Of a DNA stretch of 64,000 nucleotides, positions 1 through 64,000 are shown piece after piece. Both the position numbers and the translations under genes were made by a program. Position 1 is the first letter of the stretch; every line of letters begins with the position of its first letter. Under the pieces are notes generated by a model that saw only the letters and a program-made list of their open reading frames with translations, did not search any database and had not been told where the DNA came from. This stretch comes from Enterobacter sp. JUb54 (GTDB lineage: Bacteria; Pseudomonadota; Gammaproteobacteria; Enterobacterales; Enterobacteriaceae), in NCBI RefSeq assembly GCF_014298075.1, contig NZ_CP060418.1, forward strand, positions 744,001-808,000, read 5' to 3'.

Positions 1-561
1 AGCCTGCTGACGACGCGAATGGCGACGCAGCAGGAACCGCATCTGATGCAGGTCAGTTCGCTGTATGACGCGGCGATGCTGATTGGCAAAACGCTGCAGG
101 AGGTGATTCAGCGAGACAGCAGCAACCAGCAGAACTGCGGCAACACCAACTTCAACTGCAATCTGCTGCTGGGCGGGCAGATTGCCGGTGAAACCCATCG
201 TCTGTTCCATATTTACCCGGAAGGCAACTTTATCGAAGCGTCGAGCGATACGCCTTATTTCCAGATTGGCGAAAGCAAGTACGGCAAGCCGATCATCGAC
301 CGGGTATTAAGCCGCGAGACATCGCTGGAGCAGGCGATGTGCTGCGCCCTGATCTCGATTGACTCTACGCTGCGCAGTAATCTCTCCGTCGGCCTGCCGC
401 TGGACACGCTGCTGTACCGCAGCGACAGCCTCAGCAGCGGCGAGCAGCACCGCATCACCGACAACGATCCCTACTTCAATACCATCCGCAAAGCGTGGTC
501 CGAAGGGCTGCAACACACCTTCCTGACGCTGCCGCCGTTTGGGGCCGGCAATCAGCAGTAG
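1..561 (+). CDS. Anbu-type proteasome-like protease, 3' part
   Basis: The reading frame is open from base 1, so the gene begins upstream of the window and only about the last 186 residues are seen. The sequence resembles the C-terminal part of Anbu, the bacterial proteasome-homologue family of Ntn hydrolases: an 'IYPEGNFIEAS' segment, 'FQIGESKYGKPIIDR', then a 'SIDSTLRSNLSVGLPLD' strand region. The catalytic N-terminal Thr lies outside the window. Anbu genes are usually found with ATP-grasp, alpha-E and transglutaminase-like genes, which would lie to the left. The peptide or protein substrate is not established for the family. The desaturase that follows is 217 bp downstream, probably a separate unit because a hairpin lies between them. 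Confidence in the family is good; the function is unknown. Confidence 0.8.
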   Translation, partial: SLLTTRMATQQEPHLMQVSSLYDAAMLIGKTLQEVIQRDSSNQQNCGNTNFNCNLLLGGQIAGETHRLFHIYPEGNFIEASSDTPYFQIGESKYGKPIIDRVLSRETSLEQAMCCALISIDSTLRSNLSVGLPLDTLLYRSDSLSSGEQHRITDNDPYFNTIRKAWSEGLQHTFLTLPPFGAGNQQ

Positions 562-575
562 GGCGGCCGGCGGCT

Positions 576-607
576 GATACCGCGGTGGCCGATGCCACCG
601 GGGTATC
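576..607 (+). terminator. Hairpin after the Anbu-type gene
   Basis: Fifteen bases after the stop codon, GATACCGCGGTGGC (576-589) faces GCCACCGGGGTATC (594-607) across a CGAT loop: 14 pairs with one mismatch. There is no T-run, so this is either a weak intrinsic terminator or a transcript-end stabiliser. Confidence 0.5.
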
Positions 608-778
608 GCTCGCGGCGCGGGCGTTATCTGCCGGTGACATATTTTGCCTGACAAACGGTGCGCTCAGCGTCTGATATTCCGTTTCTGCAAAAGCTAAGTG
701 ATTTAAATACTTTGTTTTTTTCTTTCATTTCTCACATCGTCGGGAGGTCAACGTCACGCACAAAGAGTCCCGGTAGTC

Positions 779-1765
779 ATGACAAAAAAAACGTCGATGT
801 ATCTGCATCCAAAGCAACGTGCGCTTCTCCGTCAGCTGTCCCGTCGCTGGCTATGGCGCAGTGAATTACCCACCTGGTTATTAATTATTGTGGTCTATGG
901 CGGCTGGTTTATGACGCTGACGTACTGGCAGACGCTGGGGATTTTCCCGGCGACGGTGCTGCTGATCTGGTTTACTGCCTGGTATATGTCGTTGCAGCAT
1001 GAGCTGATTCACGGCCACCCCACCAACCGGGCGTGGTGTAACCAACTGCTGGGCACGCTGCCGCTGGCGGTGTGGTATCCCTACGGCCTTTACCGGGACT
1101 CCCATCTGGCGCACCACCATAACGAGCGTCTGACGTTGCCGGTGGATGACCCCGAATCCTACTATTTTACCGACGAGAGCTGGCGGCGTTTCTCGCCCTG
1201 GCAGCGTCAGGTGATTCATCTGCGCAATACCTTTATCGGCCGGCTGCTGCTGGCCCCGCTGCTGGATATCGGGCAGACGCTCGCCAGCGCGGTGAAGGCG
1301 TTTCGCTATCGGCAGGGCAAAGCGATGGCGATGTGGCTGATTCACCTCGGCTTGCTGGCCGGGCTGCTGGCGTGGATCGCGCACTGTGATTTTTCACCGC
1401 TCTATTATGTGGTTGCGGTCAGTTATCCGGCGCTGGCACTGACCAAAATTCGTTCCTTCCTTGAGCACCGGGCCGCAGACGATCCGTTGGCCCGGTCGGT
1501 CATCAATGAGGCCGGACTGGTGTGGCGGGTGCTGTTTCTTAATCTGAACTACCACGCTGTACATCATGATCTGCCCGGCGTTCCGTGGTACGGCCTGCGA
1601 AAAATCTACCTGCTTGAACGCGAGCGCTATCAGCAGCGTAATCACGGATTTTTGGTGCGAGGCTACGGGGAATGGTTACGCGCTTTTCTCTTCAAGGCAG
1701 TGGAGGTCAACGCCCATCCCGGCATCAAAAGCGTTAAGCCGGACGGAGAACATGATGCGCCATAA
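779..1765 (+). CDS. Membrane fatty acid desaturase / hydroxylase family protein
   Basis: A 328-aa integral-membrane non-haem di-iron enzyme of the fatty acid desaturase superfamily. The histidine boxes are visible in order: HELIHGH (about residue 79), HLAHHH (about 111) and HAVHHDLPG (about 260). Hydrophobic stretches before and between them (about 27-70 and 180-225) fit the usual four-helix topology with the di-iron site on the cytoplasmic face. Such enzymes insert double bonds or hydroxyls into acyl chains or carotenoid-like lipids; the substrate cannot be read from sequence. The start is supported by codon pattern but only by a weak ribosome site. It overlaps the next gene by 14 nt, so the two are probably translated together. 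The pairing with a PhnD-like protein is unexplained. Confidence 0.8.
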   Translation: MTKKTSMYLHPKQRALLRQLSRRWLWRSELPTWLLIIVVYGGWFMTLTYWQTLGIFPATVLLIWFTAWYMSLQHELIHGHPTNRAWCNQLLGTLPLAVWYPYGLYRDSHLAHHHNERLTLPVDDPESYYFTDESWRRFSPWQRQVIHLRNTFIGRLLLAPLLDIGQTLASAVKAFRYRQGKAMAMWLIHLGLLAGLLAWIAHCDFSPLYYVVAVSYPALALTKIRSFLEHRAADDPLARSVINEAGLVWRVLFLNLNYHAVHHDLPGVPWYGLRKIYLLERERYQQRNHGFLVRGYGEWLRAFLFKAVEVNAHPGIKSVKPDGEHDAP

Positions 1766-2546
1766 TGTCGATTTACCGATGTACGCCATTCACCCTCAGG
1801 AGAATCAGGCTTTAGAGGCTGCGGTACGAGAACTTTTGCAGGCCCGGGGAATTGCCGCGAGTCTGCCGTCAACCGCCACGGATTTACTCTCCCACTGGCG
1901 TCAACCGGATCTGTTGCTGAGCCAGACCTGCGGCTACCCGCTCGTGACTTTGCTGCCCGACGTTCAGACGGTAGGGTGCTTTCACTATGGGGCCCCCGGC
2001 TGCGAAGGGATCGAATACCGCAGCCTGCTGGTGACGCGTGCGGCAAATAGCCCACGGCAACTGGCCGATTTTCACGGACTGCGGGCCGTCTGTAATTCGC
2101 CCGATTCGCAGTCAGGCTACAATGTGCTGCGAAAGATGATCGCGCCGCTTGCCCGCAACGGACATTTTTTTGGCGACGTCATTTTCAGCGGCAGTCACCG
2201 ACAGTCACTTATCGATTTACAGCAAGGCGCGGGGGATATTGCCGCCATTGATTGCATCAGTTGGGCGCTGCTGGCCCGCCATGAACCTGCGGTGCTGGAG
2301 GGGTTGTGCGTTATTGAGCGAAGCCCACTGGCGCCAGGGCTACCGCTTATCACCGGGCCGCAAACGTCAGCGGAGACTCTGGCGGGCTTGAGAGCGGCGT
2401 TGCAACAGCTGGTCAGCGACCTACAGTATCGTGAGCGCTGCGACGCGCAGTTTATCTGTGGGTTTAGCCCGCTGACCCGGGCACCCTATAACCGGCTGCT
2501 GGCATGGCGGGAAGAGGCGCGACTGCAAGGGGTAAGCCAATTGTAA
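1752..2546 (+). CDS. PhnD-like phosphate/phosphonate-type substrate-binding protein (cytosolic?)
   Basis: A 264-aa protein resembling the PhnD family of periplasmic binding proteins: 'DFHGLRAVCNSPDSQSGYNVLR' (about 110-130) matches the anion-binding loop region, followed by 'FSGSHRQSLIDLQQGAGDIAAID'. The chosen ATG (first of two consecutive) has a GGAG site 4-5 nt upstream and overlaps the desaturase stop region; longer in-frame starts would run deep into that gene. There is no signal peptide, which is unusual for a transporter component and suggests a cytosolic ligand-binding or sensor role. No permease or ATPase for this class lies nearby. Function is uncertain beyond the fold. Confidence 0.65.
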   Translation: MMRHNVDLPMYAIHPQENQALEAAVRELLQARGIAASLPSTATDLLSHWRQPDLLLSQTCGYPLVTLLPDVQTVGCFHYGAPGCEGIEYRSLLVTRAANSPRQLADFHGLRAVCNSPDSQSGYNVLRKMIAPLARNGHFFGDVIFSGSHRQSLIDLQQGAGDIAAIDCISWALLARHEPAVLEGLCVIERSPLAPGLPLITGPQTSAETLAGLRAALQQLVSDLQYRERCDAQFICGFSPLTRAPYNRLLAWREEARLQGVSQL

Positions 2547-2550
2547 GTGA

Positions 2551-2572
2551 CCGGAGAAGCGGGCTTCTCCGG
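2551..2572. terminator. Bidirectional terminator between converging genes
   Basis: CCGGAGAAG (2551-2559) pairs perfectly with CTTCTCCGG (2564-2572) around a 4-nt loop. It sits between the stop of the PhnD-like gene (2546) and the stop of the oppositely oriented monooxygenase (2581). No clear T-run on either side. Confidence 0.6.
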
Positions 2573-2580
2573 GGCGGGGA

Positions 2581-3939
2581 TTAGCGTGGATCTGCCGGTG
2601 GTGGGTGATGGATAAAGCGGTTTTCCGCTGGCGGTAAGCCCAGCTTTTCCCGCAGCGTACCCGGCGGATAGCTCGTTCTCATGACGCCGTTGCGTTGGAG
2701 AATCGGCACGACCAGCTCGACAAAACGGTCAAAATCACCCGGTAGTAACGGGAACATCAGATTAAACCCATCGGCAGCACCGGCGCGCCAGGTCTCGGTC
2801 AGCGCGCTGGCGACCTCTTCCGCACTGCCAATCAACAGCCAGCTATCGGAACTTTGCAGCAGTAAACGACCCAGTTGCAGGATAGTCAGCGACGGATCGT
2901 AATGGCGGATCAGCCGCAGCGCGGTACGGATCCCGTCGAAGGTCTCTTCGTCCGGCAGCGGCGGCAGCGGTTGGTCGACCGCATAGTCTGAGAGATCCAT
3001 TCGCAGGTATGAAGAGAGCAGATCGATAGCCATCCGATCGCTCATCAGACGGTTATTAAGCTGCTGCCGCTGCGTTTTTTCCGCCTCAGAATTCACCACT
3101 ACCGGCAGCACGCCAGCGATGATCTTAAAATGCGCCGGGTCACGTCCCTTGGCCCGCAGCCGTTGATTCATCTGCTCGCGATAGCTCAGCCCCTCCTCAA
3201 TGGACTGAATAAACACGAAGTGCATATCTGACCACGTTGCCGCCAGATCTTTCCCTGCTTCTGAGGAGCCTGCCTGCACCAACACCGGATGGCCCTGCGG
3301 CGGACGCGGCAGGTTCAGCGGCCCGCGAACGGTAAAATGCTCACCGCGATGATCGAGGTGATGCACTTTCTGTTTATCGGCAAACAGGCCGCTTGCTTTG
3401 TCGTACAGCACCGCATCCTGTTCCCATGAGTCCCAAAGCCGGGTGACGACATCAATAAATTCACCGGCTCGGCGATAGCGGTTGCCGTGCTGTGGCAGCT
3501 GGTCGAGGCCGAAGTTGGCGGCTTCTTCCTCCAGCCACGAGGTCACGACGTTCCAGCTCGCCCGGCCATTGCTCAGAAAATCGAGTGACGCAAAATAACG
3601 AGCAAGGTTATAGGGTTCGTTATAGGAGGTGGACGCCGTGCCCATCAGGCCAATGTGTTCGGTGACGGCCGCCAGCGCACTGAGCAAGGTGATGGGCTCC
3701 AGGCGCGCGTTAGCGTAGTGGGTCAGGCCGCTAGGCACCTTGTCCCAGATAGCAATATGGTCTGCAACAAAAATGGCATCTAAAGTGGCCGCTTCGGCTT
3801 TTTTAGCCAGCCCGACATAGTAGTCCAGGCTGAAAATCTCGGTTGTCGGAGCCTGCGGGTGGCGCCAGGAGAAGCGGTAATCGCCCTGGGGATTAAAGAA
3901 GAACAGGTTTAAAATCATATGTTCTGTAGACATCGTCAT
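2581..3939 (-). CDS. LLM-class flavin-dependent monooxygenase (NtaA/SnaA/DszA family)
   Basis: A 452-aa bacterial-luciferase-like TIM-barrel enzyme of the nitrilotriacetate monooxygenase component A group. The N-terminal 'NLFFFNPQGDYRFSWRHP', the 'EPITLLSALAAVTEHIGLMGTASTSYNEPYNLAR' strand-helix region and 'GHPVLVQAGSSEAGKDLA' are typical. These two-component enzymes use FMNH2 from a separate reductase to oxidise and cleave amines, sulfur compounds or chelators; no flavin reductase gene is adjacent. It is the last gene of the transporter operon (37 nt after the binding-protein gene), so it probably acts on what that transporter imports. Two starts are possible (3939 or 3933); the difference is two residues. 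Confidence 0.85.
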   Translation of the reverse strand: MTMSTEHMILNLFFFNPQGDYRFSWRHPQAPTTEIFSLDYYVGLAKKAEAATLDAIFVADHIAIWDKVPSGLTHYANARLEPITLLSALAAVTEHIGLMGTASTSYNEPYNLARYFASLDFLSNGRASWNVVTSWLEEEAANFGLDQLPQHGNRYRRAGEFIDVVTRLWDSWEQDAVLYDKASGLFADKQKVHHLDHRGEHFTVRGPLNLPRPPQGHPVLVQAGSSEAGKDLAATWSDMHFVFIQSIEEGLSYREQMNQRLRAKGRDPAHFKIIAGVLPVVVNSEAEKTQRQQLNNRLMSDRMAIDLLSSYLRMDLSDYAVDQPLPPLPDEETFDGIRTALRLIRHYDPSLTILQLGRLLLQSSDSWLLIGSAEEVASALTETWRAGAADGFNLMFPLLPGDFDRFVELVVPILQRNGVMRTSYPPGTLREKLGLPPAENRFIHHPPPADPR

Positions 3940-3975
3940 GCTCTTTTGCTGATAGCCACTCCCTGGCCGTGATGA

Positions 3976-4875
3976 TTAGTGGCCTGGCAGATTGGCATTA
4001 ACCCACTGTTCGGCAACGGTTGCCGGGTCTTTATGCTGCAGATCAACCTGTTGGTTCAGCGCGATCAGCGCCGCATTATCAAGCCGGGAGGAGACCTGAT
4101 TAAGGACGCTACTGACGTTGGCGGAAAGGCTGGCTTTGCGCACCAGCGGCACGACGTTCTGGCTGGGTTGCTCATGCTTATCGTCGGCTAACACCACCCA
4201 ATCTTCTTTCGCCAGGTTACCCTGGGTAGAGATCACCGTGGCCACGTCGATCTTGCCGGAGTTCAGCGCCAGACGGGTTAATGGTCCCCCCATATCAAGT
4301 GACTTCACCGCTTTAAACTCAAGGCCGTAGACGCGTTTGAGGCCCGGAAGCCCGAGGGCGCGCACCGCCAGCTCTGGCGGTCCTCCGATAGTCAACTGAT
4401 GGGCAATCGGCTGCAGATCGGACAAGGTCGTCAGGTTGTATTTCTTCGCCGTTTCAGCGCGCACCGCCCAGGCGGTAATCGATGTGGCCGGAGAGGGGGT
4501 GAGCAGCGTGAATTCGCCAGGCAGTACCTTCGCCAGTTCGGCGCTGACATCGCTCTGGCTGGTGGCCAGGGTTTTCCCGTCATAATAGTTGAGCAGCGCG
4601 CCCAGATATTCCGGCACGATATCGATCTCGCCGCTCTTTAATGCCGGCAGGATGATTTCGCGGTTGCCGAGATTCAGTCGCGTTTTTACCTCAATATTAT
4701 TTTTCCTCAGCGCACTGGCATAAATATTCGCGAGGATAGAACTCTCGGTAAAATTAGCGCCGCCGATCGTTACGCTTTCTGCCAGCGTACTGAAACTAAG
4801 ACTGAGTAATCCCGCGGTAAGAATCGATAAGCGCCACCGACGGGTATTAACAGGAAACCCTAATATATGCTTCAT
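3976..4875 (-). CDS. OsmF/YehZ-type quaternary-amine ABC transporter binding protein
   Basis: A 299-aa periplasmic protein with a clear Sec signal peptide (basic start, then a hydrophobic segment at about 15-31 ending near 'STLAES'). The mature part begins 'VTIGGANFTESSILANIYASAL', a hallmark of the glycine betaine/choline-binding OpuAC family. It shows 'GEIDIVPEYLGALLNYY' and 'LALNSGKIDVATVISTQGNLAKEDWVVLADD' as in OsmF/YehZ. An AGAGG site lies 5 nt upstream of the ATG. It forms an operon with two permeases and an ATPase. YehZ-type systems bind betaines weakly in E. coli; here the neighbouring monooxygenase suggests nutrient uptake rather than osmoprotection, which is inference. Confidence 0.88.
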   Translation of the reverse strand: MKHILGFPVNTRRWRLSILTAGLLSLSFSTLAESVTIGGANFTESSILANIYASALRKNNIEVKTRLNLGNREIILPALKSGEIDIVPEYLGALLNYYDGKTLATSQSDVSAELAKVLPGEFTLLTPSPATSITAWAVRAETAKKYNLTTLSDLQPIAHQLTIGGPPELAVRALGLPGLKRVYGLEFKAVKSLDMGGPLTRLALNSGKIDVATVISTQGNLAKEDWVVLADDKHEQPSQNVVPLVRKASLSANVSSVLNQVSSRLDNAALIALNQQVDLQHKDPATVAEQWVNANLPGH

Positions 4876-4930
4876 AATGCCTCTTTATATGCAGATGATT
4901 GGTGGAGTCAGGGCCTATTCTATTAGGCTC

Positions 4931-5599
4931 TTAATGCTCGGCTACGAGCGTGGTACGGCGATATTTTCGGTTGAAACAGGAAAAACATAATTCACTGCCG
5001 ATAGCCAGCAGCGAGACCACCAGCGACCCGGCAATAACCTGCGGGAAATCGCGTTGCCCAAGGCCGTCGATCAGGAAACGCCCCAGGCCGCCAAGGCCGG
5101 CGTAGGCGGCGACCACGGCGGTAGCGATAAGCTGGACCAGCGCGGTACGTATCCCGGCGATAATCAGCGGGGCAGCCAGCGGGATGCGCAGCTGCCACAG
5201 GCTTTGCCATGGCGTCATTCCCAACGCGGTGGCGGCATCGCAGAGCGGGCGGTCGGCATGATAAATACCGACCCAGGCATTGGTCAGGATCGGCGGGATC
5301 GACATCGCCACCAGCGCCGCAAAAACCGGAATGTCGTTAAAGCCAAAGACAATAATGCATAATAAAATGAGTCCTAATGACGGAATGGCGCGGCCAATAT
5401 TAAACAGATTAATAATAATAAACGCACCTTTGCGCCAATAACCCAGCGCAATACCCAGCGGCAGGGCAATTACCGATGACAACACGATGCTAATGAGGAC
5501 ATAATAAATATGTTCGCGCAGTCGCATTAATATTCCCGTATCGCCAAGCCAGTGCTCAGGTTGTAAAAGCCAGCGAACCGTCGCAAGTAATATATCCAT
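4931..5599 (-). CDS. ABC transporter permease, OsmW/YehW-like
   Basis: A 222-aa inner-membrane permease of the OpuBB/ProW family. About five hydrophobic segments are seen, and the EAA loop region reads 'DAATALGMTPWQSLWQLRIPLAAPLIIAGIR', the docking site for the ATPase. I chose the ATG at 5599, which overlaps the stop of the preceding permease as TAATG; the alternative is a TTG eight codons upstream with no ribosome site. Partner of the other permease in a heterodimeric channel, as in yehWXYZ. Confidence 0.87.
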   Translation of the reverse strand: MDILLATVRWLLQPEHWLGDTGILMRLREHIYYVLISIVLSSVIALPLGIALGYWRKGAFIIINLFNIGRAIPSLGLILLCIIVFGFNDIPVFAALVAMSIPPILTNAWVGIYHADRPLCDAATALGMTPWQSLWQLRIPLAAPLIIAGIRTALVQLIATAVVAAYAGLGGLGRFLIDGLGQRDFPQVIAGSLVVSLLAIGSELCFSCFNRKYRRTTLVAEH

Positions 5600-6228
5600 T
5601 AGCGTGTCCAGGGCGTGAGCCAATAGCCGACATGGGCTATCAGGGAGTCCAGTAAAAATGACAGCATGAGGCTTAATACCACGCTGGCAATAATGGGCGT
5701 AAGAAAATCCTGATTAAATCCAGCCAGCAGCAGTTGCCCCAGCCCGCCCTGGCCAATCAGGGCGGTCACGGTCACCAGCCCGACCAGCGTCACGGAGGCA
5801 ATCCGCAACCCGGCAAACAGCGAGGGCACCAGCAGGTGCAGCTCAATATCAATAAACCGATATCCGCGGGTGTACCCAAGCGCGCGCGCCGACTCCAGCA
5901 CGGCGACGGGCAGCTTTTCTATGCCGGCGATGACGTTACGTAACAGGATCAACAGCGAGTAAACCGTTAAACCAATGACCGACGTCGTGAGCGACAGGCC
6001 GGTAAAAGGTAATAAGAGAATAAATAACGCCAGCGACGGGATGGTAAAGATAACCCCGCAAAGATAAATCAACGGTTGAGTGGTCACCGGCCAGCGTAGC
6101 GTGAGCACGATGAACGCGCCCGTCAACACGGTGCCAAAAAACAGCGAGATGGCGACCAACTGCGTATGCTGCCATAGCAGCTCGCCAATCAGGATTTTGT
6201 TGGCATAAATCCACGACCAGTCAATCAT
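5599..6228 (-). CDS. ABC transporter permease, OsmY/YehY-like
   Basis: A 209-aa permease starting 'MIDWSWIYANK'. It has several transmembrane segments and an EAA loop 'LESARALGYTRGYRFIDIELHLLVPSLFAGLR'. The ATG at 6228 overlaps the ATPase stop by 8 nt (ATGATTGA), so translation is coupled; longer readings extend only through ATPase sequence in another frame. It works with the second permease and the ATPase. Confidence 0.87.
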   Translation of the reverse strand: MIDWSWIYANKILIGELLWQHTQLVAISLFFGTVLTGAFIVLTLRWPVTTQPLIYLCGVIFTIPSLALFILLLPFTGLSLTTSVIGLTVYSLLILLRNVIAGIEKLPVAVLESARALGYTRGYRFIDIELHLLVPSLFAGLRIASVTLVGLVTVTALIGQGGLGQLLLAGFNQDFLTPIIASVVLSLMLSFLLDSLIAHVGYWLTPWTR

Positions 6229-7309
6229 AGCGGCGAATTTCCACGTCGCCGTCCAGCACATTGCGCAGCAGGATATGAGAGACGCTGCCCTGGTACTGCC
6301 CGTTGCTATCGACGTGGACCAGCACGCCGCCGGGCGCATCCAGCAGGGCGCTATAGGCAAAGCGCAAAGAGTTCAGGGCCGAAAGCGGCTGGGCTATCGG
6401 CAACGTAATACGCTTTTCTGGATCAAACCAGTGCAGGGGGCGCTGCTGTTGATCCAGCACCAGCCGCAGCGGGCTGGCGACCGTTGGATGTGCGCTGGCG
6501 ATCGGTGATAAACCTTCATCCAGCAGCGGGACATCGTGTCGCGGCAACTGACCGACCTGGAGCATCCCAAGGCGCTTAAGATTCGGTTCGGGACCAATAA
6601 AACGCTGCACAAACTCGCTGGCCGGGTGCGCCAGAATCTGCTCTGGCGTATCGCACTGCGCCAGCACGCCTCCTTCCTGGAAAATAGCGATTTTATCGCC
6701 TAGCCGGATGGCTTCATTAATGTCATGCGTTACCAGCACAATGGTCTTATGCAGGCGCTGCTGTAGCAGTAACAGTTCATCCTGCAAGCGTTCGCGTACC
6801 ACCGGGTCAATGGCGGCAAAGGGTTCGTCCATCAACAGAATCGACGGGTCGGCGGCGAGCGCCCGCGCGATGGCCACGCGTCCTTGTTGCCCGCCAGAGA
6901 GTTGGTGCGGATAGCGGGTTAACAGATGACGGTCCAGCGACATTAAGTCCACCAGTTCATCGATGCGTGCGCGAATGCGTGATTTGTGCCAGCCAAGTAA
7001 GCGCGGCACCGTGGCGATATTTTGTGCCGCCGTCCGGTGGGGAAACAGTGCGGCGCTTTGCATCACAAAGCCAATGTTGCGGCGGACCTGAATAATATCA
7101 GCCAGCGCGATGTTCACCCCCTGCACATAAACGTTGCCGGCATCCGGTTTATCGAGCTGATTGATCATGCGCAATATGGTCGTTTTGCCACAGCCGCTGG
7201 GGCCGACGAAAGTACAGAGTTCACCGCTGTTAATGACCAGGTTAAGGCCGCGTATTGCCGCATGCGCGCTGCCGGGGTAGGTCTTTTGAATGTTTTCTAA
7301 TCTGATCAT
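6221..7309 (-). CDS. ABC transporter ATP-binding protein, OsmV/YehX-like
   Basis: A 362-aa ATPase of the glycine-betaine class. Walker A 'GPSGCGKTT' is at about residue 34, the signature 'LSGGQQGR' at about 137 and Walker B 'ILLMDEPFAAIDP' just after, followed by the H-loop 'VLVTHD'. A C-terminal region of about 110 residues beyond the nucleotide-binding domain matches the CBS-like regulatory part of YehX/ProV relatives. I chose the ATG at 7309; a GTG five codons upstream is possible. First gene of the minus-strand operon, so the promoter should lie just right of it. Confidence 0.87.
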   Translation of the reverse strand: MIRLENIQKTYPGSAHAAIRGLNLVINSGELCTFVGPSGCGKTTILRMINQLDKPDAGNVYVQGVNIALADIIQVRRNIGFVMQSAALFPHRTAAQNIATVPRLLGWHKSRIRARIDELVDLMSLDRHLLTRYPHQLSGGQQGRVAIARALAADPSILLMDEPFAAIDPVVRERLQDELLLLQQRLHKTIVLVTHDINEAIRLGDKIAIFQEGGVLAQCDTPEQILAHPASEFVQRFIGPEPNLKRLGMLQVGQLPRHDVPLLDEGLSPIASAHPTVASPLRLVLDQQQRPLHWFDPEKRITLPIAQPLSALNSLRFAYSALLDAPGGVLVHVDSNGQYQGSVSHILLRNVLDGDVEIRRYD

Positions 7310-8079
7310 CTGGTGTTGTAACACTCTGAATTTATAGAGAAGTAATGGCTTTCATCGCGGAGTTGACACCTTACAAACTACCGACAGGTTTCAGGGAGGG
7401 CAAATACGTTATTCGCATTTGCATAGTTGGAATCTGGACAATTCCTGAACCGAAGGAATGCGGTTTGATCTGGCATAAAGCAATGGTGATATTTGCATCG
7501 GCCGCCATAGGTGAATGGCCGTACGGCGGCCATTTTTCTGTCCGTCAGCGAGGTCAGCCGAATATCGATTTGCTAATTTGTGATAAGCAGCACAAATGGC
7601 TGTCAGTGGTTTATTTGATCGTATGAAAAATTGCATTTGATTTTAATCAAAAAATAACATGCTGCATTATGGCCATAATGCAGCGATAAACGTGTTAAAT
7701 AAATGCTGGTTTATTGTGTCTTATATATTGCGTGATAATGAATGAAATAGTTTTTTAGCCACAACATGGGGCGAAAAGTGTGACCTCTTACGGTTTTTAA
7801 ACCCTGTTTGCTGTTATTTGTCATAATATTTTATTAATTACATTAACAGTTTAATGACGATGCCGGCGAATAATTATACGGCTAATGGTTAAATATCAGT
7901 CTTAATACCCACAAAAATAGATCAAAAATTAACCTTTGTTATCCCCATAAAATATTTTTATCCCCGCATATATTCTTGATAAAAGTCATGTCTGAAGCGG
8001 CTTTTTAATATCTAATTATTTGATTTGAATGGTTTTATTTTTACTCGCGGTGGGCTGCTAAATACACGAGGGGGGTGTT
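7310..8079. other. Intergenic region between the ABC operon and tdcA
   Basis: About 0.8 kb, AT-rich toward tdcA, with no convincing gene on either strand. It should hold the promoter of the minus-strand ABC operon and upstream tdc control sequences. In E. coli a small divergent gene, tdcR, lies upstream of tdcA; I see no recognisable counterpart. A terminator-like hairpin at 7515-7537 is listed separately. Confidence 0.6.
7515..7537 (+). terminator. Intrinsic terminator-like hairpin with T-run
   Basis: ATGGCCG (7515-7521) and CGGCCAT (7527-7533) form a 7-bp stem with a TACGG loop, followed directly by a run of five T (7533-7537). It points along the plus strand, where no gene is recognised upstream, so it may end an unannotated short transcript or be fortuitous. 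Confidence 0.4.
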
Positions 8080-8095
8080 TGTGAGTGGTCTCACA
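8080..8095. promoter_or_regulatory. CRP-binding site upstream of tdcA
   Basis: TGTGA-N6-TCACA is a perfect match to the CRP core consensus, centred 71 bp before the tdcA start. A TACACT (8118-8123) about 30 bp downstream could serve as a -10 for a class II CRP promoter starting near 8130. CRP control of tdc is established in E. coli. Confidence 0.8.
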
Positions 8096-8158
8096 TAACC
8101 ACCTAATCGCCATTTGGTACACTTCACCCCGTCGAGAAAATAATGGAAGCAGGTTGCT

Positions 8159-9097
8159 ATGAATACGATTACTCTGCCAAAAACACAGCATCTGGTGGTA
8201 TTCCAGGAAGTCATCAGAAGTGGCTCCATCGGCTCAGCAGCAAAAGAATTAGGCTTAACGCAACCTGCCGTCAGTAAGATAATTAATGATATCGAAGCCT
8301 ATTTCGGAACCGAATTAGTGGTGCGTAAAAATACCGGCGTCACCTTGACCAATACCGGACAAGTGCTGCTGTCGTGGTCCGAATCGATCACCCGTGAAAT
8401 GAAAAATATGGTCAATGAGATGCACAGCATGACCTGCAACACGGTAGTTGATGTCTCTTTCGGTTTTCCGTCGCTGATTGGCTTCACCTTTATGTCTGAC
8501 ATGATCCACAAGTTCAAAAAGGTGTTCCCTAAAGCTCAGGTCTCGATGTACGAAGCGCAGCTCTCCTCGTTTCTCCCGGCGATCCGCGACGGCCGTCTCG
8601 ACTTCGCCATCGGCACGCTGAGCGACGAGATGAAACTTCACGATCTTCACGTGGAACCACTATTTGAATCCGAGTTTGTGCTGGTGGCCAACAAGTCCCG
8701 AACATGCAGCGGCACCACCACGCTGGCATCGTTGCAGAACGAACAGTGGGTGTTGCCGCAAACCAATATGGGTTACTACAGTGAACTCCTTACCACCCTC
8801 CAGCGCAGCGGCATCAACAGTGAAAACATCGTTAAAACCGACTCGGTCGTCACCATTTATAATCTTGTTCTCAATGCTGATTTCCTGACGGTCATTCCCT
8901 GCGATATGACCACACCGTTTGGCTCCAGTCAGTTTATTACCATCCCGATTAGCGAAGCCTTACCGGTTGCCCGTTACGCGGCAATCTGGTCGAAGAATTA
9001 TCGTATTAAAAATGCCGCCTCGGTGCTGGTGGAATTAGCGAAAGAGTATTCGGCATTTAATGGCTGTAGGAAGAGACAATTAATAACTGTTGATTAA
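8159..9097 (+). CDS. tdcA: TdcA, LysR-type activator of the tdc operon
   Basis: A 312-aa LysR-type regulator of exactly the E. coli TdcA length. The N-terminal winged helix-turn-helix reads 'GSIGSAAKELGLTQPAVSKIINDIEAYFGTEL' (about 22-53); the effector domain follows from about 90 with 'VDVSFGFPSLIGFTFMSDM'. It activates the operon under anaerobic, catabolite-derepressed conditions. An AGG lies 6 nt before the ATG. It is the first gene of the operon behind the CRP site; a 173-bp spacer separates it from tdcB. Confidence 0.95.
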   Translation: MNTITLPKTQHLVVFQEVIRSGSIGSAAKELGLTQPAVSKIINDIEAYFGTELVVRKNTGVTLTNTGQVLLSWSESITREMKNMVNEMHSMTCNTVVDVSFGFPSLIGFTFMSDMIHKFKKVFPKAQVSMYEAQLSSFLPAIRDGRLDFAIGTLSDEMKLHDLHVEPLFESEFVLVANKSRTCSGTTTLASLQNEQWVLPQTNMGYYSELLTTLQRSGINSENIVKTDSVVTIYNLVLNADFLTVIPCDMTTPFGSSQFITIPISEALPVARYAAIWSKNYRIKNAASVLVELAKEYSAFNGCRKRQLITVD

Positions 9098-9270
9098 ATA
9101 AATTTTCTTTTCTGATTATTAATATTCAGATCATCGACTGATATTCAGTCGGTGGTTACGGCGAACTTTACGGTTAAATATTCGATCCTTAATGGCGGAG
9201 GGGCTTTCTACGCCGCAAATACGGATTGAACGTCATCTTTATTATTTTATACCAAGGTTAAGAGGCTCTA

Positions 9271-10260
9271 ATGCACATTACATACGATCTCCCGGTTGCC
9301 ATTGAAGATATCCTCGAAGCGAAAAAAAGACTGGCGGGTAAAATTTATAAAACAGGCATGCCGCGCTCTAATTATTTTAGCGAACGTTGCAAAGGTGAAA
9401 TATTCCTCAAATTTGAAAATATGCAGCGTACCGGCTCGTTTAAGATCCGCGGTGCATTTAACAAACTGAGTTCGCTCAGCGAAGCGGAAAAACGTAAGGG
9501 CGTCGTGGCTTGCTCTGCCGGCAACCATGCGCAGGGCGTCTCGCTCTCCTGCGCCATGCTGGGCATTGATGGCAAAGTGGTGATGCCAAAAGGGGCGCCG
9601 AAATCAAAGGTTGCCGCCACCTGTGATTACTCGGCAGAAGTGATTCTCCACGGCGACAACTTCAATGACACCATCGCCAAAGTGAGTGAAATTGTCGAAA
9701 TGGAAGGGCGCATTTTTATTCCGCCTTATGACGACCCGAAAGTGATTGCCGGGCAGGGCACTATCGGTCTGGAAATAATGGAAGACCTGTATGACGTCGA
9801 TAACGTCATTGTGCCCATCGGCGGCGGTGGTTTGATTGCCGGCATTGCGGTGGCGATTAAATCCATTAACCCGACCATTCGTATTATTGGCGTGCAGTCT
9901 GAAAACGTCCACGGGATGGCCGCCTCTTATTATGCTGGCGCAATTACGTCGCATCGAAATACCGGCACATTAGCCGATGGCTGCGATGTTTCTCGCCCCG
10001 GCAACCTGACCTACGAAATCGTCCGCGAGCTGGTCGACGATATTGTGCTGGTCAGTGAAGATGAAATTCGCAACAGCATGATTGCCTTAATTCAGCGCAA
10101 TAAAGTGATTACTGAAGGCGCCGGCGCCCTGGCCTGCGCAGCATTATTGAGCGGGAAGTTAGATAGCTATATCCAGAACCGTAAAACGGTCAGCATTATT
10201 TCTGGTGGCAATATCGACCTTTCACGTGTTTCGCAAATTACTGGTTTATACCCTAAATAA
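9271..10260 (+). CDS. tdcB: TdcB, catabolic (biodegradative) threonine dehydratase
   Basis: A 329-aa PLP enzyme converting L-threonine to 2-ketobutyrate and ammonia (and serine to pyruvate). The PLP lysine motif is '[10 protein letters not shown]' (about residue 56), with the glycine-rich phosphate loop '[10 protein letters not shown]' at about 187-196. It lacks the C-terminal ACT-like regulatory domains of biosynthetic IlvA, as expected for the AMP-activated catabolic enzyme. Same length as in E. coli. It feeds 2-ketobutyrate to TdcE. The stop codon abuts a repeated palindromic element. Confidence 0.96.
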
Positions 10261-10359
10261 TTCGAGTTGCTTGTAGGCGGCAAGGCCGTAAATCCCCAGG
10301 AGCTTACTCAGGTAAGTGACTGGGGTGAACGGGTGCAGCCAACACCCAAGCAACTTGAA
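10261..10359. repeat. Enterobacterial intergenic palindromic repeat
   Basis: A roughly 99-bp element starts directly after the tdcB stop. Its ends are inverted (TTCGAGTTGCTTG against CAAGCAACTTGAA). Its centre contains CCCCAG and CTGGGG arms around a near-palindromic TTACTCAGGTAA. I recognise this as one of the dispersed intergenic repeats of enterobacteria; it may stabilise mRNA or adjust expression between tdcB and tdcC. Confidence 0.7.
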
Positions 10360-10395
10360 GGATAACGGGTTTAGTTGACGCTTAATCTTATGTGA

Positions 10396-11736
<1,341 letters not shown>

Positions 11737-11764
11737 TTAAGCTCAGGATGAGCGGAGTCAATAC

Positions 11765-12973
11765 ATGAATGAATTCCCGGTAGTACTGGTCATTAACTGC
11801 GGATCGTCTTCAATTAAATTTTCAGTCCTTGATGCAATGAGCTGTGATGTTTTAATGGCCGGTATTGCCGATGGGATTAATTCTGAGAATGCATTTTTAG
11901 CCATTAATGACGGCGCGCCAGTTAAACTGGCGCAGCATAGCTACGAAGGCGCATTAAAGGCCATCGCCTTTGAACTGGAAAAACGTGAATTGATCGATAG
12001 CGTGGCATTAATTGGTCACCGTATTGCACACGGCGGAAATATCTTTACGGAATCCGTTATTATTACCGATGAGGTTATCGATAATATCCGCCGGGTATCG
12101 CCATTAGCTCCGCTGCATAATTACGCCAATCTCAGCGGTATTACGTCGGCCCGGCACCTGTTCCCCGGCGTCAGACAGGTGGCCGTGTTTGATACCAGCT
12201 TCCACCAGACCCTGGCGCCGGAAGCTTATCTGTACGGGCTGCCGTGGAAATATTACGAGGAACTCGGCGTGCGCCGCTATGGGTTCCACGGGACCTCCCA
12301 TCGCTATGTTGCCCAGCGGGCGCACGACCTGCTGGCACTGGATGAAGACGATTCCGGGCTGGTAATCGCCCATCTGGGTAACGGCGCCTCGGTTTGCGCG
12401 GTGAGCAACGGGCAAAGTGTCGATACTTCCATGGGGATGACGCCGCTGGAAGGGCTGATGATGGGCACCCGCAGCGGAGATGTCGACTTCGGCGCGCTGG
12501 CGTGGATCGCCAGCGAAACCCAGCAGACCCTGAGCGACCTTGAGCGGGTGGTCAATAAAGAGTCCGGACTGTTAGGGATCTCCGGTCTCTCATCAGACCT
12601 GCGGGTACTGGAGAAAGCCTGGCACGCGGGGCATGAACGCGCCCGACTGGCGATCAAAACCTTTGTCCATCGCATCGCCCGCCATATTGCCGGACATGCG
12701 GCTTCGCTCCAGCGCCTGGACGCGATTATTTTCACCGGCGGTATCGGTGAAAACTCATTATTAATTCGCCGGCTGGTGATCGACCATTTAGCCGTACTGG
12801 GGGTGACCCTGGATGTGGAAATGAATAATTTACCGAATTCCCATGGTGAAAGAATTATTTCCACGCCGAATACCAGAGTCAGCTGCGCCGTTATTCCCAC
12901 CAATGAAGAGAAAATGATTGCCCTCGATGCCATTCATTTAGGGGCAATGCACGCGCAAGTGGAATTTGCTTAA
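11765..12973 (+). CDS. tdcD: TdcD, propionate/acetate kinase
   Basis: A 402-aa ASKHA-fold kinase making propionate and ATP from propionyl phosphate and ADP. Motifs: '[17 protein letters not shown]' (N-terminal phosphate loop, about 7-23), '[13 protein letters not shown]' (about 162-174), '[11 protein letters not shown]' and '[11 protein letters not shown]'. Same length as in E. coli. It is the ATP-yielding step of threonine fermentation and lies 28 nt after tdcC. A second acyl kinase of this family is encoded at 35953-37164. Confidence 0.95.
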
Positions 12974-13005
12974 TTAATTTTTGTTCTGTAGAGAGATGAT
13001 TTTTC

Positions 13006-15300
13006 ATGAAGGTAAATATCGATACCAGCGACAGGCTGTATGCCGACGCGTGGCAAGGTTTTCACGGTACGGACTGGAAAGAAGAAATTAATGTCCGCGA
13101 TTTTATTCAGCACAACTATACGCCATATGAAGGAGATGAATCTTTTCTGAGCGAAGCCACGCCGGCGACCACCGCGCTGTGGGGCAAAGTGATGACGGGG
13201 ATTCATATTGAAAACGCGACCCATGCGCCAGTCGATTTCGATAGCAATATCGCGACCTCGATTACCGCACATGATGCCGGCTACATTGACCCGGCGCTGG
13301 AAAAAATTGTCGGGCTACAGACCGATAAACCGCTTAAACGCGCGCTGCACCCGTTCGGCGGCATCAACATGATCAAAAGCTCGTTTGAGGCTTATGGTCG
13401 TGAAATGGATCCGCACTTTGAGTACCTGTTTACCGACCTGCGTAAAACGCACAATCAGGGGGTATTTGATGCTTACTCGCCGGATATGCTGCGCTGCCGT
13501 AAATCCGGGGTGCTGACCGGTCTGCCGGACGGCTATGGCCGCGGGCGGATTATTGGCGACTACCGCCGTGTGGCGCTGTACGGTATTCGTTACCTGGTGC
13601 GCGAACGTGAACTGCAGTTTGCCGACCTGCAATCCAACCTGGAGTACGGACAGAATCTGGAAGCGACGATTCGCCTGCGCGAAGAGCTGGCGGAACACCG
13701 CCGCGCGCTGTTGCAGATGCAGGAGATGGCGGCGAAATATGGCTGCGATATCTCCCGCCCGGCGTCCACGGCCCAGGAAGCGGTGCAGTGGGTCTATTTT
13801 GCCTACCTGGCGGCGGTGAAATCACAAAATGGCGGCGCCATGTCGCTGGGGCGTACCGCCACCTTCCTCGATATCTATATTGAACGCGACCTTAACCGCG
13901 GCCACCTGACCGAGCAGCAGGCCCAGGAGCTGATCGACCACTTCATTATGAAGATCCGCATGGTGCGCTTCTTGCGCACGCCGGAGTTCGACACCCTGTT
14001 TTCCGGCGACCCGATCTGGGCCACCGAAGTCATCGGCGGCATGGGGCTTGACGGGCGGACTCTGGTCACCAAAAACGCCTATCGCTACCTGCATACCCTG
14101 CACACCATGGGGCCGGCGCCGGAGCCAAACCTCACGGTGCTGTGGTCCGAAGCGTTGCCGATTGCCTTCAAAAAGTATGCGGCTCAGGTCTCGATCGTCA
14201 CCTCATCCCTGCAGTATGAGAACGACGATTTGATGCGCGCCGATTTTAACAGCGACGATTACGCCATTGCCTGCTGCGTCAGCCCGATGATTATCGGCAA
14301 ACAGATGCAGTTCTTCGGCGCCCGCGCCAACCTGGCCAAAACGCTGCTGTACGCAATCAATGGCGGCGTGGATGAGAAACTCAAGATTCAGGTGGGGCCT
14401 AAAACCGCGCCGCTGCTGGATGAGGTGCTCGATTACGACACGGTGATGGAGAGCCTCGACCACTTTATGGACTGGCTGGCGGTGCAGTACATCAGCGCGC
14501 TGAACATCATCCACTACATGCATGACAAGTACAGCTATGAAGCCTCGTTGATGGCGCTGCACGACCGCGACGTCTACCGCACCATGGCCTGTGGCATGGC
14601 CGGTCTGTCGGTGGCGGCGGATTCGCTGTCGGCCATTAAGTACGCGAAGGTGAAACCGGTCCGCGACCATAACGGCCTGGCGGTCGATTTTGTCATCGAA
14701 GGCGACTACCCGCAGTATGGCAATAATGACCAGCGGGTCGACAGCATCGCCTGCGATCTGGTCGAGCGCTTTATGAAGAAAATCAAAGTGCTGCCAACCT
14801 ATCGCAATGCCGTGCCGACCCAGTCGATCCTGACCATCACCTCCAACGTGGTGTACGGCCAGAAGACCGGTAATACCCCGGATGGTCGACGCGGCGGAAC
14901 GCCGTTTGCTCCAGGGGCGAACCCGATGCACGGGCGCGACCGCAAAGGCGCGGTGGCGTCATTAACCTCGGTGGCTAAGCTGCCGTTCACCTACGCCAAA
15001 GACGGCATCTCCTACACCTTCTCCATCGTGCCGGCGGCGTTGGGCAAAGAGGAGACGGTGCGTAAAACCAACCTCGTGGGGCTGCTGGACGGCTACTTCC
15101 ACCATGAGGCTCACGTCGAAGGCGGGCAGCATCTCAACGTCAACGTGATGAACCGGGAGATGCTGCTGGATGCCATCGAACATCCGGAAAACTACCCGAA
15201 CCTGACCATTCGCGTTTCTGGTTACGCGGTGCGTTTCAACGCGCTGACCCGTGAACAGCAGCAGGATGTCATCTCCCGTACCTTTACCCAGGCGCTATAA
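13006..15300 (+). CDS. tdcE: TdcE, 2-ketobutyrate/pyruvate formate-lyase
   Basis: A 764-aa glycyl-radical enzyme splitting 2-ketobutyrate (or pyruvate) with CoA into propionyl-CoA (acetyl-CoA) and formate. The paired catalytic cysteines lie in '[25 protein letters not shown]' (about 420), and the C-terminal radical loop is '[10 protein letters not shown]' near residue 735. Length equals E. coli TdcE. No activase lies in the operon; the host PflA would be expected to install the radical. It follows tdcD by 32 nt. Confidence 0.96.
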
Positions 15301-15313
15301 CGCCGGAGGAATC

Positions 15314-15703
15314 ATGAGAAAGATAATCGCAACCCAGGATGCGCCGGGGGCCATCGGGCCGTATGTTCAGGGCGTTGATCTCGGCACGCAGGTGCTGACA
15401 TCGGGGCAGATCCCGGTCTGCCCGCAGACCGGCGCCATTGCCGACAACGTGGCCGATCAGGCGCGTCAGAGCCTGGAGAACGTGAAAGCCATAGTTACGG
15501 CGGCAGGGTTAACGGTCGGCAGTATCGTCAAGACCACGGTTTTTATTACCGACCTTAACGATTTCGCCACCATCAACCAGGTCTATCAGCAGTTCTTTGA
15601 CGAGCATCAGGCGATCTATCCGGCGCGCAGCTGCGTTCAGGTGGCTCGCCTGCCGAAGGACGTGAAGCTGGAAATCGAAGCTATCGCGATCCGCGACCTC
15701 TGA
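15314..15703 (+). CDS. tdcF: TdcF, RidA-family enamine/imine deaminase
   Basis: A 129-aa member of the YjgF/YER057c/UK114 (RidA) family, which hydrolyses reactive enamines and imines produced by PLP dehydratases. The family arginine lies in 'YPARSCVQVARLPKD' (about 100-114), with N-terminal 'APGAIGPYVQGV'. I chose the ATG at 15314, 13 nt after the tdcE stop, with a GGAGG site; longer readings overlap tdcE. Its job next to TdcB and TdcG is to clear 2-aminocrotonate and 2-aminoacrylate. Confidence 0.95.
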   Translation: MRKIIATQDAPGAIGPYVQGVDLGTQVLTSGQIPVCPQTGAIADNVADQARQSLENVKAIVTAAGLTVGSIVKTTVFITDLNDFATINQVYQQFFDEHQAIYPARSCVQVARLPKDVKLEIEAIAIRDL

Positions 15704-15710
15704 GGCAACG

Positions 15711-15741
15711 GCGGCGGGGCGGGAACTTCCCGTGCCGCCGC
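15711..15741 (+). other. Stem-loop between tdcF and tdcG
   Basis: GCGGCGG (15711-15717) pairs with CCGCCGC (15735-15741), and an inner CGGGA/TCCCG helix closes a 3-nt loop. There is no T-run. It probably stabilises or partly attenuates the transcript before tdcG. Confidence 0.5.
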
Positions 15742-15792
15742 ACCGGAGCGCGACCCGCGCTCTTCTCTGAACGGCAATCCGAGGCGGTAAAT

Positions 15793-17157
15793 ATGATTAG
15801 CGCATTCGATATTTTCAAACCGGGAATCGGTCCTTCCAGCTCGCATACCGTGGGGCCGATGAATGCCGGGAAACGTTTTATCGACCAGCTGGTTACCCAG
15901 GGCGAACTGGTGCACATCACCCGTATTGTGGTCGATCTGTATGGCTCGTTGTCGTCGACCGGCAAGGGCCATGCGACCGACGTCGCTATTCTTCTGGGAC
16001 TGGCGGGCAACAGCCCGCAACATGTCGACATCGACGCGATTCCGGCATTTATTCAACAGGTCACGCAGCACGGGCGTCTGCCGCTCGCCATGGGCGCGCA
16101 GACCGTTGATTTTCAGATGGCCGACGATATGGTGTTCCACTCCCACACCCTGGCGTATCACGAAAATGGCATGCGCATTACCGCGTGGAGTCACTCCGGC
16201 CCGTGGGCCAGCCAGACCTATTACTCGGTCGGGGGCGGGTTTATCGTTGCCGAAGGGGAGACCGGGGAGAGCCGCGATGACGTCATCCAGGTGCCGTTTG
16301 AGTTCCGCTCTGCCAGTGAACTGCTGCATCTGTGCCAGCACAACGGGCTGTCGGTCTCCGGACTGATGATGCAAAACGAGCTGGCCTTACGCAGCAAGGC
16401 GGAGATCGATGCCGGATTGCAGCACATCCACGCGGTGATGTGGGACGGTATTGAACGCGGCATGAATACCGAAGGCGTGCTGCCCGGACCATTGAATGTC
16501 CCGCGTCGTGCCGCGGCGTTGCGGCGGCGGCTGGTCTCCAGCGACAGCCTCTCCAGCGATCCGATGAACGTCATCGACTGGATCAACATGTTCGCCCTGG
16601 CGGTTAGCGAAGAGAACGCCGCCGGTGGCCGGGTGGTCACCGCGCCGACCAACGGCGCCTGCGGGATTATTCCGGCGGTGCTGGCTTACTACGATAAATT
16701 CCGCCGTCCGGTCAACGCCAGCTCGCTGGCGCGCTATCTGCTGGGGGCGGGGGCCATTGGCGCGCTGTATAAAATGAATGCCTCGATTTCCGGGGCCGAA
16801 GTGGGGTGTCAGGGGGAAATTGGCGTGGCCTGTTCGATGGCGGCCGCTGGCCTGACCGAGCTGCTGGGCGGCAGTCCGGCGCAGGTCTGCAATGCCGCGG
16901 AAATTGCCATGGAGCATAACCTCGGCCTGACCTGCGACCCGGTTGCCGGGCAGGTGCAGATCCCCTGTATTGAGCGTAATGCTATCAATGCGGTAAAAGC
17001 CGTCAATGCCGCGCGGATGGCGCTGCGCCGCACCTCCGAGCCGCATGTCTCGTTAGATAAGGTGATCGAAACCATGTACGAGACCGGCAAGGATATGAAT
17101 GATAAGTACCGGGAGACATCCCGCGGCGGGCTGGCGATAAAAGTGCTCTGCGTTTAA
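15793..17157 (+). CDS. tdcG: TdcG, L-serine dehydratase (iron-sulfur)
   Basis: A 454-aa iron-sulfur L-serine ammonia-lyase producing pyruvate and ammonia. N-terminal 'FKPGIGPSSSHTVGPM' (about 8-23) and cysteine-containing segments 'TNGACGIIPAVLAYY', 'SGAEVGCQGEIGVACSMAAAG' and 'LTCDPVAGQVQIPCIERN' match the oxygen-labile one-chain serine dehydratases; several of these cysteines should hold the 4Fe-4S cluster. Same length as E. coli TdcG. It closes the operon and is followed by a hairpin. Confidence 0.95.
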   Translation: MISAFDIFKPGIGPSSSHTVGPMNAGKRFIDQLVTQGELVHITRIVVDLYGSLSSTGKGHATDVAILLGLAGNSPQHVDIDAIPAFIQQVTQHGRLPLAMGAQTVDFQMADDMVFHSHTLAYHENGMRITAWSHSGPWASQTYYSVGGGFIVAEGETGESRDDVIQVPFEFRSASELLHLCQHNGLSVSGLMMQNELALRSKAEIDAGLQHIHAVMWDGIERGMNTEGVLPGPLNVPRRAAALRRRLVSSDSLSSDPMNVIDWINMFALAVSEENAAGGRVVTAPTNGACGIIPAVLAYYDKFRRPVNASSLARYLLGAGAIGALYKMNASISGAEVGCQGEIGVACSMAAAGLTELLGGSPAQVCNAAEIAMEHNLGLTCDPVAGQVQIPCIERNAINAVKAVNAARMALRRTSEPHVSLDKVIETMYETGKDMNDKYRETSRGGLAIKVLCV

Positions 17158-17168
17158 GCGTCTTTGAT

Positions 17169-17196
17169 GGGGGCGGTTCCCACAGAAACCGCCCCC
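17169..17196. terminator. Terminator hairpin after tdcG
   Basis: GGGGGCGGTT (17169-17178) pairs perfectly with AACCGCCCCC (17187-17196) around an 8-nt loop. It lies between the converging tdcG and MFS genes. The following TTAA is short, so it may work with Rho or simply block 3' decay. Confidence 0.7.
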
Positions 17197-17231
17197 TTAA
17201 GGACGATGCCGACAGGCTCAGGCCTGGCGGC

Positions 17232-18632
17232 TTATGTCGATGATGCAAGGCGGCTCTGCTGCACCGCCGCTTTCATCGGGATCAGGGCGATGACCAGCGC
17301 GCCGAGCACGAGGAACCCGGCGACCATAAAGATCCCGGCGTTGAAGTTCCCGGTGACGTCTTTCAGCCAGCCCATTAACAGCGGCCCCAGCGCCGCGCCG
17401 GTCATCCCGGTGGCGTTGATCACCGCAATCCCCAGCGCCCGCGCGCGCAACGAAATCGCCTGGTCAGGAGTGGTCCAGAAAATCACCATGGCGGCAAAGG
17501 CGCCGCTGGAGGCCATCACAATCCCGGTGAATTGCAACAGCGGGTTGCTGCTGGAGGCGGTTAACATCCAGCCGGCCGCCGCGAACAGATAGGGCAGCAG
17601 GGTGTGCAGTTTTCGCTCCTTCAGGCGGTCAGATCGTTTACTCCACCAGATCATCCCGACGATGGTACAAACCTGCGGGATCGCGCTCAGAAGACCGATG
17701 GTGACGTTGCTGCTCTGCTCGTTGAAGCTGCGCAGGATCAGCGGCGTCCAGACGCTAAGGGCGCTTAAGGTGTTAGTCAGACAGAAATAGGCCAGCGTAT
17801 AGAGCAGGATGATTGGCGTAAACAGCTCCCGCAGCATGCTGCGCTGGGACAGCGGCGGGCTGGCTTCGCTGAGCCGCGACGCCTGCAGCGCTGCACGATC
17901 CGCTTCCAGCATCTCATTGAGACAGGCCTTATCATCGGCGGTCAGCCATTTGGCTTTATCCGGACTGTCGTCCAGCCAGAACCAGACCACCAGCCCCAGC
18001 AGCACCGACGGGAAGCCTTCCAGCAGGAAGAGCCACTGCCAGCCTTTCAGGTTCAGCACGCCATCCAGATTGAGGATATACCCCGAAGCCAGTGAGCCAA
18101 GCGCCATGGTGACGGGCATGGCGATCATAAACAGCGCGTTGGCGCGGGCGCGATATTGCGCCGGGAACCAGAAGGTTAAATAGAGCAGCAGGCCGGGTAA
18201 AAAGCCGGCTTCGGCGATACCCACCAGCATTCTCAGCACATACAGACTGTTCGGGCCGGTGGCAAACATGGTGGCGGTGGAGGCAATCCCCCAGATAACC
18301 ATCAGGATGGCAATCCAGCGGCGCGCGCCGACGATGCTGAGCATGATGTTGCTGGGAATACCGCAAATCACGTACATCACGTAAAACAGGGTGGTCGCCA
18401 GGCCAAACATGGTGCTGGTGAGGCCGAGGTCTTTGCCCATGGTCAGGCCGGCAAAGCCGATGTTGATACGGTCGAGGTAGGAGAAAACGAACAGAATAAA
18501 GAGAAACACGATTAAGCGACGAAAGAGTTTATTGATCACCGATTGCTGACGGGCATCCAGTGGTCGATCCGCAGGGGCAGGTGGGACCAGACTCTCGGAG
18601 CGAGTCTGTTCCATTGACGGGCTATTGTTCAT
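17232..18632 (-). CDS. MFS transporter, anion:cation symporter family
   Basis: A 466-aa permease with twelve predicted helices. The loop 2-3 signature is replaced by the ACS-type 'IPSNIMLSIVGARRWIAILMVIWGIASTATMF', and 'LRMLVGIAEAGFLPGLLLYLTFWFPAQYRARANALF' is diagnostic of the phthalate/tartrate/hexuronate permease group. A GGAG site 7 nt upstream selects the ATG at 18632 over one 12 codons upstream. The substrate is probably a carboxylate; no catabolic partner is adjacent, so specificity is open. Confidence 0.88.
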   Translation of the reverse strand: MNNSPSMEQTRSESLVPPAPADRPLDARQQSVINKLFRRLIVFLFILFVFSYLDRINIGFAGLTMGKDLGLTSTMFGLATTLFYVMYVICGIPSNIMLSIVGARRWIAILMVIWGIASTATMFATGPNSLYVLRMLVGIAEAGFLPGLLLYLTFWFPAQYRARANALFMIAMPVTMALGSLASGYILNLDGVLNLKGWQWLFLLEGFPSVLLGLVVWFWLDDSPDKAKWLTADDKACLNEMLEADRAALQASRLSEASPPLSQRSMLRELFTPIILLYTLAYFCLTNTLSALSVWTPLILRSFNEQSSNVTIGLLSAIPQVCTIVGMIWWSKRSDRLKERKLHTLLPYLFAAAGWMLTASSSNPLLQFTGIVMASSGAFAAMVIFWTTPDQAISLRARALGIAVINATGMTGAALGPLLMGWLKDVTGNFNAGIFMVAGFLVLGALVIALIPMKAAVQQSRLASST

Positions 18633-19139
18633 CAAAAGCTCCACATTATGATTATTTATATTGGCCAACAGGTCGGCTAAACGTATAGGAAACAGAGCGG
18701 GTAAACGTCAATTTAATGTTCAATAAATGATACGAAAATGTTATTTACTCGACATTTAAGAATCACAATGAGATCCCGATCGCGTGTCCAGCGATCGATA
18801 GTTTGCCGGAGGGAATGCCACAAAATGTCGACGTTATCGTCCGAGTGGAACCAGAGTCAGGCAGATGTTCTCAGGAGGGTAGCGTCATGCGGAAATTACG
18901 CTTTATGCTGCGGGTGGACAGCAGGTGCAGGAGGCAGAAAGTGATGCACTTCAATGTGGTTAAATAAAGCCCGATTTTTACTTGAATATTCACGTAAATG
19001 TTCCATCATTTAACGTCGTCGTCCTGCTGTTGGTCGTCGCGACCGATCGCCGATTTTAATATGATTCACTTTTACTGCTAATTAATAATATCGCGAAGCT
19101 TATTTGCACGGCTTGCTGCTGCGTCAGGCCAGAGACAGG
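18633..19139. other. Intergenic region
   Basis: About 500 bp holding the upstream region of the MFS gene (right of 18632) and the downstream end of the pseudouridine synthase gene. Short open frames here do not look coding. No clear terminator or operator was found. Confidence 0.5.
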
Positions 19140-19838
19140 TCAGAACGGGCTGTCGTGGGTGGCGTGAAACGGTTCGCCGCTGACCGGGTGAACGAAGTGC
19201 AGCGCGCTGGCATGGAGCATCAGGCGCGACGCCTGCTGGCTGCCGGGCCAGCTCAATCCCCCGTACAGATCGCAGCCTAAGATCGGATGCCCCAGTTGCT
19301 GGCAGTGGATCCGCAGCTGGTGGGTGCGGCCGGTTTCCGGGAACAGTTGGACCCGGGTCAGCGGCAGCAAGGTGCCGTCGGTATTCGTGTGGTGCAGGCG
19401 TTCCACCACCTGATAGCGGGAACGCGCGGGCTTGCCGTTGATGGCGCAGATTGTCATGCGCGGGAACAGCGCCGGGTCTTTGGCGATGGGGGCATCAATC
19501 ACCCCTTCGTCGTCGGCAAGATGGCCGCACAGCAAGGCGCTGTAAACCTTCTGCACCGTGCGCTGGCTGAACTGCTGGCACAGTGCGGCATTGATGGCCT
19601 TATTCTTCGCTACCACCAGCAATCCGGAAGTACCAAAATCAAGACGATGCACCAGCGTGCAGCCGGGAAATTCCTGCGCCAGACGATAGTGTACGGAATC
19701 GAGATTCTGCGGGTTTTTGCCTGACAGACTGAGCAGGCCGCTGGGTTTGTCGATCAGCAGCAGATGGTGGTCCTGATAGAGGATGGCAATCTGCTCGTGG
19801 CAGGGTGGCGCAATAAAGTTATCGACGATGGCGGACAT
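19140..19838 (-). CDS. RluA-family pseudouridine synthase
   Basis: A 232-aa enzyme isomerising uridine to pseudouridine in RNA. The catalytic aspartate is in 'LVHRLDFGTSGLLVVAK' (about 61-77, HRLDxxTSG), followed by 'ETGRTHQLRIHCQQLGHPILGCDLYGG', the RluA C-terminal motif. There is no S4 domain, so it belongs with the single-domain tRNA/rRNA enzymes. The exact target uridine cannot be assigned. Apparently a stand-alone gene. Confidence 0.9.
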   Translation of the reverse strand: MSAIVDNFIAPPCHEQIAILYQDHHLLLIDKPSGLLSLSGKNPQNLDSVHYRLAQEFPGCTLVHRLDFGTSGLLVVAKNKAINAALCQQFSQRTVQKVYSALLCGHLADDEGVIDAPIAKDPALFPRMTICAINGKPARSRYQVVERLHHTNTDGTLLPLTRVQLFPETGRTHQLRIHCQQLGHPILGCDLYGGLSWPGSQQASRLMLHASALHFVHPVSGEPFHATHDSPF

Positions 19839-19952
19839 GAGCGGGCGCTTAAAAAGGGTGGGGGCGGATAATAGCGAATTTTCCGCCCGCTGGCGACTGT
19901 GCCGGTCGTTGTGTCGGCGGCGGGCCCCGTCCGCGGCCGCCGCCGGTATCGG

Positions 19953-20963
19953 CTACTGTTCGCGCTGGGCGATATACTGCGCCAGCTCAACGAGGCGGTT
20001 AGAGAAGCCCCATTCGTTGTCATACCACGCGAGGATTTTCACCATATTGCCGCCAATCACCAGGGTCGACAGGCCATCGATAATCGACGAGCGCGGGTCG
20101 CCCTGATAATCGCTGGAGACCAGCGGTTCATCGCTGTAGCCGAGGATCCCCTGTAGCGGGCCAGATGCTGCCGCCTGACGGAAGGCGTTATTGACCTCTT
20201 CCGCGGTGACGTTGCGCTCAAGCGTGACGGTCAGGTCGACGATCGAGACCACCGGCACCGGCACGCGCAGTGAATAGCCGGTCAGGCGTCCGTCGAGTTC
20301 CGGGATAACTTTGCCCAGCGCTTTCGCCGCGCCGCTGGAGTAGGGCACGATGGAGAGCGCCGCCGCCCGCGCACCGCGCAGATCTTTTTCCGGCTGATCG
20401 TGCAGCGCCTGGCTGTTGGTGTAGGCATGAGTGGTATTCATCAGCCCGTGTTGAATACCAAACTGCTGATGCAGCACCTGGGCGGCCGGGGCCAGACCGT
20501 TGGTGGTGCAGCTACCGTTGCTCACGACCGCGTGCTGCTGCGGATCGTACAGCTGATGGTTAACGCCCATCACGATGGTTAAATCATCATTCTTGCCGGG
20601 GGCGGAAATGATCACCCGTTTGGCGCCGCCGCTGTGAATGTGGACGGCGGCCTGTTCGCGTTCGGTGAAGAAACCGGTGGCCTCGATGACAATCTCTACC
20701 CCGGCGTCACGCCACGGGATCCGCGCCGGGTCGCGCTCGCTATAGACGATGACCGGTTGACCATCGACCTGCAGCTGACCGTCAGCCGCCTCTACGCTGA
20801 CCGGCAGGGTGCCCAGCAGCGAGTCATATTTCAGCAGATGGGCCAGGGTTTTGCTGTCCGTCAGATCGTTGATCGCCACAATCTGAATCTCTGGATGACG
20901 TAATGCTGCACGCAGGACGTTGCGTCCGATTCTGCCGAAACCGTTGATGCCGACCTTAACCAT
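19953..20963 (-). CDS. Type I glyceraldehyde-3-phosphate dehydrogenase paralog
   Basis: A 336-aa NAD(P)-dependent GAPDH or erythrose-4-phosphate dehydrogenase-like enzyme. The Rossmann motif 'VGINGFGRIGRNVLRAAL' opens the protein. The active-site Cys is in 'SNGSCTTNGLAP' (about 150), the catalytic His in 'THAYTNSQ', and the C-terminal 'WYDNEWGFSNRLVEL' is standard. Unlike the usual NASCTTNCLAP, Gly replaces both the Ala before the catalytic Cys and the second Cys. I chose the ATG at 20963 because AGGAG lies 8 nt upstream and the extra 30 residues upstream have no counterpart. Probably a secondary GAPDH rather than housekeeping GapA. Confidence 0.85.
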   Translation of the reverse strand: MVKVGINGFGRIGRNVLRAALRHPEIQIVAINDLTDSKTLAHLLKYDSLLGTLPVSVEAADGQLQVDGQPVIVYSERDPARIPWRDAGVEIVIEATGFFTEREQAAVHIHSGGAKRVIISAPGKNDDLTIVMGVNHQLYDPQQHAVVSNGSCTTNGLAPAAQVLHQQFGIQHGLMNTTHAYTNSQALHDQPEKDLRGARAAALSIVPYSSGAAKALGKVIPELDGRLTGYSLRVPVPVVSIVDLTVTLERNVTAEEVNNAFRQAAASGPLQGILGYSDEPLVSSDYQGDPRSSIIDGLSTLVIGGNMVKILAWYDNEWGFSNRLVELAQYIAQREQ

Positions 20964-21038
20964 AATTCGCTCCTGTGCGCCTACCTGGTAGGCTGTCTTA
21001 ATTGCTGTCTCTGGCGTTACTGTAGGCGGCGATGGTTT

Positions 21039-21073
21039 TGGCGTAAATGACAAATAAGGATCACTTTACGCCA
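21039..21073. promoter_or_regulatory. Inverted repeat upstream of the GAPDH paralog
   Basis: TGGCGTAAA (21039-21047) and TTTACGCCA (21065-21073) are perfect inverted arms 17 nt apart. They straddle the 3' end of the regulator gene and lie about 75-110 bp before the GAPDH start: an operator for the neighbouring regulator, or a weak terminator. Confidence 0.4.
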
Positions 21074-22046
21074 TTTTGCGGCAGTGGAAGCGCTGGCGGT
21101 ATTCACCCGGCGTCAGGTGGAGCTGTTTTTCGAACAGGCGGCGCAGATTAATGGTGCTGCCAAACCCGGTGTCTTCGGCAATATTATCCAGGGTGTCGTT
21201 GGTCTGCTCCAGCCGCTGCCGGGCGGCGGCAAGGCGCGCCTCGGCCACGTAGCGCGCCGGCGAAGCCCCGGTTTCCCGGGTAAACACACGGGTGAAATTG
21301 CGCGGACTCATGGCGACTTTTTCTGCCAGGTTTTCGACGCACAGGTCGGCGGTGAGGTTGGCGAGGATCCACGTCAGCAGGTCGCCGATGGGGCCAGGGG
21401 TGTTGATTCTGGCGAGGTTATAGCGACTAAACTGCAGCTGACCTCCGGGACGACGCAGGTACATCACCATATCCTGGGCGACATCGCGGGCGAGGCTAAA
21501 ACCATAATCCTCTTCCACCAGCGCCAGCGTCAGGTCAAAGCCGGAACTGACGCCGCCGGAGGTCCAGATGGGCCCGTCCTGGACATACAGCGGCCCGCCT
21601 TCGACGCGGATCTCAGGATAGGCGGCCTGCATCGATTCCAGCAATTTCCAGTGGGTGGTGGCGCGCCTGCCGTTCAGCAGCCCGCTCTGCGCCAGCAGTA
21701 GTGCGCCGCCGCAGATGGAGGCGATGCGGCGAGCGTGAGGGGCGGCCAGACGCAGCCAGTCGACGACCGCAATCCCTTCCTGTTCGCTCTGTCCTTTCCC
21801 GGTAATGATGATGGTATCGAGCGGCTGCCGTGGATCGAGCTCGTGCAGGCGATGGTCGGCCAGCAGGTTGAGGCCGGACTGGCCGTGAATCACCTGATGC
21901 GGTTGGGTGGTGGCGACGGCGATGCGATAGCACGGCGACTCGACGCCGTCCGGGTGCAGCCGGTTAGCCTGCATCAAAATGTCGGCAATGCCGGCGGACT
22001 CAAACAGCATGCCGCCATCGGGGACGATTATCAGTATGTTTTTCAT
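21066..22046 (-). CDS. GlxA-type AraC-family regulator (DJ-1/PfpI domain)
   Basis: A 326-aa regulator. Residues 1-190 form a DJ-1/PfpI-like domain; the elbow region reads 'RIASICGGALLLAQSGLLNGRRATTHW', keeping the cysteine. Residues 215-320 form an AraC DNA-binding domain with two helix-turn-helix motifs ('NLAEKVAMSPRNFTRVFTRETGASPARYV' and 'LDNIAEDTGFGSTINLRRLFEKQLHLTPGEYRQRF'). I chose the ATG at 22046 ('MKNILIIVPDGG', the fold's first strand); upstream in-frame codons look non-coding. It lies 102 bp before the GAPDH gene on the same strand and is a natural candidate regulator of it. Confidence 0.88.
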   Translation of the reverse strand: MKNILIIVPDGGMLFESAGIADILMQANRLHPDGVESPCYRIAVATTQPHQVIHGQSGLNLLADHRLHELDPRQPLDTIIITGKGQSEQEGIAVVDWLRLAAPHARRIASICGGALLLAQSGLLNGRRATTHWKLLESMQAAYPEIRVEGGPLYVQDGPIWTSGGVSSGFDLTLALVEEDYGFSLARDVAQDMVMYLRRPGGQLQFSRYNLARINTPGPIGDLLTWILANLTADLCVENLAEKVAMSPRNFTRVFTRETGASPARYVAEARLAAARQRLEQTNDTLDNIAEDTGFGSTINLRRLFEKQLHLTPGEYRQRFHCRKMA

Positions 22047-22401
22047 GTCCTGAAAAGTAACGCTTTGGCAAAATAAGTCAACAGGCGGGACGCATTGAGC
22101 GTGGTGGCGCGCTTTAGTCCGCACGACATCCCGAAGCAGCGACAGGTTGAACATCCCCGTCGCAATATTGCACCCGCGGGCCAAGGATAACGTCCCCGTA
22201 TTTATTTTAATATTCATATGAAATGGGGACTGTTTTTATATTTATGTAAAGGCCTCGGATAAATGTTAATTAATGCGAGAAAATAGAACATCAGGTTAAC
22301 ATATTAATTATTATTCATTTTTTGTTTGTGAGCGATTTCATTATTTTAAAAGCGTAAATAAGGTATGGTCTGGCTGCATTTGACCTGACCTGGCGGATAT
22401 C
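22047..22401. other. Divergent intergenic region before the sensor kinase
   Basis: 355 bp between the minus-strand GlxA-type gene and the plus-strand PocR kinase gene, AT-rich near the kinase. It should hold promoters for both. A degenerate CRP-like site is listed separately. Confidence 0.5.
22327..22342. promoter_or_regulatory. Possible CRP site before the microcompartment regulator genes
   Basis: TGTGA-N6-TCATT has one perfect half and one partial half (three of five bases). It lies 60 bp upstream of the kinase start. A CRP link would fit a catabolic locus, but the match is weak. Confidence 0.3.
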
Positions 22402-23643
22402 ATGAATAATAAATACAAACTACACGAATTTCTTGATGTTGACCGGTTGCAAACGCTGCAGGACAATTTTAGTCAATCCATGATGATTGCCCTTGTGGTG
22501 GTCGATCAGGACGGTATTCCGGTCACTCGCGCGAGCGGTTTCTCTGATTTTTGCGCCCGATCAAGAATGAATACCAGCCTGGCCCGCCACTGCTACGATA
22601 GCGATAGCGCCGGTGGGCAGGCGGCGATGCTGGCCGGGGAGCCGGTGGTTTACCGTTGCTACTGCGGTTTCGTCGAGTTTGCCGTGCCCATCATGATTAA
22701 TAACCATTATCTTGGCGCGTTTATCTCCGGGCAGGTGAAGGTCGAGGCGGAGAAAGAGCAAACCATTCCCTACATCCTCAACAATAACCACCTGTGGCAG
22801 GAAAACCCGTGGCTTTTGGATCTGCATGAAAATACGCCGCGTATGCCTTACGAGCGTTTTGAATCAACGGCCTATACGCTGCTGCATGTTGCTTCGTATC
22901 TGGTTGAGCAGGCGCACGCCAACAATATCCAGCGTGAATTACGCCAAAAAGATCAGGAACTCACCAGCGAGTTACGCAAGCGCGTGGAGATCGAACGCTC
23001 GCTGCATGAAGCCGAGTTTAAGGCGCTTTCCTACCAGATTAACCCCCATTTTTTGTTTAACGTGCTGAATACCATCGGCCGGCTGGCGTTTCTTGAAGAT
23101 GCCAGCCGTACCGAAACCATGGTGCACGACTTTTCTGACATGATGCGCTATTTGCTGCGTAAGAATCACAACGGCCTGATTACGCTTGGTCGGGAAATGA
23201 ATTATGTCAGTTGCTACATGTCAATTCAGAAAGTCAGAATGAATGAGCGCTTTGACTATGTTTGCGATATCCCGGAAAAATATAATGAGACGGTGTGTCC
23301 ATTTTTAATTCTGCAACCGCTGGTCGAAAACTTTTTTAATTATGTTGTCGAACCGCGTGAAACCACCAGCCACATTATTTTGCGCGCCACCGACGATGGT
23401 CACGATGTGATTATTGACGTCACCGACAACGGTGACGGTATTTCACCAGAGGACATTGCGCATATCCTCTCTGGCAATCAGAACCGACAGAAAGGCGGCA
23501 TCGGCATTAATAATATCAACAACCGCCTGCAACTGTTATTCGGTGAAAACTATGGTTTACAAATCACCAGCCCCCATAAGCCGATGCTCGGTACCACGGT
23601 GAGACTGCGGTTCCCGATGGCGCCGACCGAGCCTGGAGTGTGA
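22402..23643 (+). CDS. PocR-domain sensor histidine kinase (LytS-type)
   Basis: A 413-aa soluble sensor kinase. Residues about 8-170 form a PocR ligand-binding domain, recognisable from its cysteine pattern ('FSDFCARSR', '[14 protein letters not shown]', '[14 protein letters not shown]'). PocR domains are thought to sense small diols or related metabolites. A short coiled-coil linker (about 175-205) leads to a His_kinase domain with phospho-acceptor '[21 protein letters not shown]', then an HATPase region ('[10 protein letters not shown]', 'VTDNGDGIS', '[17 protein letters not shown]'). There are no membrane segments, so it senses a cytosolic ligand. The stop overlaps the region of the next gene's ribosome site, so the two form an operon. 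It should control the adjacent microcompartment genes. Confidence 0.88.
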
Positions 23644-23645
23644 GT

Positions 23646-24698
23646 ATGTATAATATTGTTATTGTTGAAGATGAGCGCATTGAGTCAGAGTCGCTCAAGC
23701 GAATCGTCTCTCGCTGTGTGGAAAATTCGGTCATTCATGAAGCATCGACCGGTAATAAAGCCATTAAACTGATCGATGAGCTCAATCAGATCGATATGAT
23801 GCTGGTGGATATCAATATCCCGTTACCCAACGGCAACCAGGTGATTGAGTACCTCAAGCAGAAAAATAGCCAGACCAAAGTGATTGTGACGACGGCAAAC
23901 GATGACTTCGACATTGTGCGTCATATGCTGAGCCTGAAGGTGGACGATTATCTGTTAAAGCCGGTCAAGCAGAGCATTCTCAGCGATACGATTCGCAAAA
24001 CCTTGCTGGTGGATGAGCAGGGGGCAGTGGCGACGCGGGAGCAGCGGCAGACGATAAGCGATCTGATAAGCGGCTGCGATTATCCCGGCTGGCACTGCTT
24101 TTTATTCGCGGCGCTGGATACGGCCTGTAGCGAATCCCCGACGGATAACGAGGGGGCCAACGCGCTGATTGACGTGCTGGAATTGCTCCAGCAACACCTT
24201 GCCGGTCTGGGCGACAAATATACCCCGTGCCGGCAAAAAATCAGCGTGCTGATGCAGGGCATTCACCAGCACGGGCTGTCCGCCTGCCGCTACTGGCAGA
24301 CCATGGGGGGACTGTTAAGCCTCAGCCACGACCTGTTCGAACTGTTGTTTAAAAGCGCCAGCGGCAGCATGGATTTTGTCGCCAGAGCGCGCTTTCATAT
24401 CGAGAAAAACCTGCTGAATAACATGACCCTGGATGATATCGCCGCAGAGTCCTTCGTCAGCCCGTGTTACCTGAGTCGGGCATTTAAGAAGAGCACCGGT
24501 AGCGGGTTCTCAAGCTATATCACCAGCCGCAAAATCAATCTCGCCAAATCCCTGCTGCAGTTCAGTGATTTAAAAGTCAACACTATTGCGCTGGAACTCT
24601 CCTGGCAGGATGCGAACTATTTTTGCCGGATCTTCAAAAAAGAGACCGGCATCGCGCCATCAGATTATCGTCGCAACGCCGCGCCCGAAGCGTGCTGA
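23646..24698 (+). CDS. Response regulator with AraC-type DNA-binding domain
   Basis: A 350-aa partner of the kinase. The receiver domain (about 1-120) shows the acidic pair 'VEDERIES', phospho-acceptor Asp in 'MMLVDINIPLPNGNQ', Thr in 'VIVTTANDDF' and Lys in 'DDYLLKPVKQ'. The C-terminal 100 residues are an AraC-family double helix-turn-helix ('MTLDDIAAESFVSPCYLSRAFKKSTGSGFSSYI', 'ALELSWQDANYFCRIFKKETGIAPSDYRR'). A GGAG 8 nt before the ATG at 23646 decides this start over the overlapping GTG. It is likely the activator of both arms of the microcompartment locus. Confidence 0.9.
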   Translation: MYNIVIVEDERIESESLKRIVSRCVENSVIHEASTGNKAIKLIDELNQIDMMLVDINIPLPNGNQVIEYLKQKNSQTKVIVTTANDDFDIVRHMLSLKVDDYLLKPVKQSILSDTIRKTLLVDEQGAVATREQRQTISDLISGCDYPGWHCFLFAALDTACSESPTDNEGANALIDVLELLQQHLAGLGDKYTPCRQKISVLMQGIHQHGLSACRYWQTMGGLLSLSHDLFELLFKSASGSMDFVARARFHIEKNLLNNMTLDDIAAESFVSPCYLSRAFKKSTGSGFSSYITSRKINLAKSLLQFSDLKVNTIALELSWQDANYFCRIFKKETGIAPSDYRRNAAPEAC

Positions 24699-24710
24699 TA
24701 CGCACCCGGC

Positions 24711-24746
24711 CTTTCTTGCGCTGACCGTGGCGTAAGCGCAAGAAAG
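24711..24746 (+). terminator. 12-bp perfect stem-loop after the response regulator
   Basis: CTTTCTTGCGCT (24711-24722) pairs with AGCGCAAGAAAG (24735-24746) around a 12-nt loop, 13 nt after the stop codon. There is no T-run. It probably separates the regulatory pair from metK and the shell gene. Confidence 0.6.
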
Positions 24747-24798
24747 TCCGCCATTCCGGCAAGATTGTTTACTCGTTGGCGCCCCCCGCGCCGCTAAG

Positions 24799-26022
24799 AT
24801 GGGACACGATTCTTTTTACAGTGGCCCTGCCGTGGACGACTACCTTTTTACCTCTGAATCGGTTGCCGAAGGGCACCCGGATAAGATGGCGGACCAGATC
24901 TCTGACGCCATTCTTGATGCCTGCTTACTCAACGATCCCTGGGCCAAAGTGGCCTGTGAATGCCTGGTGAAAACCGGGGCGGTGATTGTGGCCGGGGAAA
25001 TATCGTCCCAGGCGAGGATCGACATCGAACAGATTGTCCGGGCAACCGTGAAATCAGTCGGCTACGACCACTCGCTGAAAGGCTTTGATGCCGCAACTTG
25101 TGCGGTTATCAGCATGCTTGGTCGGCAATCTGACGATATCGCCAGCGGCATTCGTGCCAGCGATCCGGCCTCGCTGGGGGCCGGCGATCAGGGCATGACC
25201 TTCGGCTATGCCTGCGATGAAACGCCGCAGCTGATGCCCGCGCCGATCGTGTACGCGCACCGGCTGATGGCCCGGCAGGCTCAGCGACGTAAAACGGGCC
25301 AACTGGATGGCCTGCTCCCGGACGCCAAAAGTCAGGTGACGCTGCAATACGGCGACGGGCGGATACACCATGCGGACACCATCGTGGTCTCCACGCAGCA
25401 TCGCGCCGATTTTCCGCTGGCTATGCTGCGCGAAGCGGTGATGGAAGAGATCGTCAAACCGGTGATCCCGGCGCGCTGGCTGACGCCCGCCACCCGGATA
25501 CTGATTAATCCCGCCGGGCCGTTTGTTCACGGCGGTCCTGCCGCGGACTGCGGCCTGACCGGGCGCAAAATCATTGTGGATACCTACGGCGGCGCAGCGC
25601 ACCACGGCGGCGGCGCGTTTTCCGGTAAAGATCCATCGAAAGTCGACCGTTCGGCGGCCTATGCGGCGCGCTATGTGGCGAAAAATATCGTTGCCGCCGG
25701 GCTGGCGACGCGCTGTGAAGTCCAGCTGGCCTGGGCCATCGGCCTTTCCCGCCCCGTGTCGGTGGCGATCAATACTTTTGGGACTTCCCGGCTATCGGCG
25801 AACCGGCTGACGCAGCTGGTCAGCCAGCATTTTGACCTTAGCGTTTACGGCATTATCCGCGAGCTGGATTTGTTGGCGCCACGCTATCGCCAGACGGCCT
25901 GCTACGGCCATTTCGGTCGGGAAGTCTTCCCCTGGGAACGTACGGACCGCGCGCAGCTGCTGCGTGATGATGCCGCCGGTCAACGGTGCACCCCCGTCAG
26001 TTCCCCATTGAATGAAAAATAA
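24799..26022 (+). CDS. S-adenosylmethionine synthetase paralog of the microcompartment locus
   Basis: A 407-aa methionine adenosyltransferase making SAM from methionine and ATP. Conserved segments are intact: '[28 protein letters not shown]', the methionine/ATP loop '[17 protein letters not shown]', '[26 protein letters not shown]' and '[32 protein letters not shown]'. It diverges from housekeeping MetK in its ends, with about 15 extra N-terminal residues before 'LFTSES'. The ribosome site is weak. The radical-SAM activase of the diol dehydratase consumes SAM, so a dedicated synthetase fits the locus. The shell gene follows after 12 nt. Confidence 0.9.
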
Positions 26023-26034
26023 CAGGAGAGAGTT

Positions 26035-26547
26035 ATGTCCGGGCAGAGCTTAGGCTTAATAGAAACCGTTGGCTTAACGGTGGCGGTAGAGGCCGCCGAT
26101 GCCGCAATAAAATCGGCGAATGTCGAACTGGTCGGATACGAACTGACTAAGGGCGGCGGGCTGGTGACCGTCAAACTCACGGGGGAGGTCGGGGCGATGA
26201 ATGCTGCCGTTTCAGCCGGGGTTGCCGCCGCCGGTCGGGTAGGCCAGGTCTACGCCTGGAAAGTGATTGCCCGTACCGCCAGCGGCATTGATCGCCTGAT
26301 TGCCTCCGCACAGACCTGCGGTACGGCAGACGACCCCGCAGAACCCGCCACGTCCCCAGAGCCTCCCGTAGAGGCCATTCCTGCTGCGGCGATCCCGGTG
26401 GTGAATCTTGAGCCGGTCACCGAGAGTGTCTCCTGCCTTGATCTTGAGGAGAGCCTGAGCGACGTTTCGGCTCCAGCGCCGGAGGAGCCAGCGTTGACAG
26501 AGGAGAAAAAAACGGCGCGGCCGCGTGGGAAAAACACCCGTCGCTAG
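26035..26547 (+). CDS. BMC-H shell protein with C-terminal tail
   Basis: A 170-aa hexamer-forming shell protein. Residues 1-90 are a canonical BMC domain ('SLGLIETVGLTVAVEAADAAIKSANVELVGYE' and 'VTVKLTGEVGAMNAAVSAGVAAA'). Residues 91-170 form an extension rich in Pro, Ala and Glu ending in a basic cluster (KKTARPRGKNTRR). Similar tails occur on PduK-like proteins, but the cysteine motif of PduK is not evident here. An AGGAGAG site precedes the ATG. The tail probably faces the lumen or cytosol and recruits other components; that role is inferred. Confidence 0.88.
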   Translation: MSGQSLGLIETVGLTVAVEAADAAIKSANVELVGYELTKGGGLVTVKLTGEVGAMNAAVSAGVAAAGRVGQVYAWKVIARTASGIDRLIASAQTCGTADDPAEPATSPEPPVEAIPAAAIPVVNLEPVTESVSCLDLEESLSDVSAPAPEEPALTEEKKTARPRGKNTRR

Positions 26548-27137
26548 CCGTCATACTTTGCGTGAGGCCACCTGCGGATGCCATAACCAAAATTGTTAGT
26601 GGTCGCTCTCAACTGCGTTATACAGTGCTGCGTATACACAACTCTGACACGGTAACTCTCGACGGATAGGAGAACAGCGATTATCTGATCAAGGCGGTAG
26701 ATCCGTGCAAGGTATTGCCAGCCAGTTACACTGCGAAGTATATGTTAGTAAAAATATCGATGTATGCTTGCTTGGGCGATACGATGGGTAAGGAAATAGG
26801 TAAATCACTTGGTGGGTATCGCTGCATCTCGTTCACCCGCTTCGGAGTTCAAGACATCAGGCTTACCGCGAGCTGAGACTGCTCGACTCTCAGGCATCTC
26901 GTGCAATGAAAACCAGAAGCCGGTTGCTTATTCATGGGGAAATACCCTACATCTGTCTCTATTTGTTTCCATCTATCCAGCAGAGGAAGAGGGGGGAATG
27001 TATTTTGTTAGTGACTTGTTGGTTTTTATTGTGATGTGTGTGATTTCTGTTATGAGTTAATTGTATTTTATGAAATGCTCTTCTGGCATGCAGTTCAATA
27101 TATTGTTATGGAGTGGGTTTATATTTATTGTTTTTAT
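26548..27137. other. Intergenic stretch between the two microcompartment arms
   Basis: About 590 bp after the tailed shell gene with lower GC than its surroundings. An open plus-strand frame of 83 codons (26809-27060) has no recognisable features and no good ribosome site. No RNA gene or repeat was recognised; it looks like decayed or acquired sequence. Confidence 0.45.
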
Positions 27138-27161
27138 AAAAAGGGGCTGACGCCCCTTTTT
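27138..27161. terminator. Intrinsic terminator of the YbjN-like gene
   Basis: AAAAAGGGGC (27138-27147), loop TGAC, then GCCCCTTTTT (27152-27161): a perfect stem with T-runs on both strands, directly after the stop codon of the minus-strand gene. A strong bidirectional intrinsic terminator. Confidence 0.9.
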
Positions 27162-27162
27162 G

Positions 27163-27579
27163 TTAACCAAAAATAGTGTCAAAACCACCATTGTCAACTA
27201 TGGCCTCGACAGATTTTTGGAAGCTCTTGATGTTGTAGACGATGGCTTTTGCAGAAGTGTCTCCTTTTAAATCAATGTCATAATCAAATCTAACACAACC
27301 ATCATCCTCATCAATCATCGCTTTTGCAAAATAGAATGATGCGTTAATTTTATTAACTAATTTATATTTTTCAAGCTCATCGGTTTCAGTGTTTCCGGTG
27401 AATAACGTGTATACCATTAGCCTGTCTTTTGTTTCAGACAGGCGTAATGTTGTTCGAAATCTTTCATGTAATACAACACTAACATCTTCATTTAACGTTG
27501 GATTCATGAATGCGTTATCAAAAATTTGGAATAATACGTTTAATGATATGTTATCTTTTGTGAAAAATTGCTGAGACAT
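27163..27579 (-). CDS. Small YbjN-like / chaperone-fold protein
   Basis: A 138-aa acidic cytosolic protein of low GC, unlike its neighbours. The pattern 'RFRTTLRLSETKDRLMVYTLFTG', 'INASFYFAKAMIDEDDGCVRFDYDIDL' and a closing helix 'KSFQKSVEAIVDNG' resembles the alpha/beta fold of YbjN and type III secretion chaperone-like proteins, a family without a settled function. It has its own strong terminator, and no related gene lies beside it. It separates the two arms of the microcompartment locus and is probably an acquired insertion. Recognition is by pattern only. Confidence 0.65.
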   Translation of the reverse strand: MSQQFFTKDNISLNVLFQIFDNAFMNPTLNEDVSVVLHERFRTTLRLSETKDRLMVYTLFTGNTETDELEKYKLVNKINASFYFAKAMIDEDDGCVRFDYDIDLKGDTSAKAIVYNIKSFQKSVEAIVDNGGFDTIFG

Positions 27580-28066
27580 GTGTTTATCCTGAGTGTTAGT
27601 GCTAAGTCATTTATATGATATATTGTTAATTTATCACTATCTATACTTATTATATTTGGTTTTAGCGTGTGTGTTGATGTTTTTTGCCACTTATCTAGTG
27701 TTGACAGCATATTTATAGGCGTTAACCATAGCGCAAAAAACATCCCAGAGACATCTATCTGTCCCAGTCTCAACCACACTCAGTGATCAGGTTTTTCCAT
27801 TCTATACCTTCTATCATAAGCAATGTCATCGTCGTACGTGCTGATGACCGCGCAGACTCTTGTGTCGCTTCTCGCTGTGAGTTCAAGTGATGGATACCGC
27901 ACACGGGTTAAACTGCTCTACGGATTATTCATCGTGTAGTGTTTTTCTCGACCCTCGTTTCGTTGTCGCGCGACACTTATGCGCCTTTGTTGTCTGTAAA
28001 CTGATAGATCTGTTCTTTTTTGCGAGAGAGGGATACGAAGGCAGTCAGAAAAACATCGGTGGGGAA
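27580..28066. other. Intergenic stretch upstream of the YbjN-like gene
   Basis: About 490 bp of AT-rich sequence holding the promoter region of the 138-aa gene. Short open frames show no coding features. Nothing else recognised. Confidence 0.45.
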
Positions 28067-28100
28067 CACTCCGCCATGCGCTGCAGCCGCTGGCGGAGTG
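28067..28100. terminator. Hairpin after the facilitator gene
   Basis: CACTCCGCCA (28067-28076) pairs perfectly with TGGCGGAGTG (28091-28100), 16 bp beyond the minus-strand facilitator stop. It is the likely 3' end of the long microcompartment transcript. Confidence 0.65.
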
Positions 28101-28116
28101 GGAGGCGTCAGGTCAA

Positions 28117-28944
28117 TTAAGGCGTTGGTTGATTTACTGTCGTATCGACGGCTTTTGCGGCAGGCAGATTGCGCACGATACCGTAGCGGTAAATCATTGC
28201 GCCGAGGATCCCACCAATGACCGGCGCGATTAACGGCACGAGGAAGTAGGGGATCTCCCTGCCGCCGGTCATCGCCATCGAGCCCCAGCCATTAAGCCAG
28301 GTAAACAGTTTGGGGCCGAAATCACGGGCCGGGTTCATGGCGAATCCGGTGAGCGGCGCGGTTGCCGCACCGATAACCGCCACCAGCAGGCCGATCAGCA
28401 GCGGCGCCAGCGGCCCTTTCGGCACGCCGTTACCGTCATCGGTCAGGGCCATAATCAAGCCAATCAGCATCGAGGTAATGACGATCTCCACCAGCCCCGC
28501 GAGCCACACGCTGATGCTTGCTGCCGGGTAGGTCGAAAAGATACTGGCCAGATACAGACTCTCCTGGCTGCCGCGCACCATGTGATGCGCTTGCTCGTAA
28601 TCGGCGAACAAATTGTGGTACAGCACGTAGGTCAGCGCGGCGCCGCAGAACGCCCCGGCCATCTGCGCCAGAATATAGGGCAGCACTTTTTTGGCGTCAA
28701 AGCGGGCAAACATCCATAACGCAATGGTCACCGCCGGGTTAAGGTGCGCGCCGGAAGTGCCGGCGGTCAGGTAGACCGCCAGCGCAATGCCCAGCCCCCA
28801 CACCACGCAAATTTCCCAAAGACCAAAGCTGGCGCCGGCAAGCTTTGCCGCAGACAGCACGCTGGTGCCGAAAAATATAAACAGCCCGGTACCAAGAAAT
28901 TCGGCAATGCACGGCCCGGTGACGGATTCTCGAGAGTGGCTCAT
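28117..28944 (-). CDS. Aquaglyceroporin (PduF/GlpF-like diffusion facilitator)
   Basis: A 275-aa MIP-family channel with six helices and two half-helix NPA loops: 'SGAHLNPAVTIALWMF' (about 66-80) and 'GFAMNPARDFGPKLFTWLNGWG' (about 203). The Asp after the second NPA Arg is characteristic of glycerol-conducting channels rather than water-only channels. It should let 1,2-propanediol or glycerol into the cell. It is the last gene of the minus arm, 95 bp after the activase, with a separate ribosome site. Confidence 0.9.
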   Translation of the reverse strand: MSHSRESVTGPCIAEFLGTGLFIFFGTSVLSAAKLAGASFGLWEICVVWGLGIALAVYLTAGTSGAHLNPAVTIALWMFARFDAKKVLPYILAQMAGAFCGAALTYVLYHNLFADYEQAHHMVRGSQESLYLASIFSTYPAASISVWLAGLVEIVITSMLIGLIMALTDDGNGVPKGPLAPLLIGLLVAVIGAATAPLTGFAMNPARDFGPKLFTWLNGWGSMAMTGGREIPYFLVPLIAPVIGGILGAMIYRYGIVRNLPAAKAVDTTVNQPTP

Positions 28945-29039
28945 CGTTTTTTTTCCTGTATTAAGCGAGGCGTTCTGCCCCCGCTTAACGATTGGGGGAC
29001 AAGGGATAAGAGGTTAAAATCATTATTGTTGAGTCAGGT

Positions 29040-29957
29040 CTAACCGCCGATATGGCAATGAAATCCCAGCGATTCCACGACTTTTTTCAGCTCTGCCATT
29101 TTGTCTTCTGAGTGCGAGCCCGCCTCGCCCATCGGATAAATGCGGCCCAGCAGGCTGTATTTATTTTCCCCAAAGGTGTGATAAGGCAGCAGGTGAATGG
29201 TATCCACACCAGACATCAGGCGGGCAAATTCAGCGATGTTGCGAATCTCCTCCGGGGTGTCGTTAACGCCGGGGATCACCGGGATACGCACAATGACGTG
29301 AGTGATAAAAGAGATGCGAATCAGGTTTTCGAGGATGATGCGGTTATCGACACCCGTGTTGTGTTGATGAATGGCGGGGTTGACGGCTTTAATATCCGTC
29401 AGCGCCAGGTCGACCCACGGGAAGACATCCTCGATCACCGCTTTGGTGGTCATGCCGGTGGTCTCCATCGCCGTGTGCCAGCCTTTGGCTTTACAGGCTT
29501 TTAAGAGTTCACGGGCAAACACCGGCTGCGCCAGCGGCTCGCCGCCTGACAGCGTGATGCCGCCACCGGAGCGGCGAAATAAGTTCTCTTCTTTCTGCAA
29601 TTCGCGGACCACCTCACTGACGGTCATGCGTTTGCCTTTCATCTCCAGCGCCTGGGTCGGGCAGACGGCAGTGCATTCGCCGCACTGGATACAGCGCTCG
29701 CGGTCGATAAAAAATGGATTCTCCGGGGAAAGCGCGCGCTGCTTGCAGGCATCCACGCATTTTCCACAGCGGATACAATCGCTTTTTTTATAGATAAGCT
29801 CCGGCTGCGGGCGCTGCGATTCCGGGTTGCTGCACCACTTGCAGGCCAGCGGACAGCCTTTGAAAAAGGGGATCGTGCGGATGCCGGGGCCATCATGCAG
29901 GGAGTAGCGTTGAATGTTGAATAACACGCCTTCGGTATCGTATTCGACTCTGTTCAT
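29040..29957 (-). CDS. Radical-SAM activase of the glycyl-radical diol dehydratase
   Basis: A 305-aa glycyl-radical-enzyme activating enzyme. The radical-SAM cluster motif is CxxxCxxC in 'FFKGCPLACKWCSNPESQ' (about 31-48). A ferredoxin-like insert with two 4Fe-4S motifs follows ('CIRCGKCVDACKQ' and 'CIQCGECTAVCPT'), then the SAM-binding 'GGGITLSGGEPLAQP'. It transfers a hydrogen from the partner's glycine to the SAM-derived radical. The ATG at 29957 is preferred to a TTG five codons upstream. It follows the dehydratase gene by 109 bp and is its dedicated partner. Confidence 0.93.
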   Translation of the reverse strand: MNRVEYDTEGVLFNIQRYSLHDGPGIRTIPFFKGCPLACKWCSNPESQRPQPELIYKKSDCIRCGKCVDACKQRALSPENPFFIDRERCIQCGECTAVCPTQALEMKGKRMTVSEVVRELQKEENLFRRSGGGITLSGGEPLAQPVFARELLKACKAKGWHTAMETTGMTTKAVIEDVFPWVDLALTDIKAVNPAIHQHNTGVDNRIILENLIRISFITHVIVRIPVIPGVNDTPEEIRNIAEFARLMSGVDTIHLLPYHTFGENKYSLLGRIYPMGEAGSHSEDKMAELKKVVESLGFHCHIGG

Positions 29958-30066
29958 AACATCACTCGTCAAAAAAGCGACCTCCAGGCAACAGCAAGTC
30001 AGCCGCTAAAATCGGGTCTGATACAGGGCCACACGTCGCCGTATGGCCCTGGCAGGTCAGGCAAAA

Positions 30067-32610
30067 TCAGAATTGCTGCTCGGTACGGCTGATGATGTCA
30101 TCCTGGACTTCTTTTGCCAGTACCACGAACTGCGCGCTATAGCCCGCGACGCGCACCACCAGATCCTGGTGCTGTTGCGGATTTTTCTGCGCTTCCAGCA
30201 AGGTGTTGCGGTCGATAACGTTAAACTGGACGTGCATCCCTTTCTTATCGAAGTAGTTACGCACCAGCCCGCCGAAGTTGCGCAGACCTTTTTCTCCCGC
30301 CAGCGAAGAGGGGAGGAATTTCTGGTTGTAGAGCGTGCCGTTCGAAGCGATAAAGTGATCCAGTTTGGCTACCGAGTTGGCGGCAGCGGTTGGGCCGAGG
30401 GTGTCTTTCCCCTGGCGCGGCGATACGCCATCGGCCAGCGGCTCTTTCGCCAGACGGCCGTCCGGCAGGGCGCTGACGTCCTTACCAAACAGCACGTTCG
30501 CCGACACCGGATAGATACCGGCCTGGAAACGCCCGCCGCGTGGGTTGGTGTATTTCTCCACTTCCTGGCAGTAGATCAGCGCGCAGTTGCGGGCGACCAG
30601 ATCCACCTCGTCGATGTCGTTACCAAAGCACGGCGTATTTTCCAGAATGTGGCGAATCTCTTCGTAACGCGGATTCCCTGCGGATGGCGCAGGGCTGGCG
30701 CTGGCGAGCTGGCGATAGACCTCGTTTTTAATCGCCGCCGGATCCAGCGAACCATGCTGGTCGATAATGCGTTTCACCACCTCGTAAACATCCTGCTCGC
30801 CCAACGACGATTTCGCCGCTGCGGAATGCGGGGTGCCGCCGACCGGGTAGCCAAAGTTGGCATCCAGCGCCCCCTTCAGTTCCTGAAGCGTCAGGCGACG
30901 ATCTTCGAAGACCTGTTTCTGGATGGCGTAGACCGAGTCGCCGGTATCGGCGATGCCGAAGGCCTGCGGGCCGGTAAAGTTGTAGATCGCGCCGCCTTCC
31001 TGCAGGGATTTTCCGCGCCCGATACAGTCATCCACCAGCGCCGATAAGAACGGCAGCGGGCAACGTTCGCCGTGGGCGATGTCGACGCTGTTGCACGCTT
31101 CAACCAGCTGGTGGACAAAGTGCGCCATCTGCTGTTTGAAGGCGGCGTAGAAGTCGTTCATGCCGCTGTACTGGGTCATTTCGCCGGTCATTGGACCGAG
31201 CTGCTTGCTGCCGGAACGCCCGTTGTTGAGCGTGATTTCCAGCACCTTCGCCACGTTGAAGAAGGCGGCGTCGTGCCAGCCTTCGGTGCGGTGCGGCGCC
31301 TGCGGCTCTACGCACCCGATAATGCAGTAGTCGCGCGCATCGTGCAGGGAGACGCCCCGGTTTTGCAGCGCCGGAATGATCACTTCGTCGTTGTACATGG
31401 CCGGGACGCCCAGCCCCAGACGCACCAGTTCGCAGGCGCGGTAGAGGAACTCGTCCGGCGTGCCCTGCCAGACGCGAATGGAGAAAGAGGGTTGCGGCAG
31501 GCGGACGTGGGCCGTGGCTTCCATACACATGTAGGTTAACGGGTTAGTGGCATCGCGACCGTCTTCCGTCTGACCGCCGACGCACAGGTTCTGGAACACC
31601 GCGTAACCGGCGAAGGCCTGGGCGGAAATTTCGTCGCGGGTTTTGTTGATATCGTTCAGCTTGATCCAGCAGCAGTCCACCAGCTCCTGGGCAAATTCGC
31701 TGCTGATGGCGGTATCCGCCGCCAGGTAGGGATACATGTACTGGTCGAAACGGCCGGGAGAGATCGAGTGACCGCTGGACTCAATCTGCAGCATGCTCTG
31801 AATAAACCAGAACGTCTGGCAGGCTTCCCAGAAGGTGGTCGCGCCGTATTCCGGCACGCGAGTACAGTTATTGGCAATCTGTTCCAGCTCGCGCTGACGG
31901 GTCGGATCGCGTTCTTCGCGGGCCAGACGGGTAGCTTCCTGAGCGTAGCGGTGCGCGAAGTTGATCGCTGCCTGATAGCTCACAATAACGGCGTGGTAGA
32001 ACTGCTCTTTCTTGATGTAATCCGGGCTGCTGCGGTCGAGGCGCTCCAGCGCGCGATTGACCTCATCAATGATCCCGCGGAAGCCGATTTTTAGCACCTT
32101 GCCATAGTCGACGCTGACGTGTCCGACGCCGCCAAAGAAGTAGTTGCCCACCGTGAAAACGCCGTTGCCCATGCTCTCTTTGGTCCCTTCGGACATATAA
32201 GACGCGGCGAGCGAACTGGTGGTTTTACCCGGCCAGTATTTAAACGCCTGGTGCAGTTCATCGGCGGTTTTTTTCTCAATAATAAACGGGTCGGCAACCC
32301 GCTTCTCCATGGTGTCGAATTCTTTTTCAACCCAGTCATAAGAGAATTCAGGACATATTTCCGTCGAGCGTGGATTAATTGTGACAGCGCCGACAATTAA
32401 TTCATCAGGACGAATAGTGACCGGCAGCTCATTAAATATTTTCTCAACCACTTTGGCCCGGCGCATAATAGCTGGCAGCTGTTCGTTTTCTTTATAAGCT
32501 TCGGTTGCCAGCACCGCACGTTCAGATTCGACATAAGGTTTAGCATGCAGAATCATATTTTTAAGTCTGACGACACGGTCGGTCGGATGAGTAAAACCTT
32601 TTTCTAACAT
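30067..32610 (-). CDS. B12-independent glycyl-radical diol dehydratase
   Basis: An 847-aa glycyl-radical enzyme. The active-site Cys-Val-Glu is in 'YCIIGCVEPQAPHRTEGWHDAAFFN'. The TEGWHD continuation and 'VGHVSVDYGKVLKIGF' (about 165) give the Glu, His and Asp used by glycerol/1,2-propanediol dehydratases and do not match choline TMA-lyase. The radical loop is 'VVRVAGYSAQF' near residue 822. It should dehydrate 1,2-propanediol to propionaldehyde or glycerol to 3-hydroxypropionaldehyde. An AGGGAG site precedes the ATG. There is no N-terminal extension, so how it is encapsulated is not evident. The surroundings fit a GRM3-type locus. Confidence 0.93.
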   Translation of the reverse strand: MLEKGFTHPTDRVVRLKNMILHAKPYVESERAVLATEAYKENEQLPAIMRRAKVVEKIFNELPVTIRPDELIVGAVTINPRSTEICPEFSYDWVEKEFDTMEKRVADPFIIEKKTADELHQAFKYWPGKTTSSLAASYMSEGTKESMGNGVFTVGNYFFGGVGHVSVDYGKVLKIGFRGIIDEVNRALERLDRSSPDYIKKEQFYHAVIVSYQAAINFAHRYAQEATRLAREERDPTRQRELEQIANNCTRVPEYGATTFWEACQTFWFIQSMLQIESSGHSISPGRFDQYMYPYLAADTAISSEFAQELVDCCWIKLNDINKTRDEISAQAFAGYAVFQNLCVGGQTEDGRDATNPLTYMCMEATAHVRLPQPSFSIRVWQGTPDEFLYRACELVRLGLGVPAMYNDEVIIPALQNRGVSLHDARDYCIIGCVEPQAPHRTEGWHDAAFFNVAKVLEITLNNGRSGSKQLGPMTGEMTQYSGMNDFYAAFKQQMAHFVHQLVEACNSVDIAHGERCPLPFLSALVDDCIGRGKSLQEGGAIYNFTGPQAFGIADTGDSVYAIQKQVFEDRRLTLQELKGALDANFGYPVGGTPHSAAAKSSLGEQDVYEVVKRIIDQHGSLDPAAIKNEVYRQLASASPAPSAGNPRYEEIRHILENTPCFGNDIDEVDLVARNCALIYCQEVEKYTNPRGGRFQAGIYPVSANVLFGKDVSALPDGRLAKEPLADGVSPRQGKDTLGPTAAANSVAKLDHFIASNGTLYNQKFLPSSLAGEKGLRNFGGLVRNYFDKKGMHVQFNVIDRNTLLEAQKNPQQHQDLVVRVAGYSAQFVVLAKEVQDDIISRTEQQF

Positions 32611-32787
32611 ACAGTAACTCCCTAAATGATATATACCTGTTGTCTTTCAATGAGCAGGGGTGTTGGCTGCATCTTGAAAGCCCTGTGGTATACGCGTGGT
32701 TAATAACCACATCTGAATTTTGTTTACCTGACGGAAGTGCCGGGTACGTGAGTTAATCGATAATCTTGTTGCCGGTTAAATAAACGC

Positions 32788-33102
32788 TCAGAAAGGACTG
32801 TCGTCATCCTCAATAATACGCATGGCTTCATTTACCGCGGCGATTTCGCCGAATAGCGCCAGCGTCGTAATATGTTGCGGACAGCTGCCAAAGATCTCCG
32901 ATACCGCCACATGTGCACTTTTACTTGCCAGGTCTGCGTAAAAATAGAGGTCCGGTACTGGCAACATCATCAACCCGATGGCGTCAATGCGCAGACCTTC
33001 CAGCCGGTTGCGCGCTTCCGAAGGCATACGCCTTTTGAGCATGGCGAGCGTTTCCGGCGTGGGCGCGTTGATAATGCGTTTTTTCATGATCGAGTCAGCC
33101 AT
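32788..33102 (-). CDS. GrpU-like BMC shell protein with pore cysteine motif
   Basis: A 104-aa single-BMC-domain protein that is divergent and probably permuted relative to PduA types. It contains 'IFGSCPQHITTLALFG' (about 71-86). The GxCPQ-type motif is the mark of GrpU, a glycyl-radical microcompartment shell protein reported to bind an iron-sulfur cluster at the hexamer pore. The start at 33102 is 10 nt after the aldehyde dehydrogenase stop with a GGA site; a longer reading would overlap that gene. The acidic end EDDD may face the lumen. A role in electron transfer across the shell is inference. Confidence 0.75.
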   Translation of the reverse strand: MADSIMKKRIINAPTPETLAMLKRRMPSEARNRLEGLRIDAIGLMMLPVPDLYFYADLASKSAHVAVSEIFGSCPQHITTLALFGEIAAVNEAMRIIEDDDSPF

Positions 33103-33112
33103 CCTGCGTCCG

Positions 33113-34621
33113 TCAACGAATATTGAGCGCTTCAACCATCACACAGCGGCGGTGTCTGGCGTACGAGCGGGCCGAAGTCAGACCTTCACCGGTGGGGCCG
33201 GCGATGGTAAAGGTCGCGTGACCTTCACCGCCGACGCCTAACCCGGCGTAGGACGGGCCGTTTTTGACAAAAATAGTGGTCTGGATCAGTCGCGCCATTT
33301 TGGTCAGTTTTTCGACGTTGGTGGAGTGCATCATGGCCGTGTGGCGATGACCATGTTCAACTTTTACCGCCAGGTCGATGGCTTCATCGACGTTTTCAAC
33401 CCGCACCACCGGCAACACCGGCATCATTAATTCATGCACGACGAAGGGGTGATCGCGCTCGGTTTCCATCAGGATAACTTTGATCTCTTCCGGTACGCTG
33501 ATGCCGATTTGCTGCAGAATGTAGCGCGCATCTTTCCCGACAAATGCGGTGCTCGGGCCATTGCCTTTTTCATTCAGCACCAGCGTCTGCAGTTGCTGAA
33601 TATGCTGCTTGTCGCACAGCAGCCAGGCGCCGCTTTTTTTCATGCAGTGAATGAGATAGTCCGCCACCTCATTGACGACAATGACCTCTTTTTCCGCCAC
33701 GCAGGGTAGGTTGTTGTCGAAGCTGCAGCCGTTGATGATGTCCCGGGCGGCTTTTTCGATATTGGCGGTTTCATCCACCACGACAGGGGGATTGCCTGCA
33801 CCAGCGCCAATCGCTTTCTTGCCGGATGACATCACGGTTTTCACGATTCCCGGCCCGCCGGTGGCGACCAGCATGTTGATACGCGGATCGCCGATTAAGG
33901 CATTGGTGTTGTCAATCGACGGGTTGGCGACCGTTACCACCAGATTGGCGGGCGCGCCGAGGCGAGCCAGTTGCTGATTAATTAACGTGACGCAGTGCAG
34001 CGACACCTGACGTGAACGCGGGTGTGGGCTAAATACCACGGCGTTGCCTGCCGCCAGCATCCCGATGGTGTTGTTGATGATGGTTTCGGTCGGATTGGTG
34101 GTCGGGGTGATCGAGCCAATCACGCCATAGGCGGAATATTCGGTTAATGTCAGACCGCCGTCGCCGCTGATCGCCGCGGTGGTGAGGTCTTCAATCCCCG
34201 GGGTTTTTTGCGCGGCCACGCGGTTTTTCACCAGCTTGTCGGCATAATTTCCCATTCCGGTCTCTGCTACCGCCATGGTAGAGAGGGTATGCAGGATCTC
34301 TTCCTGCAGGAAAAACTGGCGAATACCATTAACAAAGCCGGCGCGATCCTGCATTGAGCAGTGGCGATACTGGATGTACGCCTGCTGCGCTGCGGTAATT
34401 GCGGCATCCATGGTGGCAAAAACACCGTCTCCTGAGGCACTGTCGACAACGTTGGCAGTTTCGCTACGGCTGGCGAGCACGCTGGCGACAATCGCATCGA
34501 TGTTGCTGCTTTCGAGCGACGATGCGGCTGTCGTGGCGCGTGGCTCAGGGTCCGGCGCGGTCGTTTTGGTGTATTTACTCAGCACGCGGGAGACGGCCTG
34601 AGTAATATCAAGATCGTTCAT
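33113..34621 (-). CDS. CoA-acylating aldehyde dehydrogenase (PduP-like)
   Basis: A 502-aa enzyme oxidising propionaldehyde (or another aldehyde) with NAD+ and CoA to the acyl-CoA. The first 18 residues ('DITQAVSRVLSKYTK') form an amphipathic helix of the microcompartment-targeting type, followed by a Ser/Ala/Asp-rich linker to about residue 60. The catalytic Cys is in 'CSFDNNLPCVAEKEVIV' (about 280), and the nucleotide loop is 'VATGGPGIVKTVMSSGKKAIGAGAGNPPVVVD'. AGGAAG precedes the ATG. It links the dehydratase to PduL. Confidence 0.93.
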   Translation of the reverse strand: MNDLDITQAVSRVLSKYTKTTAPDPEPRATTAASSLESSNIDAIVASVLASRSETANVVDSASGDGVFATMDAAITAAQQAYIQYRHCSMQDRAGFVNGIRQFFLQEEILHTLSTMAVAETGMGNYADKLVKNRVAAQKTPGIEDLTTAAISGDGGLTLTEYSAYGVIGSITPTTNPTETIINNTIGMLAAGNAVVFSPHPRSRQVSLHCVTLINQQLARLGAPANLVVTVANPSIDNTNALIGDPRINMLVATGGPGIVKTVMSSGKKAIGAGAGNPPVVVDETANIEKAARDIINGCSFDNNLPCVAEKEVIVVNEVADYLIHCMKKSGAWLLCDKQHIQQLQTLVLNEKGNGPSTAFVGKDARYILQQIGISVPEEIKVILMETERDHPFVVHELMMPVLPVVRVENVDEAIDLAVKVEHGHRHTAMMHSTNVEKLTKMARLIQTTIFVKNGPSYAGLGVGGEGHATFTIAGPTGEGLTSARSYARHRRCVMVEALNIR

Positions 34622-34662
34622 GCTGTATCTTCCTTACTTCGCTTCGCTCGTGACTGCCACCG

Positions 34663-35448
34663 TCAAATGTACGGCGTGGTGGTTGATGTGATGGGGGCCG
34701 GGTCGAGCGTGGCCAGCAGTTGTTTTCCGACGTCCCGGGCGGCAATCACCGCCTGGCGTACCGCGCCGGAATCACCGGCAAAGGTGAAGATCACTTCGTT
34801 ACTGAAGCTGGTGCCGTGCGCCGGACTGGCGTAGCCCACCGGCTCGATAACCGCGGCTTTTGCCGCCGCATCGGCCACCACGATGCCAATCGCCGCCGGT
34901 GACGCGCAGGTCATCCCGAAGGATTTGCCTATCGGGGCACCGAACGCTTTGTTCAGGGCGTTGCTGGCGCGGGCGGTGTACTGGAACTCCAGATGACCGG
35001 CCGGGGAGCCATAAACGTCGCCCATGGTGCGCTGAATTTCGCCCAGGGCGACTTCCACCGCGCGGCGTACATCGGAAACATCGGAGGCGCCGAAAACGAT
35101 CAGGCAGCCATGTCCACCGCCACCCTCGGTATCGCGAGCCAGCTCAATCGACAGAATTTCGCTGTTGGTGGCTTTAATGGCTTCATCCGCCGCAAAGATA
35201 TGCGGGCCGGCCCCGGTACGGGCGCCAAGAATACCGATTGAGCGATATTTCTTGTCGATGTTCATAACTTCATGTAATTGATGATCGACATTGGCAATGA
35301 CTAATCCAATGGTATGCCCGAGGGCGGTCCCGACAAATTCGGTTAAACCGCAGCCAATAAAGCTGGCCGCCGTTTTGTTATTTGCGCGATCATCAGTCTG
35401 CTGGTGCATTACTTCAGATATAATCTGCTCAACAAGATTATCTCTCAT
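34663..35448 (-). CDS. BMC-T (tandem BMC) shell protein, PduB-like
   Basis: A 261-aa trimer-forming shell protein with two BMC domains: residues about 30-130 ('FVGTALGHTIGLVIANVDHQL') and about 140-250 ('IGKSFGMTCASPAAIGIVVADAAAKAA'). The N-terminal 'NLVEQIISEVMHQ' helix matches the PduB leader that tethers shell to core. BMC-T trimers form larger, possibly gated pores for substrate or cofactors. It lies 21 nt after the BMC-H gene. Confidence 0.9.
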   Translation of the reverse strand: MRDNLVEQIISEVMHQQTDDRANNKTAASFIGCGLTEFVGTALGHTIGLVIANVDHQLHEVMNIDKKYRSIGILGARTGAGPHIFAADEAIKATNSEILSIELARDTEGGGGHGCLIVFGASDVSDVRRAVEVALGEIQRTMGDVYGSPAGHLEFQYTARASNALNKAFGAPIGKSFGMTCASPAAIGIVVADAAAKAAVIEPVGYASPAHGTSFSNEVIFTFAGDSGAVRQAVIAARDVGKQLLATLDPAPITSTTTPYI

Positions 35449-35469
35449 GGTCGGTATCCTCTGGCTTTA

Positions 35470-35751
35470 TTAACTGATCGCTTTCGGCAGGATTTTTTCC
35501 ACTTCGATATGCGGGCGTGGAATAACGTGTACGGAGACCAGTTCACCCACTTTAGTGGCTGCCGCTGAGCCTGCATCCGTGGCCGCTTTTACTGCTCCGA
35601 CGTCGCCGCGAACCATTACGGTCACCAGGCCAGAACCAATTTTTTCATAACCAACCAGGGTCACGTTGGCGGATTTCACCATGGTATCTGCGGCTTCAAT
35701 TGCGGATACCAGACCTTTTGTTTCAACCATACCTAATGCTTCTTGTTGCAT
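35470..35751 (-). CDS. BMC-H major shell protein (PduA/PduJ-like)
   Basis: A 93-aa canonical BMC-H protein: '[57 protein letters not shown]' with the pore region 'KIGSGL', and a C-terminal '[15 protein letters not shown]' strand as in PduA. It is likely the most abundant shell tile. A GAGG site precedes the ATG, and about 200 bp of non-coding sequence upstream suggests its own promoter. Confidence 0.95.
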
Positions 35752-35853
35752 AACGACCTCAATATTTCCAGGTGAGAGTAAAAGTAAGTCATGAAATAAC
35801 CACAGCGGTTGAGTTCATCGACTTAATAAATTCATGCACTACGATGTTATTGC

Positions 35854-35867
35854 GCGATGGACAAAAT
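35854..35867. promoter_or_regulatory. Candidate activator site before the BMC-H gene (copy 1)
   Basis: GCGATGGACAAAAT, 103 bp upstream of the minus-strand BMC-H start, is repeated exactly at 40822-40835 upstream of the alcohol dehydrogenase gene. Two identical 14-mers in two promoter-sized spacers of one locus suggest a shared regulator, most simply the AraC-type response regulator. Confidence 0.45.
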
Positions 35868-35952
35868 GTTTTGCCCGTCAGAGAGACTTTCTTGTTTTCC
35901 GCTTTTCGGCTGGACAATAAAATCCTCCCCGAATGACAAGGACGGAAAACGC

Positions 35953-37164
35953 TCAGGCGGCGCCTTCCAGCTGCGGGGCGAGCGCCGCCGCATCTTGCGC
36001 AATCATCTGCTCTTCATTGGTGGGGATCACCGCGACAACCGGCGACTCCGGGCGCGAAATGATCCCCTGCCGACCGCCGACCATTTGCGCATTGCTGTCC
36101 GGGTCGAGCTGCACCCCAAAGATCGCCAGCCGCTCGGCGGTCAGCTCGCGCACCAGCGCTGAGTTTTCCCCGATACCGCCGGTAAAGATCAGGGCGTCGA
36201 AGCGATGCAGGGAGGCAAGATGGGCGCCAAGATGGCGGGCAAGACGGTGAACCATGACATCAATCGCCAGGGTTGCCCGGGGATCGCCGTGGCTGCGGGC
36301 CTCCTGTAACGTGCGGCAATCGCTGGAAAGACCCGACAGGCCAAACAGTCCGGCTTCGTTATTGGCCATGTTGTACAGCGATTCGATTGTCTGTCCGGTG
36401 CAGCGGGCGATATAGGCCGCGGCGCCTAAATCCAGGTCGCCGCAGCGGGTTCCCATCACCAGGCCCTCGAGCGGCGTCATGCCCATCGAGGTATCCACGC
36501 TGTGGCCGTTTTTGACCGCGCAGACCGACGAGCCATTGCCGAGATGGGCGATCAGAATGCCGTGGTCAGTGGGATCCAGTCCCAGGCGCTCGACGGCTTC
36601 GGCGGCGATAAAGCGGTGAGACGTGCCATGAAAGCCGTAGCGCCTGACCTGCAGCTGCTGTAAATAGGTCAACGGAATGGCGTAGGTGTAGGCTTCCGGC
36701 GGCAGCGTCTGATGAAAGGCGGTATCAAATACCGCAACCTGCGGCAGTTCGGGGAGCAGCGCCATCGCCGCCTCAATCCCTATCAGGTTGGCTGGATTGT
36801 GCAGCGGTGCCAGCGCCGATAGTTCGCGGATCCGCTCGATGACCGTCGGCGTCAGGCGCACCGAGTGCTTGAAATCACTCCCGCCGTGTGCCACCCGATG
36901 GCCGATGGCGCCCACATCCGGCAGCAGCGCCAGCGCGTCGAGCCGGACGAACAGCGCTTGCAGCGCGCAGTTATGGCTGGCGCCCTGAAGCGCCTCGCTG
37001 GTTTTATTTCCCGCCGCATCTTTAAAGGTGATGCTGGCGTCCTGTAGACCGAGCTTCTCCGCGATCCCGGAGAGCACCGGGGTGTGCTGGTTGCGCGGAA
37101 TAACGGAAAACTTAAGGGACGATGACCCACAGTTGATAACCAGAACCAGTGACGCTGACGACAT
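35953..37164 (-). CDS. Propionate/acetate kinase of the microcompartment locus (PduW-like)
   Basis: A 403-aa acyl-phosphate kinase of the same family as TdcD. '[17 protein letters not shown]' opens the protein; '[14 protein letters not shown]', 'HLGNGSSVCAV' and '[16 protein letters not shown]' are the active-site and adenosine motifs. It converts the acyl phosphate made by PduL to the acid with ATP formation. There is no targeting helix, so it probably acts in the cytosol. It lies 26 bp after the DUF336 gene. Confidence 0.92.
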   Translation of the reverse strand: MSSASLVLVINCGSSSLKFSVIPRNQHTPVLSGIAEKLGLQDASITFKDAAGNKTSEALQGASHNCALQALFVRLDALALLPDVGAIGHRVAHGGSDFKHSVRLTPTVIERIRELSALAPLHNPANLIGIEAAMALLPELPQVAVFDTAFHQTLPPEAYTYAIPLTYLQQLQVRRYGFHGTSHRFIAAEAVERLGLDPTDHGILIAHLGNGSSVCAVKNGHSVDTSMGMTPLEGLVMGTRCGDLDLGAAAYIARCTGQTIESLYNMANNEAGLFGLSGLSSDCRTLQEARSHGDPRATLAIDVMVHRLARHLGAHLASLHRFDALIFTGGIGENSALVRELTAERLAIFGVQLDPDSNAQMVGGRQGIISRPESPVVAVIPTNEEQMIAQDAAALAPQLEGAA

Positions 37165-37190
37165 AAAGACCCCTGCTGTAGCTGTGTTGT

Positions 37191-37700
37191 TTAGAAAGAT
37201 TCATTGAATGGTGTGAGTGAAAACCGCTCGCGGCTAAAACGCGCCAGGGTCTGGGTGGCAATTGTCATGTCTTCCTCGACGCTCCCACCGCTGATCCCGA
37301 TAGCGCCGAGCAAGACGCCACCCGACCAGCAGGGCAGCCCACCGCCAACGCAGCAGAGACCTTGCGCGTGCTGCAGACCATACAGGCTGGCACCGGGCTG
37401 TACGTCGCCCGCGAGCTGCTGGGTCGGCATTCTGAGAGCGACCGCGCTCCACGCCTTTTGCGTCGCCAGGGTATGGCTGATCAGCAGAGCGTTATCCTGA
37501 CTAAAGAAGTAACGCTGCAGGCCGTGGGCATCCACCAGGCTGAAAACGATGGGCACGTGCAGCTCGTTCGCGGCGGCTTCGGCATAGCGGGCCAGAGAGG
37601 CCGCATCCGTCAGGCTCAGCGAGGCCGGAGGCGAGGTTAACTGACGGGTAATCGCCTCATTGATACAGCGATCGAGATCGGCATCCGGGGTGGGGCGCAT
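37191..37700 (-). CDS. DUF336 / GlcG-HbpS domain protein (PduO C-terminal domain-like)
   Basis: A 169-aa protein consisting of a single DUF336 domain. The N-terminal helix 'SLTDAASLARYAEAAANEL' leads into 'VPIVFSLVDAHGLQRYFF', and 'ASLYGLQHAQGLCCVGGGLPCWSGGVLLGAIGISGGSVEEDMTIA' is typical. In the Pdu system this domain is the C-terminal half of PduO and binds haem; here it stands alone and the adenosyltransferase half is absent, which fits a B12-independent pathway. GGAGGAG lies before the ATG. A redox or haem-related role is inferred. Confidence 0.85.
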   Translation of the reverse strand: MRPTPDADLDRCINEAITRQLTSPPASLSLTDAASLARYAEAAANELHVPIVFSLVDAHGLQRYFFSQDNALLISHTLATQKAWSAVALRMPTQQLAGDVQPGASLYGLQHAQGLCCVGGGLPCWSGGVLLGAIGISGGSVEEDMTIATQTLARFSRERFSLTPFNESF

Positions 37701-37719
37701 GGTGTCTCCTCCGTGGCGC

Positions 37720-37992
37720 TTACAGGGCGTTCAGATCGAGCGAGTCGACGATACCGACCACGGCGGCATCAATGACGGAATGCTCTTTGCTGGTGGTCAT
37801 CCGCGCGGAGCTGCCGGTGGTGACGATCACCGTTTCGCCATTTCCCGCGCCGACAAAGTCGACGGCGACCTGTGCCGTGCCGGTGGGCTGATAGTGTTCA
37901 TCCAGGCGGGCGACAATCAGTAATTTCGCGCCGTTGAGCGAGGCATGTTTGGTGGTTGAAACCAGCGCCCCGGTTACTTTTGCCAGATACAT
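37720..37992 (-). CDS. BMC-P pentameric vertex protein (EutN/PduN/CcmL family)
   Basis: A 90-aa shell vertex protein: 'MYLAKVTGALVSTTKHASLNGAKLLIVARLD' with the conserved glycine loop 'VDFVGAGNGETVIVTTGSSAR'. Pentamers close the corners of the polyhedral shell. GCAGGAGG precedes the ATG, which overlaps the end of the flavoprotein gene by 19 nt, so translation is coupled. Confidence 0.95.
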   Translation of the reverse strand: MYLAKVTGALVSTTKHASLNGAKLLIVARLDEHYQPTGTAQVAVDFVGAGNGETVIVTTGSSARMTTSKEHSVIDAAVVGIVDSLDLNAL

Positions 37993-38729
37993 ATTTCCTC
38001 CTGCGGTTCCTGCGCAATGACAATGCCCCGGTCGCGAATAGCATCGCGCGCGGCGGGAGTGATAAGCGTCCGCGGTCCGATGGACAGCACCGCGCCGGTG
38101 GGATGCTGGCGCACATCGCTGAGCGTGAGCAGCGCTTTACCGGCCGGCATTGCAGGGCCGGGCTCGCGCTTCGCCATGGGGCGGCCAATCACCGTGATGC
38201 CGTACTCCCCGAGCGTGGCGACGTAACTGGCCAGCCGTGCCCGTAAGGCCGGCGGGAGCAGGCTGGTGCCGTCGTCCCGGCACTCGGCATTGAGCGTGAC
38301 GATGGTCGGGGTATTCCGGCTCAGGGCGTGAAACGCCCAGCGGCACACCCGGTTATCACGAATACCTAACGCGATTTTGCTCAGACTGTTGCTGGACAAC
38401 GAAGGCAGATACAGGCCGGAGAACGCGGCTTCCGTTTGCCCGGGGTCCCGGTTGTCGCACAGCGCGTCGACGCCACGACGCGCCAGCGCCGCCAGACAGG
38501 ATGCGGGCAGCGACGCCTGCATGGCGCTATGGGAAAAGGTCATGACCAGCAGATAGCCGCTGCGGTCCAGCGCCGTCAGGCAATCCAGCGTCGTTGGGAG
38601 CGCGGTGAGATCCTCCCCGCTGACGACCACCCGCATGACCTTATCGTGGGTCTGTAGCCGCCGCCGGCGTTGAGCCAGCATGTCGGCAATCAGGCTGTCG
38701 AGGTGCTGCGAGAGTTGCTGTGCATCCAT
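37974..38729 (-). CDS. Putative flavoprotein-like microcompartment accessory protein
   Basis: A 251-aa protein I do not recognise firmly. The N-terminal helix 'LSQHLDSLIADMLAQRRRR' resembles a targeting or coiled-coil segment. The Rossmann-like 'RVVVSGEDLTALPTTLDCLTALDRSGYLLVMTFSHSA' and 'RNTPTIVTLNAE' recall the phosphopantothenoylcysteine-decarboxylase-type flavoproteins sometimes encoded in glycyl-radical microcompartment loci. The C-terminal half ('LSIGPRTLITPAARDAIRDRGIVI') resembles a C-terminal segment seen in other BMC accessory proteins. GAGGAGG six nt before the ATG at 38729 fixes the start. It lies between pduL and BMC-P genes. Confidence 0.55.
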   Translation of the reverse strand: MDAQQLSQHLDSLIADMLAQRRRRLQTHDKVMRVVVSGEDLTALPTTLDCLTALDRSGYLLVMTFSHSAMQASLPASCLAALARRGVDALCDNRDPGQTEAAFSGLYLPSLSSNSLSKIALGIRDNRVCRWAFHALSRNTPTIVTLNAECRDDGTSLLPPALRARLASYVATLGEYGITVIGRPMAKREPGPAMPAGKALLTLSDVRQHPTGAVLSIGPRTLITPAARDAIRDRGIVIAQEPQEEICIWQK

Positions 38730-38762
38730 GGTGATCCTCCTCAGCAACCGGGCATGGCGCGG

Positions 38763-39455
38763 TCAGTCATGATGGCGTTCCATGACGGCGCGTGTGACGC
38801 AATCGCCGTTGCGTAAGCCAAAGCCGTTGGCCTCTTCAACATCAACATGCATTTCCAGTACCGCATCGGCGCTTACCCGGACCACCACGTGGCTGAGAAT
38901 CCCGCCGCGATAGCCGTCGATACGCACGTCAATTTCCATGCCGTCGCGCAGGGCGTGCTGTTCGGCCTCGGCAGGTGAAATATGAATGTGTCGCCAGGCG
39001 ACAATGGCGCCGTCGGTTTTGCTGACCCGTCCACGCGGGCCGATAATCTCGATCCCCGGCGAGTCCTGCAGATCGCCAGACATTCTGACCGGCGCCTTGA
39101 CGCCGAGGGTGAAGCTGTCGGAGACGGAGATTTCAATCTGGGTGGCGCTGCGCAATGGGCCAAGGACCCGCACCTTCGTGAGCTCTCCTTTAGGCCCGCG
39201 CAGCGTCACCGTCTCTTCGGCGGCATACTGGCCCGGCTGTTTGACCGCTTTCATGCGGGTGAGGGTGGAACCATAGCCAAACAGGACGTCCATATCTTCC
39301 CGGCTCAGGTGAACGTGACGGTTCGAGATGCCAACGGGGATGCTTAACGTCGGGGCGGCGCGGTATTCACCGCGTATTGCGCCCGGGCCACGGGTCTTAA
39401 GTTCCTGAAGGATTTCACGGGCGATCCATTCGGCTTGCTGCTGGGTGTCATTCAT
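38763..39455 (-). CDS. PduL-type phosphate propanoyltransferase
   Basis: A 230-aa phosphotransacylase converting acyl-CoA and phosphate to acyl phosphate and CoA, recycling CoA inside the shell. Zinc-ligand histidines are in 'VGISNRHVHLSREDMD' (about 41-56), 'WRHIHISPAEAEQHALRDG' (about 149-167) and 'LEMHVDVEEANGFGL'. The first 20 residues ('EWIAREILQELKTR') form an amphipathic helix suited to encapsulation. It feeds the kinase at 35953-37164. Confidence 0.93.
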   Translation of the reverse strand: MNDTQQQAEWIAREILQELKTRGPGAIRGEYRAAPTLSIPVGISNRHVHLSREDMDVLFGYGSTLTRMKAVKQPGQYAAEETVTLRGPKGELTKVRVLGPLRSATQIEISVSDSFTLGVKAPVRMSGDLQDSPGIEIIGPRGRVSKTDGAIVAWRHIHISPAEAEQHALRDGMEIDVRIDGYRGGILSHVVVRVSADAVLEMHVDVEEANGFGLRNGDCVTRAVMERHHD

Positions 39456-39579
39456 AGCGTCAACAACCTGAAAGTGATGAAAAGAGCGGTACCAGCATAT
39501 TCAGTCCCGCGCTGGCCTTTTTGCGGTTACGCAGGACTTTTTTGACGGTCCGTCGCAGGCAGGACAATCTTGTCCAGAT

Positions 39580-40695
39580 TTAGCTGGCGATGGCGCTCAG
39601 CAGACGGTCGACATCCGCAGCGCTGGGGCGACAGGGATTAGTGAGCGTGCACCCGTCCGCCAGGGTGGCGGCGATCAGCGCCTGGCGCAGAGATTCCACT
39701 TCCGCTGGTGCGTTGCCCAGCGCCTGCAGCGTGGAGGGAATACCAAACCGCTGATTCATCTCGCGGATGCTGGCTGTCAGCGCCCGCAGGGTGTGGTCTG
39801 GCGTTTCGCCGTGGATACCCATGATGGCGGCGCATTTCAAATATCTCATCCGCGCACGTGGGGCGTGTCGGGTATTGTGTTCAATAATGAGGGGCAGCAG
39901 CATGGCGTTAATTTTGCCGTGCGCAATATGCAACATCCCGCCGATGGCGTGCGCCATGCCGTGCACTAAGCCCAGTCCTGCCGAGTTAAACGCCATGCCG
40001 GCCATGCAGGAGGCGTTGTGCATATGGCCCCGCGCCGCAATATTGTGCTCATCGTCAAACACCTCGGGCAGGTGTTGCCAGACCAGCGCAATGGCTTTTT
40101 CGGCGAGCGCGTCGCTAAAGTCATTTGCCCCGGTGGATACCAGCGCCTCGATGGCGTGGGTCAGTACGTCCATGCCGGTATCTACGGCAACCTGACGGGG
40201 AACGGACAGCACCAGATTCGGGTCGAGAATGGCGCAGTCCGGGACCAGAGCTTCGGCGATCAGAGGATATTTACGGCCGTTTTGCGGGTCGGAGATAATG
40301 GCATAGGCGGTCACTTCAGAACCGGAACCGCTGGTGGTCGGAATGGCGATAAGCTCGATGGCGTGGCCGGGCAGGTACTCTTCCAGCGTCACCTTAATGC
40401 CTTTGGCGGCATCCAGAGAAGAGCCGCCGCCCAGGGCGATGATGACGTCGGGCTTAAAGCTTTTAAACTGGGTGGCGCCAACCTGCAGGATCTCCACGCT
40501 GGGATCGGGTTTGACGTCGCTGAAAATCGAGACGCTGGCCTGCGGCATTTCATTAATCAGGTAGCGTGTTTTACCGGATGTCACCATAAAACTGTCAGTC
40601 ACAATGGCCACATTTTTATGGTTCAGGCGCTGCAATGTGTGGATCGCGTCGTCACCAAAATAGATGTCAGGAAGAGAAAAGAAATAGCTCGCCAT
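39580..40695 (-). CDS. Iron-dependent 1-propanol/alcohol dehydrogenase (PduQ-like)
   Basis: A 371-aa group III alcohol dehydrogenase reducing aldehyde to alcohol and regenerating NAD+ for the aldehyde dehydrogenase. The NAD loop is 'IIALGGGSSLDAAKGIK' (about 88-104). Metal ligands are in 'DTGMDVLTHAIEALVS' and 'LGLVHGMAHAIGGMLHIAHGKINAMLLP'. It is the first gene of the minus arm, 124 bp before pduL, and has a duplicated candidate operator upstream. No N-terminal targeting helix is obvious. Confidence 0.92.
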   Translation of the reverse strand: MASYFFSLPDIYFGDDAIHTLQRLNHKNVAIVTDSFMVTSGKTRYLINEMPQASVSIFSDVKPDPSVEILQVGATQFKSFKPDVIIALGGGSSLDAAKGIKVTLEEYLPGHAIELIAIPTTSGSGSEVTAYAIISDPQNGRKYPLIAEALVPDCAILDPNLVLSVPRQVAVDTGMDVLTHAIEALVSTGANDFSDALAEKAIALVWQHLPEVFDDEHNIAARGHMHNASCMAGMAFNSAGLGLVHGMAHAIGGMLHIAHGKINAMLLPLIIEHNTRHAPRARMRYLKCAAIMGIHGETPDHTLRALTASIREMNQRFGIPSTLQALGNAPAEVESLRQALIAATLADGCTLTNPCRPSAADVDRLLSAIAS

Positions 40696-41157
40696 CTTTC
40701 GATTACCTTATCCCTTAAGTGTATTTCGGGGTTAAAGAGAGAGCATGATTGTGTCATGGCGGGTGGGCGACAACGCTGGCTATGCTTGTGCACCGGCAGG
40801 ATTAAGTTGCGGTGGTGAAGGGCGATGGACAAAATAATGCAGTGGGGTGCGAGGGAAACACGCCGGATAACTCATCTTTGATAGTGCAGAAATATTGCCA
40901 AAGTCGTCAGCAAAGAGAACGGTATTGTATTTGATCTCGTTAAATAATTTATCATTTCCGGTCTTTTTCTAGACCTGATAAATGAATCATCCGCTATCAC
41001 TCCGTCATTAAATCAATATGGAAAAATATCACGTCACCTGTTTCGGTATTCTGTGGTATTTTGGCAATCCGTTCCATAAAACTAGCTTAATAGTACAAGC
41101 ATTAAAGTAGAACCTTTTGCTGTAGTGCAACCCCCCTCTTTGGGACAAGGAGTCCAT
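40696..41157. other. Divergent intergenic region between the microcompartment arm and lysE-type gene
   Basis: 462 bp containing the start region of the long minus-strand microcompartment transcript and the promoter of the plus-strand exporter. It is AT-rich at 40870-41100. The only specific element seen is the 14-bp motif listed at 40822-40835. Confidence 0.55.
40822..40835. promoter_or_regulatory. Candidate activator site before the alcohol dehydrogenase gene (copy 2)
   Basis: GCGATGGACAAAAT, identical to and in the same orientation as the copy at 35854-35867, lies 127 bp upstream of the alcohol dehydrogenase start. Confidence 0.45.
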
Positions 41158-41790
41158 ATGATAAACACACTGATTTTCTACGCTGTTTCCTCTCTGGCCG
41201 TCACCATTATTCCGGGGCCTACCATGCTGCTGGCGCTTTCAAACGGGACAACCAGGAGGGTAAAAGTGATTAGCATGGGAATACTGGGGGCTGCATGTTC
41301 AGATATCATACTGATCGGCGCTGCCGCGCTTGGCCTCGGAGCCGTCATGGTGGCATCGGAAACACTTTTCAGCGTGGTCAAATGGGTGGGGGTGATTTAT
41401 CTCCTGTGGTTGGCCGTATCTCTTTTCCGGGCAAAGGTTTCATCTCGACTTTCTACGGAAGTAAACGCTGCTCATCCTCATATCACGTACGGAAACTCAG
41501 CATTTATCCGGAGCCTGTTTGCCGCGCTGTCTAACCCCAAGGGACTGTTATTTTTTGGCGCATTTCTGCCGCAATTTCTGGACATGACACAACCTGCTAT
41601 ACCCCAGTATGTCTCTTTTGCATTGCTGACCGTTATGATTGATGTCGTTATTATGGCGTGCTACGCCATGGCTGGCTATTACGCCGCACGTTACCTGTCA
41701 GTCCGCTATCTGACATGGATGAATCGTATCAGTGCGGCAACGCTGGCCTGCATGGCTACCGGGCTTGCACTGTACCGGCGGCAGGCCTGA
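41158..41790 (+). CDS. LysE/RhtB-family amino acid exporter
   Basis: A 210-aa inner-membrane protein with about six hydrophobic segments. The N-terminal 'VTIIPGPTMLLALSNGTTRRVKVISMGILGAACSDI' carries the family motif PGPxxL...G. A second conserved region is 'SLFAALSNPKGLLFFGAFLPQFLD'. AGGAG is 5-6 nt before the ATG at 41158, so a longer in-frame start is not needed. It exports amino acids or related small molecules; the substrate is unknown. It lies just left of the accessory island and points into it. Confidence 0.9.
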   Translation: MINTLIFYAVSSLAVTIIPGPTMLLALSNGTTRRVKVISMGILGAACSDIILIGAAALGLGAVMVASETLFSVVKWVGVIYLLWLAVSLFRAKVSSRLSTEVNAAHPHITYGNSAFIRSLFAALSNPKGLLFFGAFLPQFLDMTQPAIPQYVSFALLTVMIDVVIMACYAMAGYYAARYLSVRYLTWMNRISAATLACMATGLALYRRQA

Positions 41791-41976
41791 AAACCGTCGG
41801 CGCTTAAAGCCTCCCGGAAAGGGGCTTAGGTTTGCATCCACTTTTTTGTTGTTGGCTTTTACTTTGAGAGACTGGCTATGCAAGTCATTCTGCGTCTGTC
41901 GCTTCTGCCGTTATTGAACTCACTGGAGTACTCAACTTTAGCTGCGCTTTAACGATGTCATCTGAGATGCGATGCA

Positions 41977-42010
41977 ACATAAAATCCACGCCATGGCGTG
42001 GATTTTATGT
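41977..42010. repeat. Perfect 34-bp palindrome at the left island edge
   Basis: Each arm is 17 bp, reading ACATAAAATCCACGCCA and its reverse complement. The central 26 bp match the palindrome at 59855-59880 except for two symmetric positions, so both remain perfect palindromes. TTTCAGGCG follows it here; the same nonamer adjoins the right copy on the opposite strand. Confidence 0.9.
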
Positions 42011-42199
42011 TTCAGGCGTGATTAACAGAACCCCCGGAGATGTCCCGTTGCCGGAAGGGAAATCAGACGTTGAACCGTTATTTAAATCATAATGTATTGA
42101 TTATAATTATTTAATTAATATGATTCTTTATTGGTACTCATTTTGAAGTTGGCTCACATTGCGTAATGCAAAGGCCGTAGATTCGCCGCGCTAAGTCTT

Positions 42200-42310
42200 A
42201 AACGAAAGGTGATCCTACCCACGTAATGGGGACACCGCCCTAAGTGAGGTTTTCGTGTTCAAATTGTTCCGGCCGGAGGCCGCCAAAGGCACTGTGACGG
42301 CTGCCAGGCC
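42200..42310. mobile_element. Possible IS3-family end remnant
   Basis: The stretch around 'GATCCTACCCACGTAATGGG' to 'TTCAAATTGTTCCGG' resembles, from memory, the terminal region of IS3-family elements of enterobacteria. There is no transposase beside it. An orfA remnant of the same family lies at 59707-59854, on the other side of the island. Boundaries are approximate. Confidence 0.35.
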
Positions 42311-42562
42311 GAAAACGGATGAGAAACGGTGCGCCGGGCTTTCATGGCAACGGCTGGTGCTCCTTGTTTAGCCGTATCCTGAAATCTCTTAAGAATGTGG
42401 TGCGGGGCGATCTCTCTGACCGATTGCGGGGAAAACCATTAGGCTCAGATATATCCCACCCCAGTTTCGGCCCCGCAACCAGTGCATCCAAGTCAATAAT
42501 TTCATTGTTGCCCTGGAAGGTGTAATGCCCGTTCAGCAAAATGTGCTAGCCGGGGGCAGGGA

Positions 42563-43297
42563 TCACTTCTCATTCAAGAGTTTTACCAACTGGTTAATGC
42601 CGTCCAGCGATTTTTGCCAGTCAGGCATCCCATCCCAGCATGCCGGAGCGGGAGTGGTTTTGACATACAGGGTCGGAACATCATTAATCAAAAAACCGCC
42701 GCTGCGCAGGTAAAAGCCCTGCAGATCGCAAATGCGGCTGTATTTATCCGCCCCTGGCGTCATGAAACTGGCAATTTTTTTCAGGTCCGAGCGGGTGGCT
42801 GCCAGCCCTTTTGCTGAGGTATTACTTTTTATCTCATCAGCTACCTGCGCAATGGTGCCTGCCTCGATAGCGTCATCCAGGTTGACGAATTTACCCTGGC
42901 TTACCCAGCTGGCCAGGTAACCTGTACAGGTTTTGGCCTTTTCAGTGGCACAGTTGAGCGGTGTCAGCAGGCTGGGGCGAAAATCGACCGTCGCCAGCCC
43001 GGATTGTTTCACCTTTGTCAGGTTGCTGACTTCCTCATTAATCAACGTGTTGCAACTCTTGCCGTCATAGTCGGTATTCTGGCAAACCAGCAGGGCAATC
43101 GTAGGGATACTGGCTATCTGACAGGCCATTTTATCCTCACCTTTGGGCGTGGCGGAGCAAAAGGTGGAGTAAGGAATATTGGGTTTAATTTTGTCTATTT
43201 TGGCGGCTGCCTGAGAGAAATCATCGGCATAGCTGTTACTGACAGAGGCAAACAGCAGTGCGGCGATGCTGGCAGGCAAAAGGTACCGGGTATTCAT
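42563..43297 (-). CDS. Secreted Cys-containing protein of the island, unknown function
   Basis: A 244-aa exported protein. 'MNTRYLLPASIAALLFASVSN' followed by 'SYADD' is a clear Sec signal peptide with an Ala-type cleavage site. The mature part has eight cysteines (in 'YSTFCSATP', 'KMACQIAS', 'LLVCQNTDYDGKSCN', 'LNCATEKAKTCTGY', 'SRICDLQ', 'PACWDGM'), suggesting disulfides in the periplasm or outside. AGGAG 8 nt upstream selects this start; the ATGA overlap with the glycosyltransferase stop shows translational coupling. It is the last gene of the island array. I do not recognise a domain. Confidence 0.8.
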   Translation of the reverse strand: MNTRYLLPASIAALLFASVSNSYADDFSQAAAKIDKIKPNIPYSTFCSATPKGEDKMACQIASIPTIALLVCQNTDYDGKSCNTLINEEVSNLTKVKQSGLATVDFRPSLLTPLNCATEKAKTCTGYLASWVSQGKFVNLDDAIEAGTIAQVADEIKSNTSAKGLAATRSDLKKIASFMTPGADKYSRICDLQGFYLRSGGFLINDVPTLYVKTTPAPACWDGMPDWQKSLDGINQLVKLLNEK

Positions 43298-46032
43298 CGT
43301 GTTGCTCCTGTGACTGAGGTTTCGGGGAAAGTGCCAGTCGTAGGGCTGGCGGCACGTTGTGCATGATGAGTGCAAATGGCTTTGATCACCTGCTTAACGA
43401 GAATATCGGGTGCAGTATCTGGGGAGGATAAAGCAGGGCTAATCGCCAGTTGCTCCGGCTGTGTCACCACGCGCAGCGCTTCGCCATACATTGCATGAAG
43501 CTGCTGCGCGAGCACGGAGTGCTCTACCGGACAAACCATCGTCACGCTACCGTCCCAGGGGGCCGAGTATTTTGCGGGTGGCGGGAAGTGTTGACTAAAA
43601 GCTGTGCCATGGTGAACCGTACGGAGTTGTTGCAACCGCTGGACGTTCTGCGCGTAGTGTGGGTTGGCGGCAATATGTTCTTGCTGGCGACAGTAACCGG
43701 CACTCAGGGGATGATAAAGATGCCAGAGTGGGCGCCCTGTGTCGCGGGTGAAGGCCGCCGTGCCCAGCACGCTGGCCTTGTGGAACCAGGCATTATCCTC
43801 TCCCCCCCAACCCACAAACGTTTCATCCATACCGCCGTGGCGGAGGACAAAATCGGTCCGTGCCAGCACGGCTCCTCCCTGTGCGCCACTGCGTTGCTGG
43901 AACACCGGCGAACAGGTTTCTGGTCGACGTTGTTCAGCCTGCACCTGCAGGCTCTCTTCTTCGCCGAGGAAATTGATCGTACTCCAGGGGATCAGGCAGT
44001 CGAGTTGCCGCGCCTCGCACTCCTGCCAGGCCAGGCGGATAAAATCTTGCGGCAGCAGTAAATCCGCATCCAGCCACAATAGGTAGCGGGTATGCACAAA
44101 AGGTAAGGCGATATTCAGAGCCCGCGCTTTGCTAAATGGCGATGATGTACAGGCGAACAGGTAGTCGTCGGCAAGCTTCGTCGCAACGGCCTGCGCATGA
44201 GGCTGGTTATCCAATTCGACAACCAGCACGCGGCGCACGTCAGGCTGCTGTTTAAGCCCAGCCAGCATACATTGCAATGCCGCTATCCGGGTTTTTCCGG
44301 CGAACGGCACTATAATGCTCACACCATCATCGAGCTCTGCGGGCATCGCCAGATGTGGCACGGTGGACGTGTTACGAAGTAGCGGCGCCCGTGGATGCAG
44401 AGAAGGTGGTGTGTTACCCAACAGCGTCTGTATCGCCGGTAACCAGAATTGCGGCCATTGCTCGGCAAAATCCCAGTGTTGTTGTAGCCAGGCCCGGTTT
44501 TGCAAGCCGCGCTCGCGCAGGAGCTGGGGGCCAAGTGTTATCAGCTCGCTGAGGATATTTTCCAGCGTATCCAGGCTGGCGCAAACAAAAGGGGAGCTGG
44601 CGTCAGGGGCACACTGCTGTAAAACGGCGGCAATATCGGGTTTCAGCCCTAAACCATTGACCACCACAGCACCTGCCGCCAGGCCTTCCAGGCTGTTGCG
44701 ATGGTAGCTGCCGGTGACACACTCATCGATAACGATATGCGCGCGCCGTTTCATCTCCATCGATTGTGTAAAATCGACCTGCCCGGCTTCCAGCGTCAGT
44801 AGACGAAGTGGATAGCGCTGTGCCAGTCGCGTCAGGATAGCCATTGTTCGTTGGTAACCTTTGCCGTGCCAGTACAAACGATGATTGGCCGGGTACTCGT
44901 CATGTTTCACACTCGGCGTGTAAGCAATGGTCACCGTGGCCTCTTTCTCGGCATCGTCAAAGAGCGGATTGCACAGTGGCATCGGGTTCGGTACCGCCCG
45001 CCACTGTGCGAACTCTTCCAGCGAGGCCTGATATTGCGCTACCACCAGCCCGGGCATGCCGCGCGCGACAAATTGTCGATCGACATTGCTGATGTAATTA
45101 TGGGCGAGGGTGATCACCGGTTTATTCGCCAGCAATGCCTTGTGCTGCGGCGCGGTAAAACCGTTATGCACGATCAGCAGATCGGCTGCCTCCAGCAGGG
45201 CGCAGGCAATATCCGGCTGTTTTTCCCACTCCACTTCACGCTCAAACCGCACGCCATTCCCATAGTGGTTTGTCGCCCATACGGTGCGGCACCGATGCGG
45301 GGTGTAATGTTCGATGCATTCGCTCAACAGTTTTGGCACTCCGACAACTGGCGTGGTGGCATAAGAGACGATATTCAGGGATTTAGTGCTTTTCGCCTGG
45401 CGGCCGAAAGCGGAAAGCGACTGGTACGGCAAGGTTTCGACAGCGCTGTGCTGGCTGAGGTTAACCACCTCCACACCATGGCGTGCGGCGGCATCAACCA
45501 GCCGGGCGTATTCCTGGCGGATTCTCGGCAGTTCATGGCTGAGCGAGTGACGCCCCGTTTGTGCGAAGAAGTGGTGGTCGGTGAAATCCATGCCGATAAA
45601 ACCGATGCGTTTAGCGCCCATGAACATTGCCAGGCACGCCGCAACGTAGGTGGAGTTACGGGTGTAAGGCAACGAATGACGGTCGTTTATCTCCACGCCG
45701 CCGTATTGCCCCAGCATGAAACGCACCGTCACCGGATGCGCAATATCCAGTGCAAGATGGCTGAATATCGCTTTCGCCTGTGATTGCTCGATATGCGCAA
45801 AGCGCTCGGGGGTGAACTGATGGCGTGAGTTGAGCACGACCAGGTAATCCGGATGAAATTTACGGCCAATGTCGTTTACGCCAATGGTCAGGTAGTGCTC
45901 CGCGTCGTGCAACTGGTTGAGTGAGTTACCGCAGCCGCACACCAATATGGTTTCGCCGGCGTGGCTCTGATAATAGTCCGCGAAATTTGCCGGCAAGGTG
46001 GGCGGTTGAACTAGCGACTGGGCACTTTCCAT
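43294..46032 (-). CDS. Three-part glycosyltransferase of the island
   Basis: A 912-aa cytosolic protein with three recognisable parts. Residues about 10-210 resemble a Rossmann-type domain of the DUF115/MAF-like kind ('ETILVCGCGNSLNQL', 'IGVNDIGRKFHPDYLVVLN', 'RIGFIGMDFTDHHFF'). Residues about 215-560 resemble a GT-B glycosyltransferase ('LLIVHNGFTAPQHKALLANKPVITL', 'SYHRNSLEGLAAGAVVVNG'). Residues about 590-830 are a GT-A (GT2/GT7-like) domain with 'GVSIIVPFAGKTRIAAL', the metal motif 'LLWLDADLLLP' and 'GWGGEDNAWFHKA'. The ATG at 46032 has AAGGA six nt before it and lies 16 nt after the 2330-aa gene's stop. It could glycosylate island proteins; the acceptor is unknown. Confidence 0.8.
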   Translation of the reverse strand: MESAQSLVQPPTLPANFADYYQSHAGETILVCGCGNSLNQLHDAEHYLTIGVNDIGRKFHPDYLVVLNSRHQFTPERFAHIEQSQAKAIFSHLALDIAHPVTVRFMLGQYGGVEINDRHSLPYTRNSTYVAACLAMFMGAKRIGFIGMDFTDHHFFAQTGRHSLSHELPRIRQEYARLVDAAARHGVEVVNLSQHSAVETLPYQSLSAFGRQAKSTKSLNIVSYATTPVVGVPKLLSECIEHYTPHRCRTVWATNHYGNGVRFEREVEWEKQPDIACALLEAADLLIVHNGFTAPQHKALLANKPVITLAHNYISNVDRQFVARGMPGLVVAQYQASLEEFAQWRAVPNPMPLCNPLFDDAEKEATVTIAYTPSVKHDEYPANHRLYWHGKGYQRTMAILTRLAQRYPLRLLTLEAGQVDFTQSMEMKRRAHIVIDECVTGSYHRNSLEGLAAGAVVVNGLGLKPDIAAVLQQCAPDASSPFVCASLDTLENILSELITLGPQLLRERGLQNRAWLQQHWDFAEQWPQFWLPAIQTLLGNTPPSLHPRAPLLRNTSTVPHLAMPAELDDGVSIIVPFAGKTRIAALQCMLAGLKQQPDVRRVLVVELDNQPHAQAVATKLADDYLFACTSSPFSKARALNIALPFVHTRYLLWLDADLLLPQDFIRLAWQECEARQLDCLIPWSTINFLGEEESLQVQAEQRRPETCSPVFQQRSGAQGGAVLARTDFVLRHGGMDETFVGWGGEDNAWFHKASVLGTAAFTRDTGRPLWHLYHPLSAGYCRQQEHIAANPHYAQNVQRLQQLRTVHHGTAFSQHFPPPAKYSAPWDGSVTMVCPVEHSVLAQQLHAMYGEALRVVTQPEQLAISPALSSPDTAPDILVKQVIKAICTHHAQRAASPTTGTFPETSVTGATR

Positions 46033-46048
46033 CGGCTTTCCTTGTTTC

Positions 46049-49000
46049 TCAGTCAAAAATCACGGGGATATTGTTGATTTGCACCAGCGGTAATTGCTGG
46101 TCGCCGACGGAGCCAAACAGGGTCAGGGAGAAGGACATCCTGGCCGCCGTTGAGGCCTGCAGCGCGGCATGCTGATACCATTGCCAGACTTCCGCTGCTA
46201 TCTGGTCGGCAAGAGGCTGCGGTGACGTATTATTTATCTCCAGAGCGTTGATCATCAGGACCGGGGACTCCACCAGAAGGTCCGAGCCGGGACGCAATGG
46301 CCAGGCATAGTTCACCTGCAAATTAATCACCGGATCGATGCCCAGATTACCCACTTTGGTTAGCGGCGTGATGAGCTGCTGAATCATCTGTTGCAGTACG
46401 CCGAGGCTAATTGCCCCGGCGTGAACCGCTGGCAGGCTATCCCGTTCAATCAGGGGAATCATCACGTCGGGAAAACGCAGCGTATCGGTTTGATAGATAA
46501 ATAAAGTGTTTGTTTTTTCGTCACTCAACAATTCGTCGTTGCGAACGCTCCAGGCGGAGAACTGGATGCTCTGGCAGGTGAGAATAGCCAGAGGTTCCCA
46601 GCGCAGCACCGTGGTGGTGAAGTCCGGTCGCTGTTTTAACGTGCAGTTGATTTGCCACCACTCACCCTGTTTTGTGGCTTTGCTACGGTCTGGTGCCCAC
46701 TGGACATTCCCCGCCAGTTGCAGCGTGGGCCAGATAGCCGGATTTTGCCCGCCGTCATCAGTGCGGCCACGGAGCTGCAGCGTTTTATCGCTGAAACTGA
46801 GGCAAAAGTGATCGATTTCACGCACATTTGCCATCAGTGACATAGGCTGATACCAGTTCGTTGGCCAGTTGGTGGCAATGCCGCTGGTCAACTTGCAGAA
46901 CTCCTGCAGAATCGCGTCGGCATCCGGGGCGGGAGAGCCAGAGCTACTGGACAACTGCAACAGGCTTTCCAGCTTTGGTGCCAGGGCAGGCCAGGCCTCG
47001 GTAAAATGTGCCAGAGCGGCGAAAAGGCCATCCAGGATCGGGCCGGTTTGCTGATGGCTGTTAAGCTTCAGCGGCTGCCGGGCCAGTACGTTACGTTCGA
47101 CGTCAAAATAGAAATCATCCTGATCCTGCAGATCCAGCGAAAGCTGAGTCTGGTAACACCACTGCAACGCCTGGGCGATTTCATCAGCCAGTGAACCAGG
47201 GCTACCGGCGGGGGAATGCATCGCGACGCCCAGACCCTGCTGTGAAGCTAATACCGGCAAGGGAGGCTCAAACGGCAGCGGAATGGGGATATCAACCCTG
47301 CCTGGAGGCGAGGTGAGATCGGTGATCGGCATCGTGAGCTGTGTGGTTTCCGGGAGTACGAATTTTAGCCAGGTACTGGGGATGTAACCTTGCTGCTCCT
47401 CACTCACGGCAAAATCGTGCTGCAGATAGCTGACCTGGTATTCCAGTGGGAGCGAAATAAAGGATTGATCGCCCGGTTTCGCAACTGTCAGCAGGCTGGT
47501 GGCCCATTGCGTGCCGGAAGTCAGATCCAGCGTCACTGGCGTAAACTGATACAGATTGTTGCTATCGCCCGCCTGAAGCGGTGAACCTGCCGCAGGCTGT
47601 TGCAGAATGCCATACAGCTGCGGGGCTTTCTGGGGACTGGTGTCATCGGCGCTCCCATTAACCTCAACCTCGGCTGGGAACTGGACAACCGTCGACACCA
47701 TGTAAGCACTCGACAGGTTTTCCAGCAGCGCCTGCTCCAGCCTTTTCTGCGCGACACTAACATCGCCACCGTTGTCGATATCTTTTTGCAGCACCGACAC
47801 CAGCCCGGAAGGAATAGATTTTGCCAGCAGCTGCTTTGCATGCATCAGCTGGTTGTAACTGGCTGCATCAAGCCTGGCAATCGCCACGCCCATCTGTGGA
47901 GACATCACGGTATCAAAGGCGTTGAAGAAGCTTTTTGCCCAGGCATCCATATCGACGTTGTTGTACTGAACGCCGTCAACGAGGCTGTTACGTGGGCTGG
48001 TATTAAGGGGACGCAGCGCAAAATAGCGTGGATCGTTGGCGAATTGCACAGTGAATCCGAGGCTGCTGGCGAAGCGGACCGACCACAGCTCCTGGGAGGC
48101 ATCGCCGCTACTTCCGACCTGGACCCCGGCGCGCTGCGCCAGTTTGAGCTGGCCTCCCTTACCGTCAATGTTGCAGAAAGCCTGTTCGAAACTGCGGGCA
48201 AAGGGCGTGATATTTCCGCCATCATGTTGTGGACTGGCCTCGGGTGAGAGCTGTGCCAGTAGTGGGTAGGTAACCTCTATGATCTGCTGCAGCTTTTGCG
48301 AAACATTGCTGTCAACGCGAGCGGGATCGCGCCAGGCGCGGGCGCTGACGCCAATCGCCACGATGTCGTGTTCCTGCTGGGCCAGCAGGGTAAACGGAAT
48401 CGTGAAATCCAGCGACCACTGCATTTCGCCGTCGGGTGAGTAATGCGCCGGGCTGCCTGTAGCCTGGGCATTTATATAGTCAAGAATCTGTTGTGCTGCC
48501 GTCAGTAACGGACTTTGCAAATCACCCGGTACTCCCCCCTGAAGCAGGCTACAGGTCAGGGCATATTGGGTTCCACTGTCCGTCAGCTGCTGGCAAATGC
48601 GGCGGTATTTATCCCCCATTCGGCGCCACTGTTCACGTGGGTCGCTGCCTGGAGATGCCACGCTGTCAACGATATCCGGGTTAAAGGCCAGCCGGATTTG
48701 CAGACAGGCGCTTTGTGTGGTGTCCGGCACAAAGAAGAAAGTGCTCTGCAACCCAGGCCATTCTCCCAGCGCGATCAGTGGGTCACTGTAGAGCGGCGTA
48801 AAGCTGTCATTGTGCCCTTCGGTCAGCGGGTTGCCATACATATCACACAGACGAAATGCCAGATTCACCGTCTGGCCGATAAGCGCATAAGGATTTGTGC
48901 CAGGAAGCGCGCTGAACGGCAGAAGTGGCACCTGCTGTTGAAGCTGCCATGTGGCCGCCGGCGAAGTGGTTTCGCCGTTTTCCGTCGGGCCAACCGGCAG

Positions 49001-52000
49001 GCTCCACACCGAACCACGCCACTGCGGGCTGGCTTCAGTAATACGGTACTGCAGCAAATGGTAAAGATGATGCACCGGGATTGTTGCCGTCGGAGAGGTA
49101 TCGCCAGCCGGGGTCCAGCTGGCGGTAAAGCCAATATTTCCTGGTGCAAGCGTGGATTGCCAGACATACAGCGGCGTTCCGGCACTGTCATACGCCCGGC
49201 AGTTCAGGGCAGCGAGATCGTGCTGTGCCGTTATCCAGAGGCTGTTGTGGTATGACGCTAGCACCAGCGCATTGGCAGGCTGGGTGTCAAAATCGACGAC
49301 TATCATAAAATCGGCAGTGCCGGAGGAAGTGCCGTCCACGGCCTGCTGGTTTGGATCATTGGGTGAACGGTTTGACGCCGCGGTATCCGCGAACAGCGAA
49401 TCCGGTAATCCCTGTCCATCGGCAGTCTGGTAATAAAGGTAATAACCTGGCGCCCGCACGACGCTCAGTTCCCAGACGAGCTGCAGGAAATTCTCTACGT
49501 TACTCAGGCGTGCGGTATCGCTATCGGAGGTAAACGTGGCCCGCATCATCGTATGCATCAGGCTAACCTGCGCGACCTGATTCAGGGTCGACAGGTTCAT
49601 TTTCGCCAGCAGCACATCCGGCGAAAGCGTGTCTGATACCCATTCAGATTTACCCGGTGGCAGGTAGAGCAGTCGCAGTGATGCGTGGGAAAGATCGGCG
49701 TTTTGTAGTGCCTGATAAATAAGCTCGCGGGTTGTTTCATCGGTGCCGTTCAATTGATAGATCGGCGCGGTCTTAGCATGGTCTGGTGAAGAGGGCGAGC
49801 CTGGCGTTTTGCCCTGGGGCGTGGCCACCTGCGTCAGCGACAGGCGGATTTGCAGCGAGCCAAATGCATTGACTGGCGCATCGTCCGTATCATCATCGTA
49901 ACTGCTGGCTTCAGGTACTAGGCGTAAGGTGCCACCCGCCAGCGACTGAAGGCGGTTAAGCAGAGGCTGGGGGAAAATAAACAGCGTGCGCAGGGCGTCC
50001 GGGCTCTGCCAGGCCAGGCTGTTTTTCAGTTGATACCCGAGCGGGGCCGCGATAGCGCCGGGCAAGGGTTGAATCAGCAATGTACCGGGGGCGACCGGCG
50101 CGGGTGACGCAGGTGCGGCGTCAAAAATCCAGTGAGGGTCGGGGTTATCCGGTAACGCGGCAGGCACCGTAAACTGAGCTGTGGCGTTCTGTGGGCTTCC
50201 ATTCCCAAAACGTAACCAGTCGACCTCCAGGCCGGGAGTGAAGCTGAGCGTGGCCTGCGCATCTTGCGGGCTGCCGCTGACGGCAAACTGTTGCCCGGAA
50301 AGAACATACAGCGAAGAGGTTGGCAGACTGGTTATGTTGTCTGGCGTTACTATGGGCGGAATGTGAGACGGATCGGGAAGTTGCAGGCCGGACATCAAAT
50401 AGCGTGAACCAAACCCGGCGATGCTCCAGTACGCCAGTTTGTCGAGCAGTTCGCTAAGTTCTTTTGTGGGATTATCTGTGAGCCAGGCGAGATCCTGCGC
50501 ATCCTGAGTGATTAGCGGATTTTGCGCATCCATCCCGGCCAATGTCGCACGTTTGGCCCAGCGGCGGAGTGCGGTATCCTGCTGCTTTTCGTACTGCTTT
50601 GCATCTTCAATCAGGGTCGAGAGGGTGTAGCGCGCAATCATCAGGAAATAATCGCCGAACAAATAGCTGGCCATACTTGGGCCGTCGGGCGGGGTATCTG
50701 ATGCCCGCAGGCTGGCCTTCTGCTTGCCATCCGGGACGGATGGTCCTACCAGGCCGACATTATCAAAATAGATTTTTACCGCTTCCGTGTAGTTATTCGG
50801 GGTCAGATTGAAGCGGGAGAAATCAATGTCTATGCCGCTGGCCTGCAGATGCAATGCGTCAAACATTGGCAGCATAGCCGCCGTATCAAAGGGCGCTTCT
50901 CCGGAACCCAGCCCGCGGAGGACAAAGCGCAGGCTAGAGGCAAAAAAGGCGTTCAGTTTGTCAAGGAACCCATTCCTGCCGCCAAACTCCGGGCCAGGCT
51001 GCGCACTGCCGTTACCGAGCATATCGGCCACCTGTTGCAGCGTGACTGACAGCGGCCGATCTCCGCCGTTATCCGGCGCGAAAGTCAGCAGCCACTTCAC
51101 CAGGCGAATGATCATCTCTTCGTAACCGCTGGCGATCGCGGGAGAAGCCAGCGGTGGCTGGTCTGGCGAAGGGCAATCCATCACCAGCGTGGCAATCAGA
51201 TTGACGACGGGCGGGTGTTGCGCCTGCCACACAACAGTAGGCTGTAAAACAAAAATTACCTCAAGCTCAACCTGCGTTATGTCATCGGCCTGCCAGCGCA
51301 TCCACGGCGCCGGTGTGGCACGAAAGCGCGGAGGTTCCCGGACGTCGTGCAGCGGGCGAAGCGTATCGATCAGTTGGGAACGTTGCAGCGCGGCCAGAGA
51401 TTTAGCACGTGAGAACAACGCCTGCCATTCCTGCGAGTTGTTTGATAATGGACTTAGTCCTGGCGCAAGAGGACCGTTGAGCGAGGCAGGAGAGCCTTTG
51501 CCGATATGAAACGTGTGATGGACAGTTGTGTGGAAAGAAAGATGGATAGTAAAGAACACTACTTTCAGCGATACGCTGACTTTTACCGAAGCGGCAATCG
51601 GGATTATCGTTTGATAACCGCATTCAAAGGCAACGCCAGCGCTGACGCTGAAACTGACCAGCACAGAGGCTTTGATGATAGCCAAATCGACACAGCCCTG
51701 CAGCACGACGGAAATCGATGCGCTGCCGGCGAACCAGTAGTGATCCGGCTTATTGGCTATCGAGCTACCGCTGGCTTTCCATGCCAGCAGACCCTGGAAA
51801 CTGGCTGAGAGATTGACTTCCAGGCTGGCGCTGAGAGGCCCGGCATTGATACTGATCCCGGCCGTGACCGCGACGCCGATACCAAATTCAAGGATAGGGT
51901 TGTAGTTGACGCTTGGCAGCGCGCCGGGGTTATCGCCACTGCGTAATTTGGCAAAATAGAACCCGGCCCAGCCGGTAAGAATATCGAAGGAAACGCCTAT

Positions 52001-53041
52001 CGCGTTATTCGGCGTGACCGGCCAGCCGACGTTAATGCGAAAGTCGCCATTGGTATAAATCCAGGCGGAAAAACCGGGCAGGATGAGAATAAATCCCTCC
52101 AGCGGAATCCGTCTCATACCATAAGGCAGGCTCAGCGCACCGTAGTAGACCCCCAGATTAGGCCCCAGTTTTTGGTAGAGGATTTCAAACAGCAGGCCGC
52201 TGAAAAACGACGGCGGGCTGGTCATCGGAATGCTAATTTCGAGGCCGTACATCGCGGGATCGTTAAACAGCATCCGCAGGCGCAGTTCGCGCAAACGCAT
52301 ATCCGCTGCGATAAACCAATCGCGATCCGGTTGGTAAAATGTTTTTGCCAGCTCGGTAATAATGGTTTCAGGATCGCTACCCACCAGTTGGGTTTCCAAC
52401 TGATTAAAAATGATCTCCATCGGGTTGCCGCTGGCAGGAAGCTTCACCGTAGGACCAACTCGCTGGCCAATCCCAAGATAGTTCAACTCGAACGAGGAGA
52501 TAGAGTTCTGGGCGGGCAACGGGAAGGGGAAATTCACCAGTTGCTCTTTGCTTTTTTCTGGTGTCGGGCTGCCCGTTGCGAGCAGTGTATTACCGCTGCT
52601 GACCGTGGTTTTGATGCGTGCTTTTACCGTCAGGCCGTCGCCTGCGCCGTCATAGCCGATCATCAGGCCGAGAATCGTTATATCCGGTTCAATCGTGATG
52701 TCAAAAGGTCCTGCGTTGTAGTGAGTGCCGAGGTGCAGTTCTTCTGCAAGCGTGAGCTGTAAAAACGAGCTTGTATTGCCAGTGTTGCGATCTGGTGTGA
52801 CCCACAGCGAGGGAATAATCCCCACGCGCATTATCTGCTGCCATGGTCCTGGGGGGATCTCTGGCAAGCCCGTTCCAATCACTGTTTTCAACTGACTACT
52901 GAACAGATCCCAAATATCATTCAGGCAGATAGGCTCGACGGTACTAAGCGAAAACGAGACCGGCCCGCCAGCCACCCGCAGTGCGACGTCCATAGGCACC
53001 TTAAAGGCGCTCCCTGTAATTTTTAGAATGATATCAGTCAT
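46049..53041 (-). CDS. Giant 2330-aa beta-rich protein of unknown function
   Basis: A 6.99-kb uninterrupted gene. There is no signal peptide. Residues about 320-530 alternate hydrophobic and small residues over long strands ('DFRINVGWPVTPNNAIGVSFDILTG', 'LEFGIGVAVTAGISINAGPL', 'SVKVSVSLKVVFFTIHLSF'), suggesting a beta-barrel or beta-solenoid. Later parts contain a helical stretch near 'YLFGDYFLMIARYTLSTLIEDA' and 'GFGSRYLMSGLQLP', then beta-sandwich-like repeats. Linkers are rich in SP/GSP dipeptides. It resembles large uncharacterised DUF6603-like proteins, but I cannot confirm this. Its start has only a weak ribosome site, 67 bp after the 157-aa gene. No catalytic motif is seen. Confidence 0.8.
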   Translation of the reverse strand: MTDIILKITGSAFKVPMDVALRVAGGPVSFSLSTVEPICLNDIWDLFSSQLKTVIGTGLPEIPPGPWQQIMRVGIIPSLWVTPDRNTGNTSSFLQLTLAEELHLGTHYNAGPFDITIEPDITILGLMIGYDGAGDGLTVKARIKTTVSSGNTLLATGSPTPEKSKEQLVNFPFPLPAQNSISSFELNYLGIGQRVGPTVKLPASGNPMEIIFNQLETQLVGSDPETIITELAKTFYQPDRDWFIAADMRLRELRLRMLFNDPAMYGLEISIPMTSPPSFFSGLLFEILYQKLGPNLGVYYGALSLPYGMRRIPLEGFILILPGFSAWIYTNGDFRINVGWPVTPNNAIGVSFDILTGWAGFYFAKLRSGDNPGALPSVNYNPILEFGIGVAVTAGISINAGPLSASLEVNLSASFQGLLAWKASGSSIANKPDHYWFAGSASISVVLQGCVDLAIIKASVLVSFSVSAGVAFECGYQTIIPIAASVKVSVSLKVVFFTIHLSFHTTVHHTFHIGKGSPASLNGPLAPGLSPLSNNSQEWQALFSRAKSLAALQRSQLIDTLRPLHDVREPPRFRATPAPWMRWQADDITQVELEVIFVLQPTVVWQAQHPPVVNLIATLVMDCPSPDQPPLASPAIASGYEEMIIRLVKWLLTFAPDNGGDRPLSVTLQQVADMLGNGSAQPGPEFGGRNGFLDKLNAFFASSLRFVLRGLGSGEAPFDTAAMLPMFDALHLQASGIDIDFSRFNLTPNNYTEAVKIYFDNVGLVGPSVPDGKQKASLRASDTPPDGPSMASYLFGDYFLMIARYTLSTLIEDAKQYEKQQDTALRRWAKRATLAGMDAQNPLITQDAQDLAWLTDNPTKELSELLDKLAYWSIAGFGSRYLMSGLQLPDPSHIPPIVTPDNITSLPTSSLYVLSGQQFAVSGSPQDAQATLSFTPGLEVDWLRFGNGSPQNATAQFTVPAALPDNPDPHWIFDAAPASPAPVAPGTLLIQPLPGAIAAPLGYQLKNSLAWQSPDALRTLFIFPQPLLNRLQSLAGGTLRLVPEASSYDDDTDDAPVNAFGSLQIRLSLTQVATPQGKTPGSPSSPDHAKTAPIYQLNGTDETTRELIYQALQNADLSHASLRLLYLPPGKSEWVSDTLSPDVLLAKMNLSTLNQVAQVSLMHTMMRATFTSDSDTARLSNVENFLQLVWELSVVRAPGYYLYYQTADGQGLPDSLFADTAASNRSPNDPNQQAVDGTSSGTADFMIVVDFDTQPANALVLASYHNSLWITAQHDLAALNCRAYDSAGTPLYVWQSTLAPGNIGFTASWTPAGDTSPTATIPVHHLYHLLQYRITEASPQWRGSVWSLPVGPTENGETTSPAATWQLQQQVPLLPFSALPGTNPYALIGQTVNLAFRLCDMYGNPLTEGHNDSFTPLYSDPLIALGEWPGLQSTFFFVPDTTQSACLQIRLAFNPDIVDSVASPGSDPREQWRRMGDKYRRICQQLTDSGTQYALTCSLLQGGVPGDLQSPLLTAAQQILDYINAQATGSPAHYSPDGEMQWSLDFTIPFTLLAQQEHDIVAIGVSARAWRDPARVDSNVSQKLQQIIEVTYPLLAQLSPEASPQHDGGNITPFARSFEQAFCNIDGKGGQLKLAQRAGVQVGSSGDASQELWSVRFASSLGFTVQFANDPRYFALRPLNTSPRNSLVDGVQYNNVDMDAWAKSFFNAFDTVMSPQMGVAIARLDAASYNQLMHAKQLLAKSIPSGLVSVLQKDIDNGGDVSVAQKRLEQALLENLSSAYMVSTVVQFPAEVEVNGSADDTSPQKAPQLYGILQQPAAGSPLQAGDSNNLYQFTPVTLDLTSGTQWATSLLTVAKPGDQSFISLPLEYQVSYLQHDFAVSEEQQGYIPSTWLKFVLPETTQLTMPITDLTSPPGRVDIPIPLPFEPPLPVLASQQGLGVAMHSPAGSPGSLADEIAQALQWCYQTQLSLDLQDQDDFYFDVERNVLARQPLKLNSHQQTGPILDGLFAALAHFTEAWPALAPKLESLLQLSSSSGSPAPDADAILQEFCKLTSGIATNWPTNWYQPMSLMANVREIDHFCLSFSDKTLQLRGRTDDGGQNPAIWPTLQLAGNVQWAPDRSKATKQGEWWQINCTLKQRPDFTTTVLRWEPLAILTCQSIQFSAWSVRNDELLSDEKTNTLFIYQTDTLRFPDVMIPLIERDSLPAVHAGAISLGVLQQMIQQLITPLTKVGNLGIDPVINLQVNYAWPLRPGSDLLVESPVLMINALEINNTSPQPLADQIAAEVWQWYQHAALQASTAARMSFSLTLFGSVGDQQLPLVQINNIPVIFD

Positions 53042-53108
53042 GATCGGCCCATCAGTGAGTGGATGTGGGGATTAGATTCTCTGCAAGTCAGAACGACCAA
53101 ACCTCGGC

Positions 53109-53582
53109 TTACGGGCTAGTCGGCACAGTTTCTACTGAACCGATTTCCACGCCGATGGTCTCCAGGCTCAACACATTGAGGATGTTGATGGGAGTCTGGG
53201 GCGTCATGGTGACGCCAAAGCGGTACTCGCCGCTGGCAGTATTGACCGACAGCACGGTTATCGTGATGGCGGCAGCCAGAATGCCGTTTAGCGCATCTTT
53301 GATGTTTTTGATGACCAGCGGCGAGTCCGGGAGCTTGTTGATCATATCCCCCAGATCCTTCGAGGTCAGCGGCACGCCAAAGGTGTCTTTTAGCCAGTCG
53401 AGAAAGTTATTGATACTGCCCAGCGTCACCGGCTGCGCGAGCTGGAAGTTAATCCCTTTCTTGACGTTATCGATATCCTGGCTGCTGATCGCCACCGATT
53501 GCCCGTTGATAAGAAAGGAGCTGCTGATCGCTACCGTAATAGGATTTGTGGGAGGAGAACCCACCACCGCCAATCTAGTCAT
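53109..53582 (-). CDS. 157-aa island protein, unknown
   Basis: A small protein without a signal peptide. A beta-type start ('NPITVAISSSFLINGQSVAISS') is followed by a helical middle ('INNFLDWLKDTFGVPLTSKDLGDMINKLPDSPLVIKNIKDALNGILAA') and a beta end ('ITITVLSVNTASGEYRFGVTM'). The helix 'FLDWLKDTFGVPL' resembles 'VMSWLNQKYGLAL' of the 98-aa neighbour, perhaps a shared domain. AGAGGA lies about 7 nt before the ATG at 53582, which overlaps the preceding stop by 8 nt. It may be a small companion of the giant proteins; function unknown. Confidence 0.75.
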   Translation of the reverse strand: MTRLAVVGSPPTNPITVAISSSFLINGQSVAISSQDIDNVKKGINFQLAQPVTLGSINNFLDWLKDTFGVPLTSKDLGDMINKLPDSPLVIKNIKDALNGILAAAITITVLSVNTASGEYRFGVTMTPQTPINILNVLSLETIGVEIGSVETVPTSP

Positions 53583-53871
53583 CTTGCGTTCCTCTTGTGG
53601 TTGAAGGGGTACTGCCGGTTGTATCGGACTGGCGAATGACAATCCGAATCTGAGTCACGGTAAAACGGCTGCCTGAAAGCGGCTGCCAGTCGCCCTCGAC
53701 GTCAATGCTTTGCGGTAGCGGCGCGTCATCGGGCAATTTATTGACTGCTTTTTGCCATAGGGCGACCACCGAACGGCTCCAGCCAGCCAGCGGCAACAGC
53801 GGTAAAGCGAGGCCGTATTTCTGGTTTAACCAACTCATCACGTCGTTGACGACGTGGGATGTTAACTTCAT
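53575..53871 (-). CDS. 98-aa island protein, unknown
   Basis: A small protein starting 'MKLTSHVVNDVMSWLNQKYGLALPLLPL', mostly helical for 55 residues, then a beta part 'GSRFTVTQIRIVIRQ' and a Thr/Ser/Asp-rich tail. A near-perfect AAGGAGG five nt before the ATG at 53871 decides the start; an ATG eight codons earlier overlaps the 1201-aa gene's stop as ATGA but has no ribosome site. No known domain recognised. Confidence 0.75.
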   Translation of the reverse strand: MKLTSHVVNDVMSWLNQKYGLALPLLPLAGWSRSVVALWQKAVNKLPDDAPLPQSIDVEGDWQPLSGSRFTVTQIRIVIRQSDTTGSTPSTTRGTQDD

Positions 53872-53891
53872 CGCTGCCTCCTTCTTTCCAC

Positions 53892-56800
53892 TCATGGGCT
53901 TTTTTTCTGCGGCTGCGCACTGAGAAAACAGGCCAGATTATTGGTATTGGTTGCGACTTTTTGTCCCGGCGTTACGGCCCCAGCGAACACCAGAAAATCA
54001 ATCAGTACGCCAGGTGGGAAGCGATAGCCGAAGACGCTGAGCTGAATGTTATTGAACAGAAAGGCGTACACCGTCTGCTGTTTATCTTTGAGATCCACTT
54101 TCAACAGATTTGCTGCACCGAACGTGGTCTTCAGGATCCCTTCGAGTTCGAAACCGCCTGCACCTGCCGAGAGCTGTGGGAGTTGAACAAACAACGCAGC
54201 CGCGTCGTTATCCGGCACCGTCGCTGAAGGCCCCCAGCCAAGGATGACCTTGGCGTTAAGACGGGCGTTGGCCCCTAGCGCGCCCAATGAGCCGAGCTGC
54301 ATGTCATATTCCAGGCCATATCGAGCGGAGCTGGTGGCGTAGGAGACCGGCAGGGTGGCGGCGGGTCGCGGTGGCTCGGGTGAAGCGAGAGGTGGCAATG
54401 CGCCAGCAGTGGGCAGATGGCCTTCCAGTTGCAGAATATTGACGGTTGTCGCCCCCAGCGCGCTGGCGTTGAGCGGCTTGCCGTCGGTTGCGCTCAGGAA
54501 ACGCGAAAACTTTAGCGGGATGCTGTAAAGCAGGCTGTCGGGGCGGATAGCCTCATTTTTTGGCTGCACGTTCAGCGTGCTCATATCCAGGGTGACTTTT
54601 TTACTGTCAGAAATACAGTTGCCGGCAGCATCTAGCGTGAACTCAATGTGGGTTGTCAGTCCCGAAATAGGCAGGCCGGTGTTCTCCTGCCCGTAGGAAA
54701 AAAGATCCAGTTCACCGCTGATGGGGAAGGGGGTGGCGTTGAACCACAATTGCCCGCCAAGCGCAAACTGAGCTTTGACGCATGTCCTCATGGTCGGACT
54801 GCCGCTCGGCGTGCTGCTCACCGGTACCAGCGAGGCATTGTCAAACCGGATAGTTTTCACCACGTAGGTGGCGTCATTACTGGCTGGAACGATGTCGTAG
54901 ATAAAGCCATTATCACTGGTAAACACCACCCTGCCGACGCCGTCACTGGTGGTCTGGTATTTCCCTTTAATGCTCAGTGTATTAGGGTTGCTCGCCGTCG
55001 CAGGCGAGGGGTGAGAGCGCAAGGCAACATTGCGGCTGAACAGTTGGTTCAGCGTCAAACCTACGGTGGTATTGAATTGTGCTACAGCCGAGTGGCTGAA
55101 CACGACAATTAACGTTTCCACTTCATAGTCAACCACCTCCTGTTGCACCGCAGGGCTGGGTGGCGAGCTGTTTTCGTCATAAAAAATCACGCCAAAAAGC
55201 GATGACTTTTTGATATCCAGCTGGGCAGGAGATGCGCGGTGATCAAACATATTGCCCTGGATACCAACATGGTGGGCTCTCAGACCCCCGTTGATACCGC
55301 CGAGCAGCATTTGCAGGTCTGGCGGCATTCCGTTGCCATTGATGGCCGCGTTGAAAAACAGCACGCCGGTCCAGGCACAGTCATTCACTATGCGGTTGAA
55401 GTTTTCAAACGGGTTGTCTGGCGCATGAGCCTGGCTGCGGGCGAAGTCGATGGCCTCTATTAACGAGCCTGACACTTTGGCGGGGTCAGTGTTGTAACGT
55501 TGCGCGCCGGTCCACAGCGTGTGTTGTTGACACAGCTCTGCCAGCGTGGCGGTGGTGTTGAATTTAAACACCATAATCGTTTGATGCTCAGAGGTGCTGG
55601 GATCCTGTTCGCCAAAGCCCATATTGAACTGGAAGCCGCCGAGCCATGTCGTGCTGTCAAAAGCCCAGTCATCTCCCGGCACGGTGACGACATAAAAGAG
55701 CTGATTTTGCGTCAGGGTCAATGCCAGGTCGGTTGGCACGCGTGACGGTGAACCTTTCGATGAAAAACGCAGGAAGCTCTGTGGCTCAGGCGGGCTGGCG
55801 GCAGAGTGAGCCTCTTCCATTGACAGCGTCAGGCTGCGCAAGCTGCCCTGTTCATCGATATTAAATAATAAGCTTTGTGGCGTGGTGGCGCTGCGTAATC
55901 CTGGGTCGGCTTCGGTTGTGTTTTGCGGCATGAAAATCGGCCCGCCAGACTGTTCAGTTAGCATTCCGTGGCGCACGGCGCCGATGACCGTCGCCTCAAA
56001 ACGCATAAGATCGGTTCCGCTCCCGGCCAGGCTTTCATCAAGTCCGCCATAGGGAACCCAGGGGAATAGCACGCTGGTGGTGAATGTTTCCAGCAGGACA
56101 TCAATAGCTATTGGAAATGCGGCCCCGGCAATATCACCGAAAAAAGGGGCGGAAGCTGGCTGGCCGTAATATCGCGCCTCGGCGGGCAGGGAATACCACT
56201 GCGCCCACGAGGTTGTATAGGTCGCGTCGAGAATATCCCTGGCATCATGGGCGAGAGCATCCGGCGTGAGCTGGAGCGAAAAGGCCCCCGCTCGTGCAGG
56301 TTGATCGGCCACAAATCGAAGGATGTCGTCGCTGTTAATGCGAAAATATTCGCGGGTAAACAGCCCAGGCATGACCTGTAACGTGATGGTGGTTGACGGG
56401 GACTGGACTCGTGTCACCCGGTAATCACCGATCGGAGAGAGATAGAGTTCTCCGGGGGAAGGGGGGGATGAGACGACAGGGCGCCATGAGAATGCAAATC
56501 CTGCCCCGACGGTATCGGGGGCGGGTGTCTCCGAGGCCCACGGATCGACAGGCTGAAACCGCAGCGTTGCCCCGTCGTTGGCGTAGAAATAATCAGATTT
56601 CAGCAGAGAGGCCTGGTTTTGCCAGCTGATTTTTCCGATCCTCCCCGTCGTGTCGAGTTGAAAGCGTGTGGCGCTGGTCTGGCGTGGCAGCAGCGGATTA
56701 AGCCAGATCTCAAACGCGCAGTAACTTCCGGGCTGGAACGGCGTGGGGTCGTAGAGTGGATAAGCAAGCGTCTTATTCAGTTGCGTACCGGGTACGTAAT

Positions 56801-57497
56801 GAAAATCCCCGCCAAAGTTGCTCAGCAATTGTGGGATGTTTAAGCCCACGGAGAAATTAAAGCTGCCGGCCGCGGGGCCATCCAGCCAGATATTGACCAA
56901 CCAGCCTTCGCTACGGTAGCCCAGTGTCTGGGGGACCTGATAATACTGCAGGCCAATCAGATCGGCATCGCCGGGGTTACTGGTGCTCAACTGCAGCGAC
57001 GGATAGCCGTTCTCGACGATCAACGCCAGCGGTAATCCGCTCTGCATGGTCAGGGATAAGCCTGACCAATTAAACTGAGATTCGTTAGTGACGACATCGA
57101 GTTGCCCCACTTTTTGTGAGTAAATGCAGGGGAGAGCGGCCGTGATGGCGTCCTGTTGGGTCAACCATAGGATATTGTGCGCCACGACAGATGAACCTGA
57201 CAGCGGAGGAAACCCTTTTCGTGCGGCACGAATAAAGGCTGGGGCCTGCTGCGGGTTAATGGTCTGCGGAGTGAAAAAATACCAGCCTGAAATTGAGTCC
57301 CAACTGCTTTGTAAGGTCACCTCCGGGGCGCTTGCCGCTGCCGTTTTCTTTTTTCGTGTTTTTGCAAGCGAACTGCCGCTAGTGGCCGTCAAAAAATAAA
57401 CCCACAGCGGGCTGCCGTTGGCTTCTGACGATCCCGGCGCAGCAATCAAATAAAGCCCAGGATATATCTCAGGTAAGGGGCTGGTGACGCTCGACAT
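53892..57497 (-). CDS. 1201-aa beta-rich protein of unknown function
   Basis: A large protein with no signal peptide or convincing membrane helix. The N-terminus ('LPEIYPGLYLIAAPG', 'PLWVYFLTATSG') is followed by a Lys-rich loop (KTRKKKTAAAS) and many beta-strand-like segments ('GWYFFTPQTI', 'LPLALIVENGYPSLQLS', 'SARYGLEYDMQLGSLGALGANARLNAKVILGWG'). It shares with the 2330-aa protein the frequent SPP/GSP/ASP linkers and overall composition, suggesting related architecture. I chose the ATG at 57497; AGGAG lies 10 nt upstream. It follows the third small paralog by 42 nt. Function unknown. Confidence 0.78.
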   Translation of the reverse strand: MSSVTSPLPEIYPGLYLIAAPGSSEANGSPLWVYFLTATSGSSLAKTRKKKTAAASAPEVTLQSSWDSISGWYFFTPQTINPQQAPAFIRAARKGFPPLSGSSVVAHNILWLTQQDAITAALPCIYSQKVGQLDVVTNESQFNWSGLSLTMQSGLPLALIVENGYPSLQLSTSNPGDADLIGLQYYQVPQTLGYRSEGWLVNIWLDGPAAGSFNFSVGLNIPQLLSNFGGDFHYVPGTQLNKTLAYPLYDPTPFQPGSYCAFEIWLNPLLPRQTSATRFQLDTTGRIGKISWQNQASLLKSDYFYANDGATLRFQPVDPWASETPAPDTVGAGFAFSWRPVVSSPPSPGELYLSPIGDYRVTRVQSPSTTITLQVMPGLFTREYFRINSDDILRFVADQPARAGAFSLQLTPDALAHDARDILDATYTTSWAQWYSLPAEARYYGQPASAPFFGDIAGAAFPIAIDVLLETFTTSVLFPWVPYGGLDESLAGSGTDLMRFEATVIGAVRHGMLTEQSGGPIFMPQNTTEADPGLRSATTPQSLLFNIDEQGSLRSLTLSMEEAHSAASPPEPQSFLRFSSKGSPSRVPTDLALTLTQNQLFYVVTVPGDDWAFDSTTWLGGFQFNMGFGEQDPSTSEHQTIMVFKFNTTATLAELCQQHTLWTGAQRYNTDPAKVSGSLIEAIDFARSQAHAPDNPFENFNRIVNDCAWTGVLFFNAAINGNGMPPDLQMLLGGINGGLRAHHVGIQGNMFDHRASPAQLDIKKSSLFGVIFYDENSSPPSPAVQQEVVDYEVETLIVVFSHSAVAQFNTTVGLTLNQLFSRNVALRSHPSPATASNPNTLSIKGKYQTTSDGVGRVVFTSDNGFIYDIVPASNDATYVVKTIRFDNASLVPVSSTPSGSPTMRTCVKAQFALGGQLWFNATPFPISGELDLFSYGQENTGLPISGLTTHIEFTLDAAGNCISDSKKVTLDMSTLNVQPKNEAIRPDSLLYSIPLKFSRFLSATDGKPLNASALGATTVNILQLEGHLPTAGALPPLASPEPPRPAATLPVSYATSSARYGLEYDMQLGSLGALGANARLNAKVILGWGPSATVPDNDAAALFVQLPQLSAGAGGFELEGILKTTFGAANLLKVDLKDKQQTVYAFLFNNIQLSVFGYRFPPGVLIDFLVFAGAVTPGQKVATNTNNLACFLSAQPQKKSP

Positions 57498-57539
57498 AAA
57501 TGGCAAGCTCCTCAAGTGTTGCTATGTGTAGGGAAAAAA

Positions 57540-57905
57540 TTACGGTAAGCTAATAGCTTTAATATATTTCCCGGCATTACATACTACTGCGCCGAGATGA
57601 CTCGCGTCTTTCCAGTAAAGATATATTTGTATTGAGATGGCACTAACGTCTTCTGGAATGTCAATATTCACAGTTCCTGCATATTGCGAGCCGCTGCTTG
57701 CAGGATACATTGTCAATATATTATTGCCCAATCCTAATCCGCCTTTGGGTGGGTTAAGTTGATTGTAAAAAGCAGGGTAATTAGCAGGGGGCAACGGTAT
57801 CCATTGAAAACTACCGCTGGTGTTGGGCAGTTTTATAAAATCGCCATTATTAATGCTGAACATTAACGACACGCCGCTGGTGTTGAATGTATAAACATTT
57901 GCCAT
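57540..57905 (-). CDS. Small beta-sandwich-like paralog 3 (121 aa)
   Basis: One of three tandem paralogs. Shared pattern, here as 'YTFNTSGVSLMFSINNGDFIKL', then a Pro-rich segment with Phe-x-Asn, 'GLGLGNNILTMYPASSGSQY', 'NIDIPEDVSAISIQIYLYWKDASHLGAV' and a short tail. It is almost entirely predicted beta, with no signal peptide and no cysteine near the N-terminus. A long G-run just before the ATG provides the ribosome site. It is the nearest of the three to the 1201-aa gene. I do not recognise the family. Confidence 0.8.
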   Translation of the reverse strand: MANVYTFNTSGVSLMFSINNGDFIKLPNTSGSFQWIPLPPANYPAFYNQLNPPKGGLGLGNNILTMYPASSGSQYAGTVNIDIPEDVSAISIQIYLYWKDASHLGAVVCNAGKYIKAISLP

Positions 57906-57943
57906 GCCCCCCCCTTTTACTGCATTCAGTTACTGAGGTGTTT

Positions 57944-57970
57944 ACGCCTGAATGAATATTATTCAGGCGT
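57944..57970 (-). terminator. Stem-loop between small paralogs 2 and 3
   Basis: ACGCCTGAAT (57944-57953) pairs perfectly with ATTCAGGCGT (57961-57970) around a 7-nt loop, between the stop of the 122-aa gene and the start of the 121-aa gene. With no T-run on the minus strand it looks like an mRNA-processing or partial-termination element. Confidence 0.6.
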
Positions 57971-58060
57971 GGTGTTTTCGGCGTAAATGATTAATCTAGG
58001 GCTGTGCTTTCAGGTGGTTAATTTGTTAAAAATAATATTAATTTAATGAATGCACTGAGT

Positions 58061-58429
58061 TTATGCGAGGTTAGCTGGAGATACCTGGATAAACTGGCCG
58101 CCATTCAGTGCTGCGAAAGCGACATTTTCGGCGTCTTTCCAGAACAGATACAGCTGCAGTGAACTGACCGTAACTTCGGTCGGAATATTGAGGGTGAAGT
58201 TGGCGCTGTGGCTCGGCCCGGAGGTCGATGGGTAGAGGGTAATCGTGTTCGGGCCAAGGCCTAGCTGGCCGTTGCCAGGGTTGATATTATTGACAAACGG
58301 AGGCTGAGTCGAGGGAACACTTGGCACCCAGGTGGTACTGTCTGCCGGGTTTACGGACAGGAAATTGCCATTGTTTACGCTTACTGAAATGGCGACACCT
58401 GATGCATTGAAAATATATGCGTTTGACAT
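58061..58429 (-). CDS. Small beta-sandwich-like paralog 2 (122 aa)
   Basis: The middle paralog: 'YIFNASGVAISVSVNNGNFLSVN', 'PPFVNNINPGNGQLGLGPNTITLYPSTSGPSH', 'LNIPTEVTVSSLQLYLFWKDAENVAFAAL', 'GGQFIQV'. It shares the NNGxF, W-P, FVNN, GQLxLGxN, SxSGP, IPxxV and YLFWKDA positions with the other two. No signal peptide. About 130 bp of AT-rich sequence and a hairpin separate it from the next copy. Confidence 0.82.
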   Translation of the reverse strand: MSNAYIFNASGVAISVSVNNGNFLSVNPADSTTWVPSVPSTQPPFVNNINPGNGQLGLGPNTITLYPSTSGPSHSANFTLNIPTEVTVSSLQLYLFWKDAENVAFAALNGGQFIQVSPANLA

Positions 58430-58556
58430 GAGATAATTACCTTGCTATCAGCGGTTGAGTGTTGATCCGGGTGCGCCTTTCTGCGCCGTAGTTTATATTT
58501 ACTACAACATGAGAAAATATATTTAATCAGGCTTAAACTTCACACTGATCAGGCCA

Positions 58557-58588
58557 TTGACTAACTAGGATTAATCCCAATTAGTCAA
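58557..58588. terminator. Imperfect 32-bp palindrome between small paralogs 1 and 2
   Basis: TTGACTAACTAGGATT (58557-58572) faces AATCCCAATTAGTCAA (58573-58588) with only two non-Watson-Crick pairs. It lies in the 204-bp gap between the 158-aa and 122-aa genes; a partial terminator, processing site or regulator-binding palindrome. Confidence 0.55.
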
Positions 58589-58633
58589 CATAAGTAAAAA
58601 CTATAGGAGTAAAAATTATTTTTGCAAAATAAA

Positions 58634-59110
58634 TTACAAATTAATTTTTATCTGACTGCCTGCTGGATGAGAGGGGGATGTCATCTTGTTGTTTTCTAAT
58701 GGATACTGAATGGCAGAGACGGCAGTTAATAATGTGCTTGTGATTGCCCTGGTGATGATTACCGCCTGGAAAGGTTGTCCATCCTGCAGAACAATAGCCG
58801 CAACACTGGTAGCATCTTTCCAGAAAAGATAGAGTTGTATTGAGTTTATAGGAATATTTTCGGGGATAGTTATTGTGCAGATTCCTGCCGTGGCTGGACC
58901 GGAAGTTGATGAATAAGCTGTTATTATATTGTCACCCAGCTTCAATTGCCCGGTGGTGGCCGTGGTATTGTTAACAAAAGTGGGCGGGGTAGCGGCTTGA
59001 CCCGCCTGCCATGAAACTTGAGTAGCAGCATTTACTGTAAAAAAACTGCCATTATTAAGGCTGACATAAATATCTGATTTACTTGCATTAAAAACCTCCA
59101 CCTGCCCCAT
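58634..59110 (-). CDS. Small beta-sandwich-like paralog 1 with tail (158 aa)
   Basis: The first gene of the island array. Residues 1-118 are paralogous to the two following proteins ('EVFNASKSDIYVSLNNGSFFTVN', 'PPTFVNNTTATTGQLKLGDNIITAYSSTSGPA', 'TIPENIPINSIQLYLFWKDATSVAAIVL'). The last 40 residues ('AITSTLLTAVSAIQYPLENNKMTSP...') are unique. AGGAG eight nt before the ATG is the best ribosome site of the three. The promoter of the array should lie within about 150 bp upstream. Confidence 0.8.
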   Translation of the reverse strand: MGQVEVFNASKSDIYVSLNNGSFFTVNAATQVSWQAGQAATPPTFVNNTTATTGQLKLGDNIITAYSSTSGPATAGICTITIPENIPINSIQLYLFWKDATSVAAIVLQDGQPFQAVIITRAITSTLLTAVSAIQYPLENNKMTSPSHPAGSQIKINL

Positions 59111-59283
59111 AATGCTGTCTCCTGAATGAGTTAATGGAAATTAGCGGTTTAATAAGATGCTTTCTGCTACGTAAAATAATTCCAACAGGTTACTTATTTT
59201 ATCATATGAGTGGTTTGGTGCTTTTCATGACTGAATCAGTAATATTTTACCATAAATCCTGAATTTCGAAAAAAAAAGGTGGT
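59111..59283 (-). promoter_or_regulatory. Putative promoter region of the island array
   Basis: AT-rich leader upstream of the 158-aa gene. On the minus strand, a TATGATAAAAT-like segment near 59200-59210 could act as a -10 region; I see no convincing -35. This is the only non-coding space upstream of the whole minus-strand array. Confidence 0.35.
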
Positions 59284-59472
59284 GTCCATGATTATTCCGC
59301 GTATTTTTCTGATGATAAGTATGTCTCTCAATGACCTTAAGAAGATACTTTTGAATCATTTATCGTAACAGGGGGCGACCTACCTCAGACTCCTAATGAT
59401 TTCATACAGATTAATCATGTTCCATTAAAAATGAAAATCTATTCTGGTGATCAGAATTTACTGTTTGTATAG
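59284..59472 (+). pseudogene. Possible decayed small gene
   Basis: One frame reads a protein-like sequence ('HDYSAYFSDDKYVSQ', two stops, then 'EDTFESFIVTGGDLPQTPNDF', ending 'GDQNLLFV'). The two in-frame stops near 59329-59338 interrupt it. It ends 21 nt before the small ORF at 59494. It could be the tail of a lost gene; the evidence is only the protein-like composition. Confidence 0.3.
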
Positions 59473-59493
59473 GAATAAAAAGAAATAAAGTTC

Positions 59494-59682
59494 ATGCTGA
59501 AGTGGCTACTGATACCAGCTTTAATTTCGCTGGCATCAGGGGCTTATGTTCAACAAAGCACTGGGAGTGTCCTAATTGAACAACGACCCCGAACCTATCA
59601 TATTGATATACCATCCGGAGCAGTTCCCGGGGATGGGTATCTGATCCGACCCATCATAGTAGACACGCGACTAAGTGAGTAA
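59494..59682 (+). CDS. Small exported protein candidate (62 aa)
   Basis: A 62-aa frame with an N-terminal 'MLKWLLIPALISLASGAYVQ' that looks like a signal peptide, followed by 'YHIDIPSGAVPGDGYLIRPIIVD'. Its ribosome site is weak. It lies on the plus strand between the island array and the IS3-type remnant. It may be a real small secreted protein or the remnant of a longer one; family not recognised. Confidence 0.4.
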   Translation: MLKWLLIPALISLASGAYVQQSTGSVLIEQRPRTYHIDIPSGAVPGDGYLIRPIIVDTRLSE

Positions 59683-59706
59683 ATTCTCAACCAGCGGTGA
59701 TTACTC

Positions 59707-59854
59707 ATGACAAAACCAGCATCAACCAGCAAAACGGCCCGTAAACTGTACACACCCGAATATTCGCGATGAAGCCCTGAAACTCGCTGAACGGGATGAA
59801 GAACTGGCCATGCAACAAAAGGCCGCGACATATTTCGCAAAGCGCCTGAAATGA
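59707..59854 (+). pseudogene. IS3-family orfA remnant, frameshifted and internally deleted
   Basis: The start reads 'MTKPASTSKTARKLYTPEY', the typical N-terminus of an IS3-family OrfA. One extra base just after that Tyr codon (near 59764) breaks the frame. In the shifted frame it continues 'RDEALKLAER' and jumps directly to 'DEELAMQQKAATYFAKRLK' and a stop, the usual OrfA C-terminus. The central helix-turn-helix part is missing. No orfB is present. It marks the right edge of the accessory island. Confidence 0.8.
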
Positions 59855-59880
59855 AAAATCCACGCAATTGCGTGGATTTT
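59855..59880. repeat. Perfect 26-bp palindrome at the right island edge
   Basis: Arms AAAATCCACGCAA and its reverse complement. It directly follows the orfA remnant and lies 59 bp beyond the ychF stop; on the minus strand a T-run follows it, so it may also terminate ychF. It differs from the core of the 41977-42010 palindrome at two symmetric bases only. Confidence 0.9.
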
Positions 59881-59938
59881 AGAGGATTTTGTGAGTTTCA
59901 TGAGATGTTCTGACACCGCATGAGACAACAAATTTTAT

Positions 59939-61033
59939 TTAGACGTTGAACAGGAAGTTCATCACATCGCCATCTTTAACGATGTAGTCTTTGCCTTCGG
60001 CGCGCATCTTGCCGGCTTCTTTCGCCCCTTGCTCACCTTTGTAGGTGATAAAGTCTTCATAGGCGATGGTCTGCGCACGGATAAAGCCTTTTTCGAAATC
60101 GGTGTGGATTTTGCCTGCCGCCTGCGGGGCGGTTGCGCCGACAGGGATGGTCCACGCGCGAACTTCTTTGACGCCTGCGGTGAAGTAAGTCTGCAGGTTC
60201 AGCAGCTCGTAGCCTGCGCGGATCACTCGGTTCAGGCCCGGCTCTTCCAGACCCAGTTCGGCCATGAATTCATCACGGTCGGCGTCGTCCAGCTCAGCGA
60301 TATCAGATTCGACTGCAGCACAGACGGCAACCACGACAGAACCTTCGCCCGCGGCGATTTCACGCACTTTATCCAGGTACGGGTTGTTCTCGAAACCGTC
60401 TTCGTTGACGTTGGCGATATACATGGTTGGCTTCAGGGTCAGGAAGCTCAGGTATTTGATAGCAGCCTTGTCTTCTTCGGTCAGGTTTTTCAGCGCGCGC
60501 AGCATGCCGGCGTTTTCCAGCTGCGGCAGGCATTTTTCCAGCGCGGCCTGTTCGGCTTTCGCGTCTTTGTCGCCGCCTTTGGCTTTCTTCTGTACGCGGT
60601 GCAGAGCACGTTCGCAGGTGTCGAGATCGGACAGCGCCAGCTCGGTGTTAATAACGTCGATGTCGTCAGCCGGATCGACTTTATTGTTCACGTGGATGAT
60701 GTTGTCGTTCTCAAAGCAGCGAACCACGTGGCCGATAGCTTCGGTTTCACGGATGTTGGTCAGGAACTGGTTACCCAGGCCTTCACCTTTGGACGCGCCT
60801 TTCACCAGACCGGCGATGTCGACGAATTCCATGGTAGTCGGCAGAATACGCTGCGGTTTGACGATTTCAGCCAGTTTGTCCAGACGCGGATCGGGCATCG
60901 GCACGACACCGGTGTTCGGCTCAATGGTACAGAAGGGGAAGTTGGCCGCTTCAATACCCGCTTTGGTGAGCGCATTGAACAGGGTGGATTTGCCGACGTT
61001 GGGCAAACCGACGATACCGCATTTGAATCCCAT
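59939..61033 (-). CDS. ychF: YchF, OLA1-type translation-associated ATPase
   Basis: A 364-aa P-loop NTPase of the Obg-related YchF/OLA1 family, which prefers ATP and binds ribosomes. P-loop '[18 protein letters not shown]' is at about residue 8, '[21 protein letters not shown]' is the switch region, and the C-terminal TGS domain includes '[40 protein letters not shown]'. The order ychF-pth-ychH-dauA matches the E. coli chromosome (the MerR gene here is an addition). The start has a normal upstream region shared with pth. Confidence 0.97.
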
Positions 61034-61150
61034 GATTTAAATCACCTTAATCTTTGGATAATCAACCTGTTACAGAGAACAGATTGCAGAAAAGTAAATA
61101 GCTTTGCCTATTATACACGGTGCGCGGCAAAAATTCCGCACGGCGACCGG

Positions 61151-61735
61151 TTATTGCGCTTTAAAAGCGTGTAAACGGTTGGTCGCTTTGGTGAGGCCCT
61201 CTTTCAGCCAGACCTCGGTACAACGTGCCGCTTCGTCTACGGCCTCATCAATCAGTTTCTGTTCGCTTGACGGTGGTTTACCCAGAACAAAGCCAACAAC
61301 TTTATTTTTATCGCCTGGATGGCCGATTCCGACGCGTAAGCGATGAAAGTTGGGGTTATTGCCCAGCTTGCTGATGATATCTTTCAGACCATTGTGGCCG
61401 CCGTGACCGCCGCCGAGCTTAAATTTCGCCACGCCGGGTGGCAGATCCAGCTCATCGTGCGCCACCAGGATTTCATCCGGGTTAATACGGTAGAAGGTCG
61501 CCATCGCCGCCACGGCTTTGCCGCTGAGGTTCATAAAGGTGGTCGGGACCAACAGACGGACATCTTCACCGGCGAAGTTAATCCGCGAGGTGTAGCCGAA
61601 GAATTTGCTCTCTTCGCGCAGCGGGGCACGATGGCGGTCAGCCAGTAAATCTACGTACCAGGCACCGGCGTTATGGCGGGTTGCCGCATATTCTGCGCCG
61701 GGGTTTGCCAGGCCGACAATCAGTTTTATCGTCAC
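61151..61735 (-). CDS. pth: Peptidyl-tRNA hydrolase
   Basis: A 194-aa enzyme releasing peptides from prematurely dropped peptidyl-tRNA. '[22 protein letters not shown]' carries the catalytic His; '[30 protein letters not shown]' carries the catalytic Asp and the glycine loop. It begins with GTG at 61735, giving the E. coli length, with AGGA about 7 nt before; upstream in-frame codons are not conserved-looking. Its start-side region faces ychH divergently. Confidence 0.96.
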
Positions 61736-62006
61736 TTTTCTATCCTGCTTGGGTCGTTCTCTGGCGCGTAGTGTACTGGTTGCCGGGGCGCTTGACAAAA
61801 TTCTGCCCGTATTGCGACGAGGAAAACGATAATTTACCTAATGAACCATTAGAATTTGATGTTGTTCAGAGGGTTATTTGTAAATATTTGTTGATCAGAT
61901 ATTGACTAATGTGATCGCTAACGCAATCAGCTTTAAGCCCATTGTCTATACTAGACCTATAAGTTTTAGGGATATTCCCTATGGCCCAAGGTTCCGGAGG
62001 TGACAT

Positions 62007-62282
62007 ATGAAACGCAGAAACGCTTCGTTACTCGGTAATACTCTGATGGGTTTAGGACTCGTTGTCATGGTGGTTGGCGTCGGTTATTCCATTTTAAACC
62101 AGCTTCCGCAAGTTGACCTGCCGCAGTTCTTTGCGCATGGCGCAGTGTTAAGCATCTTCGTCGGTGCTGTACTGTGGCTTGCCGGGGCACGCGTGGGCGG
62201 CCACGAACAGGTCTGCGACAAGTACTGGTGGGTTCGTCACTACGATAAACGCTGCCGCCGTGACCAGCACCGGCACAGTTAA
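62007..62282 (+). CDS. ychH: YchH, stress-induced inner membrane protein
   Basis: A 91-aa protein with two hydrophobic segments ('LGLVVMVVGVGYSILNQL' and 'AVLSIFVGAVLWLAGA') separated by a short loop, then a basic cytosolic tail. This matches enterobacterial YchH, reported as stress- and biofilm-related. GGAGG lies 8 nt before the ATG. Divergent from pth, as in E. coli. Confidence 0.93.
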   Translation: MKRRNASLLGNTLMGLGLVVMVVGVGYSILNQLPQVDLPQFFAHGAVLSIFVGAVLWLAGARVGGHEQVCDKYWWVRHYDKRCRRDQHRHS

Positions 62283-62333
62283 CTAGCGCACCTGTCACTC
62301 GCGACAGGGCATGAATGTAACGGTTTTCTTATG

Positions 62334-62368
62334 CAGCCAGCGTCCCTCGGGTCGCTGGCTGTTTTGTT
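62334..62368 (+). terminator. Intrinsic terminator after ychH
   Basis: CAGCCAGCG (62334-62342) pairs with CGCTGGCTG (62353-62361) around a 10-nt loop, followed by TTTTGTTT. A smaller CCTGTC/GACAGG hairpin lies just before it (62291-62308). Confidence 0.85.
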
Positions 62369-62511
62369 TGGTGCTCACCCCGATTCCCTGCGAATAGATT
62401 CTCCTGCTGCCAGGGGGATACCTTCACGATAAAATGCCATCACTTTTCCCCTTGACCCTGACGTAACGTCAGGCGGCAAGGTAGCGTCACTGGTCAACGA
62501 CGGGAGCAGGT

Positions 62512-63558
62512 ATGTTAATTCAGGTAGGTGAACTGGCAAGGCGTGCCGGTATGACCGTACGCACGCTCCATCACTATGAACAAACGGGGCTGCTGATGCC
62601 GTCGGCCAGAAGCGCGGCGGGCTATCGACTTTATAACCTGGCGGCGGTTCAGCGCCTGCATATGATCAAGGCGCTGGCGCAAGCCGGGCTGGAGCTCGCC
62701 ACTATTAAGGACCATCTGGATCGGGATTCGCTTTCGCTGTCGGACCTGCTGGTGCAGCAGATCGCGACGCTGGATACCCAGCTGCGCACCATCAGTACGC
62801 TGCGTGAGAGGCTGGTGACCCTGCGCGATGCGCTGGGGGGCGGTAACGAGCCCGATCTTGAGTCCTGGCTACAGACGCTGGAGTTAATGAAAATGTACGA
62901 TCGTTGGTTTAGTCCGCAGGAGTTGCAGGGGTTGCCGTTTGCCGAGCAAGACGAGCAACGGAATCAGGTCTGGCTGGCGCTGGTCGCAGAGGTACGGGAG
63001 CTGATTGGAGAAGGGTGTCCGGAGGATGACCCGCGCGCGATGGCGCTGGCTACCCGCTGGATGGAACGTCTGGAACAGGATACCGCCGGGCGGCCGGAGT
63101 TTCTGACCCGCCTGAACGAGATGCATGCGGCGGAGCCGCAAATGCGCGCGCAAACCGGCATCACCGCCGATGTTATCGACTACATCACCCGCGCTTTTGC
63201 TCAGAGCAAGCTGGTTATCTGGGCGCGCTACCTCGACGCCGATGAACTGGCCTTCACCCGCGAGCACTACTTCGATCGCCTGATGGAGTGGCCGGTGCTG
63301 GTAACGCAGCTGCATCAGGCCTGCCGCGATCGTCTCGATCCGGCATCGGACGCCGGTCAGGTACTGGCCCGGCAATGGCTGGCGCTCTTTCAGTCGTACG
63401 CCGGGACCAGCCCCGCGACCCAGCAAAAATTTCGCGTGGCGATGGAGCGGGAACCGCACCTGATGAAGGGGACGTGGATGACACCGGAGGTGCTGAGCTG
63501 GTTACAGCAGGCGATTGGGGTGATGATGACGCAGGCGCGAACGCCCGCGTCACGGTAG
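62512..63558 (+). CDS. MerR-family regulator with TipAS-like C-terminal domain
   Basis: A 348-aa regulator. The winged-helix DNA-binding domain reads '[38 protein letters not shown]' (about 3-40), followed by a dimerisation coiled coil to about 120. The region about 120-340 is helical ('[11 protein letters not shown]', '[11 protein letters not shown]') and resembles the TipAS antibiotic-recognition domain, found in regulators that sense bulky organic ligands. It has a GGAGCAGGT region before the ATG. It lies between ychH and dauA and is absent from that position in E. coli K-12. The ligand and targets are unknown. Confidence 0.88.
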
Positions 63559-64000
63559 TCAGATATCGGCCAGCGCGGCGGCGCGGTCGGGATAGAAACT
63601 CAGGCGTCCGGGGATCGGCTGGACGCCTGCCCGGGCCAGAGTGCGTAACGGCTGAAACTCGAGGTTAGAGACGCGCAGTTCACAACCTTCCGGCAGCTTG
63701 CTAACAAAGCGCTGGAAGGCATCCAGTCCACCGGCATCCAGCACCGGAACCGCATCCCATTTCAACACCACGATACGTTTGCCGGCGATCCGGGTTTCCA
63801 GGTCGGCAAACAGCCCTTCGGCAGCGGCGAAGAACAGCGGTCCGATGACCCGCAGGACCAGTACATCGTCAGGCGTTTCCACGTTAACCGGCGCCAGGCG
63901 GGTCATGCGCGCGATACGGCGCATAAACAGCAGCGAGGCCAGCACAATACCGACGCTGATGGCGATGACCATATCAAACAGCACGGTCAGCGACATGCAC
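63559..64000 (-). CDS. dauA: DauA (SulP family), 3' part
   Basis: The gene runs off the right end; about the last 147 residues are seen. A final transmembrane segment ('[25 protein letters not shown]') leads into a STAS domain ('[25 protein letters not shown]', '[25 protein letters not shown]'), as in the SulP-family C4-dicarboxylic acid transporter DauA. Its stop lies directly next to the stop of the convergent MerR gene. The position next to ychH and pth agrees with E. coli. Confidence 0.93.

Follow-up and report, generated by a model that had tools for sequence, protein, structure and literature searches.

Tc (ABC) toxin complexes are built from giant proteins without classical signal peptides, bring together binding parts and an enzyme, and are distributed patchily in islands; polymorphic toxin systems include deaminases among their effectors. 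The pair of giant genes described here, which we designate A and B, resembles Tc complexes and other multi-subunit toxins in these same respects (signal-peptide-less giants, binding parts with an enzyme, patchy islands) but differs from Tc complexes in that its predicted membrane element is a beta-barrel and its enzyme is a separate gene. Polymorphic toxin systems also carry LysM and laminin-G adhesion domains, according to PMC3482391, and share with the A-B system both exchangeable effectors and LysM/laminin-G domains. In contrast to them, the A-B system has no recognised delivery domain, and its variation lies among separate genes rather than in C-terminal tips.

We identified this pair in a 64,000-nucleotide stretch of DNA (the window), where an ORF reading places nine ORFs, all on the minus strand, within 42563..59110 (Table 1). 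The ORFs, overlaps, and junction gaps listed in a first-pass annotation of the same DNA agree with the ORF coordinates. The six distal genes, A to sec, form a tight operon in which s98 shares 8 nt with s157 and GT shares 4 nt with sec, the other junctions being gaps of 16 to 67 nt (A-s98, 20 nt; s157-B, 67 nt; B-GT, 16 nt); this upholds that annotation's view that these six are probably one operon; upstream, the gaps are 204 nt (p3-p2), 155 nt (p2-p1), and 42 nt (p1-A). The A ORF stays open to 57515 if started at TTG. For sec, the start codon was picked by eye, and its signal-peptide-like N terminus is likewise a by-eye reading. The small proteins p1 to p3 are paralogous (identity to p1, 41% for p2 and 38% for p3). 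An inverted repeat of 14 pairs at 57942-57972, between p2 and p1, is possibly an attenuator in the operon, and at the operon's 5′ end (window positions 58001-60000) G+C goes down to 0.42, versus 0.53 to 0.58 inside the operon.

Table 1. Features of the A-B locus in the window; dN/dS values are from the comparison with the second copy in the genus.
Feature	Coordinates	Strand	Description
p3	58634..59110	-	Beta-rich small paralogue, 158 aa; by eye without signal peptide; no Pfam match at E ≤ 1
p2	58061..58429	-	Small paralogue, 122 aa
p1	57540..57905	-	Small paralogue, 121 aa; A starts 42 nt on
A	53892..57497	-	Beta-rich core protein, 1201 aa
s98	53575..53871	-	A-B interval, 98 aa; dN/dS 0.16
s157	53109..53582	-	A-B interval, 157 aa; dN/dS 0.04
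B	46049..53041	-	Core giant, 2330 aa; dN/dS 0.11
Predicted porin-like beta-barrel region of B	51503..52492	-	Residues 184-513
Glycosyltransferase (GT)	43294..46032	-	912 aa; dN/dS 0.10
Secreted Cys-containing protein (sec)	42563..43297	-	~244 aa; dN/dS 0.14

Within the genus, B is carried by 2 of 20 genomes, the window's own and one other (G006), whose operons occupy different places in the chromosome. Between these two copies the six distal genes share 78 to 97% protein identity, s157 being the best conserved, with dN/dS of 0.04 to 0.16; this comparison, which covers the six distal genes of the window and G006 only, indicates that they are under purifying selection and are not chance ORFs. 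The 44 kb around the G006 operon contain the six distal genes but no match to p1 to p3. A 326-aa transposase-like ORF, recognised by eye, occurs twice near the G006 copy (L011:7623-8603 and L013:1357-2337), once just upstream of A. As judged by nucleotide matching, the region 3′ of ychF is variable: in two genomes (G015 and G010), no window stretch longer than 150 bases beyond ychF was matched within ~18 kb. The ychF-pth-ychH stretch of the window is 81.5% identical to that of E. coli, which, with the codes of its relatives, places the host in the E. coli family. Elsewhere, the window holds a glycyl-radical-enzyme microcompartment locus (28117-40695; PduB shell protein, glycyl radical enzyme and activase, aldehyde dehydrogenase, propionate kinase, phosphate propanoyltransferase, and aquaporin-type channel) and metK, encoding methionine adenosyltransferase, perhaps as a second copy (24799-26022).

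Only the GT is a recognisable product among the nine in Pfam, NCBIfam, and PHROG; profile searches assign it a sialyltransferase-like N-terminal stretch and a C-terminal GT2 plus Glyco_transf_7C part (GT2, E 2.1e-6; Glyco_transf_7C, E 4.1e-5; PHROG galactosyl transferase, E 3.3e-10). HMM searches of the 1201-aa A and 2330-aa B, which the first-pass annotation had proposed, returned no informative family: neither protein matched Pfam or PHROG at E ≤ 1, and NCBIfam gave a single chance-level match (B, E 0.81). Across these three libraries, nothing better than E 0.027 was obtained for A, B, s98, s157, and p1 to p3, or than E 0.086 for sec; PHROG matches of the nine products to phage parts were at chance level only (tail fibre, E 0.16; major head, E 0.065), and no sortase, S-layer, or secretion family occurs among the window-operon matches. 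PADLOC gave no match at E ≤ 0.1 for A, B, GT, s157, or p2. With none of four profile libraries matching informatively, the A-B gene pair is apparently undescribed.

Several known systems were compared with the locus. The large subunits lack the domains of a Tc complex: at E ≤ 1, Pfam assigns neither window A nor window B to Tc, Rhs, SpvB, or VRP1, and at E ≤ 0.1 the same holds for B of four relatives (L002, L003, L005, L007) and for A of L002. A contractile injection system or tailocin finds no sheath, tube, baseplate, or AAA+ gene among the Pfam and PHROG matches of the nine products. For the OrfX/P47 proteins of clostridial clusters (PMC7020563), the structural match is within chance, and A has no Pfam match at E ≤ 1.

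Relatives of A and B are widespread. In tblastn searches of 72,556 plasmid records, 7 records gave distant relatives (~22 to 33% identity) of window A and 8 gave such relatives of window B; with the A of one relative (L091) as query, the plasmid A and B sets coincided, at 8 records. Genome contigs were scanned with a pattern made from B alone, which yielded 159 confirmed relatives. We kept 80 of these (L020-L099); with L100, from a viral collection, they make up the 81 loci studied. On its viral-collection contig, L100 carries both A and B, with a resolvase-like gene (by eye) upstream. By record titles, the 81 loci span ~14 phyla, including Actinomycetota (L033, L036, L039, L074, L077, L083, L090, and L094) and Bacillota, with Clostridium magnum (L081) as a further monoderm-phylum locus. 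Profile searches found A in 75 of the 81 B loci, always upstream and on the same strand, and in the remaining 6 the sequence ends less than ~2.4 kb upstream of B. Since A had no part in the scan pattern, which came from B, the search did not presuppose this linkage. The two genes are fused in L085 and L099, and their open frames overlap in three loci (L028, L077, L094); otherwise the spacing is less than ~150 nt in 16 loci, 150 to 600 nt in 2, and 0.6 to 6 kb in 52. Relatives of A were aligned in 71 rows (alignment A4).

Among 398 phylum genomes, the window's own included, 6 have A and 3 have B. Three A-positive genomes lack B and hold either a shortened A of 901 aa or fragments of A (254 and 290 aa); these A-like pieces (L114:9257-10129, L115:8503-9267, L113:9396-12101) are outside the window's class. 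Taken together, the 75 of 81 loci, the 8 of 8 plasmid records, and the phylum sample indicate that B occurs with A in every locus that could be checked and that A-like pieces also occur alone. Single, unlinked homologues, which would speak against a system, were thus not seen for B but were seen in part for A (three of the six genomes). The neighbourhood survey suggested by the first-pass annotation finds an A-B core that co-occurs across phyla, and the "apparently undescribed multi-protein system" named there proves real and coherent. Its distribution is patchy (3 of 398 phylum genomes, 2 of 20 genus genomes) and partly plasmid-borne. On sequence comparison, the window island is a very divergent member of this widespread two-giant system; window B has a branch length of 3.48 in a quick tree of the B barrel domain. 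The steady linkage of two giant proteins points to a shared job.

Many loci hold one to three genes between A and B, most of them 300 to 570 aa. Pfam searches of 49 entries (48 distinct) gave 13 EEP, 13 metallo-beta-lactamase (MBL), and one deaminase, the last MafB19/Bd3614-like and lying between A and B of a single locus (L031, by elimination). With profiles of both main classes, 27 of 75 loci have EEP, 22 have MBL, 26 have neither, and none has both; the zero overlap has P 5e-6 if loci are independent, but the loci are related, and the value is a guide only. In the 49 loci with EEP or MBL, the enzyme lies between A and B in 42 and upstream of A in 7. Loose patterns found the HxDxDH motif kept in 26 of 27 MBL proteins and, for EEP, GDxN in 28 of 29, DH in 29 of 29, and the N-terminal Asn motif in 26 of 29; to judge from these motifs, the active sites are apparently intact. 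The quick B barrel-domain tree has 64 rows, 43 of them labelled EEP or MBL. Along its branches, whose support was not weighed, the EEP/MBL class changes at least five times, and phylum labels change 23 times against a minimum possible of 11 and 33.8 in shuffles. Such changes, as read from this tree, fit exchange and transfer on top of inheritance. Beside a constant A-B core there is thus a variable enzyme module (EEP, MBL, or deaminase), encoded as separate genes and not as C-terminal domains.

The 26 loci without EEP or MBL include five from Bacteroidota (L053-L055, L058, L059) that come closest to the window in layout and where, as in the window, two small proteins occupy the A-B interval; homology between s98 or s157 and the Bacteroidota interval proteins was not demonstrable. 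The window has no EEP or MBL enzyme unless the GT counts, and the GT may decorate a component or serve as the enzyme. The earlier statement that the locus encodes no nuclease accordingly holds for the window operon but not for its relatives, which often encode nuclease-superfamily enzymes in the A-B interval. Both the GT and p1 to p3 lie outside the conserved core; many loci instead have an EEP or MBL enzyme or collagen-like or FN3 proteins. Among the neighbourhoods examined, only L041 (Xanthobacteraceae) has a relative of the p1-p3 family; it lies upstream of A, and this shared position supports p1 to p3 as system parts. Paired related small proteins, one with and one without a signal-peptide-like start, lie upstream of A in L053-L055, L058, L059, L082, L089, L096, and L097. 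Other profile matches among A-B neighbours are to fn3, collagen repeats, Laminin_G_3, Kelch, and GT1/GT2; L092 has a C10 peptidase and an S74 tail-fibre-type protein upstream, and L007 has an NAL1-type protein among its neighbours. LysM lies inside B of several relatives, and Pfam did not find it in window B.

By a crude hydropathy test, none of 68 A and none of 77 B proteins has a signal-peptide-like N terminus, compared with 2 of 27 MBL, 5 of 24 EEP, and 6 of 19 members of one small-protein cluster. Structure prediction, another suggestion of the first-pass annotation, was applied to A and B. The AlphaFold model of A (mean pLDDT, 78.8; pTM, 0.64) has no convincing known fold, and the region of B marked in Table 1 is predicted to be a porin-like, 16/18-strand up-and-down beta-barrel, with support from AlphaFold and from VIA. 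Against this prediction, the VIA rmsd is 5 to 9 Å, and Foldseek found no match in the PDB at E ≤ 0.001 for either model.

Extracellular-type binding modules, apparently intact enzymes, few signal peptides, patchiness, and enzyme exchange fit an A-B complex that is made in the cytosol, released, and active on another cell, the reading we tentatively prefer. Signal-peptide-like starts on some enzymes and small proteins misfit a single cytosolic assembly line, and no secretion or lysis gene was identified for the A-B system. Also counting against this reading are the 26 of 75 loci without EEP or MBL and the three of six A-positive phylum genomes in which B is missing. The first-pass annotation had instead read the locus as an assembled, possibly glycosylated structure; such a structure would be a coat, sheath, or appendage on or outside the producer, with A and B as structural giants decorated by GTs. 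Glycosyltransferases are indeed present in the window and G006; in L069, L071, and L084, a 419-aa GT2-type gene and a collagen-like gene lie side by side downstream of B; L087 has GT1 upstream and L080 a GT2-type gene downstream; and LysM, FN3, and collagen are surface modules. However, A and B have no signal peptide in the crude test, a coat has no obvious need for alternating EEP and MBL enzymes with kept active-site motifs, and sortase, S-layer, and secretion families are missing from the window-operon matches. Gene order, from which assembly had been read, does not by itself show assembly order, and the GT and p1 to p3 lie outside the conserved core, which leaves an assembled, glycosylated structure conjectural; we regard a surface structure as unlikely.

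It is quite unlikely that the locus is an intracellular defence against phages or mobile elements, with EEP, MBL, or deaminase as the killing effector. The patchy, partly plasmid-borne distribution and the lack of signal peptides on A and B (crude test) would suit such a role, as would the match of the MBL of L072 to the LmuA (E 3.5e-8) and RTasMBL (E 2e-8) defence profiles and one GT4-conflict match below its cut-off. Of the products searched in PADLOC at E ≤ 0.1, however, that MBL alone matched, and core A and B did not; signal-peptide-like N termini on some enzymes also speak against an intracellular role, and the LysM, FN3, collagen-like, laminin-G, and S74 modules are suited to contact outside the cell. 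Similarly improbable, in our view, is a role for B in the producer's own envelope or lipid handling, whether as an outer-membrane barrel of giant size or as a soluble beta-groove that carries lipid, with A as its partner. Outer-membrane porins are a separate comparison: the predicted barrel is porin-like, but in contrast to theirs it sits inside a giant protein (2330 aa here, up to ~4500 aa in relatives), none of the 77 B proteins has a Sec signal peptide by the crude hydropathy test, and B also occurs in monoderm phyla (the Actinomycetota loci and C. magnum).

In the released complex that we prefer, A and B would come together with small binding proteins while still in the cytoplasm, and at most of the studied loci an exchangeable enzyme would join them; the complex would leave by lysis or another non-Sec route and act on another cell. 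LysM, FN3, collagen-like, or lectin-like modules would provide binding, and the predicted porin-like barrel of B might insert in the target membrane or pass material through it. In the window form, two small proteins fill the enzyme interval, and the GT and secreted protein end the operon. A more specific proposal, which we consider rather doubtful, is that A-B loci represent an undescribed class of giant delivery complex, found in diderm and monoderm phyla, in which a single-chain porin-like barrel, carried within a giant protein made in the cytosol, enters other cells' membranes accompanied by one enzyme out of several (nuclease/phosphodiesterase, MBL fold, or deaminase), the window being a diverged form with small proteins and a GT in place of the enzyme. 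Should other cells prove to be the target of the barrel and exchangeable enzymes, the A-B system would be a delivery complex of a new kind; otherwise it would still be an undescribed conserved machine with defined parts.
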